Below, one piece after another: positions 1 to 64,000 of a DNA stretch of 64,000 nt. Positions within the stretch are counted from its first letter, which is position 1, and every line of letters begins with the position of its first letter. Source of the stretch: Erythrobasidium yunnanense. Its lineage: Eukaryota; Basidiomycota; Cystobasidiomycetes; Erythrobasidiales; Erythrobasidiaceae. The DNA is taken from contig BCJC01000004.1 in NCBI GenBank assembly GCA_001600175.1, positions 682,001-746,000 of the forward strand, given 5' to 3'. A program made the position numbers and the translations under genes. A model generated the notes under the pieces. That model saw nothing but the letters and a program-made list of their open reading frames with translations. It was not told the origin of the DNA and made no database searches.

Positions 1-432
1 ACTGCGAACACAGTCTACACGACGCCCAATCATCCGGAGATTCTAGCAGTGACTGGCGGCCGGGGAACCGGCTCTTCAGTCTCTGGATCTGGCTACGCGC
101 TTGGCACGGGCGTGAACGACACAGACACAAGCGCTTCTTTCGCTAGCAACAATAGCAGTGGAGGCGGCACAAGCAACACCGGCGCTATTGCAGGAGGGGT
201 AGTCGGAGGTATCCTAGGCCTGCTCCTCATAGCAGGGCTTGCGTTCTTCTTCTGGCGAAGGAGGAAGCAGGAGAAAGAACGATCTGAGAAAGCTCAAAGC
301 GAGAAGGATCTTGGTGGAAGCCACTCTTCTTCGCCTGGCAGCTTTGGAGCTGGCAATCCGTACGAAGATGCCTTGCCTGCGGATGACGATGTCGAGAACA
401 CGACACAGGGCTTCAATGCACAGTTTAGGTAG
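1..432 (+). CDS. C-terminal part of a single-pass Ser/Gly-rich membrane protein (5' end outside window)
   Basis: The reading frame is open from the first base to a stop at 430-432, so the protein begins to the left of the window. A low-complexity Ser/Gly/Thr stretch is followed by one strong hydrophobic segment (GGVVGGILGLLLIAGLAFFF). Directly after it comes a basic stop-transfer run (WRRRKQEKER) and a short acidic cytoplasmic tail. This layout is common in fungal Mid2/WSC-like or mucin-like cell-surface proteins, but no ligand-binding domain is in view. A splice acceptor near base 48 is possible and would shorten the visible exon. Confidence 0.6.
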   Translation, partial: TANTVYTTPNHPEILAVTGGRGTGSSVSGSGYALGTGVNDTDTSASFASNNSSGGGTSNTGAIAGGVVGGILGLLLIAGLAFFFWRRRKQEKERSEKAQSEKDLGGSHSSSPGSFGAGNPYEDALPADDDVENTTQGFNAQFR

Positions 433-711
433 GCCGCCCAACTTTTCAATCGGAGCCAGATTAACGGGGTCCCTCTCGCGCAGCCATCTTGTCCGAAACC
501 AGACTCTTCGGGTCGTCAATGCATAAGCGTCAGGTAGCTCGGTCAGTAATGGACACTTTAGGTCGGCAGGCCCGGCTTTCTCGCAACTCGTTCGCAGTCG
601 TGCAAGTAGTCACGTATCGTTGTATCTATAGCTGCAGAAGAAGTAATGCTTACTCGTTTCCCGGTTATCTAGACACAGACATGCGACTCTAGCTCTCCTT
701 CGCATTCAGTC

Positions 712-2062
712 ATGGCTATGTATCGCAGTCCAGAGTTCATAGCAGTGATTCTGCTAGGCGACGAGCAGCCAGCAGACAGCACGGAAGAGCCTATCGATGT
801 CGACGAAGCAGAAGAGCCAGCAGAAGCGTCGACTTCGAAGCGCAAGCAGAAAGCAGCCAAAGGACAGGACAAGGACAGCCAGTCGCAGCCTCGCGCACTG
901 CAGAACGTCGATGGGAAACCAAGACTGGACGGGATCTTGCGCTGGATTGAAGATGGAGGCATATCGGGTATGGCATCGAAGTCAAGGTCAGAAGTTGAAG
1001 CCAGAAGCTGAATCTGGTGAAAAGACATTGTAATCCTGGCGCCAGAATGGCAGATGCAAGCTATCTCGTCGCTGCTACGTTCCAGGAAATCGAGTACATC
1101 CAATGCCAAAGACGCTGCACTTTTACCGGGCGAACAACCTAGTCAAGCTGGATCAGGCTCGGGCGTCAAGATAGACCTTGAGCAGATACAGGACTATCGT
1201 TATTCGGACAATGACTGCATACGGACATGGTCACAGAAGAACCCCTACAAAGTAAGCTTGAGGTATCATGCGACCCATCATTCTTCTGAAACGCGTGTTC
1301 TAGAACGCAGACTTGGTCATTCTAGCACCAGAGTTCATGCGAGAATGGTCTGCGAGACTTACGAATCCGTATCCACCGCTGTCTACGCTGCTGGACAGGC
1401 ATAGAGTGGATGAGAATCTGGTCACGACCTTGATATACGAGAAGAAGGCTGCTCCATCCAAGAAGCAGAAGGAGGGTATGTGCAGCGTACTTTGATCTGA
1501 GGCCAAGCGGACTGACCGTCTCTGCTGCAGCGGAAGTGCCTCCGCCTGTGATGATCGCATACGATGCAAAGACCTCTACACTGCTCGATGTACGCGACTT
1601 GGACGAGTTTGATGAGGATGTCTCTATCCGTAGCTCTCTCCTTACCAAGTAGATACATTCGGCTTCGTAGTCGAAAGTCAGTCTAATGAGCTTCACTGCA
1701 GATATCCCGTCCTATCATTATCCACCAAGCTACAGCTGTCACATATCTATATTTCATCTAAGCACTTCCTTCCCCTCCTTGAAGCTTACCCTACCTTACA
1801 TTCTTTAAGCGAAGAGGTGATACCCTTCCTGTCGAAAGCGCAATGGCAAAGTAAGCTGCTAGCAAAGACCGCGCAAATACGAAGGAGTAGAAGTGCGACT
1901 ATAGATGCAGATGATGAGGACAGAGAGGAAGCAGTCAAGGAGAACGAACAGAATGAGCTGATGCATTCGCAAAGAAATGCTTTGGAAAAGAGCACGACTC
2001 GGCCGCCTGCGAAACAAGGGCCGAATGAGAGGCTCAAGATAGCGTGTGTTGTGCAGAGGTAG
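712..2062 (+). CDS. Translation initiation factor eIF2B subunit gamma, apparently lacking the C-terminal beta-helix domain
   Basis: Five exons join in frame: 712-967, 1025-1251, 1304-1475, 1531-1648 and 1702-2062 (377 residues). The subunit belongs to the guanine-nucleotide exchange factor that recharges eIF2. The order of conserved blocks matches the N-terminal nucleotidyltransferase-like domain of eIF2B-gamma: EFIAVILLG, DGKPRLDGILRWIEDGGI, DIVILAPEW, DLVILAPEF, then a late block LQLSHIYI followed by EEVIPFLSKAQW. In the family that last block is normally followed by a linker and a left-handed beta-helix domain. Here the frame stops about 75 residues later, and the next gene starts 95 bases downstream. 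Identification rests on block order, not on a search. Confidence 0.7.
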
Positions 2063-2099
2063 ACGTGCATCTACAATCAATGCAAATCTTTCGCTATTT

Positions 2100-2111
2100 C
2101 GAAGATAGGGG
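2100..2111 (+). promoter_or_regulatory. Copy of the CGAAGATAGGGG element upstream of RRP1
   Basis: These twelve bases are identical to the core of the element found upstream of BAH genes D, F and G. It lies 47 bases before the RRP1 ATG. Relative to its gene it points the opposite way from the BAH copies. One 12-base match in 64 kb could be chance. Confidence 0.3.
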
Positions 2112-2157
2112 TCGATTGTAGTTTCGCGAGACCCAGCTTGCCTTCATAACCATACAG

Positions 2158-3522
2158 ATGGTTGCTTTAAGCATGTCTGCTGCTTCTGAAATGTCCAACG
2201 GCGCTCCTACTGCCTCGACGTCTACCGTCAAACCGCGAAAAACTAAAACGAAGAAGTCGACAAAGCTGCCTCTGGGAAAGCTGCTCGCATCCAGCGGTAG
2301 GTTGGGCGCAACAACATTCCACAACTATCTGAAGCTGATTATGTTGTGTTAAAGACAAGGAAACACGCGAAAGCGCAGTCGAGACTCTTCTGGATCAGCT
2401 GGCCGGCGAAAACGAGGAAGGCCCAGATGGTCCTGCTTCAGCTGAAGATGAAGCTGCGACCCAAACGACAAGCACAGGCAGTAGTGAAGAACAAGATTGG
2501 GATAAAGTCAAGCTTCCAAAGATGTTCCGACATGATCAAATGATGGTCCTCTGGCAGGGCTGCTTCTACTGTGTGTCTGAGCACCGCAAGATACCATCAC
2601 TTTCTAGACTGATATTTCATCTGCTTGATCAGGCATGTATATGTGCGACAAGCCTGTACCTCAGCAAAAGCTCGCGAACCAGCTGGCCGAACCCTTATTA
2701 TCCATCCTCAAGAACCCTAAACTGAAGAGCAAGCCAGCAAGAATACGAGCTTCACTATCATATCTGTCTACGTTCTGGATTACGATGGTCAGAGAATGGC
2801 CGCAGATAGACAAGTACAGGTAGGCTGCTTTTCCAGTCAAAGCAAGTTTATAGCTAATGTAAAGTCGCAAAGGACGGACAAGTACTATTCTCTCATGCGT
2901 ACGATATTGCGTAATACGTTCAAGCTGCTCAAAGAAGCAGAATGGGACGCGAGAGCGATAGCGGCAGTGGACGATATATACATGCGAGTAGATGGACCTC
3001 TGCGGTAAGCTGGCTTCACCCTCCATTCAAAGTGGTCGCTCAAGCTAAGGTTAATGCAGACTCCAAGACATCAAGACTTCAGTCAGCATCGCATACCATA
3101 TCATCGATATGTACCTCGAAGAGCTGGACAAGGCCATGGCGCCGGAAAGCAACGATGAAGCCCAAGATAACGAGGCATCATCATTCAAGCCGGTGCCTGT
3201 ACTGGCGCTTCTACGGCCTTCAATGGAGATCTTAGCGAACGCAATGAACAAAGGCCATTTCGCGCGGACGATCGAGAATATCTTTGATCCTCTGCTCGAA
3301 GCAGTGCAAGAACCTCCAGAGCCAAGCAGCAAGCGGAGGAGGGTGGAAGAAGAGGCCTCCGATAGCAAGCCTTATGCGAATTTCTTGCAAGGCCAGTCAG
3401 AGAAGCTAGGGACAGATGTTCTAGAAGGGCTGTTCAAGAGAGCAGCTCAAGAAGATACAGATGACGTGAATCGCAAGCGGATGTATACGTATGCCGCAAA
3501 GAAAGGTTACGGAAGCGATTAG
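2158..3522 (+). CDS. RRP1: Ribosomal RNA processing protein Rrp1/Nop52
   Basis: Exons 2158-2296, 2355-2570, 2633-2819, 2873-3004 and 3060-3522 join to 378 residues. After a Lys/Thr-rich N-terminus come the hallmark blocks of the nucleolar Nop52 family: MMVLWQGCFYC joined to MYMCDKPVPQQ, then LSYLSTFWITMVREW, DKYYSLMRTILRNTF and IAYHIIDMYLEEL. The family acts in late processing of 27S pre-rRNA to 5.8S/25S in the large subunit pathway. The acidic and basic tail ends in a Lys/Arg-rich patch. The 95-base gap to the eIF2B-gamma stop must hold the promoter. It contains CGAAGATAGGGG, also seen upstream of the BAH genes. Confidence 0.88.
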
Positions 3523-3692
3523 GACATTGTTGTTGTGTATAATGATCACCTGTTTTTGCAATCCTTACTAGCTACAGTGTACTAAAAGAAGGAGATCTTG
3601 AACGACAGTACTGCTTGGTGACGAACGACTGACAGGAGAAAAGGAAGAAAAGTCTCTAGGGCATCTACGAGAAAGCGCCTTCAAGGCGAACC

Positions 3693-5504
3693 CTACGAAG
3701 TAGAAGCTTCGGCGGAGTCAACAGATTGTGACATCTGCTCGAGAGCCCCAGCCGCGGTCTGTGCCTGTTTCTGGCCTCTCGTTCCTCCACTTCTAGTCTT
3801 GCCGCTACCTTGCTGCTGGCCTTGCTGTTGTTGCTGCTGAGGAGGAGGTGCAGTAGAATCCTTCTTTACGTCTACTATCAGGTCATTCTGAATGAGCTTG
3901 ATTCGATAGGTCATTGCGCGTGTTGAGCGGTCGTTGTCTTTGGCTACTTTCATAGCATGCTCATATAGTACGTCTCGCTCGTCTGGCATAAATGCTACCA
4001 GTGTCTGAAATGCAGAACCATCAATATAGAATTCCACAAGGAGATGGGTGAGCTTACGTTCTCTCGCTTGTCTACTCGAGCTTTGATCTGTCCAGCCTCT
4101 ATTGCTCCAACGAGCTGTGTTTCTAGATATCTCGATGTCCATCCGAAAGCAGCAGCCATCTTCTCCAGCTTTACAGACTTGAACGGTGCAAAGTACAACG
4201 CCAGCATCTTCTCCTTGATTCTGCCGATGACGCTCCAGACATGCGGACTTAGATGTATATCTAGCAGGAGACGTGGTGTATTCTTGTCTAAGATCTGCAT
4301 AGCGTCTAGGAATTTGGAGTTATAGTATTTGGAAATAAGGTCTTTCAGGAAGGAGTTGTGTTCGAGGAAAGGTCGGAAGGAGGCGTTGTCTACTACTAGT
4401 CTCTTGAATTGATCTCGATCTAAGGTTGCCATTCCGCAGAAGATGCCATAGACACCAATATCTGCAGCGGAGATATAGGGAGCAGTCTGGGTGCTTGTTG
4501 ATCCTCGATGATCAGAAGCAGAAATTGTTGAGCCCGGTACAGGCGGTGTAGCGTTGAGGAATTGTCTTGCAGCTTTCTGAATAGCTGACTGTCCCATAGC
4601 AGCGATAGCGTCTGCTATCACCAGCTTTTCCGCAATAAGCTGATGCTGCTTGTTCTTCTGCTCTTCCTGTCGTCCGCCTGGAGCAGAAGTGCTGACCATG
4701 CCTGGCATATTGACTCCTCTTGCAGCTGCACTGGAAGCTGCATCTCCTCCTCCTGCTTTAGTCGGCCCGCTGATAGAAGCTAAGGCCGCTTCTGCTTTCA
4801 CGACGTGGTTTCGGACGGTGGCATAGGCACATTGGTCGAGTGCGGTCTGTAGCATGTATGTCAGCTTGTCATTGACATTATAACGCTGTAAAGTGCCTAC
4901 ATCGATTACGTTCAGGCACATATCGAGGATATGGGACGAAGTCGTGCAGTAGTCTCTTGACTTGGTGTACGCTCTGATAGCTGCAGTAAGATCTCCAGCT
5001 TTGCGTTGAAAGTCTCCAATGTCTCTGTATGCCATCTGAGCATCACAACCTCGTCAGAACAGCGTGTCCAACATCAAGTCAGTGACCCAAACTCACTCGT
5101 ATGCTCTCCTTGATTAGATTGTTCTGATAGTTCTTGAGTTCTACATCGAGCGTTTCCTGCTCATTCTCGTATTTCACTCTGGCCTCTTCTGCCCATTTCT
5201 CATCGCCGTTTGCCTCTTTGCACTCATTCAGGATGTCTAGATAGAGTTTGTAGTCGAGCGACGATGTCTTTATAGCTTCAAGAGCTGCGTTGAAGGCTCG
5301 GACTCGCAGCTGAGGGCAGGAACGCGCGACAAAGAGCAGCCTCTCAATGCAACGTCGTCCAGTGTAAGGTGCTACGAAGCCCTCGAGGTCGAAGGGCTCG
5401 CTGTCATCTTTGAAATGAACAGGAGCTTTCGCTGCTCGTTTGGGAAGATTGGACGTAGATGCTTCGCCTGGTCCTGAAACGATGACAGGCTCGTCGACCT
5501 CCAT
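3693..5504 (-). CDS. CSN1: COP9 signalosome complex subunit 1 (PCI-domain protein)
   Basis: Three exons (5504-5097, 5035-4058, 4004-3693) give 565 residues. The N-terminal block APYTGRRCIERLLFVARSCP, then KNYQNNLIKESIR joined to MAYRDIGDFQRKAGDL, and IGVYGIFCGMATLDRDQF match the order seen in CSN1. A related proteasome lid subunit (Rpn7) shares the fold, but the GRRCIERL and LYFAPFKSV positions fit CSN1 better. The C-terminal winged-helix part of the PCI domain includes KMAAAFGW and GQIKARVDKREN. CSN1 is a scaffold of the complex that removes NEDD8 from cullins. A Gly/Ala/Gln-rich insert sits in the middle, and a poly-Gln/Ser tail ends the protein. Confidence 0.85.
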
Positions 5505-5702
5505 CGTGTTGGTAGCTTGTCAAGAAGTGAAACCGACGCGACATTGTTTATTTAAAGTAAACGACTATTTGTATTGTACTGCAGCTTCCACATCACAGAA
5601 CCACCCATACACAGCTAGTCAATGTCCGGTAAAGACCAATTTAGTATTGCCGAGTTGTCAACTCCTATTCATCCCTACTGTCCTCCACATCCTTTTTCTT
5701 TG

Positions 5703-7252
5703 CTACGAATACTGCTTAATATCTTCTGCTGATGGTCCCACTGGAGCTTCCGAGCTTGCTAAATTGCATTGCCAGAAAGCGCGGACTGGAAAGCGTAAAA
5801 CTTGGTCAACATTGCCCGTCAAATGCATGGTAGTGGGTACTCACCTTGATCTTCAGCGAAGGCACCCACAACCGTATGCAGAACACCTCGATTATGGAAC
5901 AAGCAGAGATCCTTCTCTTCCCAATCGTGTGCATAGACGTATTTCGGCGCAATGGCAGGCCTCTGTAGTCTATACAGTATATCTCTAACTTCTTTCAGGT
6001 CTTTGATGACTGCTCCATCAGGATACAGCGCTTTTGAGCGATCTCCAGTATACGAGCTGTCTAGCTGCGCGACATGGAGGATTTCCGCTCCGCAGGGATG
6101 GACTTGGAAGTGTAGTTTACCAGTAGAGGGATTCTTCCATAACAGAGGGAAGGTGCGCACTTTACTCTCTTCCCATTGAGGTAGTTCTTCCTTGTTTAGC
6201 TCGAGTCCGTTGCTTTCGATGCCGAGACCTGTCGACATGGCTTTGGCGGGTGACATCCATACGTATCTGCGAGTATGATTAGCTTTCTACTAGACCGATC
6301 CAGCAATGGCACTCACGGATGCGGGGCATACTGAACGCTTGTTCGCACTGCCAAAGACTTGTCTTCGGGGGAGAGGATCTCGAACATGTTGATGGCAGAG
6401 ACGAAAGCGGCTATTGACAGTGCGGTCAGAACCATGTCCACTTAGATGTATAATTATGCTTATGCTTACTCGTTCCGAGCGGGACAGCCAGCTCGTCGCC
6501 AGTCCCATCGTCATATCGAACCTTCTGAGTCGGTCCTTTAGGTACAGATAGAGCGTAGAGTGTAGTGACCTTCGGCGGCATAAGGTCGTATAGGGCAGCA
6601 TCGATGTGCCTATTTGACTCTATTATCAGTCCCTTTGTGATTCTCGGCCGAAGTTTTTTTGCGGGCGTACCATCTATAGAAGCGCGTAACACCTTGATCC
6701 TCGTCTTCTTGACTGACTACAGTCTTGTGGAAAGTCTTGTGATGGGGATGCTTGAGCTTTGGCTTGTCTAGGCCTTGTGTTATGCGCTCCTCTGTCGGTA
6801 CGCCGTTACCTATAAGCTGTACTTGAGGATGGTTTGGAAGGGTCTTCAGGTCGGGGTGCTGCAATCTACGAATGAGCTGCGACTCGGCTTGGCCAAAGCT
6901 GCCCGGACGTACCAAGATACTCTTCTTCTCGCTGCCAGTCTTGCTTGAGTTATACAAGTATATCAGTTCCGTTGTAGGAACACACTACTGAACGCGCCTA
7001 CTTGTTTCCATGCCCATAGCTGGTCGCGGTCTTATCGAAGTGTTGGGTCAGCTTGAGCTGAGTTTCCGGCTTGACGTCCAGTCCCTTGAAGACGAGTATA
7101 CTGTGTGCATATAGGAGTTCCTCTATTTCATTGTAGTCCTCTTCTGAAGCTGTTTGAGGGTCAAATCCGGTGACTACTCTTCCGAAGTCTTGTAGCTCGG
7201 ACGCAGCATAGGGAGCTGGAGCATTGAGATGAGCAGTACGTATGCCAGGCAT
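5703..7252 (-). CDS. xanA: Alpha-ketoglutarate-dependent xanthine dioxygenase (XanA type)
   Basis: Six exons (7252-7002, 6943-6671, 6609-6470, 6410-6317, 6266-5845, 5785-5703) give 420 residues of a TauD-fold Fe(II) dioxygenase. The metal-binding HID motif is split by an intron (..FYRW|HIDAALYDL), and the block RYDDGTGDELAVPLGTTAF is typical of fungal XanA. The distal His lies in LFHNRGVLHTV. The last exon supplies the conserved end WQCNLASSEAPVGP. XanA oxidises xanthine to urate with 2-oxoglutarate and O2, replacing xanthine dehydrogenase in some fungi. I start at 7252. An upstream in-frame ATG at 7345 would add a hydrophobic leader that I consider untranslated. Confidence 0.83.
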
Positions 7253-7476
7253 GGAGTGATCAGTCAGGCTGGAATTCTCGAGATGAGGAGAAAGCAAAAG
7301 AAAGGCACAGAGAAAGATAACACGCGAAACAAGCGATAGTGGCAAAAAGGATCATGCAGAGGGTGCTGCAAGAGGAGCACTGCAGGATGCTTAGCGCTAT
7401 CTATCTACTCTGCAACAGCTTTCGTAGTCAAAAAGCAAGACCTTGTTTCTTTGCTGTATTCGAAGCCATTCCACGC

Positions 7477-7483
7477 AAAAAAA
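7477..7483 (-). terminator. RNA polymerase III T-run of tRNA-His
   Basis: Seven consecutive A on the plus strand read as T7 on the minus strand, starting three bases past the tRNA 3' end. Confidence 0.8.
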
Positions 7484-7485
7484 GT

Positions 7486-7567
7486 GTGGCCACTGTGAAT
7501 CGAACACAGATTGTCACGGAGTCGGTTGAACCACAACGTGACGTCTTAACCATTGGACGATGGCCAC
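7486..7567 (-). tRNA. tRNA-His (anticodon GTG) with an 11-base intron
   Basis: Read on the minus strand, the 82 bases fold as a cloverleaf: acceptor arm GTGGCCA/TGGCCAC, D-arm GTC..GAC, anticodon stem TCACG/CGTGA, variable loop CAAT, and T-arm CTGTG-TTCGATT-CACAG. The anticodon loop begins TTGTGG and is 18 bases long, which is 7 plus an 11-base intron at the usual 37/38 position. The anticodon is therefore GTG. A run of seven T follows directly. Confidence 0.88.
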
Positions 7568-7735
7568 TTTTGCGCAGCCGTTGTATATGCAACCGATGAG
7601 CGGCCAGCAAGAGTATAACCTATATATAACACAAAACTGCCTAAACGCCGGCAAATCCGTTCAGCATGACGAAACTCTGTACTCATGCTATGTGCCTACA
7701 ACAACGATGCATACTAGAGGATACTCAAGGTCATT

Positions 7736-9176
7736 CTACTGCGGTGGAAGGAAGGCCTGAGGTGGGGGAGGAGCCAGCACAACAGGCGCGACTTGCTGTA
7801 CCGGCACCGCAGTAGCAGCAGCTCCTGCTTTCTTCCTAGGCGCAGCCGGCTTTCTTCTTGCTTTCGGTTTCTTAGCAGCTCCAGGTCCATCTGCATCATC
7901 TATTGCCGATCCACCAGCTTCTGAACCTGCGCGACTTCCGGCTTTTTCGGGATGCGGAGAACCTGTTTCTAGATGTGAAGCGATGGGCTTCTTCTCGATA
8001 GGTGGAGGACGGGGATGTGTGAGCATATGGTCGGCATAAGGCGATTGCCCATCTGCGGCTATGGGTCAGCGTAAGGCGAGAGAGTGGTAGAAATGGTAGA
8101 CTCACTTCCCACCCACACCGATACATAGAAAGGCACGCCGCTTGGACCAATGATCTCTCGCTTTGCCTTTGCCCAACTTCGCGGTCTAGGCGTGTTCTTA
8201 TCCAGCGGTTGCGCCACAAGAAAGCCCGAGCCCGTCTGCAGATGACTAAATTAGCAGTTAGCCAGATAAAACAGACGAGTGGGCGCACCTTCGGCGGCTG
8301 TCCGACTGGAAAGACCTTGTTGACAGCAGCAGCCATAGCAGCTGTCGCTCGCGACTGCTCATTACCTCCCGGCAGGCCATTTGCCCATTTCTCCGACGTC
8401 GCTAACCCTCCCGGCGCTACCATAGCGGGCATGAACTCCTCGTCGTCTTCTCCTTCTCCACCATCTTCTCCATAAGCTGGTCTCTTTCGCTTAAGAGCTG
8501 CTGGAGGACCAGCTCCCGACGCGCCCGGTAGCATGTAGTCATTTGAGCCTGCTTCATGCTTGCCTTTGAGTCCTTCTCTCCATCCTCGACCGGATCCTGA
8601 AGCTGCGGCACTGCCTGCATTTGATGAGGGCGTAGAAGTCCCTCCACTGGCTTTCTTCTTCTTCGATGGCGGAGCAGGAGAAGCAGAAGGAGATATACCT
8701 AGTCCAGGAGGAAATTGGGAAGAATAGGTAGGAGGAAGAGCAGCCGCTGAATCAACCTGGTCTGCGGGTGTGGACGAGCCTTTCTTCCTGCTTCTCGATG
8801 CCTTCTTCTTTGCACCTCCTGCTAGATAGTCTGCGTTGTCTTCTACTACCTCGTCTGCTGGAGGAACGAAATCGTCTGCTCCATGAGGATCCTCGTCGTC
8901 TTCGGGCGGCAGGCCGTCAGCCTCCATGTAATTATCTGAGTTGGCTTTGTTGTTGTCATAAAGAGTATGTATTGATGATGTAGAAGTAGATGGAACAGGC
9001 AATCTGGGAGTTGAGCATGTTGCGCTGCTGCTGCTAGCTGGAATGGGTATTGAAGGCGTCGCGCTGCTGCTCGTACTTGGAGCCGACGTCAAAGCTGTGA
9101 TTGCGCTGCTGTTCCCACCGAGCTTGAGCTTCAACTTGAATCCAGCTGAAGGAGGAGGAACACTACTGTCTGCCAT
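7736..9176 (-). CDS. Unidentified Ser/Pro/Lys-rich protein, possibly an INO80-type chromatin subunit
   Basis: Three exons (9176-8289, 8235-8106, 8058-7736) give 446 residues. The N-terminus has the short motif FKLKLKLGG, followed by long low-complexity Ser/Thr/Ala, acidic and Lys-rich stretches. The only ordered-looking part straddles exon 2: RPRSWAKAKREIIGPSGVPF followed by YVSVWVG. The tail is Pro/Ala/Lys-rich. The KLKLKL start and a Pro-Arg-x-Trp-x-Lys block recall fungal Ies4-like subunits of the INO80 remodeller, but the match is weak and unverified. The composition suggests a nuclear protein. Confidence 0.55.
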
Positions 9177-9345
9177 GGTTAATGATCACTGATTGCTTAA
9201 GAGTCAACCCTTGATTGCCGTCTTGATTCCCCGGCAATTCCTCTAAATCCTACTACGCTCAATCATCATTATACAGTCACCTATACTTCTCAAGAAACAA
9301 CAGCAAGGTCTGAACAGTGCTGCGGCTCGCCGACGATGCTTGCGG

Positions 9346-10376
9346 ATGGGCGGAGAGCACTACAGCGAGTCGGGAAGCGACACCAGCGATGATAGCCTGG
9401 ACGAAGCAGATGGTCAAGATCAACAAGATCAGCAGTCATCCTCATTGCCAGAAGAAAGTTCTGTCTCTGCGCCTGCTCCTCCAGTCCAGAATCCCCAGAA
9501 AGCAGCTGTAGGCCGGCCAGAACAGATCCAGCTCATAGCGACATCAACGCATCCGACAGGTCAGCAATATACATACTATATCATATTCAGTGTCTGATGA
9601 AGTATCTCCAGGCAATGTCACAAGAAGAATCATACCCACAAACGTGAATGCCGGGATCCGGATCGTACCTCTGCAGTTCCAGTTCTGCGAGATGCCAGAC
9701 ATCATCGCACTTGTCTGTAAGCATCTCATATTCTCTATGCATTGAAAAGCCAGCTTAGGCGAAAGCTTGCTCCAGCTTCCATGCTTGACCGTCTTCTGGC
9801 ACACAACGATGCCTTACCAGCCGACGACAGGCCTTTAACAAGGTTTCATTCGAAAGCCGCACCTCCCATATCTCCCATCGCCTATCTCACACGCATCACT
9901 ACATTCACCAACGTCGATCCCTGCGTGCTTATCATCCTCCTCTTCTACATCGATAAACTCACATCTTATCTTGTCATCAACTCACTCACTGTACACCGCT
10001 TTGCAATCGCAGCGGTATGCTGTGGAAGTAAAGCGCTCTCAGATAGCTTTGCGACCAATTCCCGATATGCCAAGGTCGGAGGCGTAGAGCTTGTCGAAAT
10101 GAACGCGCTCGAGCGAGAAATGCTCTCTGCTTTGGGTTGGCGACTGGCAGTGAGTGTAAAGTACCACTGATAATTACTCAACAAGCTGACTTGTTCTGGC
10201 AGACCTCTGGCGCCCTCCTTGAGCAGTACTGGCGGAGTCTCGTCGAAGCTCATCCCGGGTACAGCCTCGCTCTCGCTCCAGCATTCCCTCCGCTCTCTGC
10301 ACCACCTGTGCCATTAAGTGCAGTGGTCTTGTCACAATCAGAAGCCGATCGGCCGCCTAAGCGTCCGAAAGGATAG
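9346..10376 (+). CDS. Pho80-like cyclin
   Basis: Exons 9346-9559, 9612-9716, 9776-10149 and 10203-10376 join to 288 residues. An acidic/Gln-rich N-terminus precedes a cyclin fold of the Pho80/PREG1 type: IALVSSMLDRLLAHND, FHSKAAPPISPIAYL, then VINSLTVHRFAIAAVCCGSK and YAKVGGVELVEMNALEREML. These are the helices that bind a Pho85-type CDK. The Arg of the TVHRF helix is the usual CDK-contact position. The C-terminus is Pro-rich and ends in a basic patch. Members of this group act in phosphate sensing, polarity or glycogen control; which one cannot be told from sequence alone. Confidence 0.8.
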
Positions 10377-10575
10377 CTCTTAGCATTGAAATGGGGAGTA
10401 TATGTAGAACACTGTACCATCACTTGTGTATCCCTTTCATCAGTACAATCCAAAAGTATGCGACTGGGTTAGTCGCTTGTCCATAACGTGCATGTTGGAC
10501 TTTCAGCCTTCCTCTTGTTTGACCGTCATACGTTTCACAACTCTTGCTTTCCTATCGATTCACGAGCTCGCAGCC

Positions 10576-12636
10576 ATGTCATCTACTACTGCACCGGGCG
10601 CGCCAGCTACAGAGTCTGCGCCAGGCGAGACGAATGCTCCCAAAGTAGAGTCATCTGTCGAGGATGTGAAGCCAACGACCGAGAGCGAGATGGCGGAAGA
10701 CAACAAGAAAGCAACTGGCGCTTCGGATGAAGACATCAAGAAAGCTGTAGATGCAAAGAAAGAAGAACAAGAAGATGATGCAGAGCCTGCGAACGAAGGC
10801 CAGAAAGAGGAAAAGATTGTCCAAGACGCCGTCAAGCAAAGTGCGCTGTCGACCGGTCGCAAGATTGTTCAAGCACTTATACTAATGCTATTTACGTCCG
10901 TACCAGTCACTTTCTACCTCTCCGATAGCAATCTTCCTTATGACAAGGTGGGCTAGGCATCTACTCGAAATTATTTGGACCACAACCTAATGACATTCGC
11001 AGTTCCTCTTCACACAAGCACAAAAGTCTCTTCCAGAGAAGGATTCACCCATGGGCACAGGCTGGATCGCACTCTCTACAATCCTAAGCTTCAAGCGAAT
11101 GCAAGAAATCATCTCAAGGTCTTCTCGCTCAGTGACCATCTGCGAGTTCGCCATCGTGAATGCTCTACGTGCTGCATACCCTTCGAGTGACGCGGATGCA
11201 CTCCTAGAGGTGTCTAGCGGAGGCGATGAAATTCGAAGAAAGAAGGAACTCGTACCTCCTAGCCAGACGGGGCAGATGGACAGAAGTGTGTATGCTAAAG
11301 GATTCCCTGAAGAAGCAGAGTCAAGCAACAAGGGTAAAGAGAATGGTGATTCAGGCAGAAGAGGTGGAAGAACCGATTATAATGTCTCGCAGCTGCAGAA
11401 GGAGCTGGAGAAGTTCTTCGGTAGCTTGGGATTAGGCAAAGTGAATGCTGTCAGAATGAGAAGAGACGATGGAAAGGGCTTCAAGGGATCAGTCTTTGTG
11501 GAGTTCGCTACGTTGGAGTCGGCAAAGGCTTTCTTGGAACTAGACCCCAAGCCGACATACCCTGGACAGTCCGAGCCTCTAGAGACAATGTCCAAGTAAG
11601 CCGCTATCGTGTATTCGTAATGGATCAAGCTAATATGGCGACGGCTTGTAGGAAAGAATACATTGATATGAAGGCCAAGGAGAAGGGCATCGCACCAGTG
11701 TATGCTGCCAACAAGGATGCATCTAAAGCAGACTCTTCAGCTCGAAGCGGCGGTACCAAGCGACCTTTCAATGCCTTCAAGGATTTTAGAAGCATAGGCG
11801 AAGATTCTGGTTCTCGAGGTGGACGGGGTGAGGAGTCGAACAAGAACGTCACTGTCTTCGTGGAGGGCAAGGAGATGGATGTGGATACCGAGACTGGAAA
11901 CTTGAAGAACCCGGAAGAACTGCAATACTCGTCTGGAAAGGTTGCCCGCTTCGAGGGCGCAAGCACCTCAGACGAGTCAGATGCCATCACTCTCAAGGTA
12001 TGTCCCTATTTCTTCGTCAAGATTAGCTCGTATAGCTGATCGTTTGCCGACTCGTAGAACAACCTGCAAAGCATACATCCTGCTGCATACGTCAACTTCG
12101 AGAAGGGGAACAGCAGCGGTATCGTTTTCTTCAAGGACCCTGTCAGCGACGAGAAGTACGAAGCCTTGCAGACTGCCAAGCTCACTCTCGGAGGATCAGA
12201 CAACGTCTTGTCCTGGACCATCATTAAAGATGACGAGGAGAAGCAGTTCCACCTCGAGAGAGCGAATAAGCGTGCCTCCATCGCGCTTGCAGACCATAAG
12301 TCCGGCAGAAGTGACGACAGGGATCGAAGAGGCGGAAACAGGGATCGCAATGGGGATAGCCGTGGTGGCCGAGGCGGTCGTGGAGGACGAGGTGGGAGAG
12401 GAAGAGGCAGAGGAGGCCGCGATGATAGGGGAGGAGACAGACGGGACGACAGAGACCGTCGAGGAGGTGGTCGGGGAGGCGATAGAGACAGAAACGAGGA
12501 GAACAGCAAGAAGCGCGAGCGTGAAGAGGATACCAAGCCGGAGGCAGCGTCACCTGCAAAAGGTAACTCAATCAGTGTGCCAAAGGTCGATTCTAGCGGG
12601 CCTGCACCAGATGCGAAGCGAGTAAAGACGGAGTAA
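10576..12636 (+). CDS. La ribonucleoprotein (Lhp1/SSB homologue) with a C-terminal RGG tail
   Basis: Exons 10576-10840, 10907-10947, 11003-11595, 11652-11997 and 12058-12636 join to 607 residues. The joined La motif reads AVKQITFYLSDSNLPYDKF, then LFTQAQKSLPE and GWIALSTILSFKRM. It recognises the UUU-OH end of Pol III transcripts. A central RRM includes VFVEFATLESAKAFLEL. A second, atypical RRM includes GIVFFKDPVSDEKYEAL. The tail is an extended Arg/Gly/Asp repeat followed by KKRERE, fitting RNA binding and nuclear import. The first intron has a clear TACTAAT branch site. The N-terminus (about 85 residues) is acidic and low in complexity. Confidence 0.88.
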
Positions 12637-12799
12637 GATCGCCTTTCCCGCTCGGCTTTCTTGGATACTGTAATATCAGATTAGATGCTTAGCGTAGCGT
12701 TGTATATTCTTGAGCTGGATATCGTGCAAGCAAACTCCATCGTTCTTCTGTCTTGTGTTCTTTCGACCTAATCTACGCGTTACCCTTCTGCATATCGCG

Positions 12800-14731
12800 A
12801 TGATGAGGGACAGCGCTACTCCTACGCCGGTATCATCGACAACGAGCAATACTGTGCGCAAGGTGCCAGACTGGCCAGGCCGTGAGCGCGCATTCTTCGA
12901 TGTTTTCGTGTGTTTTCTGACGCGAACGTCGGGCAGCGCTGGTCCAGCTCGTCAAGACGGTCCTCGAAGATGTAGATTGTGAGCAGAAGACCTACGAACT
13001 CGAATAACAATCCTGATACCCTTCCTTTGATGCCATCAAGTCGAAGAAAGCTCGACGACTCTGCTGAACCTGATAGGAAAAGGCTACAATATCACGCCGT
13101 AAGCTGATATGACGACTATACACAACTTCTATACTTCCATTAACTCACGCGAGTTGTCAAGAGCCTACATTCTTCAGCTTCTGGCAATCGTCCTCGAGCC
13201 TGAAGCCTGTGGATATGGCAAGAAAGCAGTACAAGATGACCTTAAGCAAGCAGAACCAAGGATCGCAATGCATATACTGCGCGTCGTGCTATCTAGCAAT
13301 GGCCCGCTGCCTATCCTATCTGCCTTACCGAGAATCGAGAAAGTGCGCGTGACGGAAGCAGCTCCTCAAGGCAGGACCTACACAATAGATGAAGACGATG
13401 AAGATGCATCGCTTCTGCAGAGAGCAGGTTCGCGACTGGCGGAAAGCCCCGATGTCTGGGACTTGCTACATGGCGGAAGCTTGAAATCTTCTAGATTGCG
13501 CTCGCAGGAGGAGCCATTGTCGCATCAAGTTTGGCTAGTATTGGAGTATCTTGTCAAGGTGTGGCAGGCTGAAAGTCTCCTACATCCGCCAATCGGTATG
13601 TCAAGCATGCTAAGTCAATCGAGGCGACAGCTGCTAAGCACTTCTACTTAGCGAAAGCCCGATGGTCTCCGTCCCTCCTGACTCAGATTGCTCATCCTGT
13701 GTTTGGGCCGGCTAGCGATGTCAGGCGCATACTCGACATCGTGCTGGAACCGTTCAGTTCTGCTCAGGCAGACGATATCGAGGTCTTGCAGCGATGTGAG
13801 GTGGCTATGGACCTTTGTAACCTGGTATGTTATACCTTTCGCTCTCCCGAGCTTTTTCTGACATTGTATAATGCAGCTCGCAGATTTGGCAATTGCAGGC
13901 AAGCTAGACTTGCTGAGCTTGGTGACTCAGCTAGCCGAAAGGCTCAAGGAAGCCAGACTACAGACCTTCAAGGAGTTCTTAACCGTAAGTCGCTCACATA
14001 ATGATGCCTTAACCAGGGCTGACTCTGAAATGCAGGTTTTGCTGAACGACCGGCCCGGCATCAAGATTCGTGTCCTTGCCAAGTACCTCGAGAATTATTC
14101 GGCTCCCTATCCACCACCAGTCACGATCAACAACCTCGAAGACGTGCCGACCGACGATGATATCATCTTCGTTTCCTCATCGCAGGGCGGGCCGCCAACA
14201 ACGCCAGTCCGGAAGCCACTGTCCCAGCAGAGTAACTTCAGCAAATCTTCGACCGCTTCCAGTCGTCCTCAACCTATTCCTTCCGCCGAAAAGCATAAGC
14301 ATAAGAGCAGCAAATCATCGAGCTCTTCTGCGTCGCAATCGGATCCTCTCACGCTCAGTCCACGCAAAGCTGTCTCAAGATACCTCTCTCGCATTCCTCG
14401 CGAGATAGCAGCAGCGGAAAGCGGAGATGATCGCCCAAAGAAGCGGATACCGTCAAGAGCAGTGACAGATGATGCCGCAGCCGGGCCAAAACCTTCAGCT
14501 ATGAATGCAGAAATCAAGTTCTCACATGTCAAGTTGGAGATGCTTGGTATTTATGCACAAGCAGCAGAGGCGAATGGGCAGACCGAGAAATGGAAATCGA
14601 TCTTGGAGAGCGGCAAGGTGATGGCTGCACTCAGAGCTGGAAGAACACAACTTATAGGGGCATATGCAAAGCCAAGTCAGATAGTCGAGCTTGAAGCGTT
14701 GGAAGACCTGAGAATACGCTATCTCATCTAG
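12800..14731 (+). CDS. Unidentified helical protein, 530 residues
   Basis: Seven exons (12800-12881, 12937-12978, 13041-13098, 13162-13595, 13652-13824, 13877-13984, 14036-14731) give one frame. The first 300 residues look like packed helices (TLLNLIGKGYNI, AYILQLLAIVLEPEACGYG, MHILRVVLSSNGPLPILSAL, VWLVLEYLVKVWQAE). A Ser/Lys-rich linker with several SP sites follows, and a helical C-terminal segment (KLEMLGIYAQAAEANGQTEKW) ends the protein. I recognise no family. The 13098/13162 junction is the least certain splice. Confidence 0.5.
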
Positions 14732-14837
14732 TCGGCTAAGGACGGTATGTCTTTCGAGATCGAGAGATCGCTATCTGGATACAGGGTAGTAAGAGGTTCA
14801 GATCTATATGAGCCGCAGAAGGGCTTGGCTTCCTCCT

Positions 14838-16029
14838 CTATACAACGGTTCCATGAGCGTAAGATGGAGGCTTGTGTGGAAGATCGTCAATCTCCTCTAC
14901 ATCGGTCTTGATAGTCACTACACCCTTTCCAGATCTGCTTCTATGGATGTTAGAAGCCGGCAAAGGGCTCGCAGCTCGTCTCTCTACCGTCTCAGACAGC
15001 GATGGCCTGGAAACAGCTGCATGTGGAGACATGTAGAATCCCAGATCTGCAGCACCTCCAGCGGTATTATAGTTTCCAAGACCAAGAGAACTCTTCGACA
15101 TAGCAGCGGGAGCAGGGAAGCCGATGTTCATCGGGGCAGGATAGGAGATATGAGGGTCTACGCCCTTGCCTTTCTTCTGCTTCGACGAGGAATTGGTCGG
15201 AAGGATATCGCGCTTGCTCTTATCGGTGACGAAGACGGACCGTGTCTCTCGAGCTGAGCTGCCAGCAATTACGCCGAGCAGTACATTCAAGAAACCCATG
15301 ATGAACAAGATCCAAGCAGAAGTCATGGCGAAGTTTGCAACGCTGTGTAAGGTCAAGTTAGCACTCGTCGGCTTAGATGGACCTCGACGAACTTACTCGG
15401 CACTCAAGACGCTGGTTGCGATCCACATCATAGCGGCACCCAGAAAGCCAAGCGATGCATCTTCTGACAGAGGAGGAAAGTTGCGAAGGTAGAAGTTGTA
15501 GATAGCAGGGATAGGGAGTGATATCTCGGACACAAGCAAGAAGAAGAGAACGAGGACTGTCAAGCGCACGAAATCAGCTTCACCCTCCGGCCCATTCTCT
15601 TCTAAAGCATGACTGACCATTCAAGAAACGAAAGAAAGTCGAGAAGAAGATTCCTCCTGCATGATCTGGAACCGTGGTATTCATAACGTAGCCGCACAGA
15701 TCTGGTCGAAGGACGGTGCTGTTGGTCAAGGCGGCCGAAGCTTCTTCATCATGGCGCAACTTGACATCGGCTGCATAGCCCTGAATGTTCCTGATGTTAT
15801 CAACTAATGATCAGCACACAACCACATCCGGCTTCTGCTGCTATCTTCCTCACCTGACCATCTCCCAGATCTCCGCGCTGATAACAAGAAGCATGGCGAC
15901 TATGCCGACGATACGAATGATGGTGATGAGAACGAAACGAATCACTTTCGGGACGAAGCTGTCGATGCACGTCAGCAACGTCTACGCTGAAGAACTTCGA
16001 TAGACATACAAAGCTTTGAGGCTGAACAT
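14838..16029 (-). CDS. Conserved fungal four-helix membrane protein of unknown function
   Basis: Exons 16029-16010, 15958-15854, 15790-15618, 15556-15397 and 15342-14838 join to 320 residues. Four hydrophobic helices can be seen: around IRFVLITIIRIVGIVAMLLV, VLVLFFLLVSEISLPIPAI, LGFLGAAMMWIATSVLS and AWILFIMGFLNVLLGVIAG. A loop between the first two holds LRPDLCGYVMNTTVPDHAGG, a block I associate with uncharacterised fungal membrane proteins. The cytoplasmic C-terminal third is Ser-rich and polar, ending in KPPSYAHGTVV. Confidence 0.6.
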
Positions 16030-16323
16030 ATTGATAGAATGGGCGACCTGCGCGGGTGATTATGTGTTGGAAACGATGATGCTTTGCAGTACTGATGCGA
16101 GTGCTGAGCGATGGGAGGGCTAACGATCAACGTAGCCTGGAATTGGGTATGAAAACGATTGAGGAAAAAGTATTTGAAGAAGGAAGAACGAGAAAAAGCA
16201 AGAGAACAATCTATCTCGACGCCATGGCGTAAGGCGTACAGTACTTTGGACACAGTGCTTTTCACAGTCGGCGTCAAAAGTGGCGTTGACAAAGCGCACA
16301 GACCGCCTTTTTGATGGCTCTCA

Positions 16324-16350
16324 AAGAGGCCGATGTTTGAAAGGCCTCTT
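16324..16350. repeat. Perfect 8-bp inverted repeat (hairpin) in the 16.0-16.55 kb spacer
   Basis: AAGAGGCC and GGCCTCTT flank an 11-base loop. The spacer 16030-16554 lies between the start of the four-helix protein gene and the end of the permease gene, both on the minus strand, so it holds one promoter and one 3' end. I see no other structure in it. Confidence 0.45.
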
Positions 16351-16554
16351 CAAGCGCCTCTCCTCGACGGTCTGTACGTCATGTCGGTGCTGAAAGCAGA
16401 TGCCCCAGCTTACGAGCTCCATTCGCTGTCAGTGGTCAGCGCTTCAATCAGCTTATCGATATTGGGACGAAGTTATGGGTATTACTAGGTGTTGGGATTG
16501 ACTATGTACGATTTGCAGCTATTTACTACGCTCGACTCTTCCCATATTGCGGAT

Positions 16555-18612
16555 TTACTGGACATGCTGCACGCTAACAACAGGCTTCTCTTTCTCGAAA
16601 GCCGTAGGCGCCGAAGCACCAATCGCATCATAGTCAATGACTTCTCCTCTCTGAGCTCCATATCTAGCCAGCGCAAGCAGCCCATCGATATCTTTCGGCC
16701 CAGTGTAATGCTTCTTCCCTTGCAGCTGCCACGTCAAGCCGCAAATACCCAAGATGAGGAAGATGACGCAGACGACGTAGTTCATGCTGAGAGCGGTAAC
16801 GGGAATGAAGGGCGGGAAGAGGAAGAAGACAGAAGTGAAGATCACGAAGAGCACGGCCAAAGTATTGATTAGGTAGCCAAACTTTCCAAGTCGGAAGCGG
16901 CGCTGAGGATAGCCTGGTACATCGAGAATATCTCTTCCTCGCCAAATGAGAATACCGACTGTACGGAGGAGAGTCAGCTGACGCCGAAAACTGGTTTTAG
17001 CGCTATAGAGACTTACTGGGAATGCCATACGAGATGTTCAAGAAGACAACAGAAGAACTGAGAATGGCATTAAGGGCAGATGTACTTCCGATGTAGATAG
17101 CTCCAAAAGCGATGGGAATCGCGCTCGCTACGATAATCGAGACGAGCGGGACATCTAGGCCTCTTGCTACTTTCGATAGGGGTTTCGAGAAGGGTAGACC
17201 GTTATCTCTTGCGAAAGACCACGTTACGCGGGAAGCTGCTGTCACAGCGCCCGTGCATGCGAAGAACTGGCAGCCGATGCAGAGCACCTGTAAGCATGTT
17301 GCGCCTGCTCGATTCGAGGTTGCTTGGTAGTACGCCTCGAGGAGAGCACCGTTGGGCGAAGTAAGGAGAGCGTTATAGTCGGAAAGGGAGAAGAGGAGGG
17401 CAGTAAGGTATGAGAAGCCAGAGAATGCACCAATACCGATGGCCATGACCATTGCGATTGGGCAGTTCCATTCAGGGTGAGGTACCTCCTCTGCCAAATG
17501 CATGACACTATCGAAAGCCGTCAAGGCGAAAGCTGATTGCAGTAGGCCCAGAATCCAGGAGACACCGGTAGGCCAGCCAGTCTCGCTGATTGTCGTCCTG
17601 AAGACGAATTCTGCTGGCTGATAGTGATCTTTGCCGGTCACTACCACTGTAATGATAGTCATAACCATTCCCGTCAGGGACCAGAAGAGGGCTGTCGTAT
17701 TTAAGGCTGGAAGAGCTCGGACTCCGAAAGTGTTTATTAATGCGGCCATCACGACCCATGCTGCGTACACTACGTAGATTAACCATCTGTTGACGGTAAA
17801 TTCCGGATGCCAGAGTGCCACAAGACCGGTAATGAGTTGTCCAGCTAGGGAGCCGTTGGTGCCTACAGTCATTCAGTCAGTGTCATCCGTGAGCATCGTA
17901 TGCGCTTGTCTCGAACTGGACATACCAACTAAAGCCCACCATCCTGATTGGAACATGCGAGATCAGCTGGGCTCTTGATTGAGGGATAGGCTCGCTTACC
18001 TGCACACGTGAACCATCCATCAATCCAAGCTGCCAAAGGTGCCCATTTTGGTGTAGAAAGCAGGGCAGAGAAGTGGTCTAAAAATACGTGGGGTAAGAGC
18101 GATAAGATGGTCAGTTTTCCCGGACGGAAGACAGCTCGTACAGGACGAAGGGAGCCTACATTGCCCTCCAACAGTAGGGTATACTGCACACATCTCTCCC
18201 AGAGATGCAGCCATGCAGAAAGTCAGGAATCCCGATACGAACATGCCTGGAAAGCCCGCTGAAGTCAGAGTTTCTGGGCAATGAACATGTGGAGAGAGTA
18301 TAGCATACCATAGAGGGCAGCTGTAGGTCCTCCAGAAGGAATGACGAGTGATAAGGAAGCTGCAGCAGCCTGATTACCCGAAGCGGACAATGTCAGTTTG
18401 GATTGCCTCGACTTCGCTGGAAGACAGACGGACCGTCCATGTATTCAAGATGGCGAATGCAAGACCTGTATGTATAATGCGCAGTCAGTTTCATCTGCCT
18501 CTCTCGATAGTCCGGGCCATCCGGGTAAAGGCTTTGACCCACCTAGCAGTGACAGGAGGGAGAATCCTCTATTGAGCTGCTGCTCTGTCGCTCCATGCTT
18601 GACGCCGTTCAT
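16555..18612 (-). CDS. APC-superfamily amino-acid/GABA/choline-type permease
   Basis: Eight exons (18612-18543, 18465-18434, 18369-18309, 18246-18160, 18077-18000, 17943-17926, 17862-17017, 16958-16555) give 531 residues with about twelve membrane helices. The N-terminal signature is NRGFSLLSLLGLAFAILNTW, then SLVIPSGGPT, SLGEMCAVYPTVGGQYHF and WAPLAAWIDGWFTCAGWWAL, as in the fungal GABA/choline permease branch. Later blocks are AFDSVMHLAEEVPHPEWNCP, TWSFARDNGLPFSK and WRGRDILDVPGY. Exons 2 and 6 are only 32 and 18 bases. An in-frame stop lies directly upstream of the chosen ATG. Substrate cannot be told from sequence. Confidence 0.85.
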
Positions 18613-19018
18613 CGTCGTTTATCGGATGGGTTATCGCAGAGGAAAGAGAAGAGCAGAAAGTCCAGAGCTGTCAACCGCTTCCCCAATTTAGACGGGCACT
18701 GAGTGCTCCCGGAGAGCGGGGCCCGTTGCGGCTCGATCACCCACGTGATCTATCCTATCCAGGCACAAACTCATCCTCTCTTTCTTTATCATTTCATGTT
18801 TCCATGGGATTCGCTTCTTGCCTTCCTTCCAATCACTTGACAAATAGAGAGATGAACTACACGGGAGGCAAGAGAAATACTATCATCGGGACAGCAAGGA
18901 GAACTCAGTATGGGAAGCAGACTGCAGAGAGGGAAGAGAGAGGAAAGAGAGCAGAGATGGAGATGAAGAGGGCAGTAGCCAGAGCAAGAGCAGCTGCTGG
19001 AGCCAGCTTACAGGGAGA
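18613..19018. promoter_or_regulatory. Divergent intergenic region between the permease and the acidic-protein gene
   Basis: This stretch of 406 bases separates two outward-facing starts, so it should hold both promoters. The right half is purine-rich (repeated AGAGAG/GGAAGAG on the plus strand). No clear TATA box or known binding site is seen. Confidence 0.35.
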
Positions 19019-19915
19019 ATGGACGCACGGTCCTGCCAGAATCAAGCCGCCTTCGACATCCTCAAACGCAACATCGTCCAAAAGATATGCGACATGCTCA
19101 TCGAAGATTGGTGCTTCAGCATTCAGAAGTGAGGGTTTATGGACGGCGCGCTCACTGATAATATGAGCGTTCACTTGCTAACAACTCGTAACCCAGACGC
19201 GACAAGCAAGAATGGCCTCGACGAACGTAAACGGATGCTTCTCCAGTCCGATAACTGGAACATCATCAAGCCCCAAGCTCCATCTCATCATACATCGTCT
19301 TCGTCTGCACAGGCCCCTTCAAATCGCAGACAGAATCAAGCAGTCAGCATCAAGCACGATATCCGCAAGTATGATTGTATACAGACCTACTCGTATGCAC
19401 AAAGCAATCTCTTCCTCCCTTCATCATCCTACGCACGTACACAAGCAGCAGATAGCAGCACGAGCCTGCCAGACAGTCCGATGATCCAGGACAAAGACGA
19501 CGAAGACATCACAGCTTATTCCTCTTCGGATGACGAGGATGCTGATACTACGCATGCTGGAAACTCGAGTACTGCACTACACAACCTTTCTACACAAGCT
19601 CAGATCGATGACGACGAGATTCTGTCGGACGATAGTGATATCGACCTCTCTTTCCTGGACGCTAAATCTGCTCGTGCCTCATCATCATCTAAGCCAAGCT
19701 CCACCTCATCAAACAGTACACAACACGCCTCGAAACCCTCGTCACATACAAAAACTTGTAATCCCGAACTTCAGTTCCTTCCTTCACCTTACAAATACTA
19801 CAAACATATATCTGAGCTACAAATGTCGCCTGTCAAGCTGGCATACCGCCATCCTTGTCTCACTTCGGATGCAAATGTGCCTTTCTGTTACAGCAGAGAG
19901 ACTGGGTTAGCGTGA
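19019..19915 (+). CDS. Unidentified Ser-rich acidic protein, 272 residues
   Basis: Two exons (19019-19128 and 19207-19915) join in frame. The N-terminus is a short amphipathic helix (FDILKRNIVQKICDMLIEDW) that runs across the intron. The rest is Ser/Thr/Gln/Asp-rich, with acidic clusters (SSSDDEDADT, DDDEILSDDSDIDLSFL) that look like casein-kinase-2 sites. A small ordered-looking end has PYKYYKHISELQMSPVK. I do not recognise it. The start codon and the acceptor at 19207 are inferred only from frame continuity. Confidence 0.4.
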
Positions 19916-20298
19916 CGCATGGAAGGAATCGAGTAAAGGCTTCGAGCAAAGGAACAGTATAATGGTCAATTATTGGGAAAAGTGAAGCGATACTTTGGTG
20001 GCCTATTCTATCGTCTACAAACGAGTGCAACCTTCAGTATCCAAAAACACCGCCTGTAGCTAATATCTATATCTCTGAGTGCAACGAACGTCACAAATAC
20101 GCGTCTTTGGTACAGCGGGCTTAGCGGAGGTACCTTGGAAATTCACGTGCTGTAAATACGTTTTGACGAAAATGACGCTTTTCAGATGAAATCCCTTCTC
20201 CTGAAGGCTCTTCTTTGTCTGACTACTTCTTTCACTAGCTACCTTTCCTTCTGTTCCCTTCCATTGCAGGCAGATATCTTGCGGCTCTCGCCCTCTTT
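19916..20298. other. Intergenic region upstream of the NDH-2 gene
   Basis: These 383 bases hold the 3' end of the acidic-protein gene and the promoter and leader of the NADH dehydrogenase gene. The last 100 bases are pyrimidine-rich. An ORF from 20186 overlaps the NDH-2 start in another frame and has no homology that I can see. Confidence 0.3.
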
Positions 20299-22039
20299 AT
20301 GGCTTCTCTCCAGTGCGAAGTCGCGCTCTGCCGGTTGTCGGCGAGACAATCCAAGAAGTGCACTGGCTTTCCTGGCAGACTTCAACCCCTTGCGGGGCCT
20401 TCGTCAAGAAATGGTAGAGCAAGACTCTTCAGCAATTCTCCCATCTCTGCGAAAGAAAGACTTATAATATGTGGATCTGGATGGGGAGGTTACAGGGTGC
20501 TACAGAGCATAGACAAGAAGCGCTACGACGTGACTGTAATTTCGCCCAATGCCTACTTCAATTTCACTCCTCTTCTCGCCTCTACGGCTGTTGGGACGTT
20601 GGAGTTCAGATGCGCGACAGAGCCTGTTAGACGTTATGGACGACAGATAAACTACCATCAAGCATGGGCGGACAACATCGACATCAAGAAGAAGCAGATC
20701 CTGTGCACTCCCTCCACTCGACCTCTTCCCGCTGCTCTACCTTCTGGAAATCAAGAGAATACAGATGGGAAAGACAACTTTGTAGTGCCGTATGATAAGC
20801 TCGTCATAGCTGTAGGAGCATATTCACAGACTTTTGGGACGGAAGGAGTGAAAGAGCATGGGACGTTCTTGAAGGACGTCAGTGACGCAAGGCGGATAAG
20901 AATGAGGGTGCTGGAGTGCTTTGAGCAAGCTTCGCAACCGACACTTACGGACGTACAAAGGAGAGGCCTGCTCCATTTCGCCTGTGTTGGCGGAGGTCCG
21001 ACTTCTATCGAATTTGCGGCCGAGTTGCACGGTAAGTATAGACTGCAGATTCAGTCGAGCAGAGCTCACATGAGCGTATCTGCTAGACTTGATCACGTCC
21101 GACATCCCTCGAGCGTACCCTGGGCTAGATAAGCTAGCATCCATCACTGTATATGAAGGTAAGGCTGATCCCGAGACATTTAATCACAATAGTCAGTACT
21201 GACAGCTGCTCTTACAGTCTCAGACAAGATCCTCGGAAGCTTTGACTCACAACTACAGAATTACGCGTCTGAGCGGTTCCGAAGAGAAGGCATAACCATC
21301 AAGCCGCAGCATCACGTCGAGAGAGTGGAAGCGGTAGGTATTCCTTCGCTCTGCATGCAAGGGATGAAGATCCTGACACAGTCTCTTGAAGGGTAAACTA
21401 TTCATCAAGGAAGAAGGAGAAGGTGAGTTGTGGCATCCTTGTTCAGACCATAGCTTACGTCCATGACTAGTTCCTTTCGGATTGCTTGTGTGGAGGTGAG
21501 CCGGACATGCTGATAATCTGGTCCCATCGCTAATTGTGCAATGCAGTACCGGACTAGCGCTCAACCCTCTCGTCGAAGCTTTGGAAGGGGTCGAGAAGAC
21601 GAAGAAAGCTCTTCTAACGGACGGCAAGCTGCATCTCTTAGACGCATCGGGCAAGCCACTACCAGATGTCTGGGCCATTGGTGACTGTGCGACCGTGAAA
21701 GATGTCGATCCTCTTCCAGCTACCGCCCAAGTAGCCAACCAGAAAGCAGCCTACACGACGAAGACCCTGAATGCGATAGCGAAAGGAAGAGCTGCCCCGG
21801 AAGACGCATTCGCATTCAATAATAGAGGATCTTTGGCTTATATCGGAAACTGGAAGGCGCTGTATTCGAAGGGCGAAGGAGAAAACATGTCGGGAGCAGC
21901 TGCATTTGTCCTCTGGCGAAGCGCATACTTCGCGACGACCTTGAGCATCCGTAACAAGTGGGTTAATGAGATCGAAGACTGGTTTCCCGCTGATGTCTTC
22001 ATTCTCGCAGAATTCTTGTCCCCTTCTACTGGTGCTTGA
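20299..22039 (+). CDS. Alternative (type II) NADH:ubiquinone oxidoreductase, mitochondrial
   Basis: Exons 20299-21031, 21087-21158, 21218-21333, 21392-21422, 21471-21495 and 21547-22039 join to 489 residues. The first 50 residues are Arg/Ser-rich with almost no acidic residues, as in a mitochondrial presequence. The FAD site is LIICGSGWGGYRV (glycines near 59-64), and the NADH site is HFACVGGGPTSIEFAAELH. The block DVWAIGDCATVKDVDPLPATAQVANQKA and the C-terminal membrane helix region (LYSKGEGENMSGAAAFVLWR) are typical of NDH-2. The enzyme passes electrons from NADH to ubiquinone without pumping protons. No EF-hand insert is present. Two exons are under 32 bases. Confidence 0.9.
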
Positions 22040-22512
22040 ACTGGCTTTTCGGAAGAGACGTTACCCGATTCTAAAGCAAGTAGATAAGCAAAGTATGCAT
22101 TCCGTAGGTAGTCATCGTCACCCCACTCAGTCGTTAAGCAGTGCTGTGTAGTTTTCACTTGCAAATATAGACATGGTCTCGTCATGAGCATTCAATCCCG
22201 CTAGTCTGACCAGGCTGATTCAGACCTTCGTCAGGCTGCTTCAGGCGCTTGCTCAGCTGATAGCCCACAGCGTAGGCATTGTCAGGCCAGCCTGCAATTG
22301 ATTGGACCAAGCTTTGCCGGACGCGACTTTTCCTACTTTGACAGGACATCCGACCTTCGGCCTGCGATCGTATACGCTGCAATGTGTACTGTGTAGCTTT
22401 CCGTAGCTGTGGCTAGTGACGGCCGCCCGAAAAGAGGGGTCTATCTTCTCGCAAAAGAGTTCGCTTGAAGCAGAGCTGTGATCTTTCAGCTTATCCGATA
22501 CCTATCAGAAAA
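22040..22512. other. Intergenic region upstream of chorismate mutase
   Basis: These 473 bases have no credible ORF. Between about 22206 and 22295 the tetra- to heptamer CAGGCTG/TCAGGC recurs several times (CCAGGCTG, TCAGGCTG, TTCAGGCG, TCAGGCCAGCCTG), giving a short degenerate repeat patch with one small inverted repeat. Function unknown. Confidence 0.3.
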
Positions 22513-23669
22513 ATGAATCTCCTTGGTCCGCCTGAAGAAGTCCTTAGGCTGTCGAACATCCGTGCCAACCTCATCCGGCTTGAAGAGACTATCATATTCA
22601 GTATGGCGGCCTTCAACGTCGCTGTCAGAGAAGAGATTGTTGAGATTGTTTCGCGCCTTCAGCCCTCATCGAACGAGCTCAGTATGCGCGCAATCCAAGG
22701 CTGTACGTCGCGGGAGGTGTCGATGAACTGGTGCAAGCCGGCCATTCTGGAAGCTGGCTCGAATGGTTTTTGAAGGAGACAGAGTCCATGCACGGTGAGC
22801 TAGATATCAGACAGGGATATAGGGAGGTGCTAATGTCCGCTTTCTGCAGCCAAAGTCAGACGCTTCGAAAGGTGCTTTCTGTGTCGATGCCTAACGAAGA
22901 TCTGCTTACCTGACTGTCTTTCGTATCTAGTCCAGAAGAGCATCCCTTTACACCGCGAGACCAGCTTCCCAAACCTATTCTTCCACCTCTTAACTATCCT
23001 CGCCTTCTTCATCCCAATAATGTCAACGTGAACAAGCAGATCTTAGACTTTTACGCAAACAAGATCATCCCTGCCATTACACGAAGAGCGACAGCATCAG
23101 TGGGGTCCGATAAAGAAGACGATGATGGAAACTACGGAAGCGCTTGTACAAGGGACATATCGGCGCTTGAAGCTATAAGCAGGCGTATACATTGCGGTAA
23201 GCGCGTCACGTCCAGATGGAAGTGCTATATATGCTGAAGTGCATGCGTCCGCAAGGCATGTTCGTTGCAGAATCGAAGTTCCGATCAGCTCCAGCGGACT
23301 TCATACCGCATATCCAGAATCCAAACGAAGACGCTCTAGCTGGCCTGATCACAAAGCCAGCAGTAGAAGCTGCTCTTCTGGTGCGCCTTGCCAAGAAGGC
23401 AGAGTTCTATGGTCGCGAATTGGATGGAGATGGCAATCCCGTACCAGCAGATAAAGAGCACCTCAAGATTGATGTGGACGAAGTAGTCAGTTTGTACAGG
23501 GATTACATCATTCCTTTGACGAAGGACGTGGAGGTGAGTTGTTCTTCTGGAAGACTTGCATTGGGTTATAAAGCGGCTGACATACAACATCATTGATTAG
23601 GTGCAATACTTGCTAACGAGGCTAGATGGTCTTTCGGAGCAAGAAATTACAAGACTGAAGTCGAGGTGA
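22513..23669 (+). CDS. ARO7: Chorismate mutase (AroQ/ARO7 type)
   Basis: Exons 22513-22600, 22663-22794, 22850-22871, 22931-23196, 23256-23533 and 23601-23669 join to 284 residues, close to the usual fungal length. The N-terminal active-site helix reads [19 protein letters not shown], joined across an intron to [11 protein letters not shown]. It carries the catalytic Arg/Lys/Glu positions of the family. The blocks [39 protein letters not shown] and [16 protein letters not shown] follow, with the effector-binding side in [18 protein letters not shown]. The enzyme turns chorismate into prephenate for Phe and Tyr. Exon 3 is only 22 bases. Confidence 0.9.
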
Positions 23670-23738
23670 GGATGAAATGTCCGAAGCTGGGTGTATAATC
23701 TGAGCAAATAGCAAAACGGCTTTCGCGGGCTTAGATGG

Positions 23739-25013
23739 CTATGTGTGCTTGAGGATCCAGTCTGTGACATCCTGGATGATCTTCTCCTTCATCTCACCGG
23801 GCTGATGGTTGCCGTATTAGCTGAGCTGAACATGATATTTTGCAGGACACTTACCTCATTATGCAGCTCGTGGAAATACCCAGGATACGAAACAAAGCTT
23901 TTGTCCTTGGCTTGCACCTTCTCTACGAACGCTTCAGATGCATCGTGATATGTAATCTATGATGATCGTCAGCAAACATCAGATGGACAGGTCACAGACT
24001 GACCTTATCCTCCGTTCCGTGGTACACCAGCAGCGGTGTCGAAGCTGGGTACTTTTCATACCCATGCTTGAGTAATGAGCTTCCGGTGCTGAACATATCT
24101 GACAGTCTGGTAATGATATTCAGCTTTAATTTTTAGCATCTCGATGTTCACGCACTGCTTGTAGGTCGTGATAGGTGAACATAGAGGATCCACGAGATAA
24201 GCTTGATTCAAAGCGTCATCGTGCGACAGATCTGTTCCTGCAATCTTGATCTTCATCTGCAAGCTTGGTAATAGCCAGCCGAGAGCTCCTCCAGCTGCCA
24301 GCGTTAAGCCTCCCACTCTATTTTTAGGCGGCTGCTGGATCATGGGTGCTGAGGCGATGATACCGGAGAGCTTTGACAGAGTTGGCCGAGATGGGTGACC
24401 TTTGCAGGCATATGAAAGTACGATCCCTCCGCCCTGATCTTCTAGTTTAGTTTGATCGAATAGGCAAGATACATAGTATACGCACCATCGAGTGACCATA
24501 CAGGAAGATTGGACTTCCTGCGAACTTTTGCTCTTCTTGTGCGAGGAAGAACTCGACATCTCGCAATTGCTTGTCGATGGTTGTGATTCCGAAAGACTTG
24601 TCTTTTGCGCCCGTCTGGCCCCATCCACGCTGATCGAATGCGAACACAGATACTCCCCCCTCTGCGAACTGCGAGAAAAAGTAGTTGTAACGTTCGACCT
24701 GTGATGACAAATATCGGTTAGGCCGGCGTTCATCAAACGCTCGAGGAAGACTCGACGGACATGTTCAATGATGCTGTATACATGTAAACAGAATCAGTAA
24801 GATGAGTCCGAAAGCGCTGTGACGAAGTTTGCTGACCCATGTACGAAAACCAGATGTGCTTTCGGCTGTTTGGCAGTCCAGCTGGCAAGACTGAAGTATT
24901 AGCGTGTGGTGTTAGCTCATACGGCGAGATTGAGCATGCCGTTTTGTATAGAAGCTGATGTTGTCTGGTCCTTGAAGCCATTCGCTTGACGAGCTTGACG
25001 TCGATGTTGTCAT
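23739..25013 (-). CDS. Monoacylglycerol lipase (Yju3-like alpha/beta hydrolase)
   Basis: Eight exons: 25013-24923, 24858-24837, 24773-24761, 24698-24486, 24433-24156, 24106-24004, 23956-23855 and 23801-23739, about 294 residues. The fold is seen in HLVFVHG, EHVERYNYFF, VFAFDQRGWGQTG, the nucleophile elbow GHSMGGG (split by an intron), the acid in LLVYHGTEDKIT, and the catalytic His in YPGYFHELHNEP. Exon 3 is 13 bases. The second exon is uncertain: an alternative acceptor at 24890 adds a more typical KQPKAHLVF lead-in but is out of phase with the preceding donor. An upstream in-frame ATG at 25106 would add a basic leader. Confidence 0.82.
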
Positions 25014-25124
25014 GTTCGCAAAGGACAAAGGACGGCTTCTTCTGCTAGTCCTCGCTGTTTGTGATGTACAGACGCCAGGTATACGAGCTGCTCTGCTGCG
25101 AAACACTCTGAAAAAGGAAAAGTC

Positions 25125-26436
25125 TTGAAATCTGGTCCAGCCAGTCGCCGAAGAAACGAGGAACGAGTTCTACTTCAACCAACTCCCACTAGCAGCTTGG
25201 ATCGACTGTCTCTATCGTATAACATTATGGCTGCTGCTCCAGCCGGTGCTGCGACCAAGCCTGGCAACAAGACGCGTGCATCGACTATGCCCGCCAAAAC
25301 ACCTCTGCGAAGAATCTCAAGAGCGTCGCTGGGCGCGCTTTCAGCGTCGAGAAATCGCGAAGAAGAGAGCAGTCCATTAGAACATCTGAACGGGCCATTC
25401 GCAGAGCTTGCAGAAGCTATGGAAGACCTCGCTGTCAACTTTGAAGCGCTCGCTGCGATCAACGATGATCTAAATAGCTTCAATCATGGCTTTGGAGCAT
25501 TCTTGTATGGTCTGAGAATGAATGCGTACGCTTCAGAGTTTCCTCAGGTGCGAAGCTTTCACCGTTCATTTCGCAAGAGCAAGCTGATTCTAAGGCGTGA
25601 TCATAGGCACCAGACATGGTCAACTTCGAGCATGCAAACACGAGAGCTATCCGAGAAGCAGAGCAGAGGGAGCTAGAACTGCAGCTAGCAGAGGAAGAAG
25701 CATCCCGGCAACAAGGGCCATCTTCGCCGACCCCCTCGACAAGCGCACATAATCGAAACGACTTGACATTCATGACCACTAGCCCCGGATTTGACGACGG
25801 CGCGCCAAAAGTACGAGGAGGACCTACTGCTCGCGGCGGTAAACAGCCTGGAGGAGTGCGTGCGCCAGGGACGAAGACCGTTGCACAGAAGAAGAAGGAA
25901 GCTCTCGTCAAGTTTGCGCAGCCTATAATCGGAACTTTGCCTATCCAGTTCAGAGAACAGCAGGTAAGCGGGATCGCGAGGGGGTCGACATGGATCCGAA
26001 GCTGACCCTTCCTCTAAACAGCCACAACGGACAGATGCGGAGACAGTTATTGGCACGCTGCGGCAGAACTCAGACGGCTTGTAAGTATCGCTTGATCAAC
26101 TCCTGTATTTTTGTCCATAAGCTGACGTGATTGCTATTGTGCTTGACAGACGCGGTGAGCCAGGATTTGCAGTGAAGAGATCGTCTCGATCAGTACCTGT
26201 CTTGCTAATGTCGTTTACTTGGAATATAGTCGCCGAGTTGGTCAAGATACATCCGCTCATCCCTCAACATCGCATCAACGATGTCTTGCAGGCTCTTGTG
26301 AGTGGCTAGGCAGATCATCCTCAGGCTTCTAGCTGATGATCGACGTGTTCAGGTCCGAGCGAAGCATGGTATCAAAGTTACATCGAAGTCTGGCCTGGTG
26401 TATCGATTGGATCCCCTCAAGTACCCAGCACAGTAG
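25125..26436 (+). CDS. DAM1: DASH kinetochore complex subunit Dam1 with a C-terminal extension
   Basis: Exons 25125-25547, 25607-25963, 26022-26080, 26150-26154, 26230-26297 and 26353-26436 give 331 residues. An in-frame ATG at 25227 would give 297. The Dam1 core is LAEAMEDLAVNFEALAAIND, then LNSFNHGFGAFLYGLRMNAY. It couples kinetochores to microtubule ends as part of the DASH ring. After an acidic, Gly-rich linker the protein has a second conserved-looking part (FAQPIIGTLPIQFREQQ, HPLIPQHRINDVLQALV, KHGIKVTSKSGLVYRLDP) that resembles a small winged-helix end. Exon 4 is only five bases; see findings for the in-frame retained-intron alternative. Confidence 0.85.
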
Positions 26437-26629
26437 CACAATTGATTCAAGTCATCCAGATCATGAAGTGCAGTTTGAATTGTTGTTGTTGTCAATCCAC
26501 CAATCCTGGAGGAGCCATCATGTGAAGCATGACCACCGAAAGATACTCGAGCAAGAGAGCCCGCAAGTCTAACATCATCAAGCACTACCCCCGCTCTTCC
26601 TAGCATTACACTGCACCATCTGACAATAT

Positions 26630-27941
26630 TCATACTCTCTTCAAAGACAAGCCGGAGCTTTCTGCCTTTGCAGCCTTCCGCTCTTCAGCAGCTTTGGCCG
26701 TCCAGCCCTGAACACTGTATCAGCCAGACTCCCACTTCTGCCGCATGGCCAACTCACATCCATTGTAACATAATTGTTCTTCTTCCGCCTCGATCTTTCG
26801 TGCGCCGGTTTGAGCAAGTCCGCATCTGATACAGCCAAGCCTGATATACTTAGATACGCAGTGACTTTCCCAGCATGTCCGCCATAGGAGTCAAGGCCGA
26901 TGATCTCCATATGATCAGAGCGGATTAGCTCATGCTCGTCGAATTTGTACTTCTCTAGGTTCTTCCGATAGGAGTTCGCAAGATGCGTGCCCACGAGCGC
27001 GAGGGCGTGTTCTTTGGTGTAGTACCACTATGAAAGCATCATACTTCGTCAGATGGGTAATACTCAACAGATCTGTCGGTACTCACGGCAATCCGAAGGT
27101 AGCCGACATCCTCCTGATCATCATCCTCTGCTTTCCAGACGCAGCAGTCTACAATCTCTCCGCACCACCACTGACTCGTGTCGAGCTCTTCTATCGATAC
27201 ATCCTCGCTTGCCTCGTCAAGAGCGCTTGGATCAGGCAGGATCCAGATACTCTGGCCGCGCTTCAGCTTGATGTCGATTTCTTTCTTGCCTCTTGTGACT
27301 GATGCTGTTGAGCATTGCAAGCTGGTCAGTCATGTAGAAAGGATAGACAGCTGCCAGCGGGCAGAGATGCCTCACTTGTAATGCTTTTACTGTCGCATCC
27401 AGCACAATATCAGCCTATATTCAAATGAAATAGAAGATGATTGTACATACTGGTATGAAAGCCGGCTCCCGAGATCTTCTGGCCTCAGCTGTAAGTCATT
27501 GGTCTTCCATTTGTACTGAAGAGGCATACAATCGCATCAGGATCGGTTGTACATCGACTCATGACCTGCTCACCGTTCCACTAGCCGAGCTGCTCGTAGC
27601 CCTTTGCGTTTTCAGGACGACAGACTCATCGGCATCCGGGCGCTTGCGCTTCTTCGACTTCGCAGGGACAGGAGCAGTATCTTCATTATAGGCGGATGCA
27701 GCTTCTTCAGCAATATCTGCACCGGCAGCATCAGTGTTTCTGCAGAGATTGGCCATAGGGCAGCGCCTGACTCGCCTTCATCAGTCGCGGTCGCACGCTG
27801 TTTCCCTTTGTTCCTACGCAGCAGACTTGGGTCTATGGTACTTCTGACCTCTATCACTTCATCTTGCGACTCTGTCACAGCTGTCGAGGTCTTGTTTACA
27901 GAGGGGCCTTTTCTTGCACGTGCAGGAGCTTTACGAGCCAT
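26630..27941 (-). CDS. BAH-like protein A (outer group)
   Basis: Exons 27941-27772, 27739-27574, 27515-27451, microexon 27389-27376, 27304-27087, 27027-26758 and 26707-26630 give 326 residues. The N-terminus is Lys/Arg-rich (MARKAPARARKGPS) and then acidic, with KSKKRKRPDADE as a possible nuclear signal. The short exon reads LQLRPEDLGSRLSY. The BAH core reads KRGQSIWILPDP, SQWWCGEIVDCC, GYLRIA joined to WYYTKEHAL, and ELIRSDHMEIIGL. The last exon starts GWTAKAAEERK. The first intron would be only 32 bases, so the 27740-27771 junction is doubtful. It is the end of the array nearest Dam1, which lies on the other strand; the two genes converge. Confidence 0.75.
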
Positions 27942-28169
27942 GGAGCAGGAGAGAGGAGCAGTGGATCAGAGAAGGGTCAGAGTAGGTATGGTGTATGTCT
28001 TTTGGCTTTGGTTGAGAGGCGGTCGGGTGCGTGAGGACAAGAAGTCGGAATCAGATTGACGTGTAAGCACTAAGCATGGCAGTCGATATTGTGCGCAGAG
28101 AAGCATATAATACAATAACAGGCAGATTTGATCGATATAGTCTATCTAGTGCGGCTTATAAAAGCTGGG

Positions 28170-29781
28170 CTATCGAGTTCTCTTGATCGTTCTCGTGGAT
28201 CTTCGCGATGCCTCATGTCCTGAATCCTGAGCTTCCTCTTCCTCATCATCGTCGTCATCATTTCGTCTCTTTCTTTTCGAAGTCGTCGTAGTTGCTTTCT
28301 TCTGAGTTCTTGTAATGTTTCCTTTGCGCTTCGTGCCCCAACCCTGCGTAATCGATCTTAAAGGTTGCGGAAATGTACACGAGCTACTATTCACAGTGAT
28401 TGAAACCATGTCGTTGTCCTTGCGTTTGGCGCGCTGTGCGATGGGTCTACAGCGGTCTTTGGCAGTCACTTTCAAGCCCTTCAAGCGAAGATATGTCTCG
28501 ATCCCATCGGCTAGGCCTGCATAGGCGTCCAGTGATACGAAATCCAGGTGGTCTGACTCTATTCGTTCGTCTTCGGCGAATCGATGCGCAGTAAGCTTTT
28601 TGCGGTATTCTGGATGTAAATGCTTCTTCGCTGTCAGATCCAGTGCATCATCACCGGCATAGTACCACTGCAGTCTTCGGGCATTAGTGTAGTATTCTCA
28701 CTCTTGAGCCAGGATATACGTACAGCGACTTCGAGGAATCCGAAAGGCTTCTTTCCTCCGTCATCCCAGTGACAGCAGTCCTCGATCACACCTACCCACC
28801 AATAGTGGTCATCAAGCTCTTCTATGGGCACGTCATGGGTTGCCGGCGGAAGGTCCGCTGGATTTGGCAGAATCCATATCTTCATGCCTCTCTTGAAGTA
28901 TACATCGATTTTCTTCTTGTTTCGAACCAAGGGAACTGTAGATACACATTAGATTGAATGTACTTTGTCAGACTTCCAAAATCCCCTCACCACTAAACGC
29001 TTTACTGATGGTTTGCGGCTGTCAGCTGGGTTCACAGGCTTGTGGGAGCGCTACATACACGCGTTTCAGGTCTCTATCCATATGCTGTACCGATAGCTTG
29101 ATCGAGTTGTCCACTTCAAATGCGTACTGGTAGACTCGAATCAATCGTGGGATTTCAGTGCTTCGACGAAGTGACACTTACGCTGCCTCCGTGCCCAGAC
29201 CTCGATGTCGATTCGGACGATACTCGAAGAACGCTCTCCTCGTCCTCGCTGTCTGATGCAGTCGGAGCGCTCTCAAAGCGACGTCCTGGCTTATTACGAA
29301 GTTCTTCAGCGGTGTGAGCGCGAGATCTACGCGGTTTCCCTTCTTCGTCGTCATCCTGGAGCTCATCTTCCTCCTCTGAGCTTGCGGGCGTGGGCATGCC
29401 TACGAGTTTGCGACTGCCGCTGGATGCAGGTCTGGCAGCTGCTTTGCCTTTGTTCGCCTTTGGTGGAGGTTCATTTCGGACTAAGCTTGACTGGATCACA
29501 TCATCATCGTCTTCGCTGCTGGCCGCGTCCGTAGAAACGAGTCTTGTCCGCGATGAGGTTGCCTTGGGTTTGACGGGTGGAGCTCGTGACGCTGGAACAA
29601 CAAAGTCATTTCGCGCGCAAATCAGCATGCTTTCATCGTATTCATCATCGAAAAGCCTACAGCTCTGTTCACTGTCCCTTGAGACAGGCTTCAAGGCTCT
29701 CGCATCGCGGTCTGGCTGTCTGTTCCCTCCAGTAGACTTCCGAGCGCGCGCAGGATTGGCTTTCTTGGTCTTGGACGACAT
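28170..29781 (-). CDS. BAH-like protein B (outer group)
   Basis: Exons 29781-29182, 29126-29059, microexon 29004-28991, 28935-28724, 28667-28395 and 28343-28170 give 446 residues, the longest of the array. The 200-residue N-terminus starts MSSKTKKANPARARKS and holds several acidic blocks (SSEDDDD, SSEEEDELQDDDEE). The BAH core reads YFKRGMKIWILPNPADLPP, DHYWWVGVIEDCC, GFLEVA joined to WYYAGDDAL, and ERIESDHLDFVSLDAYAG. The tail exon begins GWGTKRKG and is a long mixed basic and acidic run (KRKRRNDDDDDEEEE). A start upstream at 29943 is in frame but reads through promoter-like DNA, so I reject it. Confidence 0.78.
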
Positions 29782-30001
29782 ATTGTGAGTATTGGTAGGA
29801 AGGCAAGAGAAAGAGGAGTTGTCAGAAGACTTGAGCCTACTGCGACTTGTGCATGTTGGACAAAGGTCAAACTGTCTGACCTCAGACATGATCGCAAGCA
29901 CTGAGCACATCAGATTCCTACGCGAAAGAACTACTGCGATCACTGCATCCTTGCCGGCCTACGGCTGTCTAATCGGTTTGCGAGCAGAGTTGGAAACGGG
30001 A

Positions 30002-30014
30002 ACTATGGCTACAT
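30002..30014 (+). promoter_or_regulatory. ACTATGGCTACAT element upstream of BAH gene B
   Basis: A 13-base exact copy lies 221 bases upstream of the B start. About 40-60 bases further right is a weaker match to the block TACA..GGGTAAT.AAC seen beside the same element upstream of E and F. No GAAGATAGGGG element stands between it and the gene. The spacer 29782-30242 holds no gene. Confidence 0.5.
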
Positions 30015-30242
30015 GGCACCGACTTGCGAGAAAGTAGCGGTACAGCACTAAAAGATAGGGTAATGAACGATGGGATTCTACTGACTTCCTGGAAAAGCGA
30101 ACATAGCATTTTGATAGATAGTTCCGGGCTGACGGAGATGTGAGAGGAGAGTCGCTCTTGACATCAAGCCCGATTGATAGTATTGAATAGCATAGGGAAG
30201 ATAGCAGTGGGAGGTAGGTATCGGGCGATCCGGGCGCCGCAT

Positions 30243-31920
30243 TCATCGTCTGCTTTTCTTCTTCGGTTGTTTTGGTGCCGGAGTCTGAAGCTCATCCTCT
30301 TCTTCAGCAACAGCCCCTCGTTGGTCTCTTTCGCGCTTTCTTCTCTTCTTCGCTGGTTTGAAGCCGCGCCTTCTGTCCTCCTCTTCTTCTTCCTCCTCCT
30401 CCCCGTCGGAAGGTGGATCGGGTGCATTGATCATAGCTTCCTCGGTTGCGAAGCTTTCGAGCTTCTTAGTTCTTCGCTCAAATCCCTGGAGGCAGTCACA
30501 TAATCGTCAGCTACTGCGAGATACAGCGGGCTACGCGTATTTCTGCGCAACTCACATGCATCTTCAGCACATCTTTCTTGTCACGCACTTTGCGGTCTTC
30601 CGGGGCGGACAGTCTATCCTCAGCGCTCATCTCGAGGCCAGTCAGGACTAGATGAGCATAAATATCATCTGCAAAGCCGGCAAAGCTGGCCAAGGGAACG
30701 AAGTCGTGATGGTCCGTCAAGATACGTTCGTCTTCACCAAGCTTGTACTTCTTGACTCGGTCGACCCAAGAAGCATGGATATTGACATCCTTGAGCGCGT
30801 GAAGTTCCTTGTATGTGTAAAGCCACTGGAATCGAAAAACGGAGATGAAAGCAGGAGCGCAAGGGTTAAGCTGACGGGCAAACAGAGCCTATCATTTCAC
30901 TCACCACTACCTCCAGAAAGCCAATGGGAGACTTATCGACTGCATCATCGCCTGGACTGGTGTCCGGAGCCTTTGCGAGATAGCAACAATGGATGATCTC
31001 TGCGACACCCCAGTCTCGATCGGGTAGGTCCTCGATCTTGTCGCAGTTGTCAGGTATAGTTGACCTATGTTTGTCCGGGAGGACCCAAATCCTGTCGCCT
31101 CTTTTGAACGTGATAAGCTCTCCATCTCCCAAATCATCCCTCGGCTGTAGTTGAGCTGAGCACGAATGCAGTCAATGAGCGACTTGCATGTCTAGAGCAG
31201 TCTCGGTCAGCTGACGCGGTCTTACCTCGTATTGAGCTCCTAATAAAGCGCATTCAGCTTTAATCTAGCCAACCTAGAGTCTCGGTACGTTGAGGCAAAC
31301 TTACTTGTACTTAATCCTCGGTACAGCGTCCTTGCCTAGCGCTTCAAGGTGATCAATCGACTCGTCGACCTCCCAATCTGGCTGTATTGGATAGTCGACG
31401 GACACTGAGCATGCTAACTCTTCTTTTCGTCTAGACTTTGATTTGCACTCACATCAATCTCATCCTCTTGCAGCTCGTCCTGCGATGCTGCAATCATCGA
31501 AGACATCAGCCTGGTTCTCCTTCGAAAGTCGACCTTCGAGATGTACCTCCGGAGTCTGACACGGCGTCAGTTGTCTTCTTGTTTGCAGCTCCTGATTTCT
31601 TGATTGTTGCTTTGAGGATATTGCCTGTTGCGAAAGTATAGCTAAGTGTCAACAAGCAGGTAAAGACGCGTTCCGAAGAGGGAGGTGGACGCGATACGGC
31701 GGAGTTATAACGACAGGAAGTGATAGAGATATAGATAAAGGAGGACTGGACGGTCTTGGAGGTACACTTCACCTTTTGAATTTCGCGTTGCGACTGCACG
31801 TCCCCTGGAAATGCGCTCAGCAGCAGTAGCGCCATTCTTGCTTGCATTGTTGGATGATTTAGGGTTGGTTTGTCTTGTAGAGCGCTTCGCTGCAGGTTTT
31901 GCAGACTTTCTAGGTGCCAT
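30243..31920 (-). CDS. BAH-like protein C (inner group)
   Basis: Eight exons (31920-31773, 31624-31547, 31487-31453, 31381-31305, microexon 31239-31226, 31155-30905, 30825-30556, 30485-30243) give 371 residues. Start MAPRKSAKPAAKR is shared in style with D, F and G. The short exon reads PDWEVDESIDHLEALG. The BAH core reads FKRGDRIWVLPDK, KIEDLPDRDWGVAEIIHCCY, GFLEVVV joined to WLYTYKELHAL, and ERILTDHHDFVPLASFAGFA. In place of the YWW seen in G it has DWG, so the aromatic cluster differs. The tail begins GFERRTKK and contains a Glu run and KKRRKRERD. Confidence 0.78.
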
Positions 31921-32066
31921 GATGTCTCATGAGCTCGACGCGACAGGGAGGATGAAGCGAAAAGGAGAGTGATAGCAAGGCAAAGAGGCGTTGCGGAGAT
32001 CGATGCAGCTTGAGGTGAAGCAAAGTGCCTTTCGCTAGGAAAGAAATTGTCGAAACATTGGTAGGC

Positions 32067-32090
32067 GTCCGACAAACCTGAAGATAGGGG
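32067..32090 (+). promoter_or_regulatory. GAAGATAGGGG element upstream of BAH gene C
   Basis: Plus-strand core CCTGAAGATAGGGG, preceded by GTCCGACAAA, 147 bases upstream of the C start. It differs from the D and G copies at two or three positions. The spacer 31921-32265 holds no gene. Confidence 0.6.
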
Positions 32091-32162
32091 TAACATTTCC
32101 TGTTTCTTGTAGCAATTGAATTCGGACACTGATATGTCACTAAGCAGATCGTATAGAGAAAT

Positions 32163-32175
32163 ACTATGGCTACAT
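32163..32175 (+). promoter_or_regulatory. ACTATGGCTACAT element upstream of BAH gene C
   Basis: This exact 13-base copy lies 73 bases further from the gene than the GAAGATAGGGG element, the same order as for E and F. Confidence 0.55.
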
Positions 32176-32265
32176 GTGCGTTGTTTCGCAAAACATCGTG
32201 TCGGAATAATCGGAAGGGCGTGCGACATAAGGTACTGACTGAACGCTTACCTATCTGTTCATCCT

Positions 32266-33531
32266 TCATGTGCCGAGAGCATCATGTCGACTGTGCGAAG
32301 CTAGCAAACATGTTAGGCAGCCAGGGCGCCTCGGCCTCCTGCGCAATGCCTCTTGCCAATCCTTGTCTTCTGCATTCTCACGAAGTATTATAGCCTTGTT
32401 ATCTTCCCATGACGTGATCAAACGTTTGTTCTGTCTGTTCTCACAGCCCTGTGTGGAGAGGTAGGGCTCAGCCTAGAATCTGTACGCTTCGGCGAAATCA
32501 CCCGGCCTACCGTGATGCGAACAGGACCGGTCCACACTTTCCTTGGCTGTGTAATGCCAAAGACCCTTTCCTTGAGAGGTCTCTCCAGTCCGGTGAGACT
32601 CAGGTACACATCGATCTTCGCGTGGCCTCCGTAAGCGGAGATGGGCAAGAGGTCACAGTGATCCGAAAGGATTCTCTCATTGTCCTTGAGTCCATATTCC
32701 TTCACCTTATTGATGCAGCTAGCTTTGAGGGCAGTATCTTGCAATTCCAGGAGATTCTCGTACGAGTACAGCCACTAATAGTATGAACGGACACCGCCTA
32801 TCAGACTTTGTGACGTGGAATGTGCAGTCTCTAGACGTATGCTCACCTCCACCTGCAGAAACCTGAAAGGTATATCCGCTTCTTGTTCAAGTAGGCAGCA
32901 GTCCTTGATTTGGCCAGCATACCAGTATCTCTTTGGGAGGTCTTCGAATGTAGTATAAACCTCGGGGAGCTTCGTGGGAGGAATCCAGATTCTGTCACCT
33001 ATCAGGAATTTGACCGCCTTAGGCTTGTCTGTGGCCGGATCAGGCGAGAGACGAGCTGTTCGGACAGACGGATATGTCAGTCGTCTGAAGCCAGCGTACA
33101 GACCAATAAGGACTAACTGCGGCACCATTTTCTGGCAAGGTGGATCCAACATCAGCTTGTTCCGGCCTTGTCATTGCTGCGAGGTGGAGGAACTCACCTG
33201 TACTTGATCTTGTATAGAACCTCAGGGCCTTCACGCTTCAGAGCTGCTTCGATGTCTCTTATCGGGCCTTTCGAACCGGCTGCAACAGCAAGTCAGTGAT
33301 CGGAAATGAGAGGTATGAGCCATGTATCAGCGGAGGAGAATGACATAAGACGGCGACGGTATGTAAGACGCAGGTGTATGGACTGAACGGCGGCCTACCT
33401 GCTGAACTTCGTAGAGGATGGGCAGCCGAAGACAACGGATCAGCAGGCAACGGACGACTTCTAAGATCTTGACCTTTGCGACGCGTTGCAGCAGCATTTG
33501 CTCGCTTGCTGACAGACTTGCTCGGAGCCAT
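32266..33531 (-). CDS. BAH-like protein D (inner group, most diverged)
   Basis: Exons 33531-33399, 33279-33198, microexon 33131-33118, 33055-32847, 32774-32511 and 32448-32266 give 294 residues, the shortest member. It starts MAPSKSVSKRAN. The BAH core is recognisable but altered: FLIGDRIWIPPTKL, DLPKRYWYAGQIKDCC, RFLQVEV joined to WLYSYENLLEL, and ERILSDHCDLLPISAYGG. The C-terminal exon starts GCENRQNKR instead of GF and lacks the long charged tail of its neighbours. All splice sites and phases are intact, so it looks like a diverging gene and not a dead one. Confidence 0.68.
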
Positions 33532-33669
33532 TTTGCCAACTGATCGAGACAGAACCCGAATTCTGCTGCTGAAAGGCGTCCGCTGTGAGTAGTGAGAAGG
33601 TGGAGAAGCTCAAGCTGCGTCAGATGGCGTAGTTGCTTGTACTAGGGAAGGTCGCTTTGACATATCGGT

Positions 33670-33693
33670 GTCCGACAGACCCGAAGATAGGGG
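33670..33693 (+). promoter_or_regulatory. GAAGATAGGGG element upstream of BAH gene D
   Basis: GTCCGACAGA followed by CCCGAAGATAGGGG, 139 bases upstream of the D start. The spacer 33532-33998 has no gene. A decayed second element (ACTATGGCAA) lies at 33855. Confidence 0.6.
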
Positions 33694-33998
33694 CAAGATT
33701 GGCAAGAGAGGCAGGGTACAAAGCATTATAGGAAGCTCTGATACACCTTGAAAGTCTGATGTAGCCATGGTTCATCACGCGTACCACACGATCTAACAAT
33801 GAGAGTGAGAACCGGACTCAAGCGGAATAAAGGATGACCTCTTCGGGTAGCATTACTATGGCAATTGTGTCCTTCATCTCACTTCAGTACGGCGGGAGCA
33901 GACCTTCAGGGAAACTTTCAAGGAAGATGGGGAAAGGCGCATGAGGGGCACCAGACAGCATGTCTGAACGGGCGCCCCTCTGCAGCACGTAAGCGCGT

Positions 33999-35602
33999 TC
34001 ACACGGTACTCGTCTTCGCCTTCTTACTTGACCTGGTTACCGGTCTTCCTTCAGCAGCCTCATCACGGTCCCGATTGGGATTGTACCTTCCCCTCTTTTT
34101 GTTCTTCTTGCGGGTTTCAGCCGTTCTCTTCTTCTCGGCACTCTTGCTGACCCTATCCATGCTCTGTGCTTTCATTCGTGTAAAGGCTACTTTTTCAGCT
34201 TGTTCGGACCAGGAAGATTCTATTCCTCGATCTCTCTTGCTGAAGCCCTGACCGAGACGCAGAAGATGGTTATCAGCGAAGCATGATCTATCAGCAATGA
34301 GAAATATGTACTTACGTCCACCCATACATAATGCGTTACGCCGCGTTTCCGTCGATCTCTAACGTCTGAGAGTCTATCTGCTGCACTCATAGCCAGTCCA
34401 TGAATCTGCAGATGAGCGAATATCCCATTTGCAGGCCCAGCTAGGCTAGAGAGAGAAACAAAGTCCCGATGGTCCGTCAAGATTCGTTCGTTCTCCTTGA
34501 GCTCGTACTTCTTGATCTTGTCAATCCAGGAGCGGTGTAGATTGACCGATTCCAGCAACAGAGCTTCTTCATATGTATATAGCCACTAAAGTTCACATGG
34601 CATGAGCGCGGCTGCAATGCATCGCATACAATGTCAGGGGTCACGCACCACTACCTCCAGAAACCGCATAGAAGATCCAGACTCGATCGCCGGGTCTTCG
34701 ATCTGGCAGCAGTTGATGATCTCTCCAACACTCCAGTACTTGTCAGGCAAGTCTTGAGGGCTCTCACAGTCCGAGGGAATTGCGAGACTCTGTTTGTCGG
34801 GAAGAATCCAGACTCTATCGCCTACGGAGAGCTGGAAATTGACTACCTTTCCCGGATCTTCTGCATTGCGTGGGACAAGTGAGACTGTGAGAGAGTTTCG
34901 TTATGTGAGCTCTTCTGCGCACTTCTGTCGTCCCAACGCGTGACATACCCTGTAACGTTTTGCTGAATCGAACGCTAAGGCTTAGCTCACTTCGCTGCAT
35001 ACGATTCAGCAAGTCAAAAAGCTTACTTGTACTGGATCTTCTCAAGAATATCCTTGCCTCCGGTCTGCAGCTCCTCCATTATTGAATCGAGCTCCCAGTC
35101 CGGCTGAGTTAAGTGGAAATATGCAGTCAGCTGGCAACAAAGATTGTCAGGTGCAAGCAGGAAATGCTCACGCCGTCATCATCTGAGGATTCTCTACCGA
35201 CAGAGACGTCCTCGCTATCGAGTGATGCGGACTGCGTATCCTTTTCGCGCTTGGGCGCAGTAGCTTTCGTGCCGTCTATGGAAGTATGCTCTGCCGGCTT
35301 TCTGTTATCATTGGCGATATCGGCTGCATAGTCAGAAAATTAAATGCAGATTAGCGGTTCTGCCGGACGGGAATTGCAAGCCAGGAAGTCGTGAATGAAG
35401 TTCGCCGAGAGTGCAAGAGGTTGAAAGACTGGAGGTCGGGAGCGAGTGATCGGAAGTTACCTGTTGAACGGGACGGCGAAGCTTGCTCTCGAAGTACCTC
35501 CTCGGCAGCAGGGTCAGCTTCTTCAAGCAAGGCTTCAGCCTCGCAAGTAGCAGCTTGGACATTTGCTGTAGTTATCTTCATAGGCGATTTGCTGTGCTCC
35601 AT
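33999..35602 (-). CDS. BAH-like protein E (inner group)
   Basis: Exons 35602-35461, 35323-35172, 35103-35027, microexon 34962-34949, 34884-34649, 34585-34316 and 34247-33999 give 379 residues. The N-terminus (MEHSKSPMKITTANVQ, then Glu/Ala-rich) differs from the MAPxKS starts of C, D, F and G. Short exon: PDWELDSIMEELQTGG. BAH core: LSVGDRVWILPDKQS, DLPDKYWSVGEIINCC, FLEVVV joined to WLYTYEEALLLE, and ERILTDHRDFVSLSSLAG. The tail exon starts GFSKRDRGIES and is rich in Lys/Arg/Glu with RSSKKAK near the end. Confidence 0.76.
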
Positions 35603-35768
35603 AGCTGCGGCCGGAAAACCTTCCTGTACGCGCTGAGCGAGTTGTCTGAGTCCGTTTCTGAAGCCAGAGCAGCCTGGTAGCGACTCGCGAGCGCAAGACT
35701 ATCAGTTCGAATGGAGTGGAAGTAAGCTGCATTGCTAGGGGTGACTCCAGCTGGTTCGACATGTTGGC

Positions 35769-35792
35769 GTTCGACTGATCCCCAAGATAGGG
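35769..35792 (+). promoter_or_regulatory. Diverged GAAGATAGGGG element upstream of BAH gene E
   Basis: The sequence is GTTCGACTGA followed by TCCCCAAGATAGGG, 167 bases upstream of the E start. It is the weakest of the five inner-group copies. The spacer 35603-36108 has no gene. Confidence 0.5.
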
Positions 35793-35863
35793 CCAGGACC
35801 GGTAACTGACTTAGCATCGAAGCAATGGAAGATTTCTTACTACTTAGGACTAATGGAAATGAT

Positions 35864-35876
35864 ACTATGGCTACAT
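35864..35876 (+). promoter_or_regulatory. ACTATGGCTACAT element upstream of BAH gene E
   Basis: Exact copy, 72 bases beyond the end of the first element. It is followed by a block (GCGATACACCG, then ATTGGGTAATAAAC) that recurs in the same order in the F-G spacer. Confidence 0.55.
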
Positions 35877-36108
35877 TCGATGTGTTCTGCCAGAGAAAGC
35901 GATACACCGTGAGAATATTGGGTAATAAACAAGGAGTCTTCGAGCAGAAAGTGTAAGCAGATAGACTGAAGAAAGACGTATCGTATCGAGCTGCTGTGTC
36001 AGTATACGATGTGTAGAAAGCAAGATAGGACTGACAAACACGACCAGCGGGCAAGGATAACTCCATCTGTAAATTAGCTGTCCGCGAAGTCGTACGAAGA
36101 GCGCGAAA

Positions 36109-37741
36109 TCATCCTCTGTTCTTCCTCCTTCTCTTCTTATTTGAGTTAGGGCGATCTTGTTCTTGTCGATCTTGTCCTTCCTCATCTTCGTCCTCGTCAT
36201 CCTCCGCATCTGCTTTGCTCATCTGCTCTCTTCTCTGCTGGGCTGCGGTAGCCTGGCGTGCCGCCTTTTCAGCCTCTGGCGACTTAATCTCAATGCCCTT
36301 CTTTCGATTTTCGAAGCCCTGCATGGACGCAGAAACAGAAAACGGGCTCGTCAATGTACCATTTACGTGAGAAGTCGGGGAATGCTGACTGACATCGATC
36401 CAGACCTTATCTCCCACCATTCGTCTCGGGCGATTCCCCGCGTTTTTCAATCTGTTCGCCGCAGACACGGCCAGACCATGCAGTCGGAGACGAGTGAAGA
36501 TACCATCGGCAAACCCGGCGATGCTCAAGAGAGGAACAAAGTCTCGATGATCCGTTAAGATTCGCTCGTTGTCTTCGAGACTGTATTTCTTGACCTTGGT
36601 TAGCCAGGAAGAATGGAGATTTGTTCCTTTGAGTCTTAAGGCCTCTTCATACGTATACAGCCACTGACGAGAATGTCAATGCCGACGATAATGTCAATGC
36701 GCCATATCAGTGAGAATCACCGCCTCATGCATGCTTCTCGGGCTGTCGATGCATACTCACAACTACCTCGAGAAAGCCGAAATGGCCTTCGAAGTCGTCG
36801 TGAGGATTTATGACGATGCAGCAATTGATGATCTCGCCAACATCCCAATATTGATCAGGCAAGTCTTGAGGTCTTGCATAACCGGATGGAACTGTAAAGC
36901 TTTGCTTGTCAGGCAGTACCCAGACCCTGTCTCCGATCTTGAAGTGTATGATCTCTTCTCGGTCTGGTTGATTCTTGTCAGTAAACGGCGCTGAGAGAAT
37001 GCGCAGGGCTGATCAGCGCATTCTTGCCTCTGCGATCTGCAAGCTCTACCTTGTATTGCATTTCTTGGTCAGGAGAGGGTTTTAGCTGATCACCGACTGG
37101 GCGAATGAGATGAGTCATTCTCACGTGTAATTTATCTTCTCAAGCACCCCTGCACCTTCTTCATGCAGAAAGTCGAGTGTGTAGTCCAAGGTCCAATCCG
37201 GCTGTTTGACCGAAGTTAGCTCAGCGGAGGGTTGGCGTACATAACAGAGGGCGCTTACATCCTCCTCATCCTGAGATCTGTCTCCGTGCGAGGAAATTAT
37301 AACAGCCTGAGAGTCTGTAGGCGGCTTCCCGGGACCGTTGACCCAACCAGCGCCAAGTTTTTGGAAGGCCTTACTGAAGTCGGAAGCAGCGTCATTCGAC
37401 TCCTTCTGGTCTCTATGAATTTTCTGCTGTTTGCTGGGTCTGCTGCTGCCCACTGGCGTAGCGCTACTAGATGCGGTCTTGCTTTTAGCAGCGGATGTAC
37501 CACCTGGATCGCAATCAGGGAGAGGAGCAGGATGAGAGAAGTTCCGAAGAGAGATGAGTTCAGCCGATAAAGAAAGGGTATGGACTATGGTTTAAGCCTC
37601 AGTAACGCCCAGGTCGACCATACCTCCGCTTCGTGTTTTGCGGGCAGTGACCGCTTCACCAGCTTCAGTCTTGCTCGAGCTTGTATTTGCGTTGCCTGAT
37701 GACCTGCGCGTTTTCTTCTTCGCTGATTTCGCAGGCGCCAT
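36109..37741 (-). CDS. BAH-like protein F (inner group)
   Basis: Exons 37741-37624, 37503-37259, 37201-37125, microexon 37063-37050, 36990-36761, 36663-36394 and 36318-36109 give 387 residues. Start MAPAKSAKKKTRRSS. Short exon: PDWTLDYTLDFLHEEGAG. BAH core: FKIGDRVWVLPDKQS, DLPDQYWDVGEIINCC, GFLEVVV joined to WLYTYEEALRLKG, then ERILTDHRDFVPLLSIAGFA and GLAVSAANRL. The tail exon begins GFENRKKGIEIKSPEA, nearly the same as in G, and ends NKKRRRKNRG. F and G are the closest pair in the array and also share flanking DNA. Confidence 0.8.
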
Positions 37742-37886
37742 GGTACCTCCAGATCCTGGATCGACGAAACAGTGACTGCTTGACTAGAACGTCCAAGTGT
37801 CGCTGGATCAAGTTAGCGGGGAAGGCATAGAAGCTCAAAACGAGTCGGGAGGAGGCAAAGCCTTGTGCATGAGCAACAGTCATCGT

Positions 37887-37910
37887 GTTCGACAGGCCCG
37901 AAGATAGGGG
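37887..37910 (+). promoter_or_regulatory. GAAGATAGGGG element upstream of BAH gene F
   Basis: GTTCGACAGG followed by CCCGAAGATAGGGG, 146 bases upstream of the F start. The spacer 37742-38235 has no gene. Confidence 0.6.
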
Positions 37911-37990
37911 CGACATATCGAAGGCAGGGGAACCAAGGTAGTTTCGCAGAGCTGAAGATTCCGTACCGAGTGAGACTAATAGAAACTAGT

Positions 37991-38003
37991 ACTATGGCTA
38001 CAT
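37991..38003 (+). promoter_or_regulatory. ACTATGGCTACAT element upstream of BAH gene F
   Basis: Exact copy 81 bases beyond the first element, followed by GCGATACACCG (38023) and ATTGGGTAATAAAC (38041), as in the E-F spacer. Confidence 0.55.
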
Positions 38004-38235
38004 GAGATGTAGGCTAGGGAGAGCGATACACCGGGAAAAAATTGGGTAATAAACGACGAGTCTCGGGGCAGAAAGCGTAAGCAGGCAGATTGAAAACGGG
38101 CCTACGAAGCTGTTTAGTATAGTATGATATATAGATGTGGATCTGGCGCCGAAACGAGACCAGAGGGCCAGAAATAGTCGATGTGACTGGTTGGTATGGA
38201 CGAGCTGTGCCGGAGGTTCTGCAGCGACATCGCGA

Positions 38236-39893
38236 CTACCCTCTACTCTTCCTCCTCTTCTTCTTACTTGAGTCAGAGCGGGATGGCTCTTCTTGATCTT
38301 CTTCTTCCTCGTCTTCCTCCTCGTCACTGTCCGGATCTGCTTTTCTCTTTTGTTCTTGCTCTTTTCTCTTATGCTCTCGCTCTTTCTGAGCTGCGTCAGC
38401 TTTTACAGCCTCTGGTGACTGGATCTCGTGGCCTTTCTTTCGGTTTCCAAAACCCTACATGGTTACAGTAAATGCATTCAGCGATCTACCCCCACACACT
38501 TGACGGGTCGGCAGATGATAACTTACATCGATCCAGACCTTATCTCCCGTCTTACGTTTCGGGCGCTTTCTGGCTTCTGTCAATCTATTTGCCGCAGACA
38601 TAGCCAGGCCATGAAGACGCAGACGAGCGAAGATGCCATCGGCAAACCCAGCATAGCTTGACAGGGGGACAAAGTCTCGATGATCGGATAGGATACGCTC
38701 GTTCTTCTCTAGTCCATAGTCGCGTGTCTTGTTCAGATAGTATGAGTGAAGGTTGGTATCTTTGAGCTTGAGAGCGTGTTCGTAGGAATAAAACCACTAA
38801 TGGAGCGCAACACAGAGACGATTAGCCATACTCACCGGCAGAGCAGGACTTCGTCGACTCACAACTACCTCCAAGAAACCGATATGTTCCTGCTCACCCT
38901 GAGTATCGTCACCGTGAGGGAGGTAGCAGCAGTGTATGACCTCTCCGATCCACCAATAATCATCGGGAAGATCCTCAATCTTGTCACAGCCAGCTGGAAT
39001 GGTACCGCTCTGCTTGTCTGGAAGGATCCAGATTCTGTCACCTATTTTAAATCTGATAATTTCTTGCTTGTCCGGCTTGTTTTTCAATGTGAAAGGTGCT
39101 GAAGAAGTATGCTCAACTGAGATGCTCCGTCCGACTAAGAAGTAACTAGAAGTCACCTTGCATGGTGTTTCTAGGGAACGACTCAGTTCAGCTTGTGCAG
39201 CTTTGAAGGCAGGAAGGTCAAACTCACGTGTAAACCAATTTGTCCAGGTCGAGATCGTCTCCCAGATCTTCAATCGTGTTATCCAGGTCCCAATTCGGCT
39301 GTCAGCAAGCGGGCGTCGTATTGCATATGCCTCAGCGATCGTATGGCATCGCGAATTTCAGTAGATCACGAAGCTCACATCGACCTCTTCGTCTCGAGGG
39401 CTTCCATAACTAGACACCATGACAGCCTCACTGTCGGCAACAGTTCCTCCATTTCCCCATCTTGAACCAGTCTTGTGAACAGATCCTCCAGTAGATCTTG
39501 AGGCCGTATCTGCAGAACGGCCCTTCTTCTTGCCTCCTGTAGCCTTCTTACCTTTGCCTGAAGTCTTTTTGGGCAGGCTCTTGCCTCCTGTAGCGTAGTT
39601 ACCACCTGCATAGACATGTGAGGGATAGATGTTTGACAGGCGATGGAGACGGAAGCAAGGAGGAGAGGAGGATGCAGGCGGAATGGAGGAGTGTATGATG
39701 ATCCACGTGTAAGTAGATACACCTCAAGCGAAATGTTGTCAGCCATACCTCCACTTCGCGTCGTACGGCCAGCAGGCGTCTTGTCCGCTGCTGTCTTGCC
39801 TGCTGTCTTGCCTTTACCGCCTGTACTCTTACGCGCAGTCTTGCCTGAACTCGTGCTCTTCGCTGACTTCTTTGCAGACTTGCTGGGCGCCAT
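38236..39893 (-). CDS. BAH-like protein G (inner group, best match to a BAH consensus)
   Basis: Exons 39893-39749, 39605-39379, 39298-39228, microexon 39170-39157, 39098-38863, 38796-38527 and 38454-38236 give 393 residues. The N-terminus starts MAPSKSAKKSAKSTSSGKT and is rich in Lys/Gly/Thr, like a histone tail or linker-histone end. Short exon: PNWDLDNTIEDLGDD. BAH core: FKIGDRIWILPDKQS, KIEDLPDDYWWIGEVIHCCY, HIGFLEVVV joined to WFYSYEHALKLK, then ERILSDHRDFVPLSSYAGFA. This follows the family pattern: entry strand, YWIG, W-F-Y, N-E-x-x-x-S-D-H-x-D. The tail starts GFGNRKKGHEI and ends in Lys/Arg after a Glu run. Exon 1 is followed by a long (143-base) intron. Confidence 0.82.
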
Positions 39894-40027
39894 GATCACC
39901 CTTCGAAGGGCTTCGAATCGTCTGGACTCAAGGCCGGCAGTGGCTCAGTGCATTAGGGGGTCATAGATATGAGTTCTGAAAAGTCTTGTGCTGGTCTGGC
40001 TATTAAATTCAGAAAAAACAAGTCGGT

Positions 40028-40051
40028 GTCGGACAGACCCGAAGATAGGGG
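40028..40051 (+). promoter_or_regulatory. GAAGATAGGGG element upstream of BAH gene G
   Basis: GTCGGACAGA followed by CCCGAAGATAGGGG, 135 bases upstream of the G start. No second element is seen. The spacer 39894-40479 is otherwise without a gene; its right half is rich in GTAG/AGTAG repeats. Confidence 0.6.
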
Positions 40052-40479
40052 TTTTATTCGTACAAAGGCAGAAAGAGAAGGCGTTACAACACGCGTGAGA
40101 AGCTACTGGGGGCATTTCTTGAATTTAGGTTGATTTGCATTACAATAGTAGTAGTATATCGAGACAAGTAGGTAGCTACTGGTACACGACAAGTCCATCT
40201 CTTGATTCCGCATTCCACAGAAAAGCCAGCCTCAAGCGCATAGATACGATGGGAGAGAATCTAATTGTACAACCTTCTTGTTGAGCGAGCTTTGTGAACT
40301 AGAGAGCGATAAGGGTAGAGAGGAAGTAGAGCAGTAGCTTGGATTTCGCTGTCGGCGATCCGAAAAATGGTAAATAGCGTAGGTAGTGAGAGAGACAGTA
40401 GCTGCACCTTTGCGGTGTGAAGAGATAGGTAGAGAAGGTAGATAGTATCGGTAGGTAAAGTAGAGATATACAGCGTGCT

Positions 40480-42144
40480 TTAATCCCTGCTCTTGCGCGA
40501 TTTCTTAGACGATTTCTTCTCGACTGGTGCAGGCTCTGCCTTTCTCTTCTTTGACGCTTCCGAGGTAGATGTGGGCTTCTTGCTCTTTGTCTGAGAGGAT
40601 GACTTGTATGCTTTATCTCTTCTAGCAGCCGCCTTTGCCTTCTTGAGGGCAGTAGCCTTTCTCTCGAAGCCAGTAACGTTTACTGCTCGTGACACCTTCT
40701 TTCTTTGAGCGAGAGGACGGAGTCTCTCGGCATCGGGGATCTCGAGTCCCTTAATGTCGATATGGCTGACGATACCATCGGCGAATCCGGCGAAACTGTC
40801 GATAGAGATGAGATCGACGTGGTCGGAGCGGATGCGTTCATCCTCGTCGAAACGGTAGTCCGTCAACCTCTTCTCGAACGATTTGTGTATGTTCTTGCCG
40901 ATTAGATTGAGAGCATCGTCGGGAGAGTAGTCCCACTGGAAGTGCTCCGATCAGCACTCATACATATGCGGAGAACGGCATTCCCCCTTACGGCAACTCG
41001 TAGAAGGCCCAAGGGCTGGAGGCCTGGTCCCTGATCAGACTGGTCGACCCTGCAGCAATCCAGAATTGTGGCGGACCACCATTGATCGTCTGGCAGATCA
41101 ATCAGGTCGACTTCTCTTGATTGAGGGGGAAGCCAGGATGGATCTGGAAGTACGAAGATTCTTTGATGGCGCTGGAAGAAGTATCTCTTCTGTTTGCCGT
41201 CCCGTTCGAGCTTGACTGTAAGGGAAGAGGAGAGAGAGCCATCAGCCAATTGATCTAGAGGAAGGAGATAGCATGATGATTACCTTTCAGATCTGGGCTG
41301 TGAACGGCGAGGAGCAGAGGTAGAAGAAGGATGTGATCAGCTTTTAAGCAGGGTACAGGTACACCGCCGGCCTTGATGAACGTACTGGTATGTTAGCTTG
41401 CTACCGATGTCTTCTGGCTTGAGCCTTATGTCGACTATTTCCCAAGTATACTGCCAATACAGATACATCAGTACGAGCGAGACCATGATCGAATCGAAGC
41501 CAAATAATGGACTCACGCCGTTTGCTCCTCTTCCGGATCCAGATGAGACGAGATCCTCATCGTCGCTGGACTCAGCCTCTTCGGTAGATACGGTAGTTGA
41601 CTTGCGCTTTGTCTTCTTCGCTGGCTTCGACGTCTTGGTTGCGCCGTTCTGAGAGTTGGCGGCTACAACCGCCATCGTCTCATTCCCGTCATCGCTGTCT
41701 TCTTCATCCTCATCGCTCTCTTCTTCTTCAGAGGCGGGTGCAAGAGCGGGTGCTGCCTTCTTGCTCTTGGAAGCGGGTTTGGCAGCGGGCTCAGCTACGA
41801 CTGTCTTGCTCTTCTTCTTGGGTGAAGTTGGTTGTTGAACTAGGCTTGCTTCTACATCGTCGGACTCTTCTTCAGACTCCGTGTCGTCGGCGGGGGCAGC
41901 TCGCTTTCTGGAGGAGCCAGGAGCGGACCGGATGACGTTTTCCTCGTCTATCGACGATATACCGTCAGTGTATGCATAGCGTATTCTCGTTTCCTCACTG
42001 ACCCGAGTCGTTCTGTACGGGCGGGGCTGCCTTTCTGGCTGTTCTGCTCGTAGAGGCTGTTCCCTGGCTCTTTCGAGCGTGCAGCGGTTTAGCAGCAGGA
42101 ATACTGCCTGTTGACTTTCTCGTTGTAGCTTTCTTGGGCGCCAT
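40480..42144 (-). CDS. BAH-like protein H (outer group)
   Basis: Exons 42144-42003, 41947-41517, 41450-41386, microexon 41297-41284, 41215-40992 and 40935-40480 give 443 residues. It starts MAPKKATTRKSTGS and holds a long region of alternating acidic and Lys/Ser-rich runs, including DEENVIRSAPGSSRKR, matched in protein I. Short exon: DIRLKPEDIGSKLTYQ. BAH core: RYFFQRHQRIFVLPDPSWLPP, DLPDDQWWSATILDCC, GLLRVAV joined to WDYSPDDALNL, and ERIRSDHVDLISIDSFAGFA. The intron that in other members lies before the GF tail is missing here (VTGFERKATALKK is read through). It ends KKSSKKSRKSRD. Confidence 0.78.
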
Positions 42145-42577
42145 CTTTGACTGTTCAGAAGTGTTGGAGCGAAAGAGCCAGCAGCCGGCCCTGATGTAGC
42201 GACTTGAACTTCTAGCTTGAGCGGATAGGGGGGCGGGACGCTTGATTGGTCATGACTTTGAGAGCAAGAAGGAAACATGTGGAGGGAAGTATCAAGAAGC
42301 TACTGTTTACACGTATATAGATAACAACGAGATAGGTAAGAAAACAAGAGAGACTATTTACACAATTCCGACAGCGTCCGGCCCAAGAAAGGAGATAAGC
42401 TTAGATGCATTGCTTTCCACTGGTTTGCACTGATCAGAGAGCATCTTGTGGGAAGAGGAGAGTACCTGTCTGCCCCAAACCAGCTCTTACAGCGATCCAA
42501 GCCAAGAGGGACTTTGTCCAATATTAGTAGGTATCCACTGGTAGGTAGAGGTCACATTGTCTTGAAAGCTGTTACAC

Positions 42578-44462
42578 TTAGTCTTCCTCCTCTTGCGTCT
42601 CTTCAGCAGGACCAGCTCGGCGGAGTCTCTTCGTGGAAGCCGAAGCTGCTGAGACTTGAGAATGTCTGTTCTGCTCCCGAACGACGGTGTCCTGTTGGAT
42701 AAAGTGCACAAGGATGAGGTGACAGAGAGAAAGAGTAGCAAGGGCGCAGCAACCAGCGTGAGCCTTTGTCAATTACTCGCAACGCTAGAAGATGTTTACG
42801 CACCTTCACTTTCCATCCAGTCATCATGACGAATTTCTTATTCTTTGCGCGCATGGAAGGATGCCGCAGTCGATCTCTGTCGTCTACTTCTAGGCCTGAC
42901 AGGTTGAGATAGCTCTCTATTGCGTCCGCAAAGCCAGCGAAGCATTCGATGCTGTATATTTCAGGACAGTGGCAGCAGAGTGGGTTGTTAGATATTGGAT
43001 GCGGATGATAAAAGCAAGAAGAAAAAAATGGAGGAATGTAATGATCAGAAGGAGAAAAAGGCAGATTGCGGGGAAGAGGACGTACCCGACGAAATCGAGA
43101 TGATCGCTCCGAATCCGCTCATCTACATCGAAGCGATACTTCCGTAACTTCTTCTTGTAGTCTTCATGTAAGTTCTTCAGATCTAGCGCATGATCTCCGC
43201 TATAGAACCACTGTTTTCCAGATTCCCCGCAAAATATAACATTCAGCTCTTTCTTCCCTTCTAACAACTGCTAGCGGTAGAGACCTCACCCTTATGCGCA
43301 ACACACCGACATTCTCCCCCGTTGTGTCCATCTGGTCCAAGCTACAGCAATCGAGCACTTCCGCAACCCAAAATTCGTCGTCCGCTAAATCTGCAATGGC
43401 CACTTCGTGCGATACTTCAGGGAGCCAGCTCGGATCGGGTAAGATCCAGATCTTGTCACCTCGTCGGAAACGCACTTTTTCTTGCTTGCCTTCGCGCTCG
43501 ATGGTGGCTGGATGCGCCAACTGGATTTAGCTTGGGTATACGGCATTTATGAGAATGAACGGCTTACAATTTATGGAATTACTGTGCAAGAAGAAGAGCA
43601 TTGTCAGTGAGAATTCGCCGGCCCGAATAGGCAGGTCGGATAGAAGACTGACTGATATGTCAAGCGTGTCCCTATATCTTGCGGCCGTATTTGCGGTGCA
43701 TCTACATCCCATTGATACTGCAGAAAGTATGCAAGCGAGTCATAGATATAGACCGGGCGGGAATGTGATCGGGGAGGGTGTATACAGCGTCAGTTTCGAG
43801 AATGGGTTTGCCAGGACAAGAGAGCAGGACGGACCATCGAGCTATGACCAGATCTTGATCTCGTCGACACTTTATGGCTTGAATCATCGTCGCTCTCTTC
43901 GGCTTCTGGAGAAGCTGTATACCGTCTCTTTGCACCCGCCTTGATAGCTTTTAACGTCTGTCTTCCATTCGCAGGCGCAGGTGCAGCTGCAGCTACTGTT
44001 CTCGAGACAGACATCTGGGATTCAGGCAGTATTGGATACGGTATGTTCTTGCCTCTCCCTAGGGCTGTGGGCTTTGTGTTCCGCAGGGGATCCTGAGCGC
44101 CGGCATTGTTGAGGTTTCTGAGTATGTTGCGGTTGTCTGATGAGCTAGCATCATCGTCGTCGTCCTTGTTCTGCTGCGTCTGGTTCTCCTTCTCTTCGGA
44201 GGTGTTGCCCGCCAGGCTGTTGTTCCCTAGCTTTGCGTCGCTGGATCCCGACGATGATTTGATGATGTTTTCTTCGTCTGTAATACACTACCCTTCAGTA
44301 TTCTTGCTGCTTTCAATGTCCAGCTGTTGTCGGCCCACCGCTCTCGCTTCCATTGCTCTCCCTTGGAGCTGCTTTCCTCGCTGTTCTTGAAGGTGTCATT
44401 ATCCCCTGCTTCCTCCCTTTATTACCATCCTTGCGTGGTGGTGCTTCCATCGTTGAAGACAT
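42578..44462 (-). CDS. BAH-like protein I (outer group)
   Basis: Exons 44462-44339, 44277-43835, 43717-43653, microexon 43581-43568, 43507-43290, 43210-43086, 42951-42804 and 42691-42578 give 416 residues. It shares DEENIIKSSSGSS with H. Short exon: APQIRPQDIGTRLTYQ. BAH core: RFRRGDKIWILPDPSWLPE, DLADDEFWVAEVLDCC, GVLRIR joined to WFYSGDHALDLK, and ERIRSDHLDFVGIECFAGFA. A 134-base intron interrupts the last of these blocks, unique to this member. The tail (GWKVKVRK, then DTVVREQNRH) is short and acidic at the end. The end of exon 2 is uncertain: 43835 and an in-phase donor a few codons earlier both work. Confidence 0.74.
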
Positions 44463-44573
44463 GTTAAACACTTCAGATCAATGCAAGGCCAAGCTTCAAG
44501 TTAGGGGTTACCCTCTTGATGAAACTTTCAAGACTCTTAGCACTCTGCTTTCAACCACAGTGTTATATCCACT

Positions 44574-46730
44574 ATGGACTTCTTGTTGAGGAGGGTAAGG
44601 CAGCCCTTCCAGCCTCGTTATACATCCCATCTGTTGATCATGCATCATCCTTGGCCAGCCCGAGAGCTACAAACTCAAGAAAAACTACAAGATGGGACGT
44701 ACTTTAGGGACAGGCAAGACATGCGCTATCATCCATACCTACCTCGAGCCCTCCCTGATGAAGCTTGGACTTCAGGCTCCTTCGGCTTGGTCAAAGAGGC
44801 ACTATGGATCCCTCACAACTTACAAGTCGCTGTCAAGATCATCACAAAGAAGGTAGTCAAAGGCAAAGAACACATAGTCTACGATGAGATGGAAGTCTTG
44901 CGCGCGCTGGACCACGAAAACATAGGTCCGTCATCGGTCATTCACGCGCGACTCCAACAGTTTCGCCTCCCATTCTTCCATCTTTTCCTACATCCTTTAT
45001 TTCTCCTGTTTACTCTGAACTGACTCTGCGCACCGTCCGCAGTCAAGTTCTACGTGAGAATAAGAGAGCCAAGCCAAGACAAATCTGCACAGCACTGATA
45101 CCCAAATCGATGGCAGGAATGGTTCGAAAGCAAGGAGAAGTTCTATCTTGTATTCCAGCTCGCAGACGGCGGAGGTCAGTCAATATCGATTGACGAGTTC
45201 TCGGATTTAAGCTGATTCCTTCGGCATCTCCGGTTGATAGAGCTGTTTGAACGGATATGTGAACGCGGGAGTACGTCCTCTATTCATCTACATCTGACAT
45301 ATCGATATGGTCTGACATTTCCGCGAGCAGAGTTCACCGAAGCCGACAGCGTCAAGGTCATACAGGCTGTTCTGGTGAGACTGTCCTTACACATAAGGGC
45401 TTTCGCAGCTGAACCCTCACACAGCACGGCGTCCAATATCTCCATTCGCAAGAAGTTGTCCATCGGGATCTGAAGCCGGAAAACCTGTCAGCTTTCTTAC
45501 CTTTACGCTTCTCTACTCGTGAAACTGATCGTACGGCTTACATGAATTAGGCTATTCGAGAGTCCTACATCTGATAAACTACTCATATGCGATTTCGGGA
45601 TAGCGAGACATTTGGAAAGTCCGGATGAGCTGCTGACGACACTGGCTGGCTCGCCGGGGTATGCAGGTGAGGGAGTAGTACTGTTTTGCAAAAACGGGGA
45701 AGCTGATGATCTCTTTGTACAGCGCCGGAAGTACTGACGAGGGCCGGACATGGGAAGCCAGTGTAAGCGTTGGCAACATCCGCCAGAACTCGGGGTATTC
45801 CGCTAATCCTGGACGCGAATAGCGATATGTGGGCCATCGGGTACGTCTTGTTCTTCCTCTCGCGCGTTCAAGACCTCTCTGACCTGGCGAATACAGGGTG
45901 ATCACCTATACTTTGTAAGCCAATGCCCCTGTGCACACCGCCTGCAACATTAAGAGACCTTTGGTATCTTACAAAGGTTATGCGGATATGTGAGTCAAAG
46001 TCTGGTGTCGCGCTGAGTCCGTAGCTGAAGCTGCTGTGCCTGTTTAAGACGCCCTTCCGGTCTGAAAACCGCCGCGAACTGATTGAAGAAACGACGAAAG
46101 CGAAAGTCTACTTCCACGAAAAGTACTGGAAGAGGGTGTCTGACGATGCGAAGGGTATTTTAGATTTTCCTTTCCTGTCTCGGGCGTTCAAGCTGAATTA
46201 TTGCGTGCCAGACTTCATTCTATGCCTCATCAAGCCTGATCCGAAAGACCGCTTGACGGCTGTTGAAGCTTTGAATCATCGCGTACGTACCACTGTCGAT
46301 CAGAAATTTCACCTCAAGCCGACTTCCTCGGTTTTCGCAGTGGCTCAAGCAAGGCGAGCAATACGACCACGATATCTCCGATGGTCTTCGAGAGAACTGG
46401 AATGCGCGTCGTAAATGGAAGATGGCGATCTCCGGCATCCAAGCTGCTGTGCGAATGCAAAAAGCGTCCGGCGTATCGAGCCATGCGAATTCACCTAGAA
46501 CGTCACCTCGAAAAAGTGGAGAATACAATACAGCTACGGATACAGAGACGGATGCTACTGATGATGAGGTGGACAAGGAGAGGAAGAGGAATGGGAAGAG
46601 GCCGGAAATGTATGGATTGAAGACGGACGATCAGACGGCCAGGAGAATATCCAGCGAATTGCATCAGGACCTAGATGATAAGATGAACAAGCTTTACGAT
46701 CGAGCTCAGGATCTGACGCTTAGGGAATAG
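44574..46730 (+). CDS. Calcium/calmodulin-dependent protein kinase (CMK type)
   Basis: Sixteen exons can be joined (44574-44594, 44659-44713, 44776-44925, 45043-45053, 45117-45174, 45241-45270, 45331-45374, 45425-45486, 45551-45666, 45723-45762, 45823-45840, 45897-45914, 45977-45989, 46049-46154, 46212-46282, 46341-46730), giving 400 residues. The kinase domain has the Gly loop LGTGSFGLV, VAVKII, HRDLKPENL, DFGIA, the activation segment TLAGSPGYAAPEVL and DMWAIGVI. After DPKDRLTAVEALNHRW comes the regulatory helix NARRKWKMAISGIQAAVRM, a likely autoinhibitory and calmodulin-binding site. The second intron begins GC instead of GT. Exons as short as 11 and 13 bases occur. Confidence 0.9.
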
Positions 46731-46828
46731 ACAGACACATACTAGCAGTTCCGCCTTCAGCAAAGCTTGGTACACCTAGATCTTCGTTCACAAATCAGTT
46801 CTAGTTATGTCTTTGTGTGTTGTACAGT

Positions 46829-47733
46829 CTAAGCAGCCGCAGCCACTCTAGATGTACCAGAAGAAGCAGTGCGTGCTCCCGATCGTGCTTGCGCTTTCTG
46901 CTGCTTCCGCTCTTCCTTCTCGGCCTGTCGACGAAGCCGCTCTGATTGCTGCCACAGCTGGTCCATCGTCTTTCTAGCTTGCTTATCAGTTTTCCTGTCA
47001 GTTATGGGGTTCCCACATCGATCTAACCCTTTTGGCCATAGTTTGCTTGTGTTGAGAGGTCCACTCCAGGCTGTCTCTCCGCCATCGTTCTGGAAGCCTT
47101 GTACAGCTTGTGGTTCAAGCACGCAGATCTTGGATAAATACTCATCCCAGAGTAGTGTGCCCCAAAAAGTCCTGGTATTGTGAAGTCGCTGGGAGTTGTT
47201 CAACGATTTCATGGCGGAGAAAGCATCTTCGGGCAGCTCAGGGTTAAACTCCGCCTGTATCTGGCCTGGAACTTCCAGGAAGGTTGTGTCATTGAGCTGC
47301 AGGCGTGCAGCTCTAGGTTGTCCACGATGATCGATCCGCATCTGGATCCGAGCATAAGCTTCATGCCAGCTCGGGATAGTCGCCATGAATGCAGTGACGC
47401 GAGACTCTTCGCTTGTCGAAACGGATGAAGTGCGACGAGATGTAAAACTGCTGACAAGACTGGAAGCAGAGTGTCGTCTATGTTGCGAGAATTGACTTCC
47501 CCGTCGTGCGGCTGTTGCCATAATGCTTGCTGGAGTACTGTGTTCGTAGCAGGTGAAAGCTGTAAGCTGAAATCTCCGAATGAGGGCAGTTTGAGGATGT
47601 CACAAAGGGAAGTGATCCCTTTACTGAGGAATGAGGTCTGTGGAGAAAGGAAGTACTCATAGGGAAGTGTCAGTTTCGATGTTGATGGAAAGTAAAGCGT
47701 CTGGGAGAGCGTGCTGAAGGTTTGTCCCTCCAA
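46829..47733 (-). CDS. Unidentified protein, tandem paralogue 1
   Basis: The clear part is an exon from about 47521 to 46829. A Ser/Arg-rich lead is followed by AFMATIPSWHEAYARIQMRI, TTFLEVPGQIQAEFNPELPE, NTRTFWGTLLWDEY and a Lys/Arg/Gln-rich coiled-coil-like tail. An upstream exon within 47733-47530 (FLSKGITSLCDILKLPSF) aligns with the matching part of the next gene, so the gene probably starts near 47733 with one intron whose ends I could not fix. Same strand and same block order as the neighbour show a tandem duplication. I recognise no known family. Confidence 0.5.
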
Positions 47734-47972
47734 TGGGAGGAATGAGACTCCGTCCCTCGACTCAGTCCGATCCAGTAGGTATGTCTGACGTATAATACAA
47801 GGAGCTGTAAATACTGACAGATGAACAACACGACCATTGAACTGCGAGTGTTATCGTTGTGTCTGCTGCTGGCTTTGCTCCTCGACCATCCGAAGATAAC
47901 GCCTGCGTATCTTGAGGAGGTAGTGTTACGTACTCTTCGTCTGTTCCTCGTCCATCTAGTTCCCGCATCGAT

Positions 47973-48620
47973 CTACTTCTTTCTACCAGATCTTACTCGT
48001 GTCGATGAGTTCGCTCCAGGCTGTCTCGCCGCCATCGTGTTTTGTGCGCCTTCTACTTGAGCCCACTCGGTCACCGAAATTCTGGAATTATAGTAGTCCC
48101 AGACGAGCTTGCCCCGGAATGTCCTCGTGTCATGCGAGCGTCTGAATGCCCTCAGCGGATTTGAACCGGCGAATGTACCTTCCGGTAATCGGGGCTGGAA
48201 GTCAGCTCGAATGTGCAACGTGCGGGGTACTTCTACGAAGTCGGTATCTCCAATCTGGATGCCCGCGATTCTCGGTCGTCCCCAAGCATTGAGGCGCATC
48301 TCGATGCGACCAAAGCTTCCATCCCATTTTGGGATAGAGGCCGTGAAAGCTCGAATGCTAGACTCTGAAGCAGATGGAACGCGACTAGATGTCGGGTTGC
48401 TAGGCCTTCTATCTTGGCGGGGTTCGCTGGGAGGGTTCGAAAACGAGTTATGTCTTGATGACCATCCTTGACTCCCACTCTCAGATTGCCAGAGATCCGA
48501 CGTGGGAAGGGAAATCGGACGAGATCGATACTAAGGAGAGCAGTCAACTCCTCTGTCAGAAATTTATCGTCAGCAAGAAGCTCAGTATAGACGGCCGTAG
48601 CTACAGCAGTCAGTGTAGAT
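47973..48620 (-). CDS. Unidentified protein, tandem paralogue 2 (5' end not fixed)
   Basis: The blocks correspond one to one to the preceding gene: FLTEELTALLSIDLVRFPF, AFTASIPKWDGSFGRIEMRL, TDFVEVPRTLHIRADFQPRL, DTRTFRGKLVWDYY and a short basic end RVRSGRKK. It lacks the long charged tail of paralogue 1. No convincing start codon is seen upstream of about 48600, so the left exon boundary (on the minus strand) is a guess. The two copies have diverged strongly apart from the listed blocks. Confidence 0.42.
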
Positions 48621-48685
48621 AACGCAATCTAACGCGTTTGTGATGTACAAGCAATGCCATGAATGCCAATTATTAGACGCATAAC

Positions 48686-51600
48686 CTATTGCATCTTCTT
48701 CAGCTCGATACTCTCAGGCTCAGCAGACGTGCTTCGGGTCTTGCGGTCGTCGCTGATGGAAGTCGTCGCAGCATGCGGCTTCTCCAACGATCGCTGATGC
48801 GGTTGTGAGAAGTGTTCGCGCTGCTTCGACTGTCAGCTGTGCTCCATGTGCTTCATTCCCGATCGAGGGACGTACCAATGTATCGTTGGCAACCTTGTAC
48901 ACCTCTCGACTGACACCTCGCGCCAGCGTAACGACAGGCCCGGTCTGATACGACCATCAGCAACGTGCACATGCTACTCTGACTGGACAAGACACTAACC
49001 ATGCCAAGCTGTATCGTGATGAAAGTGCCTGCAGCCGCGATAAGAAGCAGGGAGAAGTAGACCGGATTCTTGATGACGGCGATAAACTCGTTCCAGCCGA
49101 GTATACCGATGACCGCATACATCCACAGCGGGATCTGCGAGATCGACGAGACCATGCTTCGTTTCGCTTCGACGTAGTACGCATCCGATTCTCTCCTGAA
49201 CTTGTCGGCCAATTGGATCTGCTTGGACTCCGACAAAACGGAAAGCGTAGAGGCGAAGTCGAACTCCACATCATCCATGGTCTCTGTCGAGCCAGTCTCG
49301 CTTTCCGAGAGCGAGAATGCTAAAGAAGAATCTTGGGGCTTGATTGTCGAGTAGAGCGGAATCAAAGCTAGAGTCTCTTCTTTGGCTGTGCGGAAGGCAG
49401 CATCGATATCGTCGTCTGGCTTCCAGACGCGCGGAACGCCATCTTTGTCATAGCGGAACTTGTCCTCGAAGGCTAGCTTCAGCTTGATGAGCATGACTGT
49501 ATCGGCTGTTTGCTCGTCGATGACTGAGCGAAGTGAGAGCCATGAACGCTTCCTGAGATGCGCAATCGCATGCTCGTTCTCCTCATCAGTCGAGTTGAAG
49601 CCTGTGCGTGGTCGTCAGCCACTAGCTTCCGGCCTTCGTCGGCCTGCTCACTCTTAGCCTTGCGTAGGTAGGTACCCTCCGCTTTCTCAAGAGACGACCT
49701 GAAAGCTTTGAGGACCTTGTCCCACATATCTGGTGAAGGCTTGTTGAGAGCCAGCTCGACGTTCGGTGCGAATTGCTTTTTGACAGATCGCTAGATTGCA
49801 GCCAGTCAGCATCCTATTCAGATATGCCAGGAAATATGAAGCTTACGTCGATCACTATCACCATCTTCTTGGTCTCTTCGGCGCGCAGAGTATCGGCGAT
49901 CGAGGCGAGTTCCTCCTTCAGCTGAACGAGACCTTCGTCGTACGACCAGTCCGTATCTTCCAGCTTGACCACTGCGTCAAGAGTCAGCGAAAGTGTTCCA
50001 TGTCATAGGAGCGAAACATACGAGCTGCCTGCTTCGAGTAGCGCTGTTCGGCCTGCTCATTCGCTTCTCGGACGAGGACTCCGAAGTCATATCCTTCTCC
50101 CTTCAGAGCAGCTGCGATACCTGTCTTAAAGTCCTTTACTATGATCTTGTGTAAGTTCTGTAACTGTCCAATGAAAAGCGGAGCCAAAGCTGCATTCATC
50201 TTGCCTAGCAGTTCGTCTCTCTTCCGCTGGTAGACCGCAGGGTGATATCGAGATGCCGCTGTATCGAAGACTGCCAGTGCAGACGATCGTGACTGCGACA
50301 TGCCTTGGCCGAGTCCTTCGACTACGGAGCCGCCATCCACAGGTTTGCGGTAGGACACTGTCTGGCTTTCGAAAGTTGCGAATGCACCGGCTGCTATTTC
50401 GTCGCATCTGAACTGCGCAAGAAGTTCTTGCTGCGTCGGCAAGTCGAGATCTTTGTTTGCAACGACTTGGTCCTATTTGCTACTACTTTCAGCATACAAT
50501 CGAAGTTGCAGGTTGATCTGGCTTACCCAAATACCAGCTAGATACGGCGCAAATCCATCTGCTGGAATACGCTTATGATAGACAGGCTTGAAGACGAAGT
50601 CGCTATTCTTGGGATCTACGAACCGCTGGCGTAACTCGACAATCTGGCTTTCGAATTGGTCGGGCTGCAGGAGCTTATGCGGCAGGGTTGTGAAGTCAAG
50701 ATCGAAGAAATCGGTTATTTGCGATGATTCAAGGCCTTCGGGCTGATGTCGCACTTCAGCTCATGCTAAATGACTTGGAATATTATCGTTACCTACTTTC
50801 GATAGACCGTCCCATATCCTGTTCAGATCTTGCTTGAGCGTCGCAGCAAGGTTGCCTAGCGGAGTTGTACCGATATGATCTCTGATCACAAAGAGCAAGA
50901 GCGCTTTGTCTTTATGCGTATTCTTGGATTTCGCTTTCGAGGCTTGGAAAAGACCGAGGTTGACTTCGAGAACAGTCTTGAGCAAGCCCATGTTTGCGCC
51001 TTGGTATAGTCCGACCTGCAATACCTCATTAGCATCTTACCAGCGATCAAGCAGTAAGTGAAACCAACTTGATGCTCCCACATATTGACTATGAGGCACT
51101 CCGCAGTCGCCATACTGAACAGCGCAGCCTTCCTCTCGAAATCTTGATCTTCTCCTCTCTCGCGACCGTCTGTACCTTCCACGTCCATGACAAGCACGGG
51201 CATGCCCTTGCCTCGGCACATCCAGATTCCTGCATGAACGACTCTGTGAGCTTTCGAATAGATGAGTTGCTCAATGTACATACCCTTCGTTGTCTGTCTT
51301 CTCTCATTCTCGCTCATGACATCGAAGGTCGTCTGGTAGAGGCGGTTCAAGAGCGTGCCTGCGATTGCAAAGTGAGTCGCAGGAATTGAAACATTCGAAG
51401 TGAAGGGTGCACACTCTTTCCAGTACTTTGCGATCCGAAGACGGCCACGACGTTGTAATCGAATCCAGAGTCGCGGAGTCCCCATTTCTGCATGTATGTA
51501 TCGAGGTTTGAGCTGGCGTGTCATCCCATCGCAGTCGCATCATTAGTCTTCAGTATATACTGCCTTGCTTGCCCGTCCCAAGCTCACGTAAATTGCTGGT

Positions 51601-51878
51601 CCTGTTGACGTTGCATCATCGTTTCAGCTTTCTTTGCGATATCTCTGACAGTTTCGTTCGCAGCTCACTTCGTCTACCACTTGTATTCTGTCAGAACTGC
51701 TGGATGTCGCTGCTTCATGGGCAGCGCCAGCGCCATTGCTGGATCCGTTGGTCGCCAGGTTCGGGCTGATGCTCGACAAGGCTGCTCTGGCTTCGTCGCT
51801 TGCGCCGGCTAATGTCTCGCGCAGTTCTTGTGTAGGATTCGCAAGCGCTTCTTGCGCTGCGTCGATGCTCAGATTCAT
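48686..51878 (-). CDS. SEY1: Sey1: dynamin-like GTPase for homotypic ER membrane fusion
   Basis: Thirteen exons (51878-51669, 51601-51588, 51512-51415, 51358-51284, 51229-51069, 51015-50797, 50742-50527, 50472-50022, 49971-49847, 49790-49652, 49601-49000, 48944-48876, 48829-48686) give 840 residues, a normal fungal length. The GTPase domain has the P-loop GSQSTGKS (about residues 101-108), the switch region [20 protein letters not shown] followed by [12 protein letters not shown], and the nucleotide-base motif [12 protein letters not shown] long helical stalk follows. Two close hydrophobic segments near the end ([12 protein letters not shown] and [20 protein letters not shown]) form the ER hairpin anchor. 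The tail ends SIELKKMQ. Exon 2 is only 14 bases. Confidence 0.9.
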
Positions 51879-51957
51879 TGCGAGATGTCGGTAGGCAAGG
51901 TAGCCGGCCTATGTAAACAGTCCTTCAACTATGCTTTCTATGCTGAAGTATAATAGT

Positions 51958-53960
51958 CTATGGTGACACGAGATCCTTTCGCACTGGTATGCTGCTCTGC
52001 CTCAGCGTCTCTTTTACTGCTTCTATGGGCACTTCTTTTCTATGGAAGATACCCGCTGCAAGCGCAGCTTCCACGTCCGTCTTTCCAAACACATCCACGA
52101 AGTGCCCAGGGTTCCCTGCTCCCGAACTCGCTACCACAGGTATCGAGACGCTCCTCTTGACCAGATCGACCAAGCGGAGGTCAAAGCCTGATTTCTGGCC
52201 GTCTTTGTCGACGGAGTTGAGTAGGATCTCGCCGGCGCCTAACTCTGCTACGCCTTGTACGAGCTGTACGACATCGATGTCTCGCGTCTCGCGCCCGCCT
52301 CGCACTGTGCATTGATACCAGCAGTATTTCTCGCCATTTGGCCCAAGATCAGGCTGTATTTGCTTGCTTGAAGACGGAAGCGAGGTAGAAGAGAGGTCCA
52401 CTACGCATGGCCGATGAGCTTCCGGTACTTCTTCAGGAGAAGAGACATAGACTCGCTTCGGATCCACCGACACGACCACAGCTTGTGAACCGTAATTCTC
52501 CGTTATCGCGGTAATACCGCTGGAAGAGGCCTTCTTTACATCTCCGTCACTCTGCTTCTTCTTTTCTAGCAGCTCTTCTACAGCGAAAACAGCATCGCTG
52601 CCTATGGACACTTTGTCTGCTCCCGCAGCAAAGTAGGCACTCGCGACATCTAGCGCTGATCGTGCTGTTCCATCTGGATCAACAGTATCTCTTATGCCTC
52701 CTCCTATCGTCAGAGGCACAAAGACCGTCTCTGCGCTCTGTGCGACCACCGCCAGCATGGGCTGATCGTTGAGGGGACACGAGCGGAAAGAGGTGATATT
52801 GAGGAAGCAGATCTCATCTGCGCCTTCGTCGTAGTATCTCCGTGCTAGATCTACGGGCTTGCCCAAATTCCGGACAGCTGCTTTGCCTTTCGCTTGCGAA
52901 GTCGAGGTAGAGCCGTTCGGTAAGGGTACGGCGAGTTCTGCTTCTTGCGTCTCGCGCACATCGTATTGATCGCCTTTTGTGACTACTAGATCTCCATCGT
53001 CATTTGCGCGTACGTCCAAGCATGCGACGATACGCTTTGTATAGCCATTTCGTTTGAGGGCCTCCCTCTTTTGCTCTATTGGTACGGCAGAGACATCTTT
53101 ACTCCTCACGACGCCAGTCTGCGATAGCCAAGCGTGAAGAACGTTCAGACCAGCCTTTCCACTCTTCTCTGGGTGAAATTGCGTTGCGAATACGTTGTCT
53201 TTCTGTACTGAAGAAATGAAGGTCTCGTCGCCATATTGCGTAGCCGTCAAGGCCCAGTCCGCTAGTCGTTCTTCATATGGCACGTTGTAAGAATGAACGA
53301 AGTAGTATGACGCGCCGTCTTCCACAAAGCCATATTTGACAGCATCGTCGACTTGGGCAGAGGTGGAAGAGGTCTTGAGCGGGATGGCACCGTTCCAGCC
53401 CATATGAGGCACAGCTTTGCCTTTCGTATCGAACTTGTGCATTCGTGCTGGGATGACGCCGAGGCCAGAAAGACTTGGTGCTTCGTCGGACGCTTCGAAC
53501 AAGACTTGCATGCCTATACAAATTCCGAAGCTGGGAAAGATCATGAGTATGCTAAAGATTGAGGAGTTGGATAGTAACGCACTATGGCTTGCCAGACTTG
53601 ATATACCGAGTCAATGGTCCTGCGAAGCCTTTCTCGCGAAGGGCAGTAACGGCCTGGCCGAAGGCTCCCACACCAGGGAAGATGAGTTGCTGCATATATT
53701 GAACCATTGTCAGATCCGTATGGGATAGTAGACGAGGTGGTGGGCTGGCTCACGTCTGCCTTTTCGATGTCCTCTGGGGTTTCGACCCATTTGAACTCGA
53801 AGCCTAGCTGTTTGATGGCGTTCGCCAGAGAACGGACATTACCAGCGCCGTATGAGACGAGGTATCTATCATCCAGGCATGGCCATATCAGAACAATCAG
53901 AATCTTGCCAGATTTTGACGAGGACTGGAAGCTGACAGCATGGCGTTGATCAGAAGGCAA
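51958..53960 (-). CDS. HIS7: Imidazole glycerol phosphate synthase, fused glutaminase-cyclase (HisHF)
   Basis: Exons 53960-53754, 53689-53583 and 53530-51958 join to a bifunctional enzyme of about 628 residues. The glutaminase half has YGAGNVRSLANAIKQLG, LIFPGVGAFGQA, the nucleophile region YFGICIGMQVLFE, and the His/Glu pair in ATQFHPEKSG. The cyclase half begins TKRIVACLDVRANDDGD and has EICFLNITSFR, VPLTIGGGIRDT and AVVVSVDPKRV, ending with a phosphate-binding VVASSGAGN. It makes IGP and AICAR in histidine synthesis. A 54-base stretch within exon 1 (GTCAAAAT..GATAG) has intron-like ends and is in frame, so removal or retention both keep the frame. Confidence 0.9.
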
Positions 53961-54172
53961 ATATGATCTTGATCTTGAGAAGGTTTATAAGCTCTATCTT
54001 GAGTTTTACTAGATCTTCAAGACCGTTTCAGGCCGCGACTGGGACTGAGTCAGAAAGGCGTGACTTTGGAAATTTGTCCGTCTCTCTCCTGGCGATTTGA
54101 GGGAAAGAAAGACTTGAAGAAGATCTGGAAGCATAACCTAAGGATTCACATAGCAGTGACGACAGCGACGAC
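53961..54172. promoter_or_regulatory. Shared divergent promoter of HIS7 and SER3
   Basis: Only 212 bases separate the ATG codons of two amino-acid biosynthesis genes facing outward. TGAGTCA at 54046-54052 is a perfect core for a Gcn4/bZIP factor of general amino-acid control, placed 86 bases from the HIS7 ATG and 120 from the SER3 ATG. Confidence 0.6.
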
Positions 54173-55948
54173 ATGACCGCGCCCATCTCGCTGCCAAATC
54201 TTGGCAACCTCAGCTTGAACGGCAATGCCAATGGATCCACCTCGTTCAACAGCGCAAACAGCACATCCCCTACAGCCAACATGGATCAATTCAGCCCTCC
54301 AAAACATCACTATCCTATCGTCGGATCCCCCAATAACGATGCTCGCGCGGAAGCTGGTTTCGGATTCAGAAGCAGACAGCAGGCTGGTAGCAATAGCGTC
54401 AAGAGTCCTGGCGCAGAATCCCTTTCTATAAGCGCTGGAAAGAGCCCAAGACAAAGATCAATGTCTTCTGTCATTCAACCAAAAGTCCTCACTCCTTTCA
54501 TTCCTAAAACCCTAGAAGATGTGGAAGAGCGTGCTAAGCCCAAGCTGCTGCTACTTGAAGCTGTCAGTGGACATATGTACACCCGTTAGACCGTGAAAGC
54601 AGCGAGCTGACGGATACTATCGGGCAGATCAACGAAAGTGCAGTCGAGCTATTCAGAGTGCAAGGATACACAGTCGACACAGAGAAGAGCGCACTAGGAG
54701 AAGATGATCTCATCGCGAGGCTCAACAAGGGAGGGTATACTGCAGTAGGCATCCGAAGCAAGACCAAGGTCACTGCGAAAGTGATAGAAAGCGTGAAAAG
54801 TGTAAGCTCAGCGCATCCACTACTGCAAGATATTCTTCTGATCACTTCTGAACAACAGCTCGTGGTGATTGGCTGCTTCTGCATCGGAACAAACCAAGTC
54901 GACCTACTCGCGGCTGCCCGTGCCGGTATTGCAGTCTTCAACTCTCCTTTCGCAAAGTGAGCAAGCCGCAATCTATCCTGAAGCTCATATCTCTGACCGT
55001 GTGTTTTGCAGCTCCCGCTCCGTTGCCGAATTAGTCATCAGCGAGATTGTCGCTCTTTCTCGTCAGCTCTGCGATCGCAGTGCAGAGATGCATCAAGGGG
55101 TATGGAACAAAGTCTCAAAAGGATGCTGGGAGATCCGAGGCAAAGTGCTCGGCATAGTCGGCTACGGGCACATCGGAGCTCAGCTCTCAGTCCTAGCAGA
55201 AGCTATGGGCATGCAAGTTCGGTATTTCGATGTGGTACCTATCATGGCGCTCGGCTCTGCCATCCAGATCGAGACGCTCGATGAATTACTGTCCATCTCG
55301 GATTTCCTTTCTCTGCACGTTCCCGAACTACCAGAAACGACGGACATGATCGGTGCTGAAGAGTTGGCAAAGATGAAGAAAGGCTCGTACCTCATCAATA
55401 ACGCACGAGGCAAAGTCGTCGATATCCCAGCGCTTGCAGCAAGCTTGAAGACCGGTCATCTAGCGGGCGCAGCTATCGATGTATACCCCAAAGAACCTGC
55501 TGGAAATGGCAAGAACTTTACGAACGAGCTCAATTCTTTCTTCAGCGAGTTGGCAAGCTGCAACAACGTCATCTTGACGCCTCACATTGGTGGATCAACT
55601 GAAGAAGCGCAGCGCAACATCGGTTCAGAAGTAGCTGGTGCACTCATTCGATACATGAATTTCGGAGCTTCAATAGGAGCTGTCAATTTCCCTGAAGTGT
55701 CTCTGAAGCCCATCATCGAAGGAGGGATTGTCAGAGTATGCCATATCCATCAGAACCAGCCGGGAGTACTCAAGAGTGTCAACGCCATCTTGGGAGCATA
55801 CAACGTCGAACGTCAACTTTCAGACTCGAAGGGAGATATCGCTTACTTGATGGCGGATATTTCAAACGTCACGGCGGAGGCTATCCAGCACATCTACGAT
55901 GAGATCTCAGTCCTTCCTGCGAATGTCGCGACTAGAGTGCTTTACTAG
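54173..55948 (+). CDS. SER3: D-3-phosphoglycerate dehydrogenase
   Basis: Exons 54173-54562, 54628-54956 and 55012-55948 join to 551 residues. About 100 low-complexity Ser/Asn/Pro-rich residues precede the catalytic part. The NAD site is KVLGIVGYGHIGAQLSVLAE. The substrate and catalytic regions include NSRSVAELVISEIVALSRQL, NNARGKVVDIPAL and the His in LTPHIGGSTEEAQ. A C-terminal ACT domain (VRVCHIHQNQPGVLKSVNAI) suggests serine feedback control. The enzyme commits 3-phosphoglycerate to serine synthesis. It lies head to head with HIS7. Confidence 0.92.
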
Positions 55949-56327
55949 ACATCCTCAAGAAGTTAAAGAAGATAGACAGAAGTTAGATGTTCCTTGTTAT
56001 AAGCTTTCAACCGCTGTATCCCTTTCGTACGTAGCCATTTTAGACAATTTTTAGAGTCGCCATCTTGGCTTTTCAGGTAGATGAGACTGCTCAACTAGTC
56101 TTGGAGTAATATCAATACTGTATACACTGTCACCATTGGATCTTTACAGGTCGGTATCCATGCCTCCTGCTCTTCTGCTTCTTACCTTTCGCAAAGGTCA
56201 CCCAGCGCATCACAGATAACGAGAAGAGCAAGAAGGCTCTAGATTCTCGTTGAAAACAGTGTTAAGCCAAACGGTTTGCTCTTCTGGCTTCAAGTCCGCC
56301 ATAAACGTGCTTGGCTCGCCCTCCGTC
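55949..56327. other. Intergenic region upstream of the phosphotransferase gene
   Basis: These 379 bases hold the 3' end of SER3 and the promoter of the next plus-strand gene. The left part is AT-richer with TTTTAGACAATTTTTAG. I see no other feature. Confidence 0.3.
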
Positions 56328-58207
56328 ATGGGTTTCTACATTCCCGCATCTCGCGAGCAGAACCTGCGCAGCTACTCGTACTCTGGCTTTGACGGGTCAC
56401 TGTTATCCAAATATGTCCTCACCCCATACTGGAACAACCTCGTGAAGCTCTTTCCAGGATGGTATGCGCCGAACCTCATCACCCTGTCGGTGCGTCGCTC
56501 TCAAGCGGTCTGAGTACTGCATCAGGAAGAGAAGTTGACGCTGGACTGTGAATAGGGCCTCGCTTTCGTCTTTGTCAATTTCGCGACAATGATCTACTTC
56601 CAGCCTTCGCTAGCATGCGTCCCGAAACCGATACACAAAGTGGGCAGCCAAGCATTCTCTACAGTTCACTCGCCTGATAGCTTGACGTAGGCATTAGGCG
56701 GTCCTTGGGATCCTCTCTTCGACGTAGCCTCACCGTGGAAGTCGTCTCTTGAATCCGCAAAAAGTACCGTACAGTCAATATGGCATGGCTCTACAGTCAA
56801 TATCGCAAATGTCAACTGTCCACCTGCTTGGGTCTACTTCTCGTCAGTCTCGCTTTCCCGAATCTACTAGGGCGAAAGCTGAATTAGGAGTACCCAGCTG
56901 GTCAATCGGTCTATTCATCTATCAAAGCTTGGATGCTATTGATGGGAAGCAGGCTCGAAGAACAGGAGCTAGTAGTCCGCTCGGAGAGGTCTTCGACCAC
57001 GGCTGCGATGCCATCAACACGACGGTAAGCTTTACAATTCAAACGGCTAAGGCAAGATGTATTGATCTGCGCACAGCTCGAGGTCCTCTTGACGGCTGCT
57101 GCTCTCAATTTGGGCATGGGCTGGTGGGCTATCGCTTCCCAAGTCTTCACGCTCGCAAACTTCTACTTGACGACATGGGAAGAGTTCCACACCGGGGTGA
57201 GACAACTCCTTCGCGCTACTTGTACCTTGATGCTGACGTTATAATGCTAGACTTTGTATCTATCTGCATTCAGTGGACCTGTTGAAGGCATCCTGATGGT
57301 TTGCGTCATCTACTTTATCACCGGACTCTACGGTAAGCGAAGAAGCGTATAAAGCTTGACGTCTACTCAACCCTGTTTGTAGGCCCCCAGTTCTGGGATC
57401 AAGGTATCCTGACAGTCCTCGGTCTAGCGGACAACTCCCTCGTCCGACAACTACACATCAAAAATCTTCCCTTAAACGAGGCTTTCCTAACCTTCGGCGC
57501 CGTTGCAATGGCTCTCAACATTGCAAGCAGTTACTCCAACGTCTATAAAGCCAGGAAGAAGAAGGGACAAAATGTCCTGCAGCCTTTGATGGGCTTACTG
57601 CCGTTTGTCTTCCATGCTTCTACACTGCTGTTCTGGCTCTCTGGCTCGGACTATATCAGGACGAAACACTTGCTGCCTTTTGCTGTCTTCTGGGGTGGGT
57701 CATACTACCCTGTGGCCTTTGCAGCCTGTCTGATCGAGAATATTAGGCCTCTCCTTCGCATACCAAGTCGGCCTCCTCATCACTGCACATGTCACGAAGG
57801 GGCCTTTCCCATACTACCATAACCTGATGTTCTTCTCAGCCTTCGGTGCACTCGACGCGAATGCTGAACGACTCTTCGGAATCAAGCCCTACTTCCACTC
57901 ATCGAATGCAAATGCTCTGCTGTTTGTGTATGCAGCTATGATCACGAGCTTCTGCGTATATGCGTTCTTCGTCATGGATACAATCAATACCTTCTGCCGG
58001 GTATTGGATATCAATTGCTTGAGCATCAAGTACGCGTTACGCTCTTTAAGAAAGTCACATGGCTGACAATATACTGTGTGCATCGGTAGATACTACGGCA
58101 AGCCAAAGCCAAAGTCAAGCTTCGAGAAGGAACCTCAAATACCAGACAGAAAGATGGCAGAGACGCAGACGGGCAGGACTGGAAGTATCCGCCAGCGGAA
58201 GAACTAG
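56328..58207 (+). CDS. Choline/ethanolamine phosphotransferase (CDP-alcohol type)
   Basis: Nine exons (56328-56489, 56556-56639, 56691-56842, 56898-57024, 57077-57196, 57251-57332, 57383-57694, 57747-58029, 58090-58207) give 479 residues with seven or more membrane helices. The CDP-alcohol motif DG(x2)AR(x8)G(x3)D(x3)D is complete: [20 protein letters not shown] followed by GCDA. The N-terminal lead [19 protein letters not shown] and WEEFHTG are typical of the EPT1/CPT1 family, which finishes the Kennedy pathway for PE or PC in the ER. Exon 3 encodes an extra stretch of roughly 35-40 residues in the loop before the motif, longer than I expect for the family. Choline versus ethanolamine preference is not decidable. 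Confidence 0.87.
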
Positions 58208-58421
58208 AAGCATGGTGAATCTTCGCTGGTCTACTCCATAACATGCCGGAAGGACAGCAGTATCCTTCTCGAAAGCAGATATAGCTGGACTCAGCCAATA
58301 ATATACGACGCGAAGGACAGGCCACTCTTGCCGTAGCCATCATGCTTGGCATACTTCTTGTTGGAAGGATACCTCTTACATGCTCACCGTCGTCTCATAC
58401 ACAATACACCATAGTGTCTGA

Positions 58422-59253
58422 TCATTTCCAAACATACCATAGCAGGACTAATGTACATATCCCCGTGACGCTGCTCAATATAAACGTCTCTTTCCTCCGT
58501 CTCGAATTGATCATCGAAAGAAGAGAGTTTATGCCAGGTACTTGCGTGACTACGCCTTTCATGCGCGTGTTTATATTGGACATTGCGCCCCGCTGTTGCG
58601 AGAACTCGTACCGCGTTGCGTATGCTTGTCTAGTATTATATCAGACTCATTAGGATTGTATCTCTCGAGAAGAGGGAGCTGCACTCACTCTAGTACTTCG
58701 TCGGTCATTCTATGGCTGCTGTCTATCCTATTCCTTTCAGCGAGCAGCATATCGCTCGGGTCCTGTCCAGTATTATCATTCCTAAAGTTTGATATCTCCT
58801 CCCTCACTGATCCCAGCAGGTTCTGACGTTTCTCGCTTTCCTGTATCTGGACTTTGGTCCGCTTGAAGTCGCGTTGGTAGTCGGCATAGATCTCGCGGTG
58901 TCGTGTAAGAGTGTGGTTCATTGCGCTCGTACTGCTCATCCCGCGATTGTCGAGCAGAGAGGTCATGTCGTCCACGAGCTTGCCCAGCTGGAACACGCCG
59001 ATACCTCGTCAGCATGCAAGTATCGCAGAACATCAATGAGAAATGGTGGCATGCTCACCCTCTCGAGCATCTCTACGATACTCAGCTCCAAGCGTCGTGC
59101 ATCCTCCCTGCTTCCCGACAGCTGGCTGCTGTTCTGGCTCGAATAATAGGCCGTACTGAGTTGTGTCGCCAACTTCGAATAGCTCGATATGCTCTGGTCT
59201 AGCTCATTCTCCAGATTCCGCACAGTCTTGCGCAGCGTGTCCCATTCGCTCAT
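58422..59253 (-). CDS. GOS1: Golgi Qb-SNARE Gos1 (GOSR1/GS28 family)
   Basis: Three exons (59253-59059, 58987-58689, 58629-58422) give 233 residues. The N-terminus WDTLRKTVRNLENELDQSIS is the family's regulatory helix start. The SNARE helix runs through DEVLEQAYATRYEFSQQRGA to NTRMKGVVTQVPGINSLLSM, with a Gln at the central layer. A short basic stop (NSRRRKE) and a single hydrophobic anchor (LSSVTGICTLVLLWYVW) end the protein. The family drives intra-Golgi and endosome-to-Golgi fusion. Confidence 0.88.
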
Positions 59254-59378
59254 GATGGATGCAGTGGATGTGGAAACAAGCTTGATGGCAAGAAGATGGT
59301 CGCGTCGAGTACAGAATGCTTTGAGAAATGCTTGGACATGACATGATGGATGCTGATGCTAGTCTACACGTCGTTTCT

Positions 59379-61088
59379 CTATTCACCCTTCATCAGGAAG
59401 CGTCTGCAAACGCCCTCCCAGAGCAAATCACATCCATTTTCACCCGCTTCCTGCTCAGCAAGCTTCAGTAACCTTCCTCTTCTACTTCCCTCTCCCATGT
59501 ATCCCTCCTTCTTGACTACCTTCAACCCTTCCTTGCTAACAATCATAGCATGCCCTTCTTCAGGACTCCAAGCAGGCCAAGGTTTCTCTCCATCTTGAAT
59601 ATACTTCATCAAGACATCTCGTAATTGGTTGATGACTTCCTTATATTCCGGAGTGAGGCGCCCTTCGTATGCTCCTAGAATGCTGACAATATCCCACGTA
59701 TGCGTCGCGTATTCTCCAGCAGGCAGAGGCCCATCTTCGAACGGGTTTGGAAGATCAAAGATCAACAGGTACGACTTCCCAGGAAAGCCTTGTGCCAGCG
59801 ATAGTGAAGCTGCGAAGAAGCCTATATCGCTCTCAAACTGGCAGATCTTCTTCAATGCAGAACTATCTCCTTCTCCCTCGTCTTTCAGATCATATATATC
59901 TAATAGCTCTTCTGGGTTCTTCAACACGTCTCGCGCGATAGACTGGATCGCCTTGGCGTGGTTCTTCCGAGAATCATCGTTGATCATCATATTGTACGAT
60001 ATGCCCCCATCAAAGGTGCATGATCCTACTATCTGAGATTCTAGATTCGTGCTAGGAGGTGGACGCTTCCGAGTAAGAGCCATTGTAGGTTTCGGATAAG
60101 GTAGTATCTCGCCGTCATCTGAGCAAGGGGCTCCTACGAAGCCTATATCTCTGATCCTGTCTACGGGTGTCCGTATCATCTCCTTTGCGATTTCGTCGCT
60201 GCTTCGGCCATTGGAGACGTCGATCTTGAGTGACTCGGCTTGAGAACGGAAGTTCTCTTCGTGCTCCTTTGGCGTCTTGGAAGGCATAGTGACGAGTGAT
60301 CCAGCTAGTTGTATGCTTCTCTTCCACGCATTCTCTTTGTATCCCGATAAATTGTGCAATGATACGCTTTCCCCGCCTGCACTCTGCCCTAAAACCGTGA
60401 TGTTTTCGGGATCACCTCCAAAGCCGGCTATATTGTGCTTGATCCATTGCATTGCAACCAATTGATCATGCAGTCCATTGTTGGGAGGAATCAGATGCTT
60501 GGCTTCTGAAGAGTGGAAGAAACCTAGAGCTCCTAGTCTGTAATTCGCAGAAACGAATATGAAGGGTTTCTGGTTCTCGATCGCACGCTGGCAGAATGTA
60601 TTGGGCGTGTAGTACGGTCTGTAGACCGACCCAAGTAAGTAAGCTCCTCCATGAAAGAAAGTGATGACGGGTAGCCGATCTTTCGATGTGGCAGAAGCTG
60701 GGATCGTGATGTTTAGATAGAGACAGTCCTCTGACTGCTCTTCGTTGTAGCCATCGAGTATATCTGGTGGGAACTGGTTGCCTTTGCAGTCGGAGATCGG
60801 CGCTTCCTTGGGCTGAATGGACACAGGCGGGATACCCGTAGCATCGAAGGGCGAATCTGAGGTAGAGCTGAGAGTCTCCAATAAGGTAGATCGAGCAAAT
60901 CTTTGGGCGATGCTGCCATACGGGATGCTTGACAATTGCAGCAGCGATGAACCAGCTAGCCGGCCTTTCAAGCTGCCCAGTACAGGATGGTGGAAGACGG
61001 TGGTCATGGAGAAGAGCAGTCGATGCAGAGGAAGAAGAAGTAAGGAGGACAAGGAAGAGCCAGAATTTCGATGCAATTGCAGAGGCAA
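59379..61088 (-). CDS. Type-B carboxylesterase/lipase
   Basis: A single uninterrupted frame of 569 residues, the longest intron-free gene in the window. The order of motifs is that of the esterase family: EDCLYLNITIP, the oxyanion-hole block FFHGGAYLLGS, the nucleophile elbow ENITVLGQSAGGESVSLHNL, an acidic partner expected in SCTFDGG, and a His in ATHTWDIVSILG. A hydrophobic N-terminal stretch (SLSSLLLLPLHRLLF) could be a signal or anchor. An internal Met 27 residues later (MTTVFHHPVLGSLKG) is a credible start for a cytosolic form. Absence of introns in an intron-rich neighbourhood could mean a retrocopy or transfer. Confidence 0.82.
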   Translation of the reverse strand: MPLQLHRNSGSSLSSLLLLPLHRLLFSMTTVFHHPVLGSLKGRLAGSSLLQLSSIPYGSIAQRFARSTLLETLSSTSDSPFDATGIPPVSIQPKEAPISDCKGNQFPPDILDGYNEEQSEDCLYLNITIPASATSKDRLPVITFFHGGAYLLGSVYRPYYTPNTFCQRAIENQKPFIFVSANYRLGALGFFHSSEAKHLIPPNNGLHDQLVAMQWIKHNIAGFGGDPENITVLGQSAGGESVSLHNLSGYKENAWKRSIQLAGSLVTMPSKTPKEHEENFRSQAESLKIDVSNGRSSDEIAKEMIRTPVDRIRDIGFVGAPCSDDGEILPYPKPTMALTRKRPPPSTNLESQIVGSCTFDGGISYNMMINDDSRKNHAKAIQSIARDVLKNPEELLDIYDLKDEGEGDSSALKKICQFESDIGFFAASLSLAQGFPGKSYLLIFDLPNPFEDGPLPAGEYATHTWDIVSILGAYEGRLTPEYKEVINQLRDVLMKYIQDGEKPWPAWSPEEGHAMIVSKEGLKVVKKEGYMGEGSRRGRLLKLAEQEAGENGCDLLWEGVCRRFLMKGE

Positions 61089-61346
61089 AAGAAGTCACGT
61101 GAGAAGCGATCCTCAACGGTCTTTGATCATCCAGGAACAAGAGCAGTTCCTGTGCCTGTTGGCCGAAACAGCCTGCAACGCGACGCGACTTGCTACCGAC
61201 AGCTCTGTTGAGCGCTCACAGTTTATCTTGTATCGAGTCTCGATGCTCTTCAACTCATAAATGACTGCGAGACGTCGTGCACGTACCTCCTTTGGCTCCT
61301 CCGGCCCCGCTCCTGCGCATTCTCAGTCTGAGCGAAGAATGGGAGC

Positions 61347-62023
61347 TTGAAGGGGAACTCCTGGACGACAATCACAGGTTGTCTCTGCTCCAACAACTCA
61401 TCCTATTTCGCGTCAAAGATGGACAGACCTGCGACCACTCTCCCTACCACCACTGGCATATCGCTCATCAGCGCAAGCGTCACGTCCCTTCCATCCCCTA
61501 GCACCATTTATGACAATGGTCAAGCCATCACCACATTACTCGCTACCTATTCATCCGCAGACTTGACTCTGTATTCGTGCGTTGTTTGCTCGACGATTCC
61601 AGGAGGGAAAATTTCTGACTTGTCTGACCACAGTGCAAACCTTGACCAAATCTCGTTGGCTAGCAGTTTCGCTGAAGCCCAATCAAGCTACAATGCCGCT
61701 CTGAGCAGAGGAGAGACTCCTATTCCTCCCAGCTTGCCCGGCGAGCTTCAGCCATTTCCGAAACCTTTTTATCTAGCTAAGCCTTACTTCTGACAGTCGT
61801 TATCAATGGTACTACGTCAACTGTCCCTGTCGTAGGAACCCAAGTCTCGCGAACTGGACTCTCCACCACAAGCGGTGTCTCGACCACGAACAATCGAGGC
61901 TCATCCTCATCCCAAGCTGCTGCTACTTCTGCACAGCCTACAGGTGCAGCAGGAAAGACCTCGGTCAAGTTTACAGTCGTGGCTCTCCTCGGCCTGGCAG
62001 CCGGAATGGTCATTTCGGCTTAA
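61347..62023 (+). CDS. Probable GPI-anchored Ser/Thr-rich surface protein (exon structure unresolved)
   Basis: Two coding stretches in different frames: one through ATTLPTTTGISLISASVTSL up to about 61632-61665, and a last exon from 61797 to the stop at 62021-62023. The last exon reads VINGTTSTVPVVGTQ, then a Ser/Thr/Ala-rich stretch, and ends in VKFTVVALLGLAAGMVISA, a typical GPI-attachment tail. A donor at 61633 or 61666 would join them in phase. The N-terminal end and signal peptide were not found. Composition suggests a cell-wall protein. Confidence 0.38.
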
Positions 62024-62439
62024 AGCCTGGCAGAGAGCGGTCTGTTCCATCGATAGCCTCTATTCACTACTACTCTAGGCGTCGTCGATATATAACGCGC
62101 CCGTCTTTGATACTCTGTGTTTCCCGACTGTAAGGCACGCTCCTTTCGCTTGCAGATCACTCCTGTTTCGACCTCTTAATCGTGTATATAGCAAGCAGTA
62201 GTATGTTGATCGTGCAGAGCGTGATTAGCACCTACAGCCTCTTCCTTTCAAGCTGTTCGAAAAGGTTCGCTGTTCTCAAGGACTGTCGGTGCGGTACTTG
62301 CTGACTCAGAAGCTACTGTAGTGAACCTTCTAATCACCGTCTTTGTACTAAAAACAACACAACAAACAGGAACGTTAATGACTGCTGCTATACATACTTG
62401 CTGATCCTGCCAGCGCACGGTCAAATTGATGGAAAGCTG
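62024..62439. other. Convergent 3' region
   Basis: These 416 bases lie between the ends of two convergent genes, so they should hold two 3' untranslated regions. AT-rich patches (GTACTAAAAACAACACAACAA near 62346) are seen, and no ORF of note. Confidence 0.3.
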
Positions 62440-64000
62440 CTAGTGATGATGGCCATGCGAATGCGATGAGCCATGGTCATGCGAATGACCTGCATGTGAA
62501 GTGTGGTCTCCGTGAGTATGGTCATGCGAGTGTCCATGATCGTGTCCATGGCTATCGTGCGAGTGCGAGTGTTCATGGTCGTGATCATGACCATGTCCAC
62601 CACAGCCATCATGTCCATGATCATGGCTATGCCCGTGCTGTCGATCCGTCTCCGCCTGCAGTGCTCGTGCTTCCTCGAACCTAACGACCTGAACAGTCAA
62701 TTCGACCTGTTTCTCTCCTGCTCCCGCTTTACTCGCTACACTCTGCTGCCCATCCCCTGACGACGAAGAAGCAGCAAGAGCTTCTAAGCACTTCTCCCTA
62801 CACCAGCTTGTGAGTTTCAAGATCTCCGAGTCTGTACTTTCTTGTTTGACTTGTACATTAAGCGTGATGACTGTTATTTGCGGTTCTTTGTTACTTGTGC
62901 TGCTCGCAACAAGGACAGGTAGGGACTTCCTTCCGAATGCAGACGATTTGAGAGACGGTAGTTGGACGATAGGAGGTGGAGTCGGCGTGAGTTGCCAGAC
63001 GTGCGGCGGCGGTAGGAAAGTGACCAATTTGTGGTTCTCGATCTCTTCAAACACCCTTTTGAGATTCGCCATTGGGCCAGTACTGCTGTATTCCGTAGCT
63101 GAAGTGATGGGAGCCGTCTGGAGGAGCACTTTTCCAGTACAGACGGCAGCGGGATAAGCGATGTAGAACATTGCGATACTGATCAATAGCGCAACGACTT
63201 TATCGAGAGGAGCGAGTTGCTGAGCAGGGATGAAGAGGGATGCACCTGCTAGCATCGAGCTGAAGATTAGGACGGTCAAAGAGAAAGGATTGCTGAGGAG
63301 GGAGTTGTGGAGAAGTGCTGCTAGACGAGATTTGGAGCCATTCATGGGCATACGAGGCCGGAGAGAGTAGGTTTGAGGTCCGACGGCTAAAGAAAGACAG
63401 CTTTAGTGGCTAGTGTTGACTCATTGGCCTTTTTGGCTCACCTTCTGTCAGCGTTGCGTGATTCTGCAGCGCTATTGCAGTGAAGAGACACATCGCCATT
63501 GACATTGCCAGGAGTTTCGTAGGTATAAGCACACTGTCAAAGCATAATCAGCACACTTCCCTTCCCAATCCAGCTAGACACACGACCCACCCTAGATCGT
63601 CCCAGTCTGCCGTACTACTACTATCGATCCCAGCAGTCTGTCCATGCCCCATACTACCATGTGCAGCGCCGTGCGACCCTTCTCCCGCTACTCCATCTAG
63701 GCCTTCTTCAGCTGGCCCATGTGCGAGTAAGACATGCTCTATCGATTCTTTGCATACGTAGACTGCTGAGAAAATGACGTAGACGCATTGTGCGAAGTGG
63801 GAGAGCGTAGTTGCTCGAGCGGTGCTGCGGTACACGCGTTTTCGTTAGTACGCGATCAACGAGAAATCTGAGCCAAACTTACCCGAATGGATACCGCACT
63901 CCATTGTCTGACGCTCTCCGCCCCTGCATAATATCCCATAGTCTGTCTGTCCCTCTCGCATTACCTTCCACAAGCACGCTACTCAGCGCTCCCATTCCAT
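62440..64000 (-). CDS. Cation diffusion facilitator with a His-rich C-terminus (5' end outside window)
   Basis: Exons from the right edge to 63883, then 63824-63591, 63533-63442 and 63386-62440. The joined block YPFGTARATTLSHFAQCVYV, followed by IFSAVYVCKESIEHVLL, marks the CDF family (second and third membrane helices with the PFG..R signature). Two more helix pairs follow (VLIPTKLLAMSMAMCLFTAI; PFSLTVLIFSSMLAG and VVALLISIAMFYIAYPA). A cytosolic domain comes next and then about 60 residues of His/Asp/Gly repeats (GHDHDHEHSHSHDS). His-rich runs in this family bind zinc or related metals. In many relatives the His-rich loop lies between helices; here it is the extreme C-terminus. Confidence 0.8.

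Follow-up and report, generated by a model that had tools for sequence, protein, structure and literature searches.

A tandem array of nine genes for predicted BAH-like proteins, some with histone H3-like N-termini, in Erythrobasidium yunnanense

What do nine adjacent genes of one family in the basidiomycete Erythrobasidium yunnanense encode, and what might their products do in chromatin? The genes, named A to I, occupy positions 26,630-44,462 of the window, which is a stretch of 64,000 nucleotides of contig C4, and all of them lie on the minus strand.

Gene models and promoter elements

All gene models were predicted from DNA alone, and the exon joins were made by hand from the genomic letters. 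Each of the nine genes gave a complete spliced frame with no internal stop, and none of the models was broken. The initial annotation had described nine full frames of one family, in tandem and on one strand, and the hand-spliced models bear this out. Gene A (26630..27941) has 7 exons and encodes 310 aa, B (28170..29781) 6 exons and 446 aa, C (30243..31920) 8 exons and 371 aa, D (32266..33531) 6 exons and 294 aa, E (33999..35602) 7 exons and 379 aa, F (36109..37741) 7 exons and 387 aa, G (38236..39893) 7 exons and 393 aa, H (40480..42144) 6 exons and 443 aa, and I (42578..44462) 8 exons and 416 aa. The weakest parts of the models are exon 1 of B and the start codon of E.

The 53 introns are GT-AG throughout and 50-148 nt long. 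A 14-nt microexon, which corrects the initial annotation, was found in every gene, and the intron phases round the core are identical in all nine (2 before and 1 after the microexon, 0 before the W-x-Y exon). The tail intron is present in all genes except H and is shifted five codons later in I, so that its position is common to seven of the nine. Exon 1 is closed by an intron in eight genes, none being modelled in B. Gene C has one additional N-terminal intron, gene I has one additional intron inside the W exon, and gene D is without the second N-terminal exon.

The core motifs listed in the initial annotation hold as a family pattern, with exceptions. H has IFVLP and D has IWIPP in place of the annotated [IV]W[IV]LP, A has ELI for ER[IL], C, E, and F have TDH for SDH, and A has SDH.E for SDH.D. 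The start of the charged tail was correctly given, being G[FW] in eight of the translated models and GC in D.

The family divides into a clade ABHI and an inner clade CDEFG, with 27-66% pairwise identity inside the domain. Only D, which also has a short N-terminus, sits on a long branch. Proteins G and H, when used as queries in genome protein searches, each retrieved exons of all nine genes; no copy beyond the array was found among the matches listed, from which distant copies could escape. Pattern matches were obtained in viral contigs (6) and in prokaryote genomes (22), and none was confirmed as a relative.

A promoter element nearly private to the array locus is common to the five genes C to G. 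On the minus strand, it occurs as CCCTATCTTCAGG upstream of C (32077..32089, −169), as CCCTATCTTCGGG upstream of D (33680..33692, −161), F (37897..37909, −168), and G (40038..40050, −157), and as the one-base variant CCCTATCTTGGGG upstream of E (35780..35792, −190). This near-private element suggests that C to G may be under joint control. The motif ATGTAGCCATAG was found upstream of B (30003..30014, minus strand), with further sites at 32164-32175 (C), 35865-35876 (E), and 37992-38003 (F).

A fifth genome copy of CCCYATCTTCRGG, at C4:1907128, was attributed to chance, as the TGTCGGACA-like part is absent after it. Tandem SET genes lie 13.5 kb from this copy and are unlinked to the array finding.

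H3-like N-termini

The initial annotation had missed the likeness of several N-termini to that of histone H3. Protein G contains TARKSTGGK at residues 19-27, and protein B contains ARKSTGG at residues 13-19. DNA coding for ARKSTGG occurs at four sites genome-wide: in gene B (29726..29745, C4:711726-711745, minus strand), in gene G (39817..39836, C4:721817-721836, minus strand), in a canonical H3 gene, and in an H3-like gene. Protein H has APKKATTRKSTGS in H3 register, and also ARKSQ and ARKAAP. Its residues 2-15 (42100..42141, minus strand), which are in register once Met is removed, are identical to H3 1-14 at 8 of 14 positions, a number equalled by 3 of 20,000 shuffles. The ARKAAP sites of H (42022..42039, minus strand) and I (residue 28; 44364..44381, minus strand) are H3K27-like, with Pro at n+3. 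Short motifs only were found in I, in A, which starts with M-ARKA, and in F, which has ARKT at residue 33. A scan of all nine proteins detected no ARK-type motif in C, D, or E.

The pattern [AT]RK[STAQ], a motif class picked after the sequences were inspected, occurs eight times in the first 60 residues of the nine proteins, which are not independent as paralogues (shuffle mean 0.54; eight reached in 0 of 5000 shuffles). It does not occur in the remaining 2,899 residues. Best local matches to the H3 tail under BLOSUM scoring were weak, with 21/300 for B, 12/300 for G, 7/300 for H, and 75-278/300 for the other six.

The N-termini are mostly rich in Lys and Arg, that of E not being basic. It is therefore conceivable, if somewhat unlikely, that a divergent BAH-like chromatin family simply possesses ARK-rich N-termini as basic low-complexity DNA-binding tails or nuclear localisation signals, their likeness to H3 being functionless. 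The absence of the motif from three of the nine members would agree with this, as would the commonness of short RK motifs, for which the available part of one report gives 8,230 proteins, taken here as motif holders (PMC10611923). However, the exact 9-mer of G and the exact 7-mer of B each appeared in 0 of 2000 composition-keeping shuffles (59 of 2000 for the RKSTG present in H), and the exact ARKSTGG-coding DNA was found only in the array besides the two H3-type genes. In B, G, and H, the likeness to the H3 tail thus goes beyond composition.

Core domain and evolution of the family

The initial annotation had assigned the core to the BAH domain and had proposed a Pfam search and structure prediction as checks. 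The former spoke against it: none of the nine spliced proteins matched Pfam BAH (PF01426) at E values up to 10, and a six-frame Pfam scan of the genome gave two BAH matches, both outside the array. No BAH was returned by a PDB profile search either. Weak Pfam matches (trypsin, DUF3246, a clostridial protease family, and DUF7028) were below cut-offs and were attributed to chance; 27 sequences of one toxin family, found in the PDB profile search with E 1-2.9 over about 30 residues of the IW.LP-like stretch, were also taken as chance. The structure-prediction check gave little on the distorted beta-barrel fold of BAH domains. Both AlphaFold models contained an unspliced intron and were poor (pLDDT 68.9 and 53.8, pTM 0.37 and 0.40), and Foldseek with the first of them showed a best E of 1.3 and no BAH among the best 50 of 74 matches.

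Profile-profile comparison against eight BAHs, on the other hand, gave a match of 74% and a score of 36.6, where the best of 150 column shuffles reached 20.1. EBS and SHL alone scored 28.8 (maximum 18.2 in 100 shuffles), and a six-row BAH profile without rows from this genome also scored above shuffles, whereas the six other, non-reader BAHs alone scored 19.3, below the best shuffle (23.7). The signal comes from EBS and SHL, both of them histone readers. The C-G clade alone scored 20.1. The alignment with the eight-row profile is collinear over 76 columns; it begins at the GD motif, takes in W-x-Y, and reaches the SDH segment. The smaller profiles align over no more than 41-42 columns, between W-x-Y and the SDH segment, so the mapping of the third aromatic comes solely from the eight-row profile.

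The aromatic cage of methyl-lysine-reading BAHs of the EBS/SHL type is made up of one Trp and two flanking aromatics. In the eight-row alignment, the Trp and the Tyr of EBS and SHL are present in all nine proteins. The third aromatic (W or Y) is present in A, B, D, G, H, and I, and is replaced by Gly167 in C, Ser180 in E, and Asp201 in F. At the positions which contact H3 S28/P30 in the EBS/SHL type, His is found in nine proteins and Asp in eight, with Glu in A (W169, W196, Y198, H234, and E236 in that protein); all six other BAHs have different residues in these two columns. According to the accessible part of the report on PtSHL, the same five residues are required for its binding to H3K27me3 (PMC6013494). 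The BAH identity claimed earlier is thus backed by the profile-profile comparison and the reader residues, but not by Pfam or by the six other BAHs alone, and at the level of sequence we regard a BAH-like domain as supported, not settled. These same failures, together with the Foldseek result, would suit an unrelated small beta fold other than BAH, whose W-x-Y and ERI-x-(S/T)DH would be convergent. This is unlikely in our view, since the 76-column alignment is collinear and its score exceeded all 150 shuffles.

NG86 analysis could not define dS for 25 of the 36 gene pairs. The remaining 11 gave dS of 1.69-4.32 and dN/dS of 0.08-0.42, which are rough ratios, none of them above 1 (F-G pair: dN/dS 0.08, dS 3.31). 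Synonymous change is close to or beyond saturation, which makes the duplications look old. These values, with a long branch in D only, do not uphold the earlier suggestion of a fast-evolving family. A fast-evolving genome-defence or self/non-self family, to which the tandem arrangement, the lack of outside copies among the matches listed, the long branch of D, and the altered residue at the third cage position of C, E, and F might point, is most improbable in the light of these ratios, the old-looking duplications, the nine unbroken models, and the lack of any partner domain by Pfam.

Proposed function and comparison with known systems

There are 16 SET matches in the genome, among which no EZH2-like protein was recognised by eye in partial sequence. 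The EZH2 CXC domain had no match in the genome, and its positive controls were silent too. Pre-SET and SET matches adjoin on C2, in a gene which we read as probably of SUV39/Clr4 type. Reading of H3K27me3, as raised in the initial annotation, is weakened by these results. No DNA C5-methyltransferase was found in the genome by a search whose bacterial and archaeal controls did match; the lack of a chromo-shadow match in the genome is uninformative, as the controls were silent too.

As the reading that fits best, we infer, tentatively and as somewhat less than probable, that the array encodes readers of the H3 tail which have multiplied locally and which carry H3-like lysines in their own tails, and with this their fold, location, binding, methylation, and silencing output. 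The proteins would be chromatin proteins, probably nuclear. In each, an N-terminal tail that varies between members and is mostly basic would be followed by a divergent BAH-like domain of the histone-reading kind and by a charged C-terminal tail. The BAH-like domain would recognise a methylated lysine within an H3 sequence of ARK type, using Trp-x-Tyr, the third aromatic (in six of nine), and His-x-Asp. H3K9-like sites (ARKSTGG, TRKSTG) are displayed by the N-termini of B, G, and H, H3K27-like sites (ARKAAP) by H and I, and shorter ARK motifs by A and F. An H3 methyltransferase, for instance the SUV39-like enzyme of this genome, may modify these N-terminal lysines, and the methylated proteins might recruit methyl-lysine readers, siblings included, or compete with H3. 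They may in this way read histone marks and also serve as decoys or anchors for the enzymes that deposit such marks. In C, E, and F, which are without the third aromatic, methyl-lysine binding may be altered or lost.

A self-referential system is also imaginable, though quite improbable. In it, the H3 methyltransferase would modify the H3K9- and H3K27-like tails, and siblings would read these tails with their BAH-like domains. The proteins would form a polymer or a decoy network alongside histone H3, and differences in cage and tail would tune the individual paralogues. One small family of nine genes in 18 kb that combines a reader-type domain with a mimic of its own ligand would provide a fungal test case for histone mimicry in self-assembly versus competition with H3. 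Binding and methylation are directly testable because the peptides and domains are short, and the C-G promoter element offers a handle on the timing of use. No account of such an array or of BAH-plus-mimic proteins was found in the listed titles and abstract starts of the open-licence literature.

The plant BAH-PHD proteins EBS and SHL, which read H3K27me3, are similar to the array proteins in Trp-x-Tyr, in His-x-Asp within an SDH-type segment, and in the third aromatic (six of nine). In contrast to them, the array proteins have no PHD finger by Pfam, an insertion of 15 columns ahead of the third aromatic, a lengthened segment following W-x-Y, and 17% identity over the aligned columns. The available sections of two reports describe BAH domains of fungi which recognise repressive marks on H3, namely EPR-1 and BP1 for H3K27me3 and BAH1 of DIM2 for H3K9me3 (PMC13068663, PMC11315935). 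By those descriptions, DIM2 belongs to the DNA methyltransferases and BP1 combines BAH with PHD, in which they differ from the array proteins. Two proteins of the same genome, L001 and L002 (read as RSC1/2-like and SNT2-like), belong to the BAH superfamily, as is proposed for the array, but they lie outside it, are above the Pfam cut-off, and differ in the His and Asp columns.

G9a/GLP and ATF7IP resemble the array proteins in having H3-like sites in non-histone chromatin proteins. As far as the accessible text of the source goes, these sites are methylated by H3K9 enzymes, after which those of G9a/GLP bind HP1 and that of ATF7IP recruits MPP8 (PMC9768651). Unlike them, as described there, the array is a family of paralogues in which a protein may have as many as three sites, one of them lying N-terminally in H3 register, and in which the sites accompany a reader-like domain.

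Gene models, family and promoters of the array

All the genes lie on the minus strand, between 26,630 and 44,462 of the window, and are lettered A to I in order of increasing coordinate. Models assembled by hand from the DNA sequence alone gave a complete frame for each of the nine, with 53 introns in total, all GT-AG; the initial annotation likewise joined all nine into full frames. The genome (20.9 Mb) comprises 10 contigs; since contig C4 is 2.29 Mb long and the window spans C4:682,001-746,000, the array lies well inside its contig. The core exon pattern was identical in all nine genes: a short exon, then a 14-nt microexon with a phase-2 intron before and a phase-1 intron behind, then a core exon which a phase-0 intron separates from an exon starting with W-x-Y. 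The tail and N-terminal exons differed among the genes. A protein-kinase fragment (PF00069; 25.1 bits, under the 31.7 cut-off) adjoins the array on the plus strand (44,541-45,023).

Two queries, 194 aa of H and 205 aa of G, were searched against the genome, the best 16 candidates being scored in each case. Each gave 19 matches, all within the array, and each search reached all nine genes. The domain tree separated ABHI from CDEFG (support 100/100), while branches within either clade were weak. C-G are adjacent and sit between A and B on one side and H and I on the opposite side, an arrangement that would fit an inner set formed by tandem duplication inside an older one. NG86 dS was undefined in 25 of the 36 pairs and the other 11 gave dS 1.69-4.32 and dN/dS 0.08-0.42, so rapid adaptive evolution is not shown and the suggestion of a fast-evolving family was not borne out. 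Gene D (32,266-33,531), which may be under relaxed constraint, has a long branch, one N-terminal exon missing and the variant IWIPP.

A genome scan for CCCYATCTTCRGG gave five copies, against none for the backwards control. Four of these copies precede C, D, F and G on the upstream side; E has a one-base variant. The element stands at −157 to −190 in all five C-G genes and in none of the four ABHI genes, and is followed by a sequence resembling the palindrome TGTCGGACA. Another element, ATGTAGCCATAG, was found upstream of B, C, E and F (30,003-30,014, 32,164-32,175, 35,865-35,876 and 37,992-38,003) and at 13 other genome places; with 17 copies against 2 of the backwards pattern, it may serve more generally as a regulatory site. 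These elements are consistent with joint control of the genes, and part of the likeness may go back to the duplications themselves, even though synonymous sites are saturated.

Relation of the domain to BAH

None of the nine array proteins matched Pfam BAH, the search proposed earlier as a check. Two other proteins of the genome exceeded its cut-off, and we read them as RSC1/2-like and SNT2-like. The nine-domain profile matched a profile of eight BAHs (the plant histone readers EBS and SHL and six others, including these two) at 74%, scoring 36.6 across 76 columns, against 20.1 for the best of 150 column shuffles and 14.6 for the reversed alignment. Known BAHs, each left out in turn, gave 70-100%, the lowest being the SNT2-like protein, about level with the array family. 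Subsets, scored without shuffles of their own, reached 30.8 (ABHI), 20.1 (C-G) and 13.9-22.7 (single sequences). Against EBS and SHL alone the score was 28.8 (best of 100 shuffles, 18.2), whereas the six other BAHs gave 19.3, below the best shuffle (23.7); the six rows that remain of the eight when the own-genome BAHs are removed gave 28.3 (best shuffle, 20.8). The array domain thus resembles the histone-reading BAH type, because the score against EBS and SHL beats its shuffles and that against the six others does not. The likeness is strongest in the second half, since with the smaller profiles the alignment is limited to 41-42 columns, which run from W-x-Y as far as the SDH segment. The BAH assignment of the initial annotation is therefore supported by the full profile comparison but not by Pfam or the six other BAHs. 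Structure prediction, run with an intron read through, gave poor models that do not decide the fold.

A study and a review report that mutation of Tyr41, Trp63, Tyr65, His88 or Asp90 of PtSHL abolished H3K27me3 binding, and that His88/Asp90 recognise H3 S28 together with the n+3 proline, P30 (PMC6013494; PMC13068663). In the array, the aligned residues were Trp (9/9), Tyr (9/9), His (9/9) and Asp (8/9; Glu in A), a mapping that depends on the profile alignment. The Tyr41 position, placed on the eight-row profile only, is aromatic in A, B, D, G, H and I and is Gly, Ser and Asp in C, E and F, respectively. W and Y are weakly informative because they also occur in four of the six other BAHs; in the His and Asp columns all six differ from the array.

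Histone-like N-termini

Residues 19-27 of G (TARKSTGGK) match H3 6-14 exactly, and residues 13-19 of B are ARKSTGG. Shuffling each protein's own first exon reproduced these in 0/2000 cases each, and RKSTG of H in 59/2000. In an exact scan, DNA coding ARKSTGG occurred at four genome places (backwards control pattern, 2): B, G and two on contig C5, of which one is the start of canonical H3 and the other belongs to an H3-like gene whose first codons probably lie on another exon. Without its Met, H begins APKKATTRKSTGS, identical to H3 in register at eight of its 14 opening positions, including K4 and R8-K9-S10-T11-G12; 3 of 20,000 shuffles (residue 1 kept) matched this, and the other eight proteins were not significant. 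SRTARKAAP, K27-like with Pro at n+3, is common to H and I; ARKT occurs in F and ARKA in A. The pattern [AT]RK[STAQ], a class chosen post hoc from these sequences, occurs eight times in the first 60 residues of the nine proteins, in six of them (none in C, D or E), against a shuffle mean of 0.54 (0/5000 reaching 8), and is absent from their remaining 2,899 residues. A BLOSUM best-local-match test gave weak support for likeness to the H3 tail, with 21/300 for B, 12/300 for G and 7/300 for H, and 75-278/300 for the remaining six.

The first residues after Met in H (APKK) and C (APRK) fit the X-Pro-Lys/Arg motif of N-terminal methylation. Short acidic-hydrophobic stretches ahead of the domain, DSQAVIISSHG (F), ADSEAVMVSSYG (G), DEVIEVRS (A) and DEENVIRS (H), resemble SUMO-interaction motifs.

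Proposed working and chromatin context

In the favoured reading, the array proteins would be H3-tail readers whose own tails would present H3-like lysines; fold, binding, methylation and silencing are each inferred, starting from the sequence. The main rival is a chromatin-binding role without functional mimicry.

A Pre-SET match above cut-off adjoins a SET match on contig C2, in a gene that we read as SUV39/Clr4-type. No C5-methyltransferase was found in the genome, and EZH2 CXC and chromo-shadow had no match there, the control sequences being equally without match. On the same contig as the array, three tandem SET-domain genes (L079, C4:1,887,000-1,896,900; SET matches at C4:1888707, 1891351 and 1893291) look alike by eye; they are possibly SMYD-like, and would make another case in which a chromatin-type domain has multiplied locally.

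Among known systems, fungal BAHs are described as reading H3K27me3 (EPR-1, BP1) and H3K9me3 (DIM2 BAH1) (PMC13068663, PMC11315935), and automethylated mimics in G9a/GLP are described as binding HP1 (PMC9768651).
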